DNA of 52,824 bases. It comes from Truepera sp. GTDB taxonomy: Bacteria; Deinococcota; Deinococci; Deinococcales; Trueperaceae. Below, piece by piece: positions 1 through 52,824 of the stretch (positions are counted from its first letter, which is position 1; every line of letters begins with the position of its first letter). The position numbers and the translations under genes were made by a program. The notes beneath the pieces were generated by a model that did no database searches, was not told where the DNA came from, and saw only the letters and a list, made by a program, of their open reading frames with translations. The stretch lies in contig JAGXSJ010000090.1 of assembly GCA_018333895.1 (NCBI GenBank), forward strand, positions 1 through 52,824, in the 5' to 3' direction.

Positions 1-1187
1 TCTCCCACGCCGATGTCTTGCTGCGGCGGCACCACCGCTAGGCAGTCTGCCGTTAGCATCGAGGTCAGCACCCCCGAACTCTGGTTGCCGGTGGAATACG
101 CAATATAGCCGCGATCCGCATCAAAACTTAGCGTGGCGCGGCGGAAAGCCTCCTTGCGACCGGCCCCCTTAAAGGCGCTGCCGGCGGTAGCCACCAACCT
201 GCGCTCCAAGGGCAAGGGCTCCGTCAAACCCAGCGCGGCATGAACCCACGCCTGCGCGATCAACAAAAACACCACCATGCTCGACACCGGATTGCCGGGG
301 AGGCCAAAGACCGGCAGCCCTCCCCACTCGCCAAACAGCGCCGGCCCGCCGGGGCGGATAGCCACCTTCCAGAAGCGCACCGTCCCCTCGTTAAGCAGCA
401 GGTCGCGCACGAAGTCGTAGCTCCCCATCGAGACGCCCCCCGAGGTTAAGAGCAGGTCGAGGCCGCCCGCCTCGCTCACGGCGCGGCGCAACGCCTCGGG
501 GTCATCTACCACGCGCGGCAGCACCACCGGCTCGGCGCCCGCCTGCTGCACCAGCCCTGCTACCGAATAGCTGTTAGAGTTGTACACCTGTCCGTCGCGG
601 ATAACCTGGCCGGGCTCGAGCACCTCGTCGCCGGTAGCCAGGATGCCCACGCGCGGGCGCCGCATGACCGGCAGCTCGGCGTAGCCCATCGCAGCCGCTA
701 CGCCGACCGCCGCCGGGCTGAGGCGCTGTCCGGCCTGAAGATAGACCTCGCCAGCACGCAGATCCTGGCCGCGCGGGCGGATGTCGTCAGGGCTGGCCGC
801 GCGCCTGAGGAGCACATGGTCGCCGTCGCGCTCGGTATCCTCAACCGCTGCGATGGCATCGGCGCCGTACGGCATGGGCGAACCGGTATAGATCCCTACT
901 GCCTGCCCAGGGCCCACCGTACCCGTAAAGACCGCCCCGGCCGGAACATCGCCGACTACCCGCAGGCGCACCGGCCGCTCGGTGCTGGCTCCTTGCGTGT
1001 CCGCCGCTCGACAAGCGTAGCCGTCGAGCGCCGAGTTGTCGCAGCTAGGATGATCTACCCGGCTGGCTAGCGGCTCGGCTAGTGTGCGCCCATAGGCTTC
1101 AAGGAGCGGCACCCGCTCAGAGCCTAACCGCGGCGCCGCCGCACGCACCAGGGCGATGGCCTCATTAATGCTGATCTCGCTTCGCAT
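1..1187 (-). CDS. moeA: Molybdopterin molybdotransferase MoeA (3' end truncated by window edge)
   Basis: Own minus-strand translation from ATG at 1187 (MRSEISINEAIALVRAAAPRLGSERV...): motifs SALDGYA, YTGSPMPYGADA, ILATGDE, LTSGGVSMGSYDF, GLPGNPVSS. Missing from the ORF track because no stop codon lies in the window. Confidence 0.9.
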   Translation of the reverse strand, partial: MRSEISINEAIALVRAAAPRLGSERVPLLEAYGRTLAEPLASRVDHPSCDNSALDGYACRAADTQGASTERPVRLRVVGDVPAGAVFTGTVGPGQAVGIYTGSPMPYGADAIAAVEDTERDGDHVLLRRAASPDDIRPRGQDLRAGEVYLQAGQRLSPAAVGVAAAMGYAELPVMRRPRVGILATGDEVLEPGQVIRDGQVYNSNSYSVAGLVQQAGAEPVVLPRVVDDPEALRRAVSEAGGLDLLLTSGGVSMGSYDFVRDLLLNEGTVRFWKVAIRPGGPALFGEWGGLPVFGLPGNPVSSMVVFLLIAQAWVHAALGLTEPLPLERRLVATAGSAFKGAGRKEAFRRATLSFDADRGYIAYSTGNQSSGVLTSMLTADCLAVVPPQQDIGVG

Positions 1188-1291
1188 AAACCTATGCTAG
1201 CAGGCTAGCCTTGCCAAGTCTTGACCTGAGCGTGCTAAGCTCAAGCGGTGTATTGCGCGATCATTGACTGTGCCATGGCCCAGGGTGCCGG

Positions 1292-2005
1292 ATGATCCAC
1301 GCCCTGCTGCTTGACCTCGACGGCACGCTGCTCGAAAACGAGCCCAGCGCTTTCATGGTGGCCTACTTTGCCGCCGTTAAGCGCTATTTTGCCCCACACT
1401 GCGACACCGATCAGCTCCTTACCGCCATCGGCATCGGCGTACAGGCCATGCTCGCCAACCAGGGCACGGGTACTAACGCCGAGGCCTTTTGGCAGACCGC
1501 CGAGCCGAGGCTACCGGCACCGCGCGCGGCGCTGATGCCCTTGTTCGAAGAGTTCTACGAGCAGGAGTTTGCCACTCTGGCCAGCGTGACCAAGCCGGTA
1601 CCGGGGGCGCTCGAGCTAATTGCCACTGCGCGGCAGGCCGGTCTTAAGCTGGCGGTCGCTACTAACCCGGTCTTCCCCCGCCGCGCTATCGAGCACCGCC
1701 TGGAGTGGGCCGGGCTAGACCCTGCCGATTTTGACCTGATCACCTGCTTTGAGACTATGCACAGCAGCAAACCCCGGCCTGCCTACTTTGCTCAGATAAT
1801 AGACCTGCTCGGGGTAGCGGCCGATGGCGCGGTGATGGCCGGTAACCACCTGTCTGACGACTTGCAGGGGGCTCAGGCGGTAGGCCTCACCACCTTTTTT
1901 GTTGACACCTTCCCCATCGCCGACGCCCCGGTGACCCCTACCGCCCGCGGCTCGCTGCACGACCTGCGCGCCTTTCTGTTCGGGGGTGAGGGGTACAACG
2001 AATAG
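1292..2005 (+). CDS. HAD-family hydrolase
   Basis: LLLDLDGTLLENE N-terminal HAD motif I; later GNHLSDDLQGAQAVGL motif IV. Confidence 0.85.
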   Translation: MIHALLLDLDGTLLENEPSAFMVAYFAAVKRYFAPHCDTDQLLTAIGIGVQAMLANQGTGTNAEAFWQTAEPRLPAPRAALMPLFEEFYEQEFATLASVTKPVPGALELIATARQAGLKLAVATNPVFPRRAIEHRLEWAGLDPADFDLITCFETMHSSKPRPAYFAQIIDLLGVAADGAVMAGNHLSDDLQGAQAVGLTTFFVDTFPIADAPVTPTARGSLHDLRAFLFGGEGYNE

Positions 2006-2024
2006 ACATTAATGAAGCCTAGCC

Positions 2025-2975
2025 CTACATCCGCCGCAGCCGCTCAATCCGCTCCTCGATCGGCGGGTGAGTGGCCAACAACGAGTTGGCATTAAGGCTT
2101 AGCACCGGGTTGATGAAAAACATGTGCCGCACCCCCTCGGAGACCTCCAGCTTGCCACCTCTAAAGTCGCGCAGCTTCTCTAAAGCCCGCGCCAATCCCT
2201 CGGGGTTGCGGGTGATGTAAGCACCGGTAGCGTCGGCCAGAAACTCGCGGCGGCGGCTGACCGCTAGGCGCAGCAGCGAGGCCAGTAGCGGCGCTAGAAT
2301 CAACAGCACCACTAGCAGGATTATGCCGATCACCTGGACCTGCCCCCCACCCCTACTGCTACGGCGGCCCCCAAAGCGCAGCGAGCGCAGCACCAGGTCG
2401 CGCAGCAAGACAATGGCACCCAGAGTCGCGGCCAGCATCGACATCAAGCGGATGTCGTAGTTCTTGATATGCGCCATCTCGTGGGCGACTACCCCCTCGA
2501 GCTCCTGGCGGTCGAGCAGCTTGATCAGGCCGCTGGTTACGGCGATGGCCCCGTGCTCAGGATCGCGGCCGGTGGCAAAGGCGTTGGGCACCGGCGAGTC
2601 GATGACGTAAAGCTTAGGCGCCGGCACCCCCGCGCCGATAGCTACCGCCTCGGTCACGTTGACCAGGTAGCGGTGCTCCTGGACGGTAGCGGGGCGCGCC
2701 CCCGCAGCGGCCAGCGCCATCTTGTCGCTGAACCAGTAGGCAGCAGCGCTCTGCGTTACGGCCAGCGCTGCCGCTATCCCCACAAAAAAGAACGCGCCGC
2801 CAGGGTCAAAAGCCAGCGCCGCCAGATAGCCGATCCCAGCCAGCAAGCCGACCATGAACAGGCTGAGTAGCCACGAAGCGCGGCGATTACTGGCCTGCCA
2901 GTCGAGTAGGCTAATGCGTTGCCCGGTGGCCTGGTCAGTAAAGACATTAGGCAGCTGCGGGCGCTGGTCGTCCAT
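2025..2975 (-). CDS. htpX: HtpX-like membrane zinc metalloprotease
   Basis: VVAHEMAHIKNYDIR zinc motif, N-terminal TM segments, typical HtpX C-terminus (THPPIEERIERLRRM). Confidence 0.92.
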   Translation of the reverse strand: MDDQRPQLPNVFTDQATGQRISLLDWQASNRRASWLLSLFMVGLLAGIGYLAALAFDPGGAFFFVGIAAALAVTQSAAAYWFSDKMALAAAGARPATVQEHRYLVNVTEAVAIGAGVPAPKLYVIDSPVPNAFATGRDPEHGAIAVTSGLIKLLDRQELEGVVAHEMAHIKNYDIRLMSMLAATLGAIVLLRDLVLRSLRFGGRRSSRGGGQVQVIGIILLVVLLILAPLLASLLRLAVSRRREFLADATGAYITRNPEGLARALEKLRDFRGGKLEVSEGVRHMFFINPVLSLNANSLLATHPPIEERIERLRRM

Positions 2976-2977
2976 GG

Positions 2978-3535
2978 TTAAGAAGCTGGGCGAAACGATA
3001 CCTGCGGCACTTCGCGCTCGGTCTCGGGGATCTCCAGATAGACGTGCGGCTTCTTGCCCATCGGCCCGGCTAAGAACACGCCGGGGACAGTCTTAATGGC
3101 GTTGTTGAACTGCAACACAGCGTCGTTGTAAAACTGCCGGGCGTAGGCGATCTTGTTCTCAATCCCGGCGAGCTCCTCTTGCAAGACGCGAAAGTTCTCG
3201 TTGGCCTTTAGCTCCGGGTAGTTCTCGGCGATAGCGAAGACGCTGCGCAAGGCCGCCGTCATCATGTTGGCTGCCTCCGCCTGTTCGTCGATGCTGCCGG
3301 CACGCAGCATCCGCTCACGCGACTCGGCCACCCGAGTAAAGACCTCCTTCTCGTGGGCCGCGTAGCCCTTAACGGTTTCGACCAAGTTAGGAACTAAGTC
3401 GGTGCGGCGCTTAAGCTGCACGTCGATCTGGCTCCAGGCGTTCTGGTAGCGGTTCTCCAGGGTGACGATGCGGTTGTAGAGATAGACAGCGTAAAGCGCT
3501 AGCGCCACCAGGATGATGAGGACGATCCAACCCAT
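2978..3535 (-). CDS. lemA: LemA family protein
   Basis: N-terminal TM then YNRIVTLENRYQNAWSQIDVQLKRRTDLVPNLVETVKGYAAHEKEVF; adjacent to htpX. Confidence 0.92.
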   Translation of the reverse strand: MGWIVLIILVALALYAVYLYNRIVTLENRYQNAWSQIDVQLKRRTDLVPNLVETVKGYAAHEKEVFTRVAESRERMLRAGSIDEQAEAANMMTAALRSVFAIAENYPELKANENFRVLQEELAGIENKIAYARQFYNDAVLQFNNAIKTVPGVFLAGPMGKKPHVYLEIPETEREVPQVSFRPAS

Positions 3536-3554
3536 AACACCTCCTGGCGTTATC

Positions 3555-4679
3555 TTACTGCAAGGGCGTGACCTTGGCGGTCATAGCAGCCTCAACTCGT
3601 TGGCGCTCGCTGATGACTCCACCGCCTAGCAGGCGGCTCCCCTGATATAGCACCGCCGATTGACCGATGGTGACGGCAAACAGCGGTTCGTCAAAGCGCA
3701 GCGCAAAGCGGTCGCCGGGCAGCAGCTCCAGGCTGGCCGCCACCGGGCGCTGGCGGTAGCGCACCTGGGCCCACACCCGCGACGGCAGGCCGGCCTCTTC
3801 GAGTAGGAAGTTGCTGCGCTCGGCCACCAAGCTGCTCCACTGGCACTGCTCACGGGTGCCGACTACCACCGCGTTCTCCTTGCCGCGCAGGTCGATCACG
3901 TAGCGCTCAAGGTGCGACTTATAGAGCCCGAGACCTTTGCGCTGGCCGATGGTGTAGAACTGCACCCCCTGGTGCCGACCGATCTCGCGGTAGCCATCAG
4001 CAGCATCCAGAACCGGCCCCGGGCGCGCCTCGCTGTTCTGGTGCAGATAGTCCTTGACGGTAGTGGCGATGAAGCACAGGCCGTGCGAGGACGGTTTCTG
4101 GGCGGTCACAAAACCCCGCTTCGCCGCCCAGTCACGCACCTGCGCTTTGGTCAGTTCACCAATCGGGAACAGCAAGCGGGGCAACACCTGGCGTGGCAGC
4201 GCCCACAGGAAGTAAGTCTGATCCTTTTCATCATCGTCGCCGCGGTGCAGCTCTACCCCGTGCGGCCCCTCCACACGGCGCACGTAGTGACCGGTGGCCA
4301 GATAGCTACAGCTCAGCATCTCGGCCTTCTTAAGGAGGCTACCGAACTTGATCTGGCGATTACACCAGACGCACGGATTGGGCGTCTCGCCGCGCAGGTA
4401 GCTGGGGACGAACGGATCGATGACAACCTCGTTGAACTGCTCGCGGGCATCGAGCAAGTAAAAAGGTAGCTTTAGCGCATCAGCCACCTGCCGGGCGTCA
4501 TAGGCGGCGTCAGGGCTGCAACAGCGATCGAAGGCTCCGCAGGGCCGATCATCGGGCCAGAAGCGGAGCATCGCCCCGGTTACCGCAAACCCCTGCTCTT
4601 GGAGAATGGCTGCGGCCAGCGAGGAGTCCACCCCGCCCGACATAGCGCAGAGCACACTGGGGCTATGGGCAACACTCAC
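3555..4679 (-). CDS. mnmA: tRNA-specific 2-thiouridylase MnmA
   Basis: AMSGGVDSSLAAAIL PP-loop, NPCVWCNRQIKFG, GQRKGLGL, SSHGLCFI. Confidence 0.93.
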   Translation of the reverse strand: MSVAHSPSVLCAMSGGVDSSLAAAILQEQGFAVTGAMLRFWPDDRPCGAFDRCCSPDAAYDARQVADALKLPFYLLDAREQFNEVVIDPFVPSYLRGETPNPCVWCNRQIKFGSLLKKAEMLSCSYLATGHYVRRVEGPHGVELHRGDDDEKDQTYFLWALPRQVLPRLLFPIGELTKAQVRDWAAKRGFVTAQKPSSHGLCFIATTVKDYLHQNSEARPGPVLDAADGYREIGRHQGVQFYTIGQRKGLGLYKSHLERYVIDLRGKENAVVVGTREQCQWSSLVAERSNFLLEEAGLPSRVWAQVRYRQRPVAASLELLPGDRFALRFDEPLFAVTIGQSAVLYQGSRLLGGGVISERQRVEAAMTAKVTPLQ

Positions 4680-4742
4680 AACGCGACAGTCTAGCCGTGC
4701 GGGTAGGCGGCGTGCAACAAGGCAGGCTACTAATGCTCCCTC

Positions 4743-5243
4743 TCATGTGCCGTCAACCTCGCGCTGCCGTTTGAGCTTTCTCTCCAAGAACTCGCGGTCT
4801 AGCACATCTTTGGCCCTGACCGTTTGCTTGAGCCGCAAGAGAAGCTCGGCGGACGGCATCGGGATAGCGACCCCCCGCAGGTCAAAAAAGATGATCTCTT
4901 CGGCGGCTTCCTCATAAGTGACGCCACAAGCTTCTTTCATCAGATCCACCACGAAGGCGTCAGCCACACGGATAACCGCATACCTCTCGAGGTCACCTAC
5001 TTCGATCCCAGTGGCCGCCTTATCCGGCAAGCTTAACAGCGCGGCTTTAACCTTGGCTTGGTTTTCGAAGCTGGCGTCGATAAGGAGATCGATGTCTTCG
5101 GTGGCCCTCACTAAGCCGTGTTGGTTCACGGCCATCCCCCCGATGACCACATACCTTGCTCCCAGGCGATTGAGCTCACGGCAGAGATAGATGAGGTCTT
5201 CGGTAGTTGGTGGGCGGGACTCTAGCGCGTCCTCATTGCCCAT
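4743..5243 (-). CDS. Nucleotidyltransferase-like protein (DUF6036/AbiEii-like)
   Basis: GARYVVIGGMAVNQHGLVRATEDIDLLID. Likely start ATG at 5243, since the 5507 start runs through an overlapping upstream gene. Confidence 0.65.
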   Translation of the reverse strand: MGNEDALESRPPTTEDLIYLCRELNRLGARYVVIGGMAVNQHGLVRATEDIDLLIDASFENQAKVKAALLSLPDKAATGIEVGDLERYAVIRVADAFVVDLMKEACGVTYEEAAEEIIFFDLRGVAIPMPSAELLLRLKQTVRAKDVLDREFLERKLKRQREVDGT

Positions 5244-5428
5244 TCCCAAGCTTCTTTCTCTGCAAAGCTGCGAAACTTGTAAACCCCCTTGGGGAAGAAG
5301 GGCTGATTGCCGCGTAGCTCGATGACGAGCTTGAAGAGGTTGTTGGCTGCTTCGAGCCCGCCGGAAGAGGGTTTTCTGCGCCCCACTACCTTCATCTTGG
5401 GTTTCTGGCACGACGCTGCCATGCTCAT
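5222..5428 (-). CDS. Small hypothetical protein, overlapping partner of the nucleotidyltransferase
   Basis: 68-aa ORF (...GNQPFFPKGVYKFRSFAEKEAWEWAMRTR) overlapping the next gene by ~22 bp on the same strand. Confidence 0.5.
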   Translation of the reverse strand: MSMAASCQKPKMKVVGRRKPSSGGLEAANNLFKLVIELRGNQPFFPKGVYKFRSFAEKEAWEWAMRTR

Positions 5429-5532
5429 ACGATAGCATGCGGCCTATCACCTGGGCGCCATGCGGCCACTGCGCCCACTCGCCACGAAACGTGACGCTGC
5501 GCAACAAGGTAGACTACCAGGGGAGGTCGACT

Positions 5533-5883
5533 GTGAAAGCCACGCAAATCTTTCAACTACTACTGGTGCTGGCCGCTGCCGGCTATCTGCTCTGGTTCCA
5601 TAGCGTCAATCCGGCCGAAGTCCGCCTACCGCTGTTCGCCTCGCTCCCCCCGGCGCTAGTGGTGCTAGCCGCGATGCTGCTGGTCTGGCTGTTTACTTGG
5701 CTCTTGCTGCAAGGGGGCCTCTGGGGGCTAAAGCGCGAAAACCGAAAGCTCAAGAACCAACTAGCCGAGTTAGAGAGCAAGCTAGCCGTCAAGAATGTCC
5801 ATCAGCCCCCCTTGACCCCGGTCATTCCCGACCGCAGCGACGGTTGGCAGAGCGAGGGCGACCTGGACGAGCGCGGTCGTTAG
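5533..5883 (+). CDS. LapA-domain (DUF1049) membrane protein
   Basis: VKATQIFQLLLVLAAAGYLLWFHSVNPAEVRLPLF..., two TM segments plus coiled coil; GTG start at 5533 preferred over the ORF-track start at 5437. Confidence 0.7.
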   Translation: MKATQIFQLLLVLAAAGYLLWFHSVNPAEVRLPLFASLPPALVVLAAMLLVWLFTWLLLQGGLWGLKRENRKLKNQLAELESKLAVKNVHQPPLTPVIPDRSDGWQSEGDLDERGR

Positions 5884-5904
5884 GAGGCGCCGGTTAACAC
5901 CTTA

Positions 5905-8013
5905 GTGCACTGGCAGCTTCGGCCTGTGGCACCGCTGTCGGCCATCGCCCGGCTGATGCGTGAGCTTAGCATCCCACCGCTGCTGGCGCAGGTGGTGTGG
6001 GGGCGCGGGCTGCAACAAGAGGCGCTGGAGGCACTTACCCCGCCGCTTAAGCTCAGCGCCATCCCGACCTTACCGGAGGCCGCCGCCCGGCTTGAGGCGG
6101 CCATCCGCGCCAAGCGGCGCATCCTGATCCACGGCGACTACGATGCCGACGGTATCAGCGGCACGGCTCTGTTAACCTTAGGCTTGCGGGCGCTCGGCGC
6201 CGAGGTGATACCGTTTATCCCTAACCGGCAGGATGGCTACGGCATCGCGTCTGAGCGGGTACCGGAGCACGCCGAGCGGGCAGCGCTGTTTTTAACTGTG
6301 GACTGCGGCATCAGCAACCTCGAGGAGATTGCCCAGTTACAGGCCCTGGGGGTAGAGGTGATCGTCAGCGACCATCATCACCCCGGCCAGGCCTTGCCCG
6401 ACTGCCTGGTCATCCACCCGGCGCTCTCGCCACTGGCCCGCCAAGGGCTCCCTGAGCTGACCGGCGCCGGGGTGGCTTTTCACCTATTGTGGGCGCTGCA
6501 CGAGCGGCTGGGGCTCGAGCCCCCCCTAGCCTATAGCGACTTAGCAGCCATCGGCACCATCGCCGACGTAGCCCCGCTGCTAGGCGAAAACCGCGCTCTG
6601 GTCAAGGCCGGCCTTATCCGCCTAGCCGACTCGCAGTGGCCGGGGGTACGGGCCGCGGTGGCACAGGCCATCGGTGGGCGGGCGCCAAGCGCGCGCGAGG
6701 TGGCTTTCGTGCTAGCACCGCGCCTAAACGCCGCCGGGCGTCTGGGCGAGGCCGAGGCCGGGCTCGAGCTGTTGATGACCGCCTCCGAGCGCCGAGGCCG
6801 TGAGCTGGCGGCCTACCTCGACATCAAAAACGCCGAGCGCCGCGCCATCCAAGACGCTATGTTCAAGGAGGCGCTGGCGCAGGCCGACCCCGAGGCCCCC
6901 GCTCTGGTGCTCCACAGCGACACCTGGCACCCCGGGGTGATGGGGATTGTGGCCAGCAAGGTGCTGGAGCGCTTCTACAAGCCGGTCTTTATCATCGCCC
7001 AGGGGAAGGGTTCGGTCCGCTCCACGCCGGGCATCTCAGCGGTCGAGGGCTTGGCCTATGCCAGGGCCCACCTCAAGCGCTTCGGCGGGCATTCCCAGGC
7101 CGCCGGTTTCTCGCTTGACAACGCTGCTATCGCGCCGTTTCGCGCCCGCATCTTCGACTACGCGCGGCAGTTCCCTACGCCGCAACCGACGCTTATGATC
7201 GACGCGCTGATCTCGCGTGACGATCTTAACGACGAGCTCTTTCAGGCTATCAAAGGGCTCGAGCCCTACGGCCAGGGCCACCCCCCACCGCTGTTTGCGC
7301 TGACCGCACCCCTGGAGGGTGCCCGCGCCGTGGGCGAAGGTGGCAAGCACCTTCAGCTCAGGCTGGCGGGCCTGCGCGGGGTGGCTTGGCAGCAAGGGCA
7401 TAATGCCGCCATCCTGGCCCCTAACACACCGGTTAACGCTGCTATTCATCTGCACGAGAACCACTGGCAAGAGCGGCGCTCGCTGGAGCTCATCGCTGCC
7501 GCCGTGCGCCCGGCCCAACCGCTAGGCAGCGCCAGCTCGGAACGACCGCTCCGCTACCGCCGGGGCCAGCCGCAAGACCCAGGTGCCTTCACCGCCCTGC
7601 CGCTGAACGACGCTGAGCCGCTAGCGCTCACCGCGCCGCTGCGGGAGCTTGTCAGCCGCCCGGAGGTAATCTTTGCGCTCGACGAGGCCGAACTAGCTAG
7701 GCTGATGCAGCTTGCCGCGCAGTACCCCAGCGTGCATGACCTGCGCCGCGCCTTCGTGGCGCTGTCACGCCGCGACACTCCCCCTTTTAACGGTGTCAGG
7801 GCTGAGCTGTGCCGACGCTGCCTGCTCGAGCTTGAGTTAATCGACCAGCACGGGCGCGCCCGCAACTTAAAGCGCGACCCCTACCGCTCCGAGACGCTGA
7901 TGACAGGGCTGATCGAGCGCTATCTGCTACAGAGCTTTGTCAGCGCCTACCGCTTTGCCGACGACGCCACCTTCGACGAGGCTGTCCGGCGGCTGCTGGG
8001 GATGACATACTGA
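5905..8013 (+). CDS. recJ: Single-stranded-DNA-specific exonuclease RecJ
   Basis: ILIHGDYDADGISGTALL, SDHHHPG, GTIADVAPL, APRLNAAGRLGEA, FGGHSQAAGFSL. Confidence 0.93.
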   Translation: MHWQLRPVAPLSAIARLMRELSIPPLLAQVVWGRGLQQEALEALTPPLKLSAIPTLPEAAARLEAAIRAKRRILIHGDYDADGISGTALLTLGLRALGAEVIPFIPNRQDGYGIASERVPEHAERAALFLTVDCGISNLEEIAQLQALGVEVIVSDHHHPGQALPDCLVIHPALSPLARQGLPELTGAGVAFHLLWALHERLGLEPPLAYSDLAAIGTIADVAPLLGENRALVKAGLIRLADSQWPGVRAAVAQAIGGRAPSAREVAFVLAPRLNAAGRLGEAEAGLELLMTASERRGRELAAYLDIKNAERRAIQDAMFKEALAQADPEAPALVLHSDTWHPGVMGIVASKVLERFYKPVFIIAQGKGSVRSTPGISAVEGLAYARAHLKRFGGHSQAAGFSLDNAAIAPFRARIFDYARQFPTPQPTLMIDALISRDDLNDELFQAIKGLEPYGQGHPPPLFALTAPLEGARAVGEGGKHLQLRLAGLRGVAWQQGHNAAILAPNTPVNAAIHLHENHWQERRSLELIAAAVRPAQPLGSASSERPLRYRRGQPQDPGAFTALPLNDAEPLALTAPLRELVSRPEVIFALDEAELARLMQLAAQYPSVHDLRRAFVALSRRDTPPFNGVRAELCRRCLLELELIDQHGRARNLKRDPYRSETLMTGLIERYLLQSFVSAYRFADDATFDEAVRRLLGMTY

Positions 8014-8017
8014 GACC

Positions 8018-10924
8018 ATGAGCCCTGACCCGAGCGAAGCGAGACGCCGTCCCGAGCAACGCGAGGGAGTGATTCTTGACCTTAAGCAGCTCGAAAACGA
8101 GCTGAAGTGGAAAGTTACCGGCGAGGTCAGGTTCGACTCGGTAGCGCGCTCGCTCTACGCTACCGACGCCAGCCCCTACCGGATCCTCCCCTTAGGCGTG
8201 GTCATCACCAAAACCGCCGAGGACGTGCGCCAGGTGCTTATGCTGGCACACCGCACCGGCCTACCCATCCTGCCGCGCGGCGGCGGCACCAGCCTAGCCG
8301 GGCAGACGGTCGGGGCGGCGATCGTCTTGGACTTCTCCAAGTATATGAACGCCGTCTTAGCGTTCGATCCCGCAGCGCGCTGGGTCAAGGTGCAGCCCGG
8401 CGTGGTCCGCGACCAGCTCAACCGCTACCTAAAACCCCACGGCTTGCAGTTCACCCCCGATGTCGCGACCACCAGCCGCGCCAACGTGGGCGGCATGGTG
8501 GCTAATAACTCGGCCGGGACGCGCTCGATCAAGTACGGCACCACCCTCGATCAGGTGCTGGCCATGACGGTGATGCTTTCGGACGGCATCATCACCGAGT
8601 TCAAGGAGCTTCATCCCGAAGCGCTGGCAACAAAGCTCCAGGCGGACGGGCTAGAGGGCGCTATCTACCGGCAAGTCCACGGTATCATCACTAGCCACGC
8701 TGACGAGATTAGGACTCGCTACCCCAAGGTGCTGCGCCGCGTCAGCGGCTACAGCCTTGATGCCCTGGTGGACCGACCCTTCAATCTAGCCAAGCTGCTC
8801 TGCGGCTCGGAGGGGACGCTGGCGGTAATTCTGGACGTTACCGTCAAGCTGATGCCCCTCCCTACCTGCCAGCTCATGGCGCTGCTCCACTTTGAGCGGC
8901 TGCACCAAGCGCTCGAGGCCGTGCAGTTCATTAACCGCCACGGCCCCAGCGCAGTCGAGATCATAGATGCTGCGCTCATCGCGCTAGGCCGCGACAACCC
9001 CCACCTGGCCCCCTTGCTCGGCTGGGTCAAGGGGAGTCCTGAGGCGGTGCTGTTAGTCGAGTTCGAAGGCCAGGACGAAGCTGAGCTTGCGGCCAAACTC
9101 GCCAGCCTGGCCGCCGACGCCGAGGTAGCGGCGCGCCGCTACCACGCCCACCTGGCCAAGGGCCGCGAGCAGGCCGACATCTGGGCCTTCCGCCAGGGCG
9201 GCTGGGCGATCTACGAGACCATGCCCGGCGACGCCAAGCCGGTGCCGCTGATCGAAGACGCTGCGGTGCCCGTCGATAAACTCCCCTATTACATCCCCGA
9301 GGTGCAGGCGGTCTGCGCCAAATACGGTGTCGCGACCGTCATGTGCTGCCATGCCAGCGTCGGGCTGCTGCATATCCATCCCGTGCTCAACCTAAAAAGC
9401 GCCGCCGGGGTCGAAGCGTTTGCGCGCATCAGCGAAGAGGTCTTTGCGCTGGTAGTCAAGTACGGCGGCTCCTGGAGCGGCGAGCACGGCGACGGCTTGA
9501 TCCGCTCGTACAAGAACCGCGAGCTTTTTGGCGACACCCTCTATCAGGCCTTCCGCACCATCAAGCGCACCTTCGATCCGCAGAATCTGCTCAACCCCGG
9601 CAAGATCGTCGATGCCGGAGCGATCACCGACAACCTCCGCTACGGCCCCAGCTACCAACTGCCACAGGTTAACACCCATCTCCACTTCGAAGACGGTTTG
9701 GGCCACGCCATCGAGCTCTGCACCGGCGTGGGCCACTGCCGCAAGACCGGCACCGGCACCATGTGCCCCAGCTACATGGCCACCCGCGACGAGGATCACT
9801 CCACCCGGGGCCGTGCCAACGCCCTGCGCGAGGCGCTAACGGGCAACCTCCCCGGTGGGCTGAGTAGCCACGAGCTGTACCAAGTGATGGACCTCTGCCT
9901 GGCTTGCAAGGCCTGCAAAGCCGAGTGCCCGAGCCGGGTGGACATGGCCAAGCTCAAGTACGAGTTCCTGGCGCAGTACTATCAGCAGCACGGCGCACCG
10001 CTAGCGGCTTTAGCTTTTGGCAACGTGGCCCGCGTGGCGCCGCTGGGGAGGCTCCTAGCTCCGCTGGTTAACGCGCTCTTGCCATTAAAACCGGTGCGCT
10101 GGGCGCTGGAGAGAACCCTCGGCATCGATCAGCGCCGGACTCTCCCCCGTTACGCTGATGCTTCGTTCGAACAGCTCTTCCGCTCTCGCTCGGCCCGCCC
10201 CAACCCGGGAGGTCCGATCATAGCCCTATTCGCCGACACCTGGACCATGTTCCACGAACCCCAGGTGGGTATGGCCGCTATCCGCGTGCTAGAGGCGCTT
10301 AACTATCAGGTCGAGCTGATCCCTTACCGCTGCTGTGGCCGCCCGCAGCTCTCCAAGGGGCTGCTGCGCGAGGCCAAACAGCTGGCCCAGCAGAACGTAA
10401 CGGCCCTCAGTGGCTACCTTAAGCGCGGCGTGCCGGTAGTGGGGCTCGAGCCCTCTTGTATTACTGCCTTGCAGGACGACTACCGCGACCTAATCCCCGG
10501 CGAGGTGACTACGGCGGTAGCCCAGCACGTCACGCTGATCGACCAGTTCCTGGCCAAGGCCTGGACCGGCGGGGTTATTAAGCCCGAGCGGGTCTTCCGC
10601 CGAGATAACGCACCAGTCATGCTCCACGGCCACTGCCAGCAGCGTGCGGTGATCGGCACCGCCGCGAGCCGGGCGGTGCTCGGTTGGGTCTCGAGCGCCG
10701 TAGGAGAGGTCGATTCAGGCTGCTGCGGCCTAGCCGGGAGCTTCGGCTACGACCATCACCAGCTGTCGCTGCAGATCGGCGAGCAGCGCCTCTTCCCCGC
10801 CGTGCGCCAGCACCAGGGAGCGGTGGTCGCCTCCGGCTTTAGCTGCCGACATCAGATTAAAGACGGCACCAACCGGCCTGCCAAGCACTTGGTCGAAGTG
10901 CTGGCCGAGGGGTTGGTTAACTAA
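8018..10924 (+). CDS. FAD-binding oxidase fused to (Fe-S)-binding module (GlcD/GlcF or D-lactate dehydrogenase type)
   Basis: ILPRGGGTSLAGQTVG FAD-binding motif; CxxCxxCxxxCP-type Fe-S cluster (CLACKACKAECPSRVD); C-terminal CCG motifs. Confidence 0.88.
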   Translation: MSPDPSEARRRPEQREGVILDLKQLENELKWKVTGEVRFDSVARSLYATDASPYRILPLGVVITKTAEDVRQVLMLAHRTGLPILPRGGGTSLAGQTVGAAIVLDFSKYMNAVLAFDPAARWVKVQPGVVRDQLNRYLKPHGLQFTPDVATTSRANVGGMVANNSAGTRSIKYGTTLDQVLAMTVMLSDGIITEFKELHPEALATKLQADGLEGAIYRQVHGIITSHADEIRTRYPKVLRRVSGYSLDALVDRPFNLAKLLCGSEGTLAVILDVTVKLMPLPTCQLMALLHFERLHQALEAVQFINRHGPSAVEIIDAALIALGRDNPHLAPLLGWVKGSPEAVLLVEFEGQDEAELAAKLASLAADAEVAARRYHAHLAKGREQADIWAFRQGGWAIYETMPGDAKPVPLIEDAAVPVDKLPYYIPEVQAVCAKYGVATVMCCHASVGLLHIHPVLNLKSAAGVEAFARISEEVFALVVKYGGSWSGEHGDGLIRSYKNRELFGDTLYQAFRTIKRTFDPQNLLNPGKIVDAGAITDNLRYGPSYQLPQVNTHLHFEDGLGHAIELCTGVGHCRKTGTGTMCPSYMATRDEDHSTRGRANALREALTGNLPGGLSSHELYQVMDLCLACKACKAECPSRVDMAKLKYEFLAQYYQQHGAPLAALAFGNVARVAPLGRLLAPLVNALLPLKPVRWALERTLGIDQRRTLPRYADASFEQLFRSRSARPNPGGPIIALFADTWTMFHEPQVGMAAIRVLEALNYQVELIPYRCCGRPQLSKGLLREAKQLAQQNVTALSGYLKRGVPVVGLEPSCITALQDDYRDLIPGEVTTAVAQHVTLIDQFLAKAWTGGVIKPERVFRRDNAPVMLHGHCQQRAVIGTAASRAVLGWVSSAVGEVDSGCCGLAGSFGYDHHQLSLQIGEQRLFPAVRQHQGAVVASGFSCRHQIKDGTNRPAKHLVEVLAEGLVN

Positions 10925-11160
10925 CTAAGACACCCCACGCTGTCACGCTCAAGCTGTGAACGTTTGCACACCGCTTTAAGGCACCGTTTGCTATGCTAGC
11001 AGGGTAACCTAAGCTAGGGGGTGCACTTTGCACGCCGCTAACTACCTACAACCGAGAGAAGTTCCATCCGCACTAATCGCCGGTAGTAGAAAGTGATGCC
11101 GCCCGATAGACCCGTAGCTCACACACCGCGCCGACCACTCTGGCACGTGGCCGCCTAGCC

Positions 11161-11925
11161 ATGCGGATCAGCGTCCAGCTCACCCCTCATGCGCCGATGG
11201 TGCTCGCCATCCACTACGGCGCAACGCTGCAAGGCTTTATCTATCATCAGCTCGATGCCACCCTCGCCGACTGGCTCCACGGCGACGCCTACGCCCTCGC
11301 CAAGCGCACCTACAAGATGTTCACCTTCTCGCGCCTCACGGCGGTAAATGGAAGCCGCTATATCCTAAGCCAGGGGCAGATCACCTTCACCGGCTCGTTC
11401 AGCTTCACCCTCGCCAGCGTCAACAGTGAGGTGCTCCGCTCACTTGCCGAGCGGCTGTTGAAAGCTCCAACCGTCTACCTCGGCCATAACCCTTGCAGTG
11501 TGCGTGGCATCGAAGTTCTGAAAAAGCCCGAGATCGACTTTGGTCAGCCCATCCGCGTCAGGGCGCTTTCGCCCATCACCGCCTACCAGACGCTGCACGA
11601 TGCCGAAGGCCGCAAGAAGGCCTACTTCTATAGCCCTTTCGAGCGCGACTGGCACCGGCTCTTGCGCGATAACTTGGCCCGTAAGGCCAAAGCCCTCGGC
11701 TGGGAAGACGACGCCGCCACGGCGCTCGAAGGGGCGCAATTCAAGCCGGTGGGTGTCCAGCAGCAAGACCAAAAGATCATCACCTACAAGGGAACGGTCA
11801 TCAAGGGCTGGCTGGGAACTTACCAGATCAGCGGCGTGCCAGAGGCCTACTTTGAGCTGCTCTATGACGCTGGGCTGGGGGCGAAGAACTCTCAAGGGTT
11901 TGGGATGGTGGAGGTGGTGAGGTGA
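11161..11925 (+). CDS. cas6: CRISPR-associated endoribonuclease Cas6
   Basis: Ferredoxin-like RAMP with C-terminal glycine-rich loop (LLYDAGLGAKNSQGFGMVEVV); first gene of the I-B operon. Confidence 0.88.
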   Translation: MRISVQLTPHAPMVLAIHYGATLQGFIYHQLDATLADWLHGDAYALAKRTYKMFTFSRLTAVNGSRYILSQGQITFTGSFSFTLASVNSEVLRSLAERLLKAPTVYLGHNPCSVRGIEVLKKPEIDFGQPIRVRALSPITAYQTLHDAEGRKKAYFYSPFERDWHRLLRDNLARKAKALGWEDDAATALEGAQFKPVGVQQQDQKIITYKGTVIKGWLGTYQISGVPEAYFELLYDAGLGAKNSQGFGMVEVVR

Positions 11926-13868
11926 TTGAATCTATAAGACAACTGTCTCTCGACTTTCTCTATCACGAGTTGGGTGGAGAAGGCGATGCGGAATTATGGT
12001 ACCGAAGCGTTCGCGAGCAGGAAGCAGAACTCATATTCCCCTACCTAGTCGAAGCTGTCAGGGATTCAATGGCAAGCAACTACTACGTGCTCTACCCCGA
12101 CCCCAACGACGAGCAAGTTGCGGTGCTCGATCAACGAGAACTCAAGGATGAAGACAAATCCAAGCTACCATTCGTTCAGTCAACAGGGTCCCAGTCGCCT
12201 GCGCTTGGGCCTATCATCAAGCGTAGTTTTCAGAAGGGAAAGGGCAGCGGGCCTTCCGAAAAGATCCTCAACTCGACTCTAGTCGCTTTCGCTGAAATCG
12301 GGATGCGCGGCGAACCCTGGTCCGACTACTTTAGCTATGCACACGAGCTGCTTTCACGCCCCATTTTGCGTTATCAGGGCAAGCCGCTTGAGGGGGCACC
12401 CGCACTCCACCAAGCCGTCCGGGTAATTGACGAAACGAAGACCGCCTATCTCAGCATCCTAGACAGCGACGGCAAGCTCCCCGGCGAGCGCAACGATTAC
12501 CGCACTTACCTACAGCAAACGTTGGCGTCAGAGAAATACTCGACCAAAGCTATTCCGGCCGTCGAGGAACAGCAAGACGCCCTCACCGGTGAGATGACTA
12601 CCGTTTACCCCAATAGCCTTATCGGTGCGGGGCTGAACCTCACCAACGTCGATCGTCTGGGCGTTTTCACAGAGCTGGACGATACCAACGCTTGGAAAAA
12701 GTTTGCCCTCGGTGCGGCAAACGCCGACCTGCTTTACATCTTCAGCTTCCACATGCGAAGCGATTTCGTGGGGCGTGTAGCAGGTGAGCAGGCCTTGATC
12801 CTTCCCCATTTGACTTTTGAACAAACCAAGCGGCAGAGGTTTGTACGGGATTTCAAGTCGTACATTCAGCAGCTCAAAACTGATGCAAGAATGCAAGAAA
12901 AGCGCCTGCTCAGACACTTCAAAGATTACCCCGATGCCATAGCAAGCATCACCATCGTTTGGGCCAACTTCGGACAGAAACTCGAAAATGTCAACGGCAT
13001 CGTCACAGACGTGCTTCCCTCGCGCTTGAGCGCCATTGCAGATATCATTCAAATTGTAAGAGAGTCCACAAGCCCTGTCTTTCCAATACATCGAGTAACC
13101 GACGCTGAGCCCGATTTGGCGCTGAACAGCCTAGGTGCGCTTCTGAGACGGCCTGGGGGCAGGAAGAACAAAAAGGCTAACGAGGGTTCCCGACTCTTCG
13201 AACTGAAACGGGACATCGCAGCAAGGATTTACCACGGTAAGCCGTTGTCTACCGAACGTCTCTGGGATGAATTGCTCGTCGTTGCCAGAGAATACCTCGT
13301 CGATGCAGCGGAATCGGGGAACGCATACGGCCTGCTCAACGAAGGGGTCGGCAAAAAGGGAAACTACTTGACCCTGGCAGGTTGGGTCAAACATCTGGCT
13401 CTCTATCTCTACTTTTTCAGGCAATTGGAGGTCTATCCGAAAATGAATGACTGGCACTACACCCCCAAACGCGAAGAGTTAAAAGCGTTCTTCGAAGACG
13501 CGAAAACAACGGCAGGCCTGGACAATTCTGAAAAGGTCTATGCCTTCTTGCTCGGTGTGCTCTTCGGCAAGGTCATGGAAGTCCAGGGCGCGAGAGGCGT
13601 CAATGTCGGAGCCAACGCGCTCACCTGGCTGAAGCGTATGAACATCAGCGGTGCAGACTTGCCAGGGCTGTATATCAAAGTTAGAGAAAAACTCCTGGCC
13701 TACGACACGGAGAAAAGCCCAAGGGTCAGAGCAATTATCGAGGAACTAGGTTACCTCGGCACGGAAATCGGCAAGCCGAAACTCAACAAGATCGACGCCG
13801 GGTACTACCTGCTGCTAGGGCAATCCCTTACCAAAGCACTCATTCCGCCCAAGGAAAAGGAGGACTGA
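11922..13868 (+). CDS. cas8b: Type I-B large subunit Cas8b/Csh1-like
   Basis: 648 aa; position cas6-cas8-cas7-cas5-cas3; Csh1-like C-terminal (EKVYAFLLGVLFGKVMEVQ... YYLLLGQSL). Confidence 0.8.
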   Translation: MIESIRQLSLDFLYHELGGEGDAELWYRSVREQEAELIFPYLVEAVRDSMASNYYVLYPDPNDEQVAVLDQRELKDEDKSKLPFVQSTGSQSPALGPIIKRSFQKGKGSGPSEKILNSTLVAFAEIGMRGEPWSDYFSYAHELLSRPILRYQGKPLEGAPALHQAVRVIDETKTAYLSILDSDGKLPGERNDYRTYLQQTLASEKYSTKAIPAVEEQQDALTGEMTTVYPNSLIGAGLNLTNVDRLGVFTELDDTNAWKKFALGAANADLLYIFSFHMRSDFVGRVAGEQALILPHLTFEQTKRQRFVRDFKSYIQQLKTDARMQEKRLLRHFKDYPDAIASITIVWANFGQKLENVNGIVTDVLPSRLSAIADIIQIVRESTSPVFPIHRVTDAEPDLALNSLGALLRRPGGRKNKKANEGSRLFELKRDIAARIYHGKPLSTERLWDELLVVAREYLVDAAESGNAYGLLNEGVGKKGNYLTLAGWVKHLALYLYFFRQLEVYPKMNDWHYTPKREELKAFFEDAKTTAGLDNSEKVYAFLLGVLFGKVMEVQGARGVNVGANALTWLKRMNISGADLPGLYIKVREKLLAYDTEKSPRVRAIIEELGYLGTEIGKPKLNKIDAGYYLLLGQSLTKALIPPKEKED

Positions 13869-13871
13869 CCA

Positions 13872-14822
13872 ATGACCGACACCCTCAACGCCCGCCAAGA
13901 GTTCTTTTTCGCCTACGACATTCGCATGGGCAACCCAAACGGCGATCCGGATGAAAACCGTCCTCGCGTCTTGCCAGACAACACCTACTATGTGACGGAT
14001 GTGCGCCTCAAGCGCTTTATCCGTGATTTCTTCAAGAGCCAAGGCAAGGGCATCCTGGTCGATGACATCGAAGGACGAACGACCAACTTGACGGGTCGCG
14101 TCAGCGCATGGCTGGCAAGGCACGGCAAGAAGGAGGCGGACGGTCAGGAGCTGGTCGACATTATTCTGGATTCGTTCATCGACGCAAGGCTTTTCGGCAG
14201 CTCTCTAGCCTTCAAGAAGGAAGAAGTTAAAGGGCGCGAATGGAAACCCTTACCTAAAACGTTGACGGGTGCCGTGCAAATCGGTCATGGGGAAGTTCTT
14301 CACGACGCCCAGGAAGTTGAGATTCGGGGTACGAGCGTCTTTGCAAGTGACGAGGCGAAGGCTCAAGGAACGTTCACGGAATTCTTCGGACTTCGCTACG
14401 GGCTCATCGGCTTCAACGGCGTCGGCAACGAGCATAGTGCCAAAAAATCCCGCCTCAGCCAAGCCGATTACGACGACATGCTCCACGCTACCTGGCACGG
14501 CATTCGCTCGGCTGGGAACACACGCACCAAGACCGGACAGGTACCTCGTTTTCTCGTCAACATCAGCTACAAACCCGGACACGAATTTCAGTTTGGCAAC
14601 CTACTCGATTACGTCAAGCTCCAGGGCAAAGGCGACCCCCGAAACTGGAAAAGTCCCGAAGACTATCTGCTCGACATCAGCAAGCTCCGCGAGCGGCTCG
14701 AGCAATTCCGCCATCACATCGAGCAAATTAGCTACTGCCTGCATCCCGACGTGCAACTCTCTCCAGAGGATCGAAACTTCCTAACCGCGTGTCACAACCT
14801 GGACTACGATGGAGCCCGCTAG
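13872..14822 (+). CDS. cas7: Type I-B Cas7/Csh2
   Basis: FFFAYDIRMGNPNGDPDENRPRVLPD...TDVRLKRFIRDFF is the classic Csh2/Csd2 N-terminus. Confidence 0.92.
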   Translation: MTDTLNARQEFFFAYDIRMGNPNGDPDENRPRVLPDNTYYVTDVRLKRFIRDFFKSQGKGILVDDIEGRTTNLTGRVSAWLARHGKKEADGQELVDIILDSFIDARLFGSSLAFKKEEVKGREWKPLPKTLTGAVQIGHGEVLHDAQEVEIRGTSVFASDEAKAQGTFTEFFGLRYGLIGFNGVGNEHSAKKSRLSQADYDDMLHATWHGIRSAGNTRTKTGQVPRFLVNISYKPGHEFQFGNLLDYVKLQGKGDPRNWKSPEDYLLDISKLRERLEQFRHHIEQISYCLHPDVQLSPEDRNFLTACHNLDYDGAR

Positions 14823-15561
14823 CGCAAAACCTGTCGTCGTGTTTCGCTACTTTGGTCGCTTCGGCCATTTCCTACGCGCCGAGGCAAGTGCCAGTGCGCT
14901 CAGCTACCCTATCCCACCAAGGACGGTGCTTCTCGGCCTCATCGGCGCTGTACTAGGACTTGAAAAAGACACGCCCCAAGCGCTCCTCAAAGATGCGCTC
15001 ATTGCCGTTTCGGGCGCGCAGCCTTCCACACATTGGCACCGCGCGAAACTTCGCAAAGACCCTCCCGCACCACTGCCGCTACGCGTCAAAGCAGGGGCGA
15101 AGGGGAGCGACGCCCCGGAGAAAGCCACACTGATCAAGCAGGAGTGGCTTTTAAACCCAAACTACCAGGTGACTGCCCAGTTGCCCACACTCCATCATGA
15201 CGCACTCGTCAGACGCCTCAGAGAGGGCGCGTGGCACTACTCACCCTGTCTTGGGCTCTCGGAGATGAATGCCGAACTCGAGTTCATCGCCACGGGTACA
15301 GCAACTCCTTTGACCGGTGACCAGCAAGTAAACTGCCACAGCCTGGTCAGACAAGACCTTGTGACGGTAGAAGGCCAAAGATTTCTAGAGGACGGCCTCG
15401 AACTTCAGGTGCTTCGAATGCCACGCGATGTGACGCCAGATCGGGTTTTCAGTCACGCCAACTACCTTGTCGAAAGGCAGGGCCGGCCAATCCCAGTCAG
15501 GACCGCCCATGCGTGGCTCGTATCGCTACCGGGACGAGATTCGCATGTGATGTTTCTTTAG
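14809..15561 (+). CDS. cas5: Type I-B Cas5
   Basis: FRYFGRFGHFLRAEASASALSYPIPPRTVLLGLIGAVLGL; overlaps cas7. Confidence 0.9.
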   Translation: MEPASAKPVVVFRYFGRFGHFLRAEASASALSYPIPPRTVLLGLIGAVLGLEKDTPQALLKDALIAVSGAQPSTHWHRAKLRKDPPAPLPLRVKAGAKGSDAPEKATLIKQEWLLNPNYQVTAQLPTLHHDALVRRLREGAWHYSPCLGLSEMNAELEFIATGTATPLTGDQQVNCHSLVRQDLVTVEGQRFLEDGLELQVLRMPRDVTPDRVFSHANYLVERQGRPIPVRTAHAWLVSLPGRDSHVMFL

Positions 15562-15574
15562 GTGGTGCCGAGAC

Positions 15575-17869
15575 GTGCTTTATTCGCATCCCGACAAGCT
15601 GCTGGTCGATCACGTTCGCGAAGTTGGGGAGGCAGCGAGCATCATCCTGCAACGCCATTCCCTCCCAGACACCATTATGGAATGCGTCCGGGAGCTTGTG
15701 CGGCTCCACGATTTCGGCAAAGCAACTCGGTTTTTTCAGGAATATATCAGGTTCAAGCCGGAACCAAGGCGTTGGCCTGGCCGTCCGGAGCTGAAAGCCC
15801 ATACCGCGCTCGGCGCCTTAGCCTGCGCCATAGTCAAGCGGACCCACTCTCTGAGCGACGAGTGGCTGATCCAAGTCGGAAGCAGCGTGATGGGTCATCA
15901 CACACACTTGCCGACGCGAAACGACATCGACAACAGATTCATGAGCGATACACATTCGTCGGCGCTCATCCAGCAGCTCACCGACCTTCCCCTGACGGCA
16001 CTCATCGAGCTGACCGGATTTCCACTCCACCCCGAAGATTTTAGAGCTGACGAAGAGACTATCTTCGCTACTACTGACGCCTACCGAGACGCCTTCGATA
16101 CCTTAGACAAGCAGCCCATCGCGGAGGCTGCCCGCCTGCACCTTGCCACGCAGCTCGTTTTCAGTGTGCTGCTCGAGGCCGACAAGGCTTTCCTGGCTCT
16201 ATCGGAAGAAGCACGGTACGCTTACGCTTACAGGGCGGCAAAACGCATTGCACCTTCGGTCGTAGACGGTTACCTTGCAGAGGCCGAGGCCACTCCAATC
16301 AACGAGCTTCGTAGTCGTGCCCGTCACAACGCGCTACGGGAACTCTCCAACAACTCCAACGCCAATCTGTTTACCCTTACGCTTCCAACTGGCATGGGTA
16401 AGACGCTCACGGCGAAGTCGCTCGCTCTGCACCTTCGGGAAGAAAGCGCAAGACAAATAATCGTCGTATTGCCCTTCCTATCCATCATCGACCAAACGGC
16501 CACCGTCTACGCCGACGTGCTCGGACGACCTGGCGAAGACGTACTGATGCAAAGCCACAGCTTGAGTGCTCGTGATTACCTCGACCTCGAAGATGAGGAC
16601 GCGTCGTTCTTCCTCGACACCTGGCAAAGCGATATTGTCATTACCACGTTCGACCAGTTCTTGCTGGCACTTCTCGGTTCAAACACCAAGCATCAGATGC
16701 GCTTTCACCACTTGACAGACGCTATTGTCATTTTCGATGAAGTCCAGGCCCTGCCCAGCCACTTATGGGACATCATGCATCATGCCCTTAGAGCACTCAC
16801 CGATAAGTTCGGCACATCCGTCATCGCCATGTCCGCCACACAGCCGGGCTTCGTTCAGGGGGCGCTCGAGCTCGTAAGCGACGTGCAAGCCATCTTCAAA
16901 CGATTTGGCCGCTATCGGCTTGCGCTAAAGCACTACCAGGACGTTCCCATCGGGGAGTTTGTCGACTTGGTGCACGGAAGACACGACGACCTACGGCATA
17001 AGCGCGCCCTCATCACCTGCAACACTCGCCGAAGCGCACGCCGTCTCTACGATGAGCTTTGTGGCTGGTCAAGCGACGATTATCCTGTACATTTCCTAAG
17101 TGCCGACGTAACACCGAAAGATCGCCTTGCAGTCATCTCGAGGCTCAAAGAGAGCTACCCTAACCCCTGCCTGGTGATCTCTACCCAAGTGGTCGAGGCA
17201 GGCGTGGATATCGACATGGACCTCGTGATGCGAGATTTTGCGCCGCTCGACGCTATCATTCAGGTCGCGGGCCGCTGTAACCGGAACGACAGAAAGCCCC
17301 GCTGCGACGTGGAAGTCTACTCACTGGTCAACGACAAAGGAAAACGTTACAGCGAACTGATCTACCGAAGCGGCGGTGGTCCTGACCTAAGCCTGCAAGA
17401 AACACGTCGCGCCTTGGAGGGCTTGGAGTTCATTCCAGAGGAAGAGGTTTTAGTACTGGCTGAACGCTATTTTGCCAACATCCGCAACGCTAAGAACTTG
17501 GGCCAAGAGCACACGAGGAATTGGGCCTACTTTCGGGAACACTTGAACGTTTCGAGGCTATTACGCGGCGATCAGGATAGGCAGCATCAATTTATCGTTG
17601 CCGAAAGAGGTGATGTGGAACCAAGTCTTGAAACGACTGTCAGAGCTGTGCTCAGCATTGAGGATCGTTGGGAGAGGCGCCGTGACCTCAGGCGACTAGC
17701 GCCAAGGCTCGCCCAGGTCACTGTCAACGTTTGGGAGCAACGCGGCTTCAATCCCGAAAACATTGCCTACCAGGTGGGTCCGTTCTGGTTTGTTCGGGAG
17801 GGCTTTTATGATGACAAACGTGGACTGGACATTGCCGTAGGACACGCCGACGATGCGGCAATAATATGA
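15575..17869 (+). CDS. cas3: Cas3 HD nuclease-helicase (GTG start)
   Basis: HD segment LVRLHDFGKATRFFQEYI; Walker A TLPTGMGKTLTAKS; DEVQ box IFDEVQALP; MSATQPG; QVAGRCNRND. Confidence 0.95.
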   Translation: MLYSHPDKLLVDHVREVGEAASIILQRHSLPDTIMECVRELVRLHDFGKATRFFQEYIRFKPEPRRWPGRPELKAHTALGALACAIVKRTHSLSDEWLIQVGSSVMGHHTHLPTRNDIDNRFMSDTHSSALIQQLTDLPLTALIELTGFPLHPEDFRADEETIFATTDAYRDAFDTLDKQPIAEAARLHLATQLVFSVLLEADKAFLALSEEARYAYAYRAAKRIAPSVVDGYLAEAEATPINELRSRARHNALRELSNNSNANLFTLTLPTGMGKTLTAKSLALHLREESARQIIVVLPFLSIIDQTATVYADVLGRPGEDVLMQSHSLSARDYLDLEDEDASFFLDTWQSDIVITTFDQFLLALLGSNTKHQMRFHHLTDAIVIFDEVQALPSHLWDIMHHALRALTDKFGTSVIAMSATQPGFVQGALELVSDVQAIFKRFGRYRLALKHYQDVPIGEFVDLVHGRHDDLRHKRALITCNTRRSARRLYDELCGWSSDDYPVHFLSADVTPKDRLAVISRLKESYPNPCLVISTQVVEAGVDIDMDLVMRDFAPLDAIIQVAGRCNRNDRKPRCDVEVYSLVNDKGKRYSELIYRSGGGPDLSLQETRRALEGLEFIPEEEVLVLAERYFANIRNAKNLGQEHTRNWAYFREHLNVSRLLRGDQDRQHQFIVAERGDVEPSLETTVRAVLSIEDRWERRRDLRRLAPRLAQVTVNVWEQRGFNPENIAYQVGPFWFVREGFYDDKRGLDIAVGHADDAAII

Positions 17870-18396
17870 CCGAAAAATCCCCCATTACCGGCACCCTCGT
17901 CTGGTACTACGCCATCTGCCCGCGCGAGTGCTGGCTCATGGCGCACCAGATAGAACCTGAGCGCGACTTCGATCTCTTGGCCGAAGGGCGCCTCAATACC
18001 GAAGCTCACTACGAGCGCGAGAAGAAGGAGATCGAACTCCCCGGCGGCGTCAAGGTGGACAAGGTGCGGCGCGAAGGTGGGAAGCTGATCCTCAGCGAGA
18101 TCAAAAAGTCGAGCAAGTTCTTACCGGCTGCCATGCTGCAACTGGCGTTTTACCTGTGGACGCTCGAGCAAGAAGGGGTCGAAGCCATCGGCGAGGTGCT
18201 CGTCCCCGAAGAGCACAAACGCGAAGAGGTGAGTCTCGAAGGCGAGATGCGCAGTGAGCTGATACGGGCGCTGGAGGAGATTCCAAAACTGATCGACCAG
18301 CCCAAGCCGCCGCCGGCCAAGTGGATTCGCTACTGCAACCCCTGCGCCTACGCCGAGTTCTGCTGGAGCGGTGGAACAGTAGAACAGGATAGCTAA
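17866..18396 (+). CDS. cas4: Cas4 exonuclease
   Basis: ITGTLVWYYAICPRECWLM, SEIKKSSKF, C-terminal YCNPCAYAEFCW cysteines; ATGA overlap with cas3. Confidence 0.92.
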   Translation: MTEKSPITGTLVWYYAICPRECWLMAHQIEPERDFDLLAEGRLNTEAHYEREKKEIELPGGVKVDKVRREGGKLILSEIKKSSKFLPAAMLQLAFYLWTLEQEGVEAIGEVLVPEEHKREEVSLEGEMRSELIRALEEIPKLIDQPKPPPAKWIRYCNPCAYAEFCWSGGTVEQDS

Positions 18397-18470
18397 GGAG
18401 GAACCTATGACCGAGATCAGCCACACCCAAAGCAGCGACACCGCCTACATCCGCTTGAAACCGGGCGTTT

Positions 18471-18752
18471 TTGCGACCCATGCCTAGGCCGCCCCTCGAA
18501 GAATACAACCGGCTGACAGGTCACCCGCGCATCCCCGAAAGCCCCTACACCCCTTTTGAGGTCGTGACGCGCCACATCGACGAGGGCATCAGCAAGGCCA
18601 AGGCCTGGCGGGAGTATCTCGGCCTCACCCAGCAACAGGTCGCCAAGCGGGCCGCCCTCTCCAAGCTCGAAAAGCAAAAGCGCCCTCGCCGGGCCACCCT
18701 GGAAAGGCTCGCCCAAGCCCTCGGGATCAGCGTGGAACAGCTGAGAGGATAA
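18471..18752 (+). CDS. XRE-family HTH protein (orphan antitoxin-like)
   Basis: AWREYLGLTQQQVAKRAALSKLEKQKRPRRATLERLAQALGISVEQL. Confidence 0.65.
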   Translation: MRPMPRPPLEEYNRLTGHPRIPESPYTPFEVVTRHIDEGISKAKAWREYLGLTQQQVAKRAALSKLEKQKRPRRATLERLAQALGISVEQLRG

Positions 18753-18825
18753 CCGCCCGACAGGTCGGGCGCTCGCCAGGGTTTGGTACGACCAGATTTG
18801 CTACCGAATGTAGTAACATGAGGTC

Positions 18826-19077
18826 ATGGCCAAGAACGCTCAAAAGATTAGCATCAGCCTGCCCGAGGAGCTCATCACCTATGCGGAGCGCTATCAAAAA
18901 GAACACGGCCTCAAAAGCCGCAGCGAAGTCGTCAGCGAAGCGATGCGCGCGTTGCGCGAACGAGAGCTGATCGAGGGGTACCTGGCGATGCGCCGAGACT
19001 ACGAAGCCGACCCCGACCCGCTCTTGGAGGCCGGCATCGCCGATGGGCTTAAGCCCAGCACCGAGGACAGCTGGTAA
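18826..19077 (+). CDS. Ribbon-helix-helix antitoxin (MazE/CopG-like)
   Basis: KISISLPEELITYAERYQKEHGLKSRSEVVSEAMRALRE; overlaps the MazF-like gene. Confidence 0.85.
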   Translation: MAKNAQKISISLPEELITYAERYQKEHGLKSRSEVVSEAMRALRERELIEGYLAMRRDYEADPDPLLEAGIADGLKPSTEDSW

Positions 19078-19415
19078 TGCTCCTCCGGCGTGGCGACATC
19101 GTCCTCACCAACTTCACGCCCGCTAGAGACGCGGAAGCCAATTACCTCCGACCCGCCGTCATCGTTTCGAACAACCACGTGAACGCCTTCGCGCCGGTGG
19201 TGATGGTCGTACCGCTCACCAGCAACGTCGCCAAGCTGTACCCCTCGGACCTGTTTTTGCCTCTGCACTGCACCGGGCTCGATCGGGACAGCAAAGCCCG
19301 GGTCGAACTCATGAGGCACGTCAACGTAAACCGCATCATCAGGCCCTTGGGCCTTGTTCCGCCCGATCTCATGGAGCAGCTCGATCAGCGCTTGCGCGAG
19401 CATCTGGCGCTTTAG
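19077..19415 (+). CDS. MazF/PemK-family toxin
   Basis: RRGDIVLTNFTPA...LRPAVIVSNN...VVPLTSN. Confidence 0.9.
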   Translation: MLLRRGDIVLTNFTPARDAEANYLRPAVIVSNNHVNAFAPVVMVVPLTSNVAKLYPSDLFLPLHCTGLDRDSKARVELMRHVNVNRIIRPLGLVPPDLMEQLDQRLREHLAL

Positions 19416-19577
19416 CGTGGTACGGCGTGAACTTCGCGCTCATCAGCAAAACCACCTTAAGACCCTGGCGGCTACGGCACATCACCGTCATTTGCTGCCA
19501 CCGGGCGCCGGTATGACGAATCTCACGGATCATGCCGCAGCAGGAAATGGTACGCTCTTGGAAAGGACTTTGCAGCC

Positions 19578-20075
19578 ATGCCACGCGAACCCGCTCGAGA
19601 CCACGCGCCGGCCCCCGGCCTCGATCAGCTGAAGCCGGTCGTTGACAGCTTGCGCACAGGACTGAAGGACAAGCTGGTCGCCGCCGTGCTCTTCGGCTCG
19701 AGGGCGCGCGGCGACGCGAGGCCGGATAGTGACTGGGACATCCTGGTGCTGGCTCACGGACTTCCCGAAAAGGCCTTCGAGCGCCATCTCTTTCTGAAGC
19801 GCGCCTTGCCTGACGAGTGGCGGGGCAAGGTGACGCTCCTTGCTAAGACGCCCGCCGAGTTCGAAGCGCGTCTCCCTCCCTTGTATCTCGACATAGCCCT
19901 CGACGGTGTGATTCTCTATGATCGGGGCGGTTACATGAAAGAGCGCTTGGCGTCCTTACAGCGTCTCATCAAGGAGAAGGGGTTGCGTAGGGAACAGCGA
20001 GGGCGCGAGCTGATCTGGCACTCCGAAGCCTATCCGGCAACCGACTGGCAGTCGTCTTGGGAACACGCGAGATGA
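19578..20075 (+). CDS. MNT-family nucleotidyltransferase
   Basis: AAVLFGSRARGDARPDSDWDILV; ATGA overlap with the next HEPN gene. Confidence 0.85.
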   Translation: MPREPARDHAPAPGLDQLKPVVDSLRTGLKDKLVAAVLFGSRARGDARPDSDWDILVLAHGLPEKAFERHLFLKRALPDEWRGKVTLLAKTPAEFEARLPPLYLDIALDGVILYDRGGYMKERLASLQRLIKEKGLRREQRGRELIWHSEAYPATDWQSSWEHAR

Positions 20076-20488
20076 CCAGCTATGCGTACCGGCTCAAGTT
20101 GGCGAGGGGCTTCCTGGAAGAAGCGCAACAAGATATCACCTTGGGACGATGGCGTTCGGTTATGGACAATGCACAACTCGCGGTCGAAAATGCAGCGAAA
20201 GGCGCCTTGTCGCTGATCGGACCAATAGGACGCACCCATCAGACGGGTCCGCTGCTACGTGAAGCACTGCAGCACGAGCGTTTCTCAAAAACACAGCGAG
20301 AGAAAGCTGCCCGACTGGCGGAACTCGCCGAATCTCTGGGCCCCGACCTGCACATCCAAACGGATTACGGCGACGAAGCAGGCGGCCTGACACCGTGGGA
20401 GCTGTTTGACGAAGCAGATGCCCGGCAAGCCCTTGCTATGGCCGAAGAGGCGCTCGAGCTGGCCGAGAGTATCGGTCAAGACAGGTAA
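20072..20488 (+). CDS. HEPN-domain protein
   Basis: LKLARGFLEEAQQDITLGRWRSVMDNAQLAVENAAKGALSLIG; partner of the MNT gene. Confidence 0.8.
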   Translation: MTSYAYRLKLARGFLEEAQQDITLGRWRSVMDNAQLAVENAAKGALSLIGPIGRTHQTGPLLREALQHERFSKTQREKAARLAELAESLGPDLHIQTDYGDEAGGLTPWELFDEADARQALAMAEEALELAESIGQDR

Positions 20489-20515
20489 AACTGTGGACGC
20501 CAACGTGTTCGTTCA

Positions 20516-20670
20516 AGGCCCACGCCGAGCTCTGGGGCAACCCCAGCCTCAAACGCATCCTCGCCGGCTTTCTCATCGGCACACATGCCGGCGCCTTCGC
20601 AAACCGCTTCTTGACCTTCGACAGCAAGACCTTGCCGGAACCGGAAATCGTGACGCCAGCGAGTCGCTAA
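20516..20670 (+). pseudogene. C-terminal remnant of a PIN-domain (VapC-type) toxin
   Basis: Own translation: FKAHAELWGNPSLKRILAGFLIGTHAGAFANRFLTFDSKTLPEPEIVTPASR*; ...IGTHA..ANRFLTFD resembles PIN C-termini; no N-terminal half nearby. Confidence 0.45.
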
Positions 20671-20728
20671 CGCTTCGTTGGAGTTTCGTTGGGGCCTGGT
20701 TGGGTAAGCTCGAGCAACGAGGAGGGAC

Positions 20729-21985
20729 GTGATGGAACAGTACCAAGTCGACCATTTGCTGCTTCTTGTAGGCAGTAATCCCGTTCCCAATGCCGTCGCT
20801 GGCAAGTTGCTGGTTAAGCCTGGTGGTACGATTACGCTTATCTGCTCTGAAGACTCACTTATCGTTGCACAACGACTCAAAAGCTGGTTGGTAAGAGATG
20901 GCATCAAGGTGCGCGAACCAAATGATAGTAAAGTTGACCCCACCGACCCAACTTCCATCTTTACTATTGTCAGGAAAGCTCTCGACAAAACCCCTGATGT
21001 GAGTGTTGGACTCAACTACACGGGGGGTACCAAGGCGATGTCGGTGCATGCCTACCGGACGGTCGAGCAGTGGGGTAAGGAAAAAAACGTGCAACCAAAG
21101 TTTAGCTATCTAGATGCGCGTACTTTAACTATGGTTTTTGATCCTGAAGATCCCCAGAGTGGGTCTAACTCACAAAACGTATCAGTCGGTAATCAAGTTG
21201 AATTGAAACTGAGCGAAATTATGGAGCTACAAGGTTGGCAGATTAATTGGGAAAAGGAGTATGTGCAGACTCCCCTTTTCCCTAGAACTGCCGCGGCCTT
21301 AGCGCGCCTTTATGCTGGGGGAGACAAGAAAACGCGTCACTGGCTAGACTGGCTGAAGTATCTTGAGAGCAGCATCAAAAAGCCTAAGGGTGACGGTCAG
21401 CAAGCATTAAGTCAAGAAGAGATAAACGTGCTTCAGCTCCCCTGGGTAACTTCAACAGAGGGTTCTCAGTTAAGACAGGTAGTTGACACACTAAAATCCG
21501 AACTAGGTTTAGTAGATTATTTTGCTTTTAGTAAGTTGAGCAGAATCATGGGTGCTGGAGAGTTTGTCGAATGGCTGAAAGACAAATGGCTCGAACACCA
21601 CGTGTTGGATATAGTCAAAAACCAACCCGACTTACATGATTGTGTTCTCAGCTTAAGAACTGACGCAGTCGAGTTTGAAGTCGATGTGGTTGGATTGAAA
21701 GGGTATCAATTATTTGTCTTTTCGTGCACTACAAGCAGTTCGAAAAGTGCTTTGAAACAAAAGCTCTTTGAAGCCACAACCAGGGCACGGCAGCTTGGTG
21801 GTGATGAAGCCTGCGCGGCGCTAGTCTGCCTCTATGACGATGCAAGCAAGCTGCAAAAAGAAGTTCGCGACATCTTTGGTGAAAATAACGGGTCTGAGCG
21901 TATCAAAGTTTTGGGGCGTGAGCATCTTGCCAATCTTTCGGATGAGATAGCAGGCTGGATCAAGCACCAAAGTAATGCACAGTGA
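20729..21985 (+). CDS. CARF-domain nuclease, DUF1887/Card1(Can2)-like
   Basis: LLLVGSNPVPNAV N-terminus; VGLNYTGGTKAMSVHAYR CARF ligand motif; C-terminal FEVDVVGLKGYQLFVFSCTTSSSKSALKQKLFEATTRARQLGGD restriction-like region. Confidence 0.8.
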   Translation: MMEQYQVDHLLLLVGSNPVPNAVAGKLLVKPGGTITLICSEDSLIVAQRLKSWLVRDGIKVREPNDSKVDPTDPTSIFTIVRKALDKTPDVSVGLNYTGGTKAMSVHAYRTVEQWGKEKNVQPKFSYLDARTLTMVFDPEDPQSGSNSQNVSVGNQVELKLSEIMELQGWQINWEKEYVQTPLFPRTAAALARLYAGGDKKTRHWLDWLKYLESSIKKPKGDGQQALSQEEINVLQLPWVTSTEGSQLRQVVDTLKSELGLVDYFAFSKLSRIMGAGEFVEWLKDKWLEHHVLDIVKNQPDLHDCVLSLRTDAVEFEVDVVGLKGYQLFVFSCTTSSSKSALKQKLFEATTRARQLGGDEACAALVCLYDDASKLQKEVRDIFGENNGSERIKVLGREHLANLSDEIAGWIKHQSNAQ

Positions 21986-21991
21986 GGAGAC

Positions 21992-23650
21992 ATGCACCTA
22001 CTCATCGTTGACACCACCGGCATCCAGCCTTACATCTTCGGTAGCAACCGCCTGCGTGAAAATGTTGGGGCGTCGCACTTGGTCAAGCAAGCAACTGAGG
22101 CGTGGGCCCGAGAAGCCCTGGAGAGTGCCGTACCAGCACGACACAACTGGCAGACTGATGGCACGCTTGACACCACAAAGCGCATCGAAGCTGGCGCTAT
22201 CGACGCCGAAGTTGTCTATGCCAGCGGCGGCAATGTCGTCGTCATTTTCAAAGAGGGCAGTACGGCGCAAAGATTCACTGCCGAACTCTCCAAAATTACC
22301 CTTTGTAAAGCGCCAGGCCTGCAACTGGTCATGGCGCAGAAAGAATTTAATGGCTTAGGCATCAAGCAGTTACCTATCGATGACACTTTCAAATTGCTGG
22401 ATTGTCAAAAGCGCCAGTTGCAGTATGCCTCGACACCTCTGTTAGGCGTAGCAGTAACAACGCGGTGTCAGTCAACGGGGCTGCCTGCCGTGGGCTACGT
22501 TCCTGCTAAACAGGGCGACCCAGCATCCGCCTATCCAGCATCCGGCGAGGTTCTCGCCAAGTGGTATGCGGGCGATGATTCGCATAGCGCGCTGCACAAA
22601 CAGTTTGAAAGCATTCTTGGACAACGGTTTGCGTTTCCCAAGGAGATGGACGACTTGGGGCGCAGCGAGGGTGAGCACAGTTACGTCGCCGTCGTTCACG
22701 CCGACGGCAACGGCATGGGACAGCGCATTCAGGATATTCGTAAAACAATTGCTGATGACCGCGAATACATCACGAAAATTCGCCAATTTTCCCAAGAGCT
22801 TAACGACGCTACGCAGCGGGCGCTGACGTCAACACTTAACACACTTAAAACGTTAGCCAGCGGCGTTCAAGATGGCTGTATCAAACACCGAAAGATGCCA
22901 GATAAGCTTTGCATAAAGCTTAAAAAAGAAGATAACAGGTGGCTTCTTCCCTTCCGCCCCATCGTGATAGGTGGTGATGACGTCACCTTCATCTGCGACG
23001 GGAGGCTAGGGCTTTCGCTGGCGCTCCATTACCTTAAGCAATTTGAGCACGAGACGGCACATCTCTCGGATGGCAAAGGCAAAGCAACCGCATGTGCAGG
23101 TGTTGCTATCGTTAAATCGCACTATCCCTTTGCCAAAGCTTATGCACTCGCCGAAGAACTGACCAGTAACGCCAAGGCTTATTGGCGCACGCTGGCGAAC
23201 TACGATGGTGCTTGCATCGATTGGCACATGGCATTTTCTGGGCTGTATGGCAGTATTGAGACAATTCGAAAACGCGAATATAGCGGCGGCCTAACCATAA
23301 GGCCGCTCACACTAAAATCCAATCCCGGTTCGAACGATGGAGACAAAAGCTGGCCAGTTTTACAACGTGCGCTAGAGTCTTTCCAAAGCGAAGAATGGCT
23401 CGGCAAACGCAACAAAATGAAGGCGTTGCTTGAAGCGTTAAGAGAAGGGGCAAGTGGAGTCGAGCGATTCCAAAAAATGTATCTCGCGAAAATCGGTCAG
23501 AAGCTGCCGGATGTTGGGCTTGGCGGTGATGTCCAGACCAAGGGTTTCTATGGTCAGCGAACCCCCTACTTTGATGCCATCGAACTTGCCGACTGGTACC
23601 TACCGCTCAATGATGACAGCACGGGAGAGCAAAGTCATGACAACGCTTGA
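21992..23650 (+). CDS. cas10: Cas10, short form without an evident HD domain (type III-D)
   Basis: PIVIGGDDVTFICDG palm GGDD; N-terminus begins directly at MHLLIVDTTGIQPYIFGSNRLRENVGASHLV; C-terminal helical region. Confidence 0.88.
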   Translation: MHLLIVDTTGIQPYIFGSNRLRENVGASHLVKQATEAWAREALESAVPARHNWQTDGTLDTTKRIEAGAIDAEVVYASGGNVVVIFKEGSTAQRFTAELSKITLCKAPGLQLVMAQKEFNGLGIKQLPIDDTFKLLDCQKRQLQYASTPLLGVAVTTRCQSTGLPAVGYVPAKQGDPASAYPASGEVLAKWYAGDDSHSALHKQFESILGQRFAFPKEMDDLGRSEGEHSYVAVVHADGNGMGQRIQDIRKTIADDREYITKIRQFSQELNDATQRALTSTLNTLKTLASGVQDGCIKHRKMPDKLCIKLKKEDNRWLLPFRPIVIGGDDVTFICDGRLGLSLALHYLKQFEHETAHLSDGKGKATACAGVAIVKSHYPFAKAYALAEELTSNAKAYWRTLANYDGACIDWHMAFSGLYGSIETIRKREYSGGLTIRPLTLKSNPGSNDGDKSWPVLQRALESFQSEEWLGKRNKMKALLEALREGASGVERFQKMYLAKIGQKLPDVGLGGDVQTKGFYGQRTPYFDAIELADWYLPLNDDSTGEQSHDNA

Positions 23651-24314
23651 ACTGCACTTTAAGCTACTAAGCGATGCGACCTTTGGGCGTGGCGACGGCG
23701 TGGCTGGGCTGGTGGATGCCGAAGTCGAGCACGACGCTTACGGCCTGCCGTTCTTACGCGGCCGCACGCTAAAAGGGCTTCTTGTCGAGGAGTGCAGCAA
23801 TATCCTCTATAGCTTGCGTGGGCATGCACGCTACAATGAGCTTGAAAGTGCATCGCGGCGGCTTTTTGGCAGCCCTGGCAGCAGCCTAGATAGCGCTGGC
23901 ATCCTGCGCGTTGGTGGGGCGCAGTTGCCACGGGACTTGCGCGAGGCCGTGCGGGCCGCTATCGACGACAAAAATAACACCCTTACAGCGACCGATGTTC
24001 TCGAGTCTCTGACTGCTATCCGCCGGCAAACTGCCGTTGATGCTTCAAACGGCACGCCAGACGAGGGTAGCTTGCGTGCGATGCGCGTTATCCTTCGGGA
24101 AGCGCACTTTACCGCACAGCTCGACTTTGTAGATGAGCCGAGTGACATTGACATGGAGCTGGCACTTCTGGCGGCTTGCGTCAAAGGCTTTCGGCGTGCT
24201 GGTACGGGGCGCAACCGCGGGCGCGGCAGACTGGTAGCCTGGCTCAATGACGAAACGTACACCGATCAGAACTTTGGTGTCTTTAAGGCTCTGGTGCTGG
24301 AGGAAGCGGCATGA
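23637..24314 (+). CDS. Type III-D single Cas7/Csm3-like RAMP
   Basis: ATGA overlap start at 23637: MTTLELHFKLLSDATFGRGDGVAGLVDAEVEHDAYGLPFLRGRTLKGLLVEEC; G-rich GTGRNRGRGRL. Confidence 0.85.
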   Translation: MTTLELHFKLLSDATFGRGDGVAGLVDAEVEHDAYGLPFLRGRTLKGLLVEECSNILYSLRGHARYNELESASRRLFGSPGSSLDSAGILRVGGAQLPRDLREAVRAAIDDKNNTLTATDVLESLTAIRRQTAVDASNGTPDEGSLRAMRVILREAHFTAQLDFVDEPSDIDMELALLAACVKGFRRAGTGRNRGRGRLVAWLNDETYTDQNFGVFKALVLEEAA

Positions 24315-25894
24315 AGGCGATTCGCTACCGCGTTACGCTACTCGAGCCCACGCTGATCGCCAGCTTCGGTGGTGCGCCCGACAGCGTTGAAAGTTTCGAC
24401 TACCTGCCCGGCAGCGTACTGCGCGGCATCTTTATCGGCAATTACATGCGCCAGTACACACTAAGAGAGCTAGATGCCACAGACGCGACCGTGCGCAGGC
24501 TCTTTTTTGACGGCAGCACACGCTTTCTCAATGGTTACCCACTCGACCGTACCCATCCGGGCAAGCGCATGCTCCCAACACCCCACTCATGGCGTAACAA
24601 AAAAGGCGACGAAACCGCCGTCTTTGACCTCGCTGTTGATGATGAAATATCTAAAGATGAAGAACTCAAACCAGTTAACAAACCGTTTTGCCTTGTGAGT
24701 GAAAAGGTGCAACTCCACCGACCCGAAAAACTACTGACCATCCATACTCGTCGTACACGCCGATTTGGGCGGGCGGTGTCGGGAGCAAAACTCAAGCTGG
24801 AAGCTGATGATATCGAAGGGGCGATCTACCGATACGAAGCGTTGCAGGCTGGTCAACACTTTGAAGCCATTATCCTGTGCGATCAGGATGAGGACGCTGA
24901 CGCTCTAAGCCAATTTGTAAGCGGTGCGGTACTCCTTGGGAAATCGCGCAGCGGGGGGTACGGTCGTGCATGCATTGAAATATGTGAGATCGAAGAAGAT
25001 GACTGGTTTGAAGCAAGTTATGACGTTCATCAGTCACCGCTTATCGTCACGTTGCTGAGCGACACGCTAATCCGCGACGATGCTGGGCAGTACACCACTG
25101 ATGTCAAGGTTGTTGAACGTCTACTGGCTCAAAAGCTGGACATAGAACTATCTCTTCACGATGCGTTTGTCAAAACACAGATCATCGGCGGCTTTAACCG
25201 AAAGTGGGGGCTGCCCTTGCCGCAAACTCAGGCACTGCAAGCAGGCAGTGTGTTGGTGTTCGACACCGATGAGACGCCCGACGAAGACAGGTTGACGCAG
25301 TTACTTTGGCAAGGCATCGGTGAGCGGCGGGCTGAGGGCTTCGGGCGGGTTGCTGTGAACTGGCAAGCGTTAGAAGAGCTTAAAGTTACAGATAATGATG
25401 GCAAAAATGGCTACGAAAAGAATCGGAATATCGCCAGTGATGAGGGCAAGGAAATAGCGGGGCGAATGCTACATCGAATGCTCGGGGAGCAGGTAGAAGC
25501 GGCCATTATGCAATCAGCCGATCGCTTCGGTCATCAAATTCGCAACCCCAGCAAAAGTCAGTTCAACGGCCTTCGCATGGTGATTCAGCGGGCACTCAGG
25601 CAACCGCCAGATGAAGGGCGACGTGCTATTGCTAACTACCTTGATTCCTTAGAAGGGCGTAAATCAACGCGAGAGCAGTTCAGCCGCGACCGTGTAGCAG
25701 GAAAAGACATTTTGGAGTGGATCCGAGAACGCGCAACTGATGAGCACATTTGGCAAGAGTTAGACATTGGCAAGCTGCCGCAACTCGGTGATCTACAAGC
25801 AAAGCTCGATGCTGCGCAAGCCTACAACTATAACCTGCGCCTGGTTGACGCCGTGCTGGCTCGAGCCGCCAAGTCCAAAGGGGGTAACGAATGA
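24311..25894 (+). CDS. csx10: Csx10-like RAMP (Cas5 group) with helical C-terminal extension
   Basis: IRYRVTLLEPTLIASFGGAPDSVESFDYLPGSVLRGIFIGNYM; LLGKSRSGGYGRACI; ~130-aa predicted helical tail after GKEIAGRMLHRML. Confidence 0.78.
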   Translation: MKAIRYRVTLLEPTLIASFGGAPDSVESFDYLPGSVLRGIFIGNYMRQYTLRELDATDATVRRLFFDGSTRFLNGYPLDRTHPGKRMLPTPHSWRNKKGDETAVFDLAVDDEISKDEELKPVNKPFCLVSEKVQLHRPEKLLTIHTRRTRRFGRAVSGAKLKLEADDIEGAIYRYEALQAGQHFEAIILCDQDEDADALSQFVSGAVLLGKSRSGGYGRACIEICEIEEDDWFEASYDVHQSPLIVTLLSDTLIRDDAGQYTTDVKVVERLLAQKLDIELSLHDAFVKTQIIGGFNRKWGLPLPQTQALQAGSVLVFDTDETPDEDRLTQLLWQGIGERRAEGFGRVAVNWQALEELKVTDNDGKNGYEKNRNIASDEGKEIAGRMLHRMLGEQVEAAIMQSADRFGHQIRNPSKSQFNGLRMVIQRALRQPPDEGRRAIANYLDSLEGRKSTREQFSRDRVAGKDILEWIRERATDEHIWQELDIGKLPQLGDLQAKLDAAQAYNYNLRLVDAVLARAAKSKGGNE

Positions 25895-27357
25895 ACCTCT
25901 GGGAGGCCAAACATTCACGCAAAATCACCGAGCGCATCGTCATCGAGGCAAATCTAGTGCTGAAAACACCTGCACACTTCGGCAACGGTGATGGGGATGA
26001 GATTATCGACATGCCCTTGCTGGTTGACCCGCTGGATGGTGAGTCACCCTTCCTCTCCGGCGCTTCTATTGCGGGTGCTTTAAGAAACTATCTGCGGGCC
26101 AACTTGAGAGGGTATAACGTACAACTTCCGGAACTTTCGGATGATACCTCTGTCCGAGAGGAACGGGAAAGCCTGGTGACCAGGCTCTTCGGTGGTTTCA
26201 AGGGGGATGACGAGGGTGAGCAAAGCCCGCTTATCATCGACGATGCCCTAGGCTCCAATGGCGGCATTGAACTGCGTGACGGCGTGAAGATCGACGGCAA
26301 GAGCCGCACGGCTGAAGAAGGCAAGCTTTTCAATCTGGAAACCTGGCAAGCGGGCACGACCTTCCCCTTGCGATTTGAACTCGTTATCCGCGAGCAAGAT
26401 AACGCTACAGCTCTCAAACAAGCCTTGGCGACAGCCTTGCACGGCCTTGAAACCGGCGACATCACCTTGGGTGCGCGCAAACGGCGGGGCTACGGGCAAG
26501 TTGATATTCAAGGCAAATGGCATGTTACATGCTACGACCTCACCACAGCACAAGGGTTGGTTGGCTGGCTCGAGCAGAGCGGTGCTGCTACAGAGAACGC
26601 CAGCATCGCCACCGCGCTCGGCGTTTCGATGCTCGACCAGGATGCTCGCTGCTACTTTGACTTGTGCGCGACATTCCGTCTCGACGGCGCATTGCTGATT
26701 CGCGGTAACAGCATCCTCGGTCATGAAGGCCCTGACGCTATGTACTTGCACACAAAACGACTCGACAATAACTCCAATGACTTAACCCCTGTGATTTCAG
26801 GCACCAGCTTAGCTGGGGCGCTCCGTGCCAGAGCATGCAAGATCGCTCAGACGCTCGGCATAGTCCCTGGGATCGTTGTTGACATGTTCGGCGATATGGA
26901 CAACAAGCAAAAACAGGCCAGCCGCGTCACGGTCAAAGAAACCGTAATTCGGCGACCGGCCAATACTGAACTGGTGCAAAACCGCATCAGCATCGACAGA
27001 TTTACCGGCGGTGTCAAAGAAGGCGCACTCTTTAACGAACAACCCGTATTCGGCAGTGAGCAAACTGAGGTAACGCTCGAGCTACGCCTCATCAACCCGA
27101 AGCCGTCTGAGATGGGACTACTCATGCTGTGTCTAAAAGACCTGTGGACGAGCGACCTGCCTCTCGGCGGCACTAGCAGCATCGGACGCGGCAGAGTAAA
27201 GGGCAAAGAAGCGATACTCACCTGGCGCAACGGCAGCGCCGAATCAAAGATGTGGCGCATTGTCCAAGAGGGCAGCAAGCTGCGCGTCGAAGGCGCTAAG
27301 GACGAACTTGAACAATGGGTTGGCGATCTGGTGCAGGAGGTGAGCCATGCCGCGTGA
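25891..27357 (+). CDS. Double Cas7 RAMP (Cas7-2x-like)
   Basis: Two RAMP modules: FLSGASIAGALRNYLRANLRG...GARKRRGYGQV and VISGTSLAGALRARACKIA...GGTSSIGRGRV. Confidence 0.82.
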   Translation: MNLWEAKHSRKITERIVIEANLVLKTPAHFGNGDGDEIIDMPLLVDPLDGESPFLSGASIAGALRNYLRANLRGYNVQLPELSDDTSVREERESLVTRLFGGFKGDDEGEQSPLIIDDALGSNGGIELRDGVKIDGKSRTAEEGKLFNLETWQAGTTFPLRFELVIREQDNATALKQALATALHGLETGDITLGARKRRGYGQVDIQGKWHVTCYDLTTAQGLVGWLEQSGAATENASIATALGVSMLDQDARCYFDLCATFRLDGALLIRGNSILGHEGPDAMYLHTKRLDNNSNDLTPVISGTSLAGALRARACKIAQTLGIVPGIVVDMFGDMDNKQKQASRVTVKETVIRRPANTELVQNRISIDRFTGGVKEGALFNEQPVFGSEQTEVTLELRLINPKPSEMGLLMLCLKDLWTSDLPLGGTSSIGRGRVKGKEAILTWRNGSAESKMWRIVQEGSKLRVEGAKDELEQWVGDLVQEVSHAA

Positions 27358-27952
27358 GGTACGCACGATCAAGCCGTGCAACGCCAGGCTAACGTCAATC
27401 GCCCCCCCTGCGGATGACGACATAAAGCGTTGGCTCGAAGAACAAACCGCCTCACACAACCTCGAGTTTAAGTGGCTCCTGGCTCACGCTGATGACGGGG
27501 TAATCTGGGGGCGCATTGACGACCAAACCCTGCAGCTTTCGAGCGAAGTTAGCGACATATCCCCACCACTACGCAGCGAAACGCTACAAGCCGCCCGCAT
27601 TTTTAGAGCGAGTGCCGAACTGCTCCTTTGGCGAGATGGCGATAACGCGTGGCACGCGCGGCTCATCGAAGACGACGTTCCCACCGAAGATACTACCTAC
27701 CAAGAAGTTATCGATGAGCACCATATCCTGTGGGGAACCGATGCTAAGGCACTTGCACACGACTTTACTTTGATGCGTGACGGTGTTGAGGGTTTAGCCC
27801 ACGCTGTGCCACGCTCTGTCAAGGGAACATTTGATGAACGTAGTCGACCACTGCGGTTGCACGTGCGCCATTATCTGCGCAAAGACGACATGGGTTTTGT
27901 TCGCATTCACACCAGCCGCCTTGTTGATCTGTCTGTGGAGAAACAGCCATGA
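27347..27952 (+). CDS. csx19: Csx19-like (TIGR03984-type) CRISPR-associated protein
   Basis: Length and position between the double Cas7 and the TIGR03986-like RAMP; HILWGTDAK...DGVEGLAHAVP...LHVRHYLRKDDMGFVRIHTSRL. Confidence 0.68.
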   Translation: MPREVRTIKPCNARLTSIAPPADDDIKRWLEEQTASHNLEFKWLLAHADDGVIWGRIDDQTLQLSSEVSDISPPLRSETLQAARIFRASAELLLWRDGDNAWHARLIEDDVPTEDTTYQEVIDEHHILWGTDAKALAHDFTLMRDGVEGLAHAVPRSVKGTFDERSRPLRLHVRHYLRKDDMGFVRIHTSRLVDLSVEKQP

Positions 27953-30225
27953 CCTTACCCAAGCACAAAAATCCAAGATCAGACCGCACCGCCAGCACAC
28001 CTTATAACTTCGTGCCGCTGCCCGAAAAAGTCATTCCAGCTGTACCAAGCGCTGACAAGCTCCCCGACCACGACCGCTACGACGTAAAGCGCCATACAGG
28101 CTACTTCGACGTGACGCTTACTACTCGCTCGCCGCTGTATGTGCGCTGCCCGCTTACGCTGGACGCATTTTTGCGCCAGGAGCGTGGTGAGGACGAAAAG
28201 CTCTTCAAAGAGAAGAAGATTTCTTTCCGGGAGTTGATCAAAAATACCCCAGATTTTTTCTACACTCACCGTCTCGGTGAACCTGTGATTCCCGGTAGCA
28301 GCCTGCGGGGGATGCTGAGGAGCTTGCTGGAGGTTGTGAGTTATGGGAAGCTCGAGCGTGTTACTGAAAAAAAGCTTTTCTTTCGCACCGTAGACGACAC
28401 AGCCGTTGGGCTCTACTACCGTAACCGGATGGTCGAAAAGGTCGAATCGGGGTTTCTCGTCCGTTCAAGTGACGGCTACGCGATCCGGGTTTGCCAAATG
28501 GCTCGTGTGAATCGGAATCAACTTAAAGGTCAGGTGTACCAAGGTAGCGGCCCCAATAAAACTCCAGTTTGGCGAAACAATTCTAATCAAAACTACCAGT
28601 GGCAACCAATTTGGGTGAAGCTCTCAGGGAATGGCCGCTTTGTCGAGGATTTGGCTTTGTCTTCACGTCCTAATTACCAAGAGGGACGACTGGTTATCAC
28701 TGGAGACGCACCTAGGAAGACAAAGGAGTTTGTTTTCTTGCTACCTGGTGAGAATGCCGAGATACTCAATGTACCTGAGGCAATCATCGAGCGTTTTCAC
28801 GATGACGATCAGATAACGCAGTGGCAAACTAAGGCTTTCCCGAGGAAAGAGCCTAAGGAAAACTATAGACAACGTGACGGCTTCCTAGGTACGAATCCTC
28901 AAGGTCCCGGAGAGCCGATCTTTTTCTTGCGTGAACAGGATGAGCTAACCTTTATCGGACGTGCGCAAATGTTCCGCTTGCCTTATCAATCAACACCACA
29001 TGATCTTTTGCCGGAGGAGTTGCGTAAGGCATCTGTATTGGACTACGCTGACTCACTGTTTGGCTATGTCGGGCGTGACGACAAACAGAAGAGGCAAGGC
29101 GACAAGAGTCAAGCCTATGCAAGCCGTGTCAATATCACCGACGCCACGCTCATTGGTAAACCCGAGAATCTTTGGCTTTCAGAACAGCCGTTTACCCCCA
29201 AAATCCTTGCCTCTCCCAAACCTACGGCTTTTCAGCACTACCTCACACAGCACAATCCTGATGACCGCAAAAAACTGAATCACTATGGCAGTCCGCCAGC
29301 TGATACAACCCTACGCGGTCATAAGTTTTATTGGCATCAGAACAATCCCGCTGTTACTGAAATTGAAGAGCGTGATCCAAAGTGGCTCGATGAGAATGGC
29401 AGGGTTAAGTCAGATAGCACCCAACATACCTTATTCCGCCCCGTTCGCGACGGAGTGCAGTTTAAGTTCCACGTGTACTTTGAAAATCTCTCTGACCGCG
29501 AACTAGGCGCGCTCTGCTGGGTGCTGCATCCCGTTGGGTCTGAAGGTAAGGACTACTGTCACAGTCTCGGTATGGGCAAACCCTTGGGTATGGGCGCCGT
29601 GAAGCTGGAGGCGACGCTGTATCTGACCAACCGCGCCGAACGCTATAAGTCACTCTTTAACGGTGATGAATGGAAGTTGGGTTTAGAGGAGCCTCAAAGC
29701 TTGAGTGACAGGAACGTGCTGATTGAGCGCACTAAGACTTTTGAAAAGCACATCCTTTCCGAGCTTGCACCCGAGCCCACCTGTGAGCACTTGTACGGCT
29801 TAAAACGCATCGTCATGCTGCTAAAGATGCTCGAGTGGCCTGGCTACCCTGCTCAGGCGAGCGCCGACTTGTATCTCCAGACGGAGAATCGTCCCAACAC
29901 GCGCTATATGCAACTGGACGAATTCAAAAAGCGCCCTGTATTATCCGACCCATCAGCTTTCGGTGAGCTAACTGGCAAGAGCGAACCAATAGAAAGCGTG
30001 TTTTTTGAGAAAAGCACTTCTGGTAACTGGCGCAACGACTTAGAGGGGTGTCAAGACGATTTAGAGAACTGGATAGTGCAGACCTATCAAAGCGATGTTG
30101 TCAATGCCGAAGAGAAAGTCAAGCGCATTTTGTCACTCACTCAGACGCATATTTCGGGGTTAGAGTTACTGATACCTCAACTCATTCGTAAGATACAGAA
30201 ACGTTTAGCCAATTCAGCGCCATGA
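27949..30225 (+). CDS. Large TIGR03986-type RAMP protein (Cas7 with insertion)
   Basis: PYNFVPLPEKVIPA...GYFDVTLTTRSPLYVR...GEPVIPGSSLRGMLRSLLEVVSYGKLERV; C-terminal HSLGMGKPLGMGAVKL. Confidence 0.82.
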   Translation: MTLPKHKNPRSDRTASTPYNFVPLPEKVIPAVPSADKLPDHDRYDVKRHTGYFDVTLTTRSPLYVRCPLTLDAFLRQERGEDEKLFKEKKISFRELIKNTPDFFYTHRLGEPVIPGSSLRGMLRSLLEVVSYGKLERVTEKKLFFRTVDDTAVGLYYRNRMVEKVESGFLVRSSDGYAIRVCQMARVNRNQLKGQVYQGSGPNKTPVWRNNSNQNYQWQPIWVKLSGNGRFVEDLALSSRPNYQEGRLVITGDAPRKTKEFVFLLPGENAEILNVPEAIIERFHDDDQITQWQTKAFPRKEPKENYRQRDGFLGTNPQGPGEPIFFLREQDELTFIGRAQMFRLPYQSTPHDLLPEELRKASVLDYADSLFGYVGRDDKQKRQGDKSQAYASRVNITDATLIGKPENLWLSEQPFTPKILASPKPTAFQHYLTQHNPDDRKKLNHYGSPPADTTLRGHKFYWHQNNPAVTEIEERDPKWLDENGRVKSDSTQHTLFRPVRDGVQFKFHVYFENLSDRELGALCWVLHPVGSEGKDYCHSLGMGKPLGMGAVKLEATLYLTNRAERYKSLFNGDEWKLGLEEPQSLSDRNVLIERTKTFEKHILSELAPEPTCEHLYGLKRIVMLLKMLEWPGYPAQASADLYLQTENRPNTRYMQLDEFKKRPVLSDPSAFGELTGKSEPIESVFFEKSTSGNWRNDLEGCQDDLENWIVQTYQSDVVNAEEKVKRILSLTQTHISGLELLIPQLIRKIQKRLANSAP

Positions 30226-30253
30226 GAAACGCATCTGAAGCAGCGGATCGCTT

Positions 30254-31357
30254 ATGAAAAACCACCTCATCCTCTCAACCTGCGGCACCAGCATCCTCAC
30301 CAACACTCCTGATAGTGAGGTGCGAACCTTGGTAATTCGCAACGCCAACGCCAAACGTGGGGCGCTAGCGCCGGACGATTTGGCCAGGCTCGAGGCGCAC
30401 ATCGCGGCACGCCGTACCGAGTTGCTCGCCTGCACTAATCCGGCCGACGCCAAGTGGCTCAGCGCCGAGTTAAACGGCATTCTCAGCTACTACGACAATC
30501 AGCTAAGGGGGCGCGAGCGCGATCGGCACGTGCTGATTGTCAGCGACACTTTCCTGGGTGAGGCGGTCGGCGAGATCATTCGCGCCTGGTTGGGGGCGCA
30601 GGGCCTCAGCGTGCAGGTGCAGAAGTTCGCTGGACTTGTGACCGACGACTACTCGAGCTTTCGCAACGCAATGATTCAGCTTATCCGCTGGTGCGAAGAG
30701 ACACTGCCCGGCTACCGCAGCGCCGACTACCGGGTGGTGTTTAACCTCACCGGCGGCTTTAAGAGCGCCCAAGGGTTCATGCAAACCGTCGGGATGTTCT
30801 ACGCCGACGAAAGCGTCTACATCTTCGAGACTGGTAGCCTCTTGCGCATTCCCAGGCTGCCGATACGGCTCGATATCGACGGCCTCATGGCGCAGTACGG
30901 CGACAAACTGCGCCTCCTTAGCCACGGACAAACGCTGAGCACGCAAGAAGTGACCGGCATCCCGGAAACGCTGCTCTTTGAGGTTGATGGCGAAGTGACG
31001 CTTTCGGAGTGGGGAGAGCTGGTGTGGCAGCAAAGTAAACGTGCGCTTTACGGGCGCGACCTGCTTGCGCCCTTACCAGGGTTGCGCTTCGGCGACGGTT
31101 TCAGAAAGAGCGTCGAGCGGCAGCGATTGACCAGCGATCAGCTTGCCGTTCTCAACGAGCGGCTCGATCAGCTCAGCTTCGTCAGCCAAGGTAAAGGCAG
31201 CAATCTCAGGGGTTTGGATTTCAAAGCGCTCAAGGGCGATCCCAAACCACCTTCAACTCACGAGTGCGATATCTGGTCGGGTGACGAGCGGCGGCTGTTT
31301 GGGCACTACGCCGATGACGTCTTTGTCATTGATAATATCGCGAGAGGGCTACATTGA
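30254..31357 (+). CDS. TIGR02619/APE2256-type CARF protein with RelE-like C-terminus (Cami1-like)
   Basis: LILSTCGTSILTN, VVFNLTGGFKSAQGFMQTVGMFYADESVYIFETG (CARF); C-terminal LRGLDFKALKGDPKPPSTHECDIWSGDERRLFGHYADDVFVIDNIARGLH resembles RelE strands. Confidence 0.75.
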   Translation: MKNHLILSTCGTSILTNTPDSEVRTLVIRNANAKRGALAPDDLARLEAHIAARRTELLACTNPADAKWLSAELNGILSYYDNQLRGRERDRHVLIVSDTFLGEAVGEIIRAWLGAQGLSVQVQKFAGLVTDDYSSFRNAMIQLIRWCEETLPGYRSADYRVVFNLTGGFKSAQGFMQTVGMFYADESVYIFETGSLLRIPRLPIRLDIDGLMAQYGDKLRLLSHGQTLSTQEVTGIPETLLFEVDGEVTLSEWGELVWQQSKRALYGRDLLAPLPGLRFGDGFRKSVERQRLTSDQLAVLNERLDQLSFVSQGKGSNLRGLDFKALKGDPKPPSTHECDIWSGDERRLFGHYADDVFVIDNIARGLH

Positions 31358-31427
31358 GCGGCTTCTCTTTGGTATTCAGCAGGACCTCGGCTCGTCACCG
31401 GACACGAGGATGCGGCTTTCCCGCTGA

Positions 31428-31586
31428 GCCCGGCCGCGCCCCGGTGCGCATCGCTTCGCTCGCTCAAACTTCGTACACTGGCTCTACCTCCGCGTCGCCC
31501 ACGTGCTGCATGGCAAGGTTAAAACGCTCCTTTGCGACTGGCCCGCGACCGTCGAAGCGGTGATCTTCGACCATAATCCGCATTAA
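31428..31586 (+). pseudogene. Start-less ORF remnant, copy 1 of a duplicated gene tail
   Basis: Own translation: ...HRFARSNFVHWLYLRVAHVLHGKVKTLLCDWPATVEAVIFDHNPH*; same tail pattern recurs at 32196-32264. Confidence 0.45.
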
Positions 31587-31597
31587 GGAGAAAAGCT

Positions 31598-31807
31598 ATG
31601 GAAACGCTAAAGTTGACCACCACCATCGATCCTGACGGCCACTTGCGCCTGGATGTGCCCACCAACTTGCCTGCGGGCGAGGTCGAATTGGTCATTGTGC
31701 TGAGTAAGCCCAGGCAGGTGCGTTACGACTTTTCCGACTTAGTGGGCAGGCTGGCTTGGAAAGGTGACGCCTTGGCCACGCAACGAGACCTGCGCGATGA
31801 ATGGTGA
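31598..31807 (+). CDS. Small antitoxin-like protein (VapB-type)
   Basis: METLKLTTTIDPDGHLRLDVPTNLPAGEVELVIVLSK; overlaps the PIN-toxin gene by ~11 bp. Confidence 0.7.
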   Translation: METLKLTTTIDPDGHLRLDVPTNLPAGEVELVIVLSKPRQVRYDFSDLVGRLAWKGDALATQRDLRDEW

Positions 31808-32174
31808 ACGCTACCTGCTCGATACCAGTGCCGTCATCTCACTCCTGGCCGGCAACAAAACTCTTGCCGAACGCCTCGAAAGGGCTGATTGGATTGGCCT
31901 CTCGATCATCACCCAGCTCGAGTTTCTGGTCTTTCCCGAGCTGACCGAAGCGGACAAGAGCCTGTTTGAAGCCTTCGCGGCACGTGTCGAGGTCGTTGGC
32001 TTGACCACCTCACAGAAAGAGCTCTTGTCGTACATTATCGAGCTACGCGGAGCGCGTATGCTGAAACTACCGGACGCGATCATCGCGGGCACGGCACGCC
32101 ACTACCGGGCCACCCTCGTAACCGAGGATAGGCATTTTAGCGGCGTGCCCGGACTCGATGTACTAGAACCGTAA
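31797..32174 (+). CDS. PIN-domain toxin (VapC-like)
   Basis: YLLDTSAVISLL...LPDAIIAGTARHYRATLVTEDRHFSGVPGLDVL; ATG at 31797 preferred over the track start at 31764. Confidence 0.87.
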   Translation: MNGERYLLDTSAVISLLAGNKTLAERLERADWIGLSIITQLEFLVFPELTEADKSLFEAFAARVEVVGLTTSQKELLSYIIELRGARMLKLPDAIIAGTARHYRATLVTEDRHFSGVPGLDVLEP

Positions 32175-32195
32175 TGGCTGTCAAAGCGAGGTAAG

Positions 32196-32264
32196 GGAAT
32201 AACGCTACTCTACGACTCGCCCGCGACTGGCGACATGGTTATTTTCAACCATAATCCTTACTGA
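32196..32264 (+). pseudogene. Start-less ORF remnant, copy 2 of the duplicated gene tail
   Basis: Own translation GKGITLLYDSPATGDMVIFNHNPY*, aligning with GKVKTLLCDWPATVEAVIFDHNPH* at 31518-31586. Confidence 0.45.
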
Positions 32265-32277
32265 AGAGAGGAGATGA

Positions 32278-33094
<817 letters not shown>

Positions 33095-33112
33095 GGTCGT
33101 CAGGAGCACGCT

Positions 33113-34108
33113 TTGAAAGCGCCCGTTTACATCTTCTCAAACGGCGAACTCTCGCGCCAGCAGAACACTTTGCGCTTCGACGGGCCCAAAGGGATGCGCA
33201 TGGTGCCGGTCGAGACCACCAGCGAAATCCACGTCTTCGGCGAGGTAGCTCTGAACACCCGGGCACTCAACTTTCTGACCCAACATGGCATCCCCTTGCA
33301 CCTCTACAACTACTACGGCTACTACGCAGGAAGCTACATGCCGCGCGAGCAGTACGTCTCAGGCTATCTGACGCTCCAGCAAGCCACCCATTACAACGAG
33401 TTCCCCAAGCGCCTGGCGCTAGCTCAGGCGTTCGTGCTGGGAGCGCTGCGTAACCTCGAAAAAGTCTTGATGTATTACCAGCGGCGCGGCCCTGGCAACT
33501 ACGGCGAGGTGCTGGACAATATTCGCGACGCGCAGTACCTCGTCACCGATCAACAGGACATCGAAACGCTCATGGCACTCGAAGGCAATGCCCGCACCGT
33601 CTACTATCAAGTCTGGGACGGCATCCTGAACAACGAAGACTTCAAGTTCGAGAGCCGCACCAAACGTCCACCGCTAAATCGTGTCAACGCGCTGATCAGC
33701 TTCGGCAACAGCCTCATGTACGTGAGCTGCCTCTCCGAAATCTACCGCACCCACCTCGACCCGCGCATCGGCTTTTTGCACACCACCAACTACCGGCGCT
33801 ACAGCCTGAATCTCGATCTCGCCGAGATTTTCAAACCGATCGTCGTCGACCGTATCATCTTCACCCTCATCAACAAGGGGATGCTGAACGCGAGCAGCTT
33901 CCAGAAAGACTCTGGCGGCATCTTTCTCAAGGAAAACGCCCGTCAGACCTTCCTCAAGGCTTACGACGAACGCCTCAAGGACACGCTGATGATGCCGCGT
34001 CTCAAGCGACACGTCTCGTATCGCCGCCTCATCCGCATGGAGTGCTACAAGCTGGAAAAGCATTTGATTGGCGACGAGCCCTATGTCCCCTACGTGGCGA
34101 GGTGGTAG
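33113..34108 (+). CDS. cas1: Cas1 integrase
   Basis: YIFSNGELSRQQNTLRFDGPKG...NFLTQHGIPLHLYNYYGYYAGSYMPRE...HPRIGFLH-type motif (DPRIGFLHTTNYRRYSLNLDLAEIFKPI). Confidence 0.96.
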   Translation: MKAPVYIFSNGELSRQQNTLRFDGPKGMRMVPVETTSEIHVFGEVALNTRALNFLTQHGIPLHLYNYYGYYAGSYMPREQYVSGYLTLQQATHYNEFPKRLALAQAFVLGALRNLEKVLMYYQRRGPGNYGEVLDNIRDAQYLVTDQQDIETLMALEGNARTVYYQVWDGILNNEDFKFESRTKRPPLNRVNALISFGNSLMYVSCLSEIYRTHLDPRIGFLHTTNYRRYSLNLDLAEIFKPIVVDRIIFTLINKGMLNASSFQKDSGGIFLKENARQTFLKAYDERLKDTLMMPRLKRHVSYRRLIRMECYKLEKHLIGDEPYVPYVARW

Positions 34109-34372
34109 GTGTACGTCATCATGGTCTACGACGTCGGCGTCGAGCGCGTGGTCAAGGTTTTGAAGACCGGGCGCAAATACCTGACCCACGTACAGAACTC
34201 ACTACTCGAAGGCGAGCTCTCCCCTGCCCAGTACAAGCGCCTCAAGTTCGAGGTCAGCAGGATCATCGACGACACGCACGACACGGTGATGTTTTACACC
34301 CTGCGCTCGGAGGAGTTTCTTCACAAGGAACGCCTGGGCATAGCCACTAAAGAGCCAGGGGAGTTTTTGTAG
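34109..34372 (+). CDS. cas2: Cas2 (GTG start)
   Basis: YVIMVYDVGVERVVKVLKTGRKYLTHVQNSLLEGELSPAQ; directly after cas1. Confidence 0.95.
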   Translation: MYVIMVYDVGVERVVKVLKTGRKYLTHVQNSLLEGELSPAQYKRLKFEVSRIIDDTHDTVMFYTLRSEEFLHKERLGIATKEPGEFL

Positions 34373-34547
34373 CCAAAGGAGTGTCGATGTCTAATCCTGC
34401 AAAAACCTCGTGATACCGACACACCGGCATCAAGACAGAGTTCATCTCGTACTGATTGCGGAAACCGCAACCTTTTCCCTCTGAGATCGGTACACGATTG
34501 GCCGAAACATGCTATACTGTCCTCGTGTCACTGACGGGGCGACACGG
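34373..34547 (+). promoter_or_regulatory. CRISPR leader with candidate extended -10 promoter and two inverted repeats
   Basis: Between cas2 and first repeat. TGcTATACT at 34511-34518; TTGCGG-AAA-CCGCAA at 34456-34470; CGTGTC...GACACG at 34524-34546. Leader side inferred from cas2 adjacency and repeat decay at the opposite end. Confidence 0.6.
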
Positions 34548-37500
34548 GTTTTTAGCCTTCCTACGAGGGATTGAAACTTGAGTAGGTCAAAGCCGAAGCG
34601 GGGGCGGCTTGGGTTTTTAGCCTTCCTACGAGGGATTGAAACGGCATCAACCGGCTCCACTGGCGGCTGTTCAACCGGGTTTTTAGCCTTCCTACGAGGG
34701 ATTGAAACGGCCCTCACGGATACGAGGTGAGAATATCCCGCCGTTTTTAGCCTTCCTACGAGGGATTGAAACGGGGCAGGAGGCGGGCGAGGACTACGAC
34801 ATCAAAAGTTTTTAGCCTTCCTACGAGGGATTGAAACTGGCCCATGACCCGCTCGACGATAACCCCCTGCGCCGTTTTTAGCCTTCCTACGAGGGATTGA
34901 AACGGGCATTAACATCGGCCCCTAGTTCTACTAAAACCCGGTTTTTAGCCTTCCTACGAGGGATTGAAACCTCGAATAGGTCTAGTGTCGCATCGTCAAG
35001 CAGTTGTTTTTAGCCTTCCTACGAGGGATTGAAACTGCGCCGCCGCAAGGTGTAACGGGGTCTGCCCAGAGTTTTTAGCCTTCCTACGAGGGATTGAAAC
35101 TCGTAGACCCCACCACGCCAACCCCCCCCCTAGTTCAGTTTTTAGCCTTCCTACGAGGGATTGAAACGTGATTTGAACTGCACTCATTGCGGGCTCCCTT
35201 CGGTGTTTTTAGCCTTCCTACGAGGGATTGAAACTGGCCTCGTACACCTCCTTGCGCCTTCCCAGACCCCGTTTTTAGCCTTCCTACGAGGGATTGAAAC
35301 GTGGTTGTTCCAACAGCGACTTCGTAGTCCGTTGCAGTTTTTAGCCTTCCTACGAGGGATTGAAACTCGCTCTCCACCAGAGCGGCGCCGTGCCGCAAAA
35401 GGTTTTTAGCCTTCCTACGAGGGATTGAAACTACTGTTCATGGACCCTCCTTCGGGTCTGAGACCGTTTTTAGCCTTCCTACGAGGGATTGAAACGATTA
35501 GGTCAGTCACGGCCTACCTCCTTCGCAGTTCGGTTTTTAGCCTTCCTACGAGGGATTGAAACGGGGATGATCGCGCGCAGGCTGCCTTTGGCACCCGGAG
35601 TTTTTAGCCTTCCTACGAGGGATTGAAACGAGATCGGTGGCCTGTTGTCCGTGATGCCATTGAAGGTTTTTAGCCTTCCTACGAGGGATTGAAACGCGAG
35701 AAGGTCGTGGATAAATCCGAGCATGAGCTAGGTTTTTAGCCTTCCTACGAGGGATTGAAACTCCACGTCAAATCGCCGCGCTGGTCGGCAGCGTAGAGTT
35801 TTTAGCCTTCCTACGAGGGATTGAAACGTCGGTGGGGTGCTGGCTAGGCCCGAGGCCATGCCTGGTTTTTAGCCTTCCTACGAGGGATTGAAACGCGTCG
35901 GCTTCGCGCCCGATCTGCCCCGCGAAGTAGTTTTTAGCCTTCCTACGAGGGATTGAAACATGCCGAGGTCTACACCGAGCGAGCCCGTAGGTTCTGTTTT
36001 TAGCCTTCCTACGAGGGATTGAAACCACCTGAGAGCAAACATGGCCCATAACGCGACCATCGTTTTTAGCCTTCCTACGAGGGATTGAAACAACTGCGCG
36101 GCCTTGGCCGTCCCAAGCGCCTGGCTGATGTTTTTAGCCTTCCTACGAGGGATTGAAACAGGATATCACCAACAACGTCCGGCGCGGCCTAATCGGTTTT
36201 TAGCCTTCCTACGAGGGATTGAAACCACCCTAGCGCGACCTATACCCGGCGCCCTTGACGCCGTTTTTAGCCTTCCTACGAGGGATTGAAACCAGCAGGT
36301 ATGGTGGCTAGCGAGTCAGGGTAGGAGTTTTTAGCCTTCCTACGAGGGATTGAAACGGGACTCCGCCAGGTAATGCGCTAACAGGTAGTCAGGGTTTTTA
36401 GCCTTCCTACGAGGGATTGAAACCGCTTCATGGCGGGTTAGTTGGTGCCCTACCAATCATGTTTTTAGCCTTCCTACGAGGGATTGAAACACGGTCGGGT
36501 GGTGAACTTCTTCCGCGTGCTGCGGGGTTTTTAGCCTTCCTACGAGGGATTGAAACCGGCTTCATACGCACGGGCGGGAGCCTCGAAATACGCGTTTTTA
36601 GCCTTCCTACGAGGGATTGAAACTCGATATTGGGCAGGCGACCGTCTAACACCGGCAGGGTTTTTAGCCTTCCTACGAGGGATTGAAACGTAACGCAATC
36701 CCTTCGGGGGCGTTCGTGTACACTGTTTTTAGCCTTCCTACGAGGGATTGAAACAGACCATGCACCGGCTGACTAATCCCGCTGGCTCCGGGTTTTTAGC
36801 CTTCCTACGAGGGATTGAAACAAGCGCGAGATCGCCGACGCCGAAGCGGGCATCGCGCGTTTTTAGCCTTCCTACGAGGGATTGAAACCCACCGAACCCG
36901 ATAGCACTGATTTCGTCAGTCTGAGTTTTTAGCCTTCCTACGAGGGATTGAAACGGGGATGATCGCGCGCAGGCTGCCTTTGGCACCCGGGTTTTTAGCC
37001 TTCCTACGAGGGATTGAAACTCCACGTCAAATCGCCGCGCTGGTCGGCAGCGTAGAGTTTTTAGCCTTCCTACGAGGGATTGAAACGTGCAAGAGCTGTT
37101 CCTTGGGGACGATGAGCTTATCGTTTTTAGCCTTCCTACGAGGGATTGAAACGTTGGCTAGTCTTGCGCGTGCCAACTGAGTGGGTAAGTTTTTAGCCTT
37201 CCTACGAGGGATTGAAACCTAGGTGCGCCGAGTTGTACAACGCCGCGTTGCAAGGTTTTTAGCCTTCCTACGAGGGATTGAAACGGGGATCGCGAGCTAG
37301 CGCCATGGCCGAAATGGCAGGTTTTTAGCCTTCCTACGAGGGATTGAAACTACTCAAGCTGCCGTTCGGCCTCCTTGTCTCTGTACCGGTTTTTAGCCTT
37401 CCTACGAGGGATTGAAACAGCTGATTGAAAAGGCCTTGATCCTGGCCGACCTCGGTTTTTAGCCTTCCTACGAGGGATTGAAACTACGAGCCTTTAGTGG

Positions 37501-40500
37501 TTTTGTTGTCACCGGCTGCGAGTTTTTAGCCTTCCTACGAGGGATTGAAACCTAGCTTGGGTGCTCTCACTGTCACCCCGTGGACGTGTTTTTAGCCTTC
37601 CTACGAGGGATTGAAACGCGGCCCAGGGGATGGCCAGGCCCCGGATCATGGCTGTTTTTAGCCTTCCTACGAGGGATTGAAACTCGTTATCATCGGCGTT
37701 AGTCGCACCGCGCCACGTGAGTTTTTAGCCTTCCTACGAGGGATTGAAACATGCTGTTCTTGAGGTTGCCGCGCTGCACCAGGATTGTTTTTAGCCTTCC
37801 TACGAGGGATTGAAACAACTGGCTGAAGAGATTGCCGCGCCGTTAGTCGGTGGTTTTTAGCCTTCCTACGAGGGATTGAAACAGTCCCTGCGCATCAATC
37901 TGGACAATGCGCTCGAGACTGTTTTTAGCCTTCCTACGAGGGATTGAAACCCCAGCGTTCTCGCAACGCTGGGCTACCGCCCATGGTTTTTAGCCTTCCT
38001 ACGAGGGATTGAAACGGGAACCAGCAACGCGCTAGGCCGGCTGAGCGACTAGTTTTTAGCCTTCCTACGAGGGATTGAAACCTCAGTTTGCGTCAAACGC
38101 TCTTGTGTCGCTATCAGCGTTTTTAGCCTTCCTACGAGGGATTGAAACCGTCCGAGGTCTGCGCCTACGGGCACGACTGCCGGGGTTTTTAGCCTTCCTA
38201 CGAGGGATTGAAACCCGGCGCCGACCAGATCACCCAGGCCGATGTCGGCAAGTTTTTAGCCTTCCTACGAGGGATTGAAACCCTAGAACTACCTCACCGC
38301 TTTCGTCGATGCGGTAGGTTTTTAGCCTTCCTACGAGGGATTGAAACCTGAGATTGACATCTACCCCAACGGGCACATGCAGGGTTTTTAGCCTTCCTAC
38401 GAGGGATTGAAACGAGTGCCGTAATGCCCGCTAGCTCGTCCAGTAGGCGTTTTTAGCCTTCCTACGAGGGATTGAAACGCGGATTGAACTTGGTAAGCAG
38501 CCATTCCAGTAATGGTTTTTAGCCTTCCTACGAGGGATTGAAACCCGGTCCAGTAGGTATGCCAGTGGGCCGCCCGGATGTGTTTTTAGCCTTCCTACGA
38601 GGGATTGAAACAGGCTCGAGCTCCAGAACTACGTCCGCCTGGCTGGGTTTTTAGCCTTCCTACGAGGGATTGAAACGTCTCCTTCGTCCAACATTGCCAG
38701 CGGCACAGGTGGGGTTTTTAGCCTTCCTACGAGGGATTGAAACTTGGATCGACCGGGCGAGTGCTCGCTGGGGCGAGTTGTTTTTAGCCTTCCTACGAGG
38801 GATTGAAACTTGAGGCGCACCCGCTCGCCTGGGCGGATGTGTGGCGTTTTTAGCCTTCCTACGAGGGATTGAAACTCAGCACTGACGGCCGCAGCGGGCC
38901 GCATCGCCTCGGGTTTTTAGCCTTCCTACGAGGGATTGAAACGCGACCTCTTTCTCGCTGTCGTCGCTCCATGTGCCGGTTTTTAGCCTTCCTACGAGGG
39001 ATTGAAACTAGGCCTGCTCGACGACCTCGCGGTAGTCGCTGGCGCGGTTTTTAGCCTTCCTACGAGGGATTGAAACCGAGACTATGGCCACCCAGGGCAG
39101 ATTGGCGTCGAATGTTTTTAGCCTTCCTACGAGGGATTGAAACCCGAGCGAGCACTTTGTTCGGCTCGAGGCTGCGGTGTTTTTAGCCTTCCTACGAGGG
39201 ATTGAAACATACCAGCGGAACGACGGTGACGGCCGTCATCATCCCAGTTTTTAGCCTTCCTACGAGGGATTGAAACGTCGTGAGCACTTCGGTCTGACTG
39301 TCGAAGCACTTGGGTTTTTAGCCTTCCTACGAGGGATTGAAACGAAACCGACACGCGGGTGCCGGCTTTCAAGAGGGGTTTTTAGCCTTCCTACGAGGGA
39401 TTGAAACAAGAGTCGTTCAACCGGCTCATCGGCACCATGCGGTGTTTTTAGCCTTCCTACGAGGGATTGAAACATAGCGCCGAGGGACGGCGACCTGCTC
39501 GGCGCAAGCGGTTTTTAGCCTTCCTACGAGGGATTGAAACCCGTATATGTCATAGAGCTTCATGTCAGTCCCTCTCGTTTTTAGCCTTCCTACGAGGGAT
39601 TGAAACAGACCACCGCCCGCTATCCCGGCTACCGCCGCCCGCGTTTTTAGCCTTCCTACGAGGGATTGAAACCGCTCGCCGGTGTCTTCGAGGAAGTCAC
39701 GCTCTCGGTTTTTAGCCTTCCTACGAGGGATTGAAACTAGAGGTCGGCTCCGGAGAGGTTGGCTCCGGAGAGGTTTTTAGCCTTCCTACGAGGGATTGAA
39801 ACTGGTTCGGCCCGACGCGCGTAGTGCTGGCGTCAGCTGTTTTTAGCCTTCCTACGAGGGATTGAAACTGCAAACCGATGCAATTGCACGCTCGTCAACG
39901 GTAACGTTTTTAGCCTTCCTACGAGGGATTGAAACACCACATTGCTACGCCCAAAGACCACAAAACTGATTGTTTTTAGCCTTCCTACGAGGGATTGAAA
40001 CGCGATGTGCTGGGCCTCGTCGACCACGTAGTGCGCGTTTTTAGCCTTCCTACGAGGGATTGAAACAGGCCTGGCGCTACGCAGACGAGTTCGGCTACGA
40101 CGTTTTTAGCCTTCCTACGAGGGATTGAAACATACCTTTGGCTCCGGAGAGGTCGGCTCTGTAGAGGGTTTTTAGCCTTCCTACGAGGGATTGAAACTGC
40201 GCAGGCTACGGCTGGACGCCTGATGACGTGGCCGTTTTTAGCCTTCCTACGAGGGATTGAAACTGGAGCCTGGGTGGCTTTGAGGTGGTGGTGGGTGTAG
40301 TTTTTAGCCTTCCTACGAGGGATTGAAACACGAGCGATCTCTACATCGACGACGAGTTGATAGCGCCGTTTTTAGCCTTCCTACGAGGGATTGAAACGGG
40401 TAAGGCCCCCTACCCAGCCCATTACCCGGCCGGTTTTTAGCCTTCCTACGAGGGATTGAAACACTATCATTCAGAAACAACATGGCATAGCCAAGGCCCT

Positions 40501-43500
40501 GTTTTTAGCCTTCCTACGAGGGATTGAAACCGGCGCCTTCAGCCCTCCCAGCACGGCAAAGTTTGCGTTTTTAGCCTTCCTACGAGGGATTGAAACCCGC
40601 TGTGCCTCATGGCAATGCCAGATTTGCATCTTGTTTTTAGCCTTCCTACGAGGGATTGAAACCCGGGGTCGTCGGCATCGTTCTTGACCGCATCCTCGTT
40701 TTTAGCCTTCCTACGAGGGATTGAAACTAGCTGCTTCGCGTCGTACACGGGCCGGGAGAGGCCGTTTTTAGCCTTCCTACGAGGGATTGAAACAAGCGCG
40801 GCTTCGAGCTCCACGGCTTCGACGGCAAGTTTTTAGCCTTCCTACGAGGGATTGAAACAGGCCTGGCGCTACGCAGACGAGTTCGGCTACGACTCGTTTT
40901 TAGCCTTCCTACGAGGGATTGAAACCTGGCAGTAGTAACCGACTACGAACACAAGTTAGTGGTTTTTAGCCTTCCTACGAGGGATTGAAACTAAGCGTGC
41001 AGCACCGAACACCAGGAGGCACCGGGGAGGTTTTTAGCCTTCCTACGAGGGATTGAAACACCCTCTCGATGGTCGTCCACGGGATGCGCCATAAAGTTTT
41101 TAGCCTTCCTACGAGGGATTGAAACGGAGTCCATCACCATCAACCTCCCCCACGGCGTACTGGTTTTTAGCCTTCCTACGAGGGATTGAAACCGCACCGT
41201 AGGAGCCGGTGACGCGGTAACTGGGTCCAGTTTTTAGCCTTCCTACGAGGGATTGAAACGCACACCGCCGGATTGGACCAGGACGCGGCTAAAGAGTTTT
41301 TAGCCTTCCTACGAGGGATTGAAACAAGCGCAACCACATGATCATGCGCCGCAGAATCAAGTTTTTAGCCTTCCTACGAGGGATTGAAACAAGTACCGCC
41401 GGCTGGACCTGGCCAGCGGCAACGAGAGTTTTTAGCCTTCCTACGAGGGATTGAAACGGGACATCCTGCACAAGCAAAGCAGCCACCTGGTTTCTAGTTT
41501 TTAGCCTTCCTACGAGGGATTGAAACCCGGTGTAGACCAAGGTGAGATTCGGACGGCGACCGTGTTTTTAGCCTTCCTACGAGGGATTGAAACTCAGGGA
41601 GGTGTGCTTAGAGACCACGTGCGACATTGTTTTTAGCCTTCCTACGAGGGATTGAAACGACACTGGAAGAGGCTACCGAGTGGCTGAAAGAGCGGTTTTT
41701 AGCCTTCCTACGAGGGATTGAAACGGCATGGGGAGAGTCAGGCCTTCTTGCGCACCGCGAGGTTTTTAGCCTTCCTACGAGGGATTGAAACACCTATGAG
41801 GGTGCCAGCCCCGCCGAAGCGGGGCTTTGTTTTTAGCCTTCCTACGAGGGATTGAAACTTGACCACTCACCGGCGCGCCATATCCCTCCGGCTCGGTTTT
41901 TAGCCTTCCTACGAGGGATTGAAACCGGATCGCCAGCCGGTGCCGGTTGCCGACGCGGCAGTTTTTAGCCTTCCTACGAGGGATTGAAACTTAACATCAT
42001 CGTCGGCCTCCTGACCGGCGACCTCGGTTTTTAGCCTTCCTACGAGGGATTGAAACTGAGCTCGCCCAAGAGCTGGCGAGCTAGGAAGGACGGTTTTTAG
42101 CCTTCCTACGAGGGATTGAAACCGGGTGCAGCTCCCGGACCGGAGGACTACGGCAGACCGTTTTTAGCCTTCCTACGAGGGATTGAAACAACAGCTTTAA
42201 GATGATTGGCAGCGGGTTGGTGTAGTTTTTAGCCTTCCTACGAGGGATTGAAACTTGGTATGGCCGGCGCGGTGAGTGTGTCTCCCCGCCGTTTTTAGCC
42301 TTCCTACGAGGGATTGAAACTGGAGGCTGGAGCGGCTGCCCAGGGCGGGCCGGTTGGGTTTTTAGCCTTCCTACGAGGGATTGAAACGCGGCCTTACAGC
42401 AGGCGGCACGCCTGCGATCCGATCGTTTTTAGCCTTCCTACGAGGGATTGAAACTTGGGACGGTACGGCATGGTCGTTGCTCCAAATCGCGTTTTTAGCC
42501 TTCCTACGAGGGATTGAAACCCGGCCGGCTCGCAGCGGAAGAGGACCTCTGATGGTTTTTAGCCTTCCTACGAGGGATTGAAACTCGCCCTTGAGGAGGG
42601 CACCTTCCGTTTCAACCGCCCCGTTTTTAGCCTTCCTACGAGGGATTGAAACTACACCCGGGCTTGCTCTGACTATCTCCACGAACTGTTTTTAGCCTTC
42701 CTACGAGGGATTGAAACGCGCGTCAGCCGCTACCCGCCGTCGCGGAAGCGTTTTGTTTTTAGCCTTCCTACGAGGGATTGAAACCGGAATGGCGGAAGCT
42801 AGATGAGCGCCGAGATGAGCGGTTTTTAGCCTTCCTACGAGGGATTGAAACTGACCAGCGCCGGGAACATCCGCTTCGACGCCGAGGCGTTTTTAGCCTT
42901 CCTACGAGGGATTGAAACGAGGCGGGCTACATCCTGGCAGAGCTTGCCGGCCGGGTTTTTAGCCTTCCTACGAGGGATTGAAACCCGATCCGGAGGTGTT
43001 GGCCGAGCGGCCGTTCTGGAGTTTTTAGCCTTCCTACGAGGGATTGAAACTCGTCAACGACCAGACGGTCGCCAAGACCAACGGCACGGTTTTTAGCCTT
43101 CCTACGAGGGATTGAAACGAATACGGCGCCCTTCGGAACGGTGTCTGGGGTCGTTTTTAGCCTTCCTACGAGGGATTGAAACTGCACTACCTGCACACGC
43201 CGCCCAGCGACGAGCTCGAGTTTTTAGCCTTCCTACGAGGGATTGAAACAAGATCTCAAAGAGTACGCTGCCGTAGCCAGCGGCGGTTTTTAGCCTTCCT
43301 ACGAGGGATTGAAACCGGCGATATCAACGGCAGCTTCGGCGCCACCGAGTACGGTTTTTAGCCTTCCTACGAGGGATTGAAACGTGACGCTCTCAACAAA
43401 CGGCAAGGTGGTGACAAGCGTTTTTAGCCTTCCTACGAGGGATTGAAACAGCGCTATGACGATATTTCCGCCGACCCCCTGCAACGTTTTTAGCCTTCCT

Positions 43501-46500
43501 ACGAGGGATTGAAACGCCCATTCAACGGTGTCGAGGAGCCAGGGCATGATCGGTTTTTAGCCTTCCTACGAGGGATTGAAACTCGGAGGCGCAGATCCAA
43601 CAGCAAGCGTTGGCTATGGTTTTTAGCCTTCCTACGAGGGATTGAAACCGAGCTGTTGAGCCCGACCATGAGGTTCCCGCCCAGGTTTTTAGCCTTCCTA
43701 CGAGGGATTGAAACACGGGCTCAGCTCATGAGCGGCCTCCTGCTGCCCTGTTTTTAGCCTTCCTACGAGGGATTGAAACATGCCGACGCTGATCCAAGCG
43801 CCGTCCTCCAGGCCCCGGTTTTTAGCCTTCCTACGAGGGATTGAAACGCGTACCAGAACTCTCGCTCGAAAGGGGCCGCGGATGGTTTTTAGCCTTCCTA
43901 CGAGGGATTGAAACTGGGACGCTGGCAGCATTCAGCCAGTTCTGCGCTCTGTTTTTAGCCTTCCTACGAGGGATTGAAACTACCAATGGTTGGCTAAGGG
44001 TCGAGTGGCGACATCCGGTTTTTAGCCTTCCTACGAGGGATTGAAACTGAACTCTACACCGAGGGCCGGTATCTGCCGGTACGGTTTTTAGCCTTCCTAC
44101 GAGGGATTGAAACCATCCTGGGTGGCGGCTCTATGATGACATACGCAAAGTTTTTAGCCTTCCTACGAGGGATTGAAACACGGTCATCCCGTCACCGAAA
44201 ATCTCAACCAGGTAGGTTTTTAGCCTTCCTACGAGGGATTGAAACGAACATGCCTGCTGCCAATAAGTAGGCCCGCCCGGGTTTTTAGCCTTCCTACGAG
44301 GGATTGAAACACGGAAGCGGCTCTGTCTGGCCATGGCCTCGATGAGTTTTTAGCCTTCCTACGAGGGATTGAAACCTGCAACCAGCGACAGCGCGCCACA
44401 AAGGCGCTGAGTTTTTAGCCTTCCTACGAGGGATTGAAACCACTCTGACGCCTAGCTCGCCGGCCAGATGCTCCACGTTTTTAGCCTTCCTACGAGGGAT
44501 TGAAACCAACAGGAATTAAAGGCTAGGGGATGGACGATCCAGTTTTTAGCCTTCCTACGAGGGATTGAAACTAGGCATGCAGGATGGTGCACCACGTGGC
44601 ACCCGGGAAGTTTTTAGCCTTCCTACGAGGGATTGAAACACGACGCAACTCGGCTAGGTTCTAACGAAGCACTTACGTTTTTAGCCTTCCTACGAGGGAT
44701 TGAAACACCTCCCTAATCCGCGCGTGAATGCGTCGGATTAACGTTTTTAGCCTTCCTACGAGGGATTGAAACACGACCACACCATCACCGGCCCCTCAGG
44801 CCGTGAAGGTTTTTAGCCTTCCTACGAGGGATTGAAACAGCAGATACGAAAGAGTTCTTAGAGCTTTGCCGTTCGTTTTTAGCCTTCCTACGAGGGATTG
44901 AAACGAGTGTAGTCACTGCCTGGGCTACGGCTACCACTGGTTTTTAGCCTTCCTACGAGGGATTGAAACTGGGGGAGGGTCGTTTGCAGATTGGAACGCC
45001 AGTTTTGTTTTTAGCCTTCCTACGAGGGATTGAAACTAACGACGGCTCGCCCGGAGGGCGGGGCCGTCCGCAGTTTTTAGCCTTCCTACGAGGGATTGAA
45101 ACCAGAACGCCCTGGCGCTGCAACCCGACATCAACGAGGTTTTTAGCCTTCCTACGAGGGATTGAAACGGGCGTGGTGGTCTTTACCAGAGACGACATGC
45201 GCTGTTTTTAGCCTTCCTACGAGGGATTGAAACGCGATCATCACCAGCCATGCCCACGAGCAGGACTGCAGTTTTTAGCCTTCCTACGAGGGATTGAAAC
45301 CGCGCAATCCAGAGCGCCTCGCTAATCATGTCTAGTTTTTAGCCTTCCTACGAGGGATTGAAACACGCCGAGAGGGAGGTGGCAATGCAACCCGCGCCGA
45401 GTTTTTAGCCTTCCTACGAGGGATTGAAACTTGGTCTGGCGGGGTCAACCATCGAGGAGTAGGAGGGTTTTTAGCCTTCCTACGAGGGATTGAAACTTGG
45501 CCCCGCGCCAAGAACCAGGCCCGGATCATGGTTTTTAGCCTTCCTACGAGGGATTGAAACGGAGACTGGGGTAACTACGAGTACGTCCACGTTAAGGTTT
45601 TTAGCCTTCCTACGAGGGATTGAAACGCGACCGCGGCACGCGGCGGTAAAGCATCCGAGTCCGTTTTTAGCCTTCCTACGAGGGATTGAAACGCAACATG
45701 CCTTAATCTACCGCGTGCGCGGCGCTTCGTTTTTAGCCTTCCTACGAGGGATTGAAACTCGTAGACGAGGCTGGTGATGTCGGCTACGACGACCTGTTTT
45801 TAGCCTTCCTACGAGGGATTGAAACCTATGTGTTCGGCCTCGGCGAGTGGCGCCTCCGCGTGGTTTTTAGCCTTCCTACGAGGGATTGAAACGCAATTAC
45901 CTCCCGATCTCGTGACGGCCATTGCGTGGTTTTTAGCCTTCCTACGAGGGATTGAAACTGCAGCCTCTTCAGGCCATCCAGCAGGCATTCACTGTTTTTA
46001 GCCTTCCTACGAGGGATTGAAACCCACCCTGTTAGACCGTGCGAAAGATATCCGCGAGGGTTTTTAGCCTTCCTACGAGGGATTGAAACCAACCACGCCT
46101 CGCTCCAATAGAGCGGGAGGCCCTCGTTTTTAGCCTTCCTACGAGGGATTGAAACAGAGCGACCTGGACGACTATGGCCTCGACCCCTACGGTTTTTAGC
46201 CTTCCTACGAGGGATTGAAACGCAACATGCCTTAATCTACCGCGTGCGCGGCGCTTCTAGTTTTTAGCCTTCCTACGAGGGATTGAAACTCATGTAGACC
46301 CTGTTTACTGGGAGCGCTTGTGCGCAGTTTTTAGCCTTCCTACGAGGGATTGAAACAACTCATCATTGTCCCCTCATGCCCCCTCGTGATCGTTTTTAGC
46401 CTTCCTACGAGGGATTGAAACCGGTTTCTCATCCAGTTCTGGACCACGTGGTCGGAAGTTTTTAGCCTTCCTACGAGGGATTGAAACTTGTCCTCGGCGT

Positions 46501-47949
46501 TAACTTACCGCGCAGCCACAGGTTTTTAGCCTTCCTACGAGGGATTGAAACACGGCTGACTCGACCAGCGGGGTGCTGTCATGGATGCGTTTTTAGCCTT
46601 CCTACGAGGGATTGAAACACGGCCATGTCAAACGCCGCTAGATCCAAGCCAGGGGTTTTTAGCCTTCCTACGAGGGATTGAAACGGCGCTTCATTCTGGG
46701 CCAATGGGTGCAGGCCGAGGGTTTTTAGCCTTCCTACGAGGGATTGAAACAACTCATCATTGTCCCCTCATGCCCCCTCGTGATCGTTTTTAGCCTTCCT
46801 ACGAGGGATTGAAACGTAATCCTCACCGCGGTGTAGACCTAGCGCCCTGGCCTGGTTTTTAGCCTTCCTACGAGGGATTGAAACGTGCTGAAACTGGTGC
46901 GCACCATCGAGAAACTGATGGGTTTTTAGCCTTCCTACGAGGGATTGAAACGATAGCGCGCTGGAGGGTCTTCGTGCGGTTCATACTGTTTTTAGCCTTC
47001 CTACGAGGGATTGAAACTAGCCGTGACCGACGCTGCTCCCATCGGCGTGTTCGAGTTTTTAGCCTTCCTACGAGGGATTGAAACAGCAGGACATCGCAGA
47101 GGAGGAGCGCCGAAATATCGAGTTTTTAGCCTTCCTACGAGGGATTGAAACACGCTCGCGCTCAAGGCCCTGGGACTGGCGAAGTTGGGTTTTTAGCCTT
47201 CCTACGAGGGATTGAAACGCCATCACTGGCCAAGGTGCGTCGAACTGGTCGTACCGTTTTTAGCCTTCCTACGAGGGATTGAAACTTTTCTGGGAGGGCC
47301 GAGGCGCAAAAAAATAAGCGGTTTTTAGCCTTCCTACGAGGGATTGAAACGCACGAACGCTCGCCGTCTAGCTGACGGATTGGCCCCGTTTTTAGCCTTC
47401 CTACGAGGGATTGAAACTGTTCCGGCTCGACCGTGCGCGGCTTCAGCTCATAGCGTTTTTAGCCTTCCTACGAGGGATTGAAACGTGCCGGGGCAGCACG
47501 GCGTGCCGAATCCGCTCACGGTTTTTAGCCTTCCTACGAGGGATTGAAACTCCTCGAGTGCCAAATGCTCCACGTAGATGTCGGGGTTTTTAGCCTTCCT
47601 ACGAGGGATTGAGACTCAAGATGCTCTCGTGCTCGGCGGATGATCTGCTCACGTTTTTAGCCTTCCTACGAGGGATTGAAACCCGATGGACCGGATATAG
47701 TCGCCGATCCGCTCGAAGAGTTTTTAGCCTTCCTACGAGGGATTGAAACAACGTGCGCCCACGGATAGTGTGCTTGGACGCGCCGCGTTTTTAGCCTTCC
47801 TACGAGGGATTGAAACTTCACCGCCCCCGGATGGCTGACGATGAAGTCTCGAGTTTTTAGCCTTCCTACGAGGGATTGAAACCAACAGCTGGCCACTCTA
47901 CCGCAGGAGCTCGAATACCGTTTTTAGCCTTCCTACGAGGGATTGAAAC
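34548..47949 (+). CRISPR. CRISPR array, ~203 repeats / ~202 spacers; repeat GTTTTTAGCCTTCCTACGAGGGATTGAAAC (30 bp), spacers mostly 35-38 bp
   Basis: Manual enumeration of repeat starts from 34548 to 47920, mean period ~66 bp; 3' end ATTGAAAC gives a typical 8-nt crRNA 5' handle. Count may be off by one or two. Confidence 0.99.
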
Positions 47950-48143
47950 TCTCTACCTCGGCGGACTTTGGAAGCGCCTTCTAGGCTTGTACTGACGGCC
48001 ATCCAGGCAACGGGGGAGTCGGTAGCGGTGCGCGGCCTCCCCCAAAGAAAAACCTGTGTGCTATACTTGGCCACAACCCTTTGGGGCGGGCCTGGACTCC
48101 CAAGACCCCATTGCTGGACGGTGCAGTGACCAGGCGCTGCCAC

Positions 48144-48348
48144 CTAGTATTTTGGCCACCTTAGAAACCCCCTGCGCTGCGCCTCGTGGTAAGTTCGGTC
48201 GCGTGTCTCAAAAAATGTATGCCCGTCCACCACAAACCCGCTTTGGTACTCCGCCACGAACAGGACGTTGCGGTCGCGGGTGTCTTCGTAGCGCTTGATA
48301 TAGCACTGTCTGAAGACCAGGGTGCGGCCGGTGTTCGCATCCTTAAGG
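48144..48348 (-). pseudogene. Start-less ORF ending in a stop, abutting the orphan repeat
   Basis: Own minus-strand translation: LKDANTGRTLVFRQCYIKRYEDTRDRNVLFVAEYQSGFVVDGHTFFETRDRTYHEAQRRGFLRWPKY*; open into the orphan repeat with no ATG. Confidence 0.4.
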
Positions 48349-48378
48349 GTTTTTAGCCTTCCTACGAGGGATTGAATT
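48349..48378 (+). repeat. Orphan degenerate CRISPR repeat (28/30 match, terminal AC->TT)
   Basis: GTTTTTAGCCTTCCTACGAGGGATTGAATT, ~400 bp beyond the last array repeat. Confidence 0.95.
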
Positions 48379-48472
48379 GGAGCACTGCCAGGGCGGTCGT
48401 CATGCGGTAGCCACCACCGTGTTAGCCTGACTATGCGCCTGCTTTCAGGCTCGGATACGGAGTAAGCGGACC

Positions 48473-49429
48473 ATGAACACCATCCTCGTCACCGGCGCAC
48501 TCGGGCAGATCGGCGCCGAGCTCGTCCCCGCCCTGCGCACCCGCTATGGCGACGACCGAGTCGTCGCCTCGGATATCCGCATCGCGCCCCGCGAGCGCCT
48601 AGGGCGCAACGGCCCCTTCGAAATCGTCGACTGCACCGACTCCCACCAGCTACAGGCGGTGGTGCGCAAATATCGGATCGACACCATCTACCACCTGGCG
48701 GCGCTGCTCTCGGCGGTCTCGGAGCAGAAGCCCCAGGTCGCCTGGGAGGTCAACGTGGGCGGCCTTTACAAGGTGCTCGAAGTTGCTCGCCAAGAGCGCT
48801 GCGCGGTGTTCGTGCCCAGCTCCATCGGCGCCTTTGGGCCGAGCACCCCACGCGAGAAGACCCCACAAGACACCATTCAGCGCCCGACCACCATGTACGG
48901 CGTTACCAAGGTGACGGCGGAGCTGCTTTGCGACTACTACTACCACCGCTTCGGGGTAGACGCGCGGGGCTTGCGCTTCCCCGGACTGATCTCTTATGTG
49001 GCGCCGCCGGGCGGCGGCACCACCGACTATGCAGTGGAAATCTTCTACGCCGCCATCCGCTATGGGCGCTACACCTGCTTCTTAAAGGGCGATACCCAGC
49101 TCGACATGATGTACATGCCCGATGCCATTAACGCCGCCATGCAGCTGATGGAGGCCGACCCCAAAAAGCTCTTGCACCGCAACGCCTTTAACGTCACCGC
49201 CATGCAGTTCACACCCGAAGTGCTGGCCCAAGAGCTCCGCCACCACCTCCCGCATTTCACCCTAGACTACGAGATCGACCCCGTCCGGCAAGCTATCGCC
49301 GACTCTTGGCCACGCTCGCTAGACGACAGCGCCGCCCGCTCCGAGTGGGGATGGCAGCCCCGCTACGACCTGCCGGCCATGGTGCGGGATATGCTCAGCA
49401 AGCTGCGCACCAAGGCCGAGACACACTAG
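48473..49429 (+). CDS. NAD-dependent epimerase/L-threonine 3-dehydrogenase (SDR type)
   Basis: ILVTGALGQIGAELV; FVPSSIGAFGP; MYGVTKVTAELLCDYYYHRFGVDARGLRFPGLIS; followed by kbl. Confidence 0.88.
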   Translation: MNTILVTGALGQIGAELVPALRTRYGDDRVVASDIRIAPRERLGRNGPFEIVDCTDSHQLQAVVRKYRIDTIYHLAALLSAVSEQKPQVAWEVNVGGLYKVLEVARQERCAVFVPSSIGAFGPSTPREKTPQDTIQRPTTMYGVTKVTAELLCDYYYHRFGVDARGLRFPGLISYVAPPGGGTTDYAVEIFYAAIRYGRYTCFLKGDTQLDMMYMPDAINAAMQLMEADPKKLLHRNAFNVTAMQFTPEVLAQELRHHLPHFTLDYEIDPVRQAIADSWPRSLDDSAARSEWGWQPRYDLPAMVRDMLSKLRTKAETH

Positions 49430-49437
49430 GAGGCCCC

Positions 49438-50664
49438 ATGCCCTTCGACCGTGTTACCCGCGCGCTCCAGGCCCACCTCGACGACCTCATCGTCAAGGGG
49501 ACTGCTAAGGGATCCGAGTCGGTCATTACGGCGGTGCTGCCCGCTCAGGGCGAGCGCGGACCACGCTACCTGGTCGCGGGGGAGGGCGAGCGGCCCTTTA
49601 TCAAGCTGAACGCCAACAGCTACCTGGGCCTGGCGCTGCATCCGGCGCTCATTGAGGCCGAGGAGGAGGCAGTGCGGCGCTACGGCGTCGGCCCCGGCGC
49701 GGTGCGCTTCATCAGCGGCACCCACGCCCCCCATGTGGCGCTCGAAGAGAGGCTGGCGGCCTTTCACCAGCGCGAGGCGGGGATCATCTTCAGCTCCGCC
49801 TACGCCGCGGTAGTGAGCGTGCTGGTCCCGCTTATTAGCGCCGACACGGCAGTTATCAGCGACGAGCTGAACCACAACTGCATCATCAACGCTATCCGCT
49901 TAGCGCGCCCCAAGGCCAAGTTCGTCTATCGGCACCTCGATCTAGCTGATTTGGAGACCAAGCTCGCCGAAGCCGCAACCACCGGCAGCAAGCGGGTTAT
50001 TATCGTTACCGACGGTATCTTTTCGATGCGCGGGGTACACGCGCCGCTAGCGGAGATCGTCGCGCTGGCACACCGCTTCGACGCGCAATTCCCGGAGAAC
50101 GCCATCGTCATAGTCGACGACTCGCACGGGGTAGGCGCCTTCGGCGCGACCGGGCGCGGCACCGAGGAGTACACCGGCGCCGAGGGCGTCGATATCCTAG
50201 TGGCCACGCTCGGCAAGGCCTTCGGCGTCAACGGTGGCTACGCCGTCGGCAGCCGGACACTGGTGCAGTTTTTGCGCGAGACCGCGATGATGTATATCTA
50301 CTCCAACCCTATCACCCCCGGCGAGGCGGCGGCGGCACTAGCAGCGCTTAGGCTGCTCGACAGCCCGGCAGGACTTGAGCGCCTAGCTCACCTGCGCACC
50401 ATGACCGGGCGCTTTAAGGACGGTCTTACGCAGCTCGGCTTCGAGACCCTGCCTGGCGAGCATCCGGTGGTGCCGCTGATGGTGCGCGACACTGCCCGCA
50501 CCGCCGCACTGGTGACATACCTGCGGCGGCACGGCGTGTTGGCCACCGGGCTGAACTTCCCGGTGGTGCCGCGCGGCGACGAGTCGATCCGTTTTCAGGT
50601 CAACGCCGACCATACCCCACACGATATCGGCGAGGTACTCGCCGTCCTGGCCGACTTCCGCTAG
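49438..50664 (+). CDS. kbl: Glycine C-acetyltransferase (2-amino-3-ketobutyrate CoA ligase)
   Basis: GVGPGAVRFISGTHAPHVALEERLAAF; VDDSHGVGAFGATGRG; TLGKAFGVNGGY; ATG at 49438 preferred. Confidence 0.88.
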   Translation: MPFDRVTRALQAHLDDLIVKGTAKGSESVITAVLPAQGERGPRYLVAGEGERPFIKLNANSYLGLALHPALIEAEEEAVRRYGVGPGAVRFISGTHAPHVALEERLAAFHQREAGIIFSSAYAAVVSVLVPLISADTAVISDELNHNCIINAIRLARPKAKFVYRHLDLADLETKLAEAATTGSKRVIIVTDGIFSMRGVHAPLAEIVALAHRFDAQFPENAIVIVDDSHGVGAFGATGRGTEEYTGAEGVDILVATLGKAFGVNGGYAVGSRTLVQFLRETAMMYIYSNPITPGEAAAALAALRLLDSPAGLERLAHLRTMTGRFKDGLTQLGFETLPGEHPVVPLMVRDTARTAALVTYLRRHGVLATGLNFPVVPRGDESIRFQVNADHTPHDIGEVLAVLADFR

Positions 50665-50671
50665 GTTCACC

Positions 50672-51685
50672 ATGGCGCGCTCTGTCTATCTCGCCCATAC
50701 CGGCGGAACCATCGGTATGAAGCGCACCGCCAAGGGCTATGCACCCAAACCCGGCTACTTGGCCGAGCACCTAGCTGCCATGCCGGAGCTGCAAGCACCA
50801 GACATGCCGCGCCTGGCAGTGCGCGAGTATACGCCGCTGCTAGATTCTGCCGATATGACCCCGCACGACTGGGAGCGGATCGGCCGCGATATCGTGGCGC
50901 ACCACGACCAGTACGACGGCTTTGTAGTGCTGCACGGCACCGACACTATGGCTTACAGCGCCAGTGCGCTGTCGTTCATGCTGGAACAGCTTGCCAAACC
51001 GGTCATCCTGACCGGCTCGCAGATCCCCTTAGCCGAAGTGCGTAGCGACGCCCGCGAAAACCTGATCACCTCCCTGTTATTAGCCGCTCACTATCCAATA
51101 CCTGAGGTGTGCATCTATCTCAGTGGCCAGCTACTCCGTGGCAACCGAGCGCGCAAGGTCTCTGCCAGTGGTTTTGACGCCTTTGCCTCGCCCAACGCGC
51201 CGCCACTCGGCACGGTTGGGGTGGAGATCACAATCGCCTGGGAGCGGGTGCGGCCCAAACCCCGCGCCGAGGTGGCGCTACAGCCGCTACTTGAAGTGAG
51301 CGTGGGAGCCCTGCGACTCTTTCCCGGCATTACCGCCGGCATCGTCGAGAACCTCCTGCGTGAGCCGGTGCGAGGGATGGTGCTGGAAACCTATGGCGCC
51401 GGCAACGCCCCAGCCCGCGACACCGCGCTGATGGGAGTGCTGGAGGCTGCTTGCGCCCGCGGTGTGGTGATCGTCAACTGCACTCAGTGCTTGCGTGGCA
51501 GCGTGATGATGAGCTACGCTACCGGACAGGCGCTGCAGCAAGCCGGGGTAGTCAGCGGCCACGACATGACGCCCGAGGCAGCGCTGACTAAGCTGTTCTA
51601 CCTGCTTAGCAAGGGGTTGCCCTCCCAGGAGATTCGCCACTTGGTGCAACAAGACTTGCGCGGTGAGCTGACCTCGATAGTTTAA
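50672..51685 (+). CDS. ansA: L-asparaginase (type I)
   Basis: VYLAHTGGTIGM; VVLHGTDTMAYSASALSFML; ILTGSQIPLAE. Confidence 0.92.
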   Translation: MARSVYLAHTGGTIGMKRTAKGYAPKPGYLAEHLAAMPELQAPDMPRLAVREYTPLLDSADMTPHDWERIGRDIVAHHDQYDGFVVLHGTDTMAYSASALSFMLEQLAKPVILTGSQIPLAEVRSDARENLITSLLLAAHYPIPEVCIYLSGQLLRGNRARKVSASGFDAFASPNAPPLGTVGVEITIAWERVRPKPRAEVALQPLLEVSVGALRLFPGITAGIVENLLREPVRGMVLETYGAGNAPARDTALMGVLEAACARGVVIVNCTQCLRGSVMMSYATGQALQQAGVVSGHDMTPEAALTKLFYLLSKGLPSQEIRHLVQQDLRGELTSIV

Positions 51686-51703
51686 GGTAGATTCAGAGCG
51701 CTT

Positions 51704-52666
51704 ATGGTTATCCTCGGCATCGACACCTCCTGCGACGATACCGGCATCGGCATTGTCCGCGGAGGTGAGGTCCTGGCCAATGTGGTCGCCTCGCAAACTG
51801 CGCTGCATGCGCCCTACGGCGGGGTGATGCCCGAAGCGGCCAGCCGCGAGCACTTAGCAGTCATCGACCAGGTGCTCCAGCAGGCGCTTGACCAGGCCGG
51901 GCTGAAGCTAACTGACATCGACGCGGTAGCAGTCACTTACGGCCCAGGGCTGGTCGGAGCGCTGCTGGTCGGGCTTAGTTACGCCAAGGGCCTAGCTTGG
52001 GCACGAGGGCTCCCCTTTATCGCTGTGCATCACCTCGAGGGGCACATCGCCAGCAGTCAGGTGGCTCCGCCGTTTCTATGCCTGATCGCTTCGGGCGGGC
52101 ATACCAGCCTGTTCGAGGTCTCCGCCTGGGGTGACTACCGCGAGCTAGGCCGCAGCCGCGACGATGCCGCGGGCGAAGCCTTTGACAAAGTGGCGCGGCT
52201 CCTGGGGCTCCCCTATCCCGGCGGACCGCACCTCAGCCGGCTCGCCGCTACCGGCAACCCTAACGCCTTCGCCTTCACGCTGCCGCTGCGCAACCAGACG
52301 GGCTTCGACTTCTCCTTCAGCGGCCTCAAGACTGCCGTTACCTTACTCTTGCAGCAGCACCCGGACGCCGACCGCGCCGACCTAGCCGCCAGCTTCGAGC
52401 ACGCCGTGGTCAAAAGCCTGGCCCAGGTAACGCTGCGCGCCGCCGCCGCCACCGGCTACGACACGCTGGTGGTAGCCGGCGGGGTAGCTGCCAATCGGCG
52501 GCTGCGCCAGCGCTTTGCCGAAAGCGGCCTAGTTGCGCACTTCCCCCCGCTAGCGCTAACTACCGACAACGGCGCCATGGTCGCGCTGGCGGCCCAGCAC
52601 CGCCTGATGGTAACTAGCGACTGGTCTCTTGACGCCGCCCCCTATCTGCCCTTAGCCCGCTCGTAA
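51704..52666 (+). CDS. tsaD: tRNA N6-adenosine threonylcarbamoyltransferase TsaD
   Basis: ILGIDTSCDDTGIGIV; GPGLVGALLVGLSYAKGLA; HHLEGHIASS; VVAGGVAANRRLR. Confidence 0.96.
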   Translation: MVILGIDTSCDDTGIGIVRGGEVLANVVASQTALHAPYGGVMPEAASREHLAVIDQVLQQALDQAGLKLTDIDAVAVTYGPGLVGALLVGLSYAKGLAWARGLPFIAVHHLEGHIASSQVAPPFLCLIASGGHTSLFEVSAWGDYRELGRSRDDAAGEAFDKVARLLGLPYPGGPHLSRLAATGNPNAFAFTLPLRNQTGFDFSFSGLKTAVTLLLQQHPDADRADLAASFEHAVVKSLAQVTLRAAAATGYDTLVVAGGVAANRRLRQRFAESGLVAHFPPLALTTDNGAMVALAAQHRLMVTSDWSLDAAPYLPLARS

Positions 52667-52824
52667 GCCTCCAGATACTTGGGTACCACCGTGGTCTCGC
52701 TGAAGGTATTGACCGCCCGCGCCCGTGCCGCCGCCGCCATGCGGGCATATAGGGCCTGGTCACCGAGCAGGCGGAGCGCCCCTTGCGCCATCCCCGCCAC
52801 ATCGCCAACGTCAAAGAGCAGGCC
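52642..52824 (-). CDS. C-terminal part of a GT4-type glycosyltransferase, possibly BshA (truncated by window edge)
   Basis: Own minus-strand translation: GLLFDVGDVAGMAQGALRLLGDQALYARMAAAARARAVNTFSETTVVPKYLEAYERAKGR*. Confidence 0.7.
   Translation of the reverse strand, partial: GLLFDVGDVAGMAQGALRLLGDQALYARMAAAARARAVNTFSETTVVPKYLEAYERAKGR

Follow-up and report, generated by a model that had tools for sequence, protein, structure and literature searches.

Among the closest known relatives of the operon analyzed here is the III-Dv effector of Synechocystis sp. PCC 6803 (PDB 8s9t; PMC11026444), in which Cas7, Cas5, and Cas11 form one chain. Its subunits are present in single copy, its crRNA is 37 nt long, and it cuts RNA in 6-nt steps and delivers cyclic oligoadenylate (cOA); the aspartates D26, D33, and D246 have been shown to cut RNA (PMC11026444). 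Other described arrangements include the fully split III-D1 operons, the III-D2 systems with a Cas7x3 protein, and the III-E systems, in which a single Cas7-11 (gRAMP) occurs without Cas10 and Cas5; III-E derives from III-D2 (PMC8730458, PMC12669027).

The window, i.e., the whole stretch of 52,824 nucleotides analyzed, carries six ORFs with overlapping frames at 21992-30225, all on the + strand and all matching III-D profiles far above chance (PADLOC, NCBIfam, Pfam):

21992..23650, + strand: cas10, 552 aa (PADLOC Cas10d 1.6e-135; Pfam Cas10 palm2 6.5e-12)
23634..24314, + strand: single cas7, 225-226 aa (PADLOC Cas7_IIId 1.5e-71)
24311..25894, + strand: csx10, 527 aa, Cas5 (residues 1-360) plus helical Cas11 (377-526) (PADLOC Cas5_IIId 7e-143)
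25891..27357, + strand: double Cas7 (Cas7-2x), 488 aa (PADLOC Cas7_IIId 1.7e-123)
27347..27952, + strand: csx19 (PADLOC Csx19 2e-37; NCBIfam TIGR03984 7.1e-36, over the cut-off)
27949..30225, + strand: inserted Cas7, with a large insertion (PADLOC Cas7_IIId 3.3e-182; NCBIfam TIGR03986 1.4e-126)

The six genes form a complete type III-D CRISPR defense operon of the RNA-targeting kind, with the gene order Cas10, Cas7, Csx10, double Cas7, Csx19, inserted Cas7 that a sequence-only reading had proposed. It possesses the Csx10 variant of Cas5, Csx19, and a Cas10 whose best PADLOC match is Cas10d, i.e., a Cas10 of the III-D clade. The operon is a further member of the known subtype III-D and not a new kind of system. 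The cas7 frame begins at GTG 23634 or ATG 23637 and closes with a TGA ending at 24314, its stop sharing an ATGA overlap (24311-24314) with the ATG of cas5 at 24311; Cas7 and Cas5 are therefore separate genes, in agreement with the same reading. The 488-aa protein is indeed a double Cas7, as it displays two RAMP stretches (Pfam, 7e-35) and aligns over its full length with Synechocystis Cas7-2x (8s9t_D, 1.4e-19). The inserted Cas7, likewise anticipated, is borne out by its TIGR03986 match and by its fold, whose closest Foldseek matches are the III-Dv Cas7-insertion (8s9t_E, 2.8e-28) and Cas7-11 (8.0e-26).

Csx10 had been described as an unfused Cas5-like protein. While it is separate from Cas7, its Cas5 part is already fused to Cas11. 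In a phmmer comparison, Csx10 matched residues 397-740 of the Synechocystis Cas7-Cas5-Cas11 chain 8s9t_A (6.8e-15), covering Cas5 and part of Cas11. Its AlphaFold model (pLDDT 91.3), computed like the other models on alignments without plasmid sequences, has two halves with an RRM-like fold, reaching residue 360, and a helical region spanning 377-526, and the best solved match of this model in Foldseek is the Cas7-Cas5-Cas11 chain 8s9v_A (5.3e-31). Sequence match, model, and fold search together establish Csx10 as a Cas5-Cas11 fusion. Its TIGR02674 match (5.6e-48, 164 bits) lies slightly below the 177-bit cut-off. An hhalign comparison of the fused Cas11 domain with stand-alone III-D Cas11 found nothing (0.7%), the similarity being barely detectable. 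A profile-score rank test on the Cas11 question gave p = 1.7e-11, part of which may reflect real genes compared with random ORFs, and PADLOC and structure were consequently used as the Cas11 evidence. Since Csx10 is already Cas5-Cas11, the window operon is one junction, that between Cas7 and Cas5, short of III-Dv. With a naturally occurring complex that lacks just this fusion relative to the solved III-Dv complex, the effect of Cas7-Cas5 tethering becomes directly testable.

The catalytic residues of the III-Dv effector are retained. In the alignments, the single Cas7 keeps the catalytic aspartate at the D26 column and the double Cas7 keeps those at the D33 and D246 columns, while Cas10 preserves the GGDD palm motif. 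No HD domain was found in the window Cas10, which contains only a C-terminal HD dipeptide. The operon is surrounded by further CRISPR-associated genes:

11161..18396, + strand: type I-B module cas6-cas8b-cas7-cas5-cas3-cas4, upstream of the III-D operon (PADLOC matches)
20729..21985, + strand: CARF-PD-(D/E)xK effector (Card1/Can2-like) with a GTG start (PADLOC CARF_PDDEXK 4.6e-99; Pfam Card1_endonuc 4.1e-6)
30254..31357, + strand: CARF-RelE effector (PADLOC CARF_RelE 1.6e-120)
33113..34108, + strand: cas1 (Cas1b 7.7e-135)
34109..34372, + strand: cas2-sized ORF, assigned by position, size, and reading of its translation only
34548..~48020, + strand: CRISPR array, 204 copies of the 30-nt repeat GTTTTTAGCCTTCCTACGAGGGATTGAAAC (0 copies expected by chance), its end approximate with the last repeat copies not listed

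The product of 20729..21985 is a candidate cOA-activated nuclease and that of 30254..31357 a candidate cOA-activated RNase, the latter being 40% identical over 378 columns (blastp) to the gene downstream of the Synechocystis III-Dv operon (L007). The array is very long and its 204 repeats are nearly all identical; at least one spacer stretch occurs twice, in identical form at 35731 and 36990. Two pairs of small genes, at 19578-20488 and 32281-33094, flank the III-D operon and resemble nucleotidyltransferase/HEPN toxin-antitoxin pairs by eye. Beside them lie a PIN-like ORF (31764-32174) and a MazF-like ORF (19077-19415), also assigned by eye; among these toxin-antitoxin-like ORFs, the one at 19578 has the only family match (PADLOC PDC-S09). 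The III-D operon was found in none of the 111 other genomes searched in the host phylum, and the recorded contamination of the genome bin is 8%. This pattern could stem from horizontal transfer or from misbinning of the contig, making the host assignment unsure and leaving the operon itself unaffected.

It is very probable that the window encodes an ordinary, partly fused type III-D effector combining crRNA-guided RNA cutting at three sites with cOA signaling, and that it belongs to an unfused clade which is sister, not ancestral, to III-Dv. By analogy with the III-Dv homologue, from which the crRNA length is also predicted, the complex may operate as follows. Cas6 of the type I-B module, which probably serves III-D crRNA maturation as well, would process the transcript of the adjacent array; the effector would assemble on the processed crRNA, probably with one copy per subunit, and pair with the target RNA. 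The single Cas7, together with both halves of Cas7-2x, would then cut this target at three sites 6 nt apart, with the inserted Cas7 predicted to cap the 3' end of the crRNA. Target binding may switch the HD-less Cas10 to cOA synthesis, and this product would activate the flanking CARF-nuclease and CARF-RelE effectors.

The window operon and Synechocystis III-Dv have the same gene order, and both possess the Cas5-Cas11 fusion, Cas7-2x, Csx19, Cas7-insertion, the three catalytic aspartates, GGDD in a short Cas10, and a CARF-RelE gene downstream. Unlike III-Dv, where the three domains share one chain, the window keeps Cas7 as a separate gene beside its fused Cas5-Cas11, carries a Card1-like gene 5' of cas10, and lies within a type I-B locus together with its array. 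The proteins are about 22-27% identical and fall in separate, well supported clades, and the window complex is known through its catalytic residues, whereas copy number, crRNA length, cut spacing, and cOA output are features described in III-Dv. Fully split III-D1 operons (e.g., L111 and L122) follow the corresponding order Cas10, Cas7, Csx10, Cas11, Cas7, Cas7, Csx19, Cas7. In contrast to the window, Cas11 and each of the two middle Cas7 proteins have a gene of their own, their Cas10 is longer, and their last Cas7 is small; a stand-alone Cas11/Csm2 (PADLOC, 5e-63) directly follows csx10, and Csx19 (2e-63) lies between Cas7 genes, just before the last one. The III-D2 (Cas7x3) and III-E systems share with the window the order of Cas7 and Cas11 domains and the insertion in the last Cas7. 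Unlike them, and apart from them in the inserted-Cas7 tree, the window has no three- or four-Cas7 fusion and keeps Cas10, Cas5, and Csx19: its Cas7 domains are spread over three genes, at most two are fused, and csx19 separates Cas7-2x from Cas7-insertion.

To describe the distribution of this arrangement, loci were called "unfused" when Cas7 is separate from Cas5-Cas11 and "fused" when Cas7 and Cas5 form one protein. When genome contigs were scanned with the double-Cas7 alignment, 463 relatives emerged; the 80 best of these were retained and annotated, along with further loci, using profiles built in this analysis. The complete order Cas10, Cas7, Cas5-Cas11, Cas7-2x, Csx19, Cas7-insertion occurs in 90 unfused loci spanning Cyanobacteria, Chloroflexota, Acidobacteriota, Planctomycetota, Bacillota, and others, 70 of which also carry a Card1-like gene 5' of cas10. 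The same order is present in the annotated plasmids pNsp_a of Nostoc ATCC 53789, pANACY.01 of Anabaena PCC 7122, and p3 of Planktothrix agardhii. Unfused III-D operons from cyanobacterial plasmids, Entotheonella, and many phyla coincide with the window in gene set, order, and clade, differing only in sequence divergence and accessory genes; in Planktothrix, the Card1-like gene is truncated. The architecture is common, widespread, and already modeled in PADLOC. Its novelty was rejected on these grounds, i.e., the PADLOC models of its proteins and the 90 loci sharing its gene order. Samples of Cyanobacteria and Chloroflexota also contain fused Cas7-Cas5 proteins of about 630-861 aa, as well as short Csx10 proteins of about 400-450 aa, the latter lying in fully split III-D1 operons. 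A different fusion within the same operon occurs in Phormidium pseudopriestleyi (L047, ORF at 5205), where Cas7-2x and Csx19 form one 716-aa frame, and in Baaleninema simplex PCC 7105, an unfused III-D operon and one with a fused Cas7-Cas5-Cas11 coexist in a single genome (L078, L099).

Concatenated trees of 135 loci and, in a careful version, 44 loci were rooted on split III-D1. In both, the window falls within a large unfused clade, in the vicinity of Entotheonella and other bacteria; its nearest relatives are 53-55% identical over the concatenated proteins. The cyanobacterial III-Dv loci are monophyletic and apart from this clade, with strong support for both groups. The window lineage is sister to cyanobacterial III-Dv, not its direct precursor, and direct ancestry was rejected on the basis of this separate position. 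The idea of a III-Dv precursor, put forward in the sequence-only reading, survives in a formal sense: the fully split III-D1 operons share the gene order but contain still fewer fusions, which makes the window operon formally intermediate. It marks a distinct stage lying between split III-D1 and III-Dv, helping to order the steps of III-D evolution.

A single clade of fused loci was rejected (AU p = 3e-63) and was united in no bootstrap tree, and the fused label requires at least three changes on the tree. As the fused proteins do not form one clade, the Cas7-Cas5 fusion was made, or undone, repeatedly. The unfused arrangement is the likelier ancestral state, though not certainly so. It is rather likely that the window operon keeps an ancestral separation of Cas7 and Cas5 and that III-Dv arose by one more fusion, a proposition about character state rather than lineage. 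Throughout the 16 split III-D1 outgroup loci, Cas7 and Csx10 are separate and in the same order wherever the two could be located, and 9 of the 16 have the 4-nt ATGA overlap in common with 65 unfused loci. Mk models give the fused state at the ancestor of III-Dv and the window a probability of 0.20 when rates are equal and 0.00 when they are free (unfused 0.80 to 1.00). The junction common to split and unfused loci, together with the differing linker lengths of the fused proteins, favors repeated fusion, although ATGA overlaps are common in operons generally. Against an ancestral separation, the fused loci L101-L106 and L128/L147 branch below the III-Dv/window split, on long branches. Because these two long-branched fused lineages diverge early, unweighted parsimony (our own count on the 44-locus topology) requires three steps, one gain and two losses, as opposed to four independent gains.

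This count slightly favors the view that a fused Cas7-Cas5-Cas11 ancestor was split secondarily, the outcome that the sequence-only reading had itself set against its proposal, with the fused locus L107 appearing as sister to the unfused clade. Nevertheless, the branch of L107 is very long (2.2) and its placement varies between trees, while the Mk models and the conserved junction shared with the outgroup point away from a split, which we regard as unlikely. We lean slightly toward a scheme in which the Cas7-Cas5 fusion, the defining feature of III-Dv, arose independently in three or more lineages sharing one collinear III-D operon, the window lineage having stopped at Cas5-Cas11 and Cas7-Cas7. 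If so, the row of subunits would have an inherent tendency to fuse along the gene order, and III-Dv would represent one of several parallel end points, with gRAMP emerging from the fused side.

A resemblance to a gRAMP precursor had also been suggested. The domain order is the same, two window proteins show weak matches to III-E gRAMP profiles (P0004, 5e-13; P0006, 8e-23), and the fold of the inserted Cas7 (P0006) matches Cas7-11. The inserted-Cas7 tree, however, places DiCas7-11 with the fused lineages (99/99), and a test that left out L110 and L145 rejects placing it with the window clade (p = 1.5e-7). When inserted Cas7 proteins are scored against full-length Cas7-11 chains, that of the window ranks lowest (33-38 bits), compared with 65-74 for III-Dv and 79-101 for the fused Chloroflexota locus L101, and published work traces III-E to III-D2. 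Direct precursor status for gRAMP is thus highly improbable, and was rejected on the tree, the scores, and the III-D2 literature. The tree rows of DiCas7-11 and 9wxh are partial, copied from HMMER alignments, and their branches are long; the position of the Cas7-11 inserted domain with the fused lineages, apart from the window clade, is therefore a strong hint and not proof. It agrees with the published derivation of III-E from III-D2 (PMC8730458, PMC12669027). Together with the dispersal of the fusion outside a single clade, it sharpens the proposed path from III-D1 through III-Dv to III-E.

Among the loci sampled, the inserted Cas7 of L101 and L103-L106 is the closest relative of Cas7-11; these loci, from the Chloroflexota sample, form a divergent fused Cas7-Cas5 lineage in which Csx19 was not detected. 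In two of the unfused loci sampled from Bacteroidota and Chloroflexota, L110 and L145, the inserted Cas7 groups with III-Dv (100/100) and the other four proteins, concatenated, group with the window clade, an apparent exchange of one subunit between lineages.
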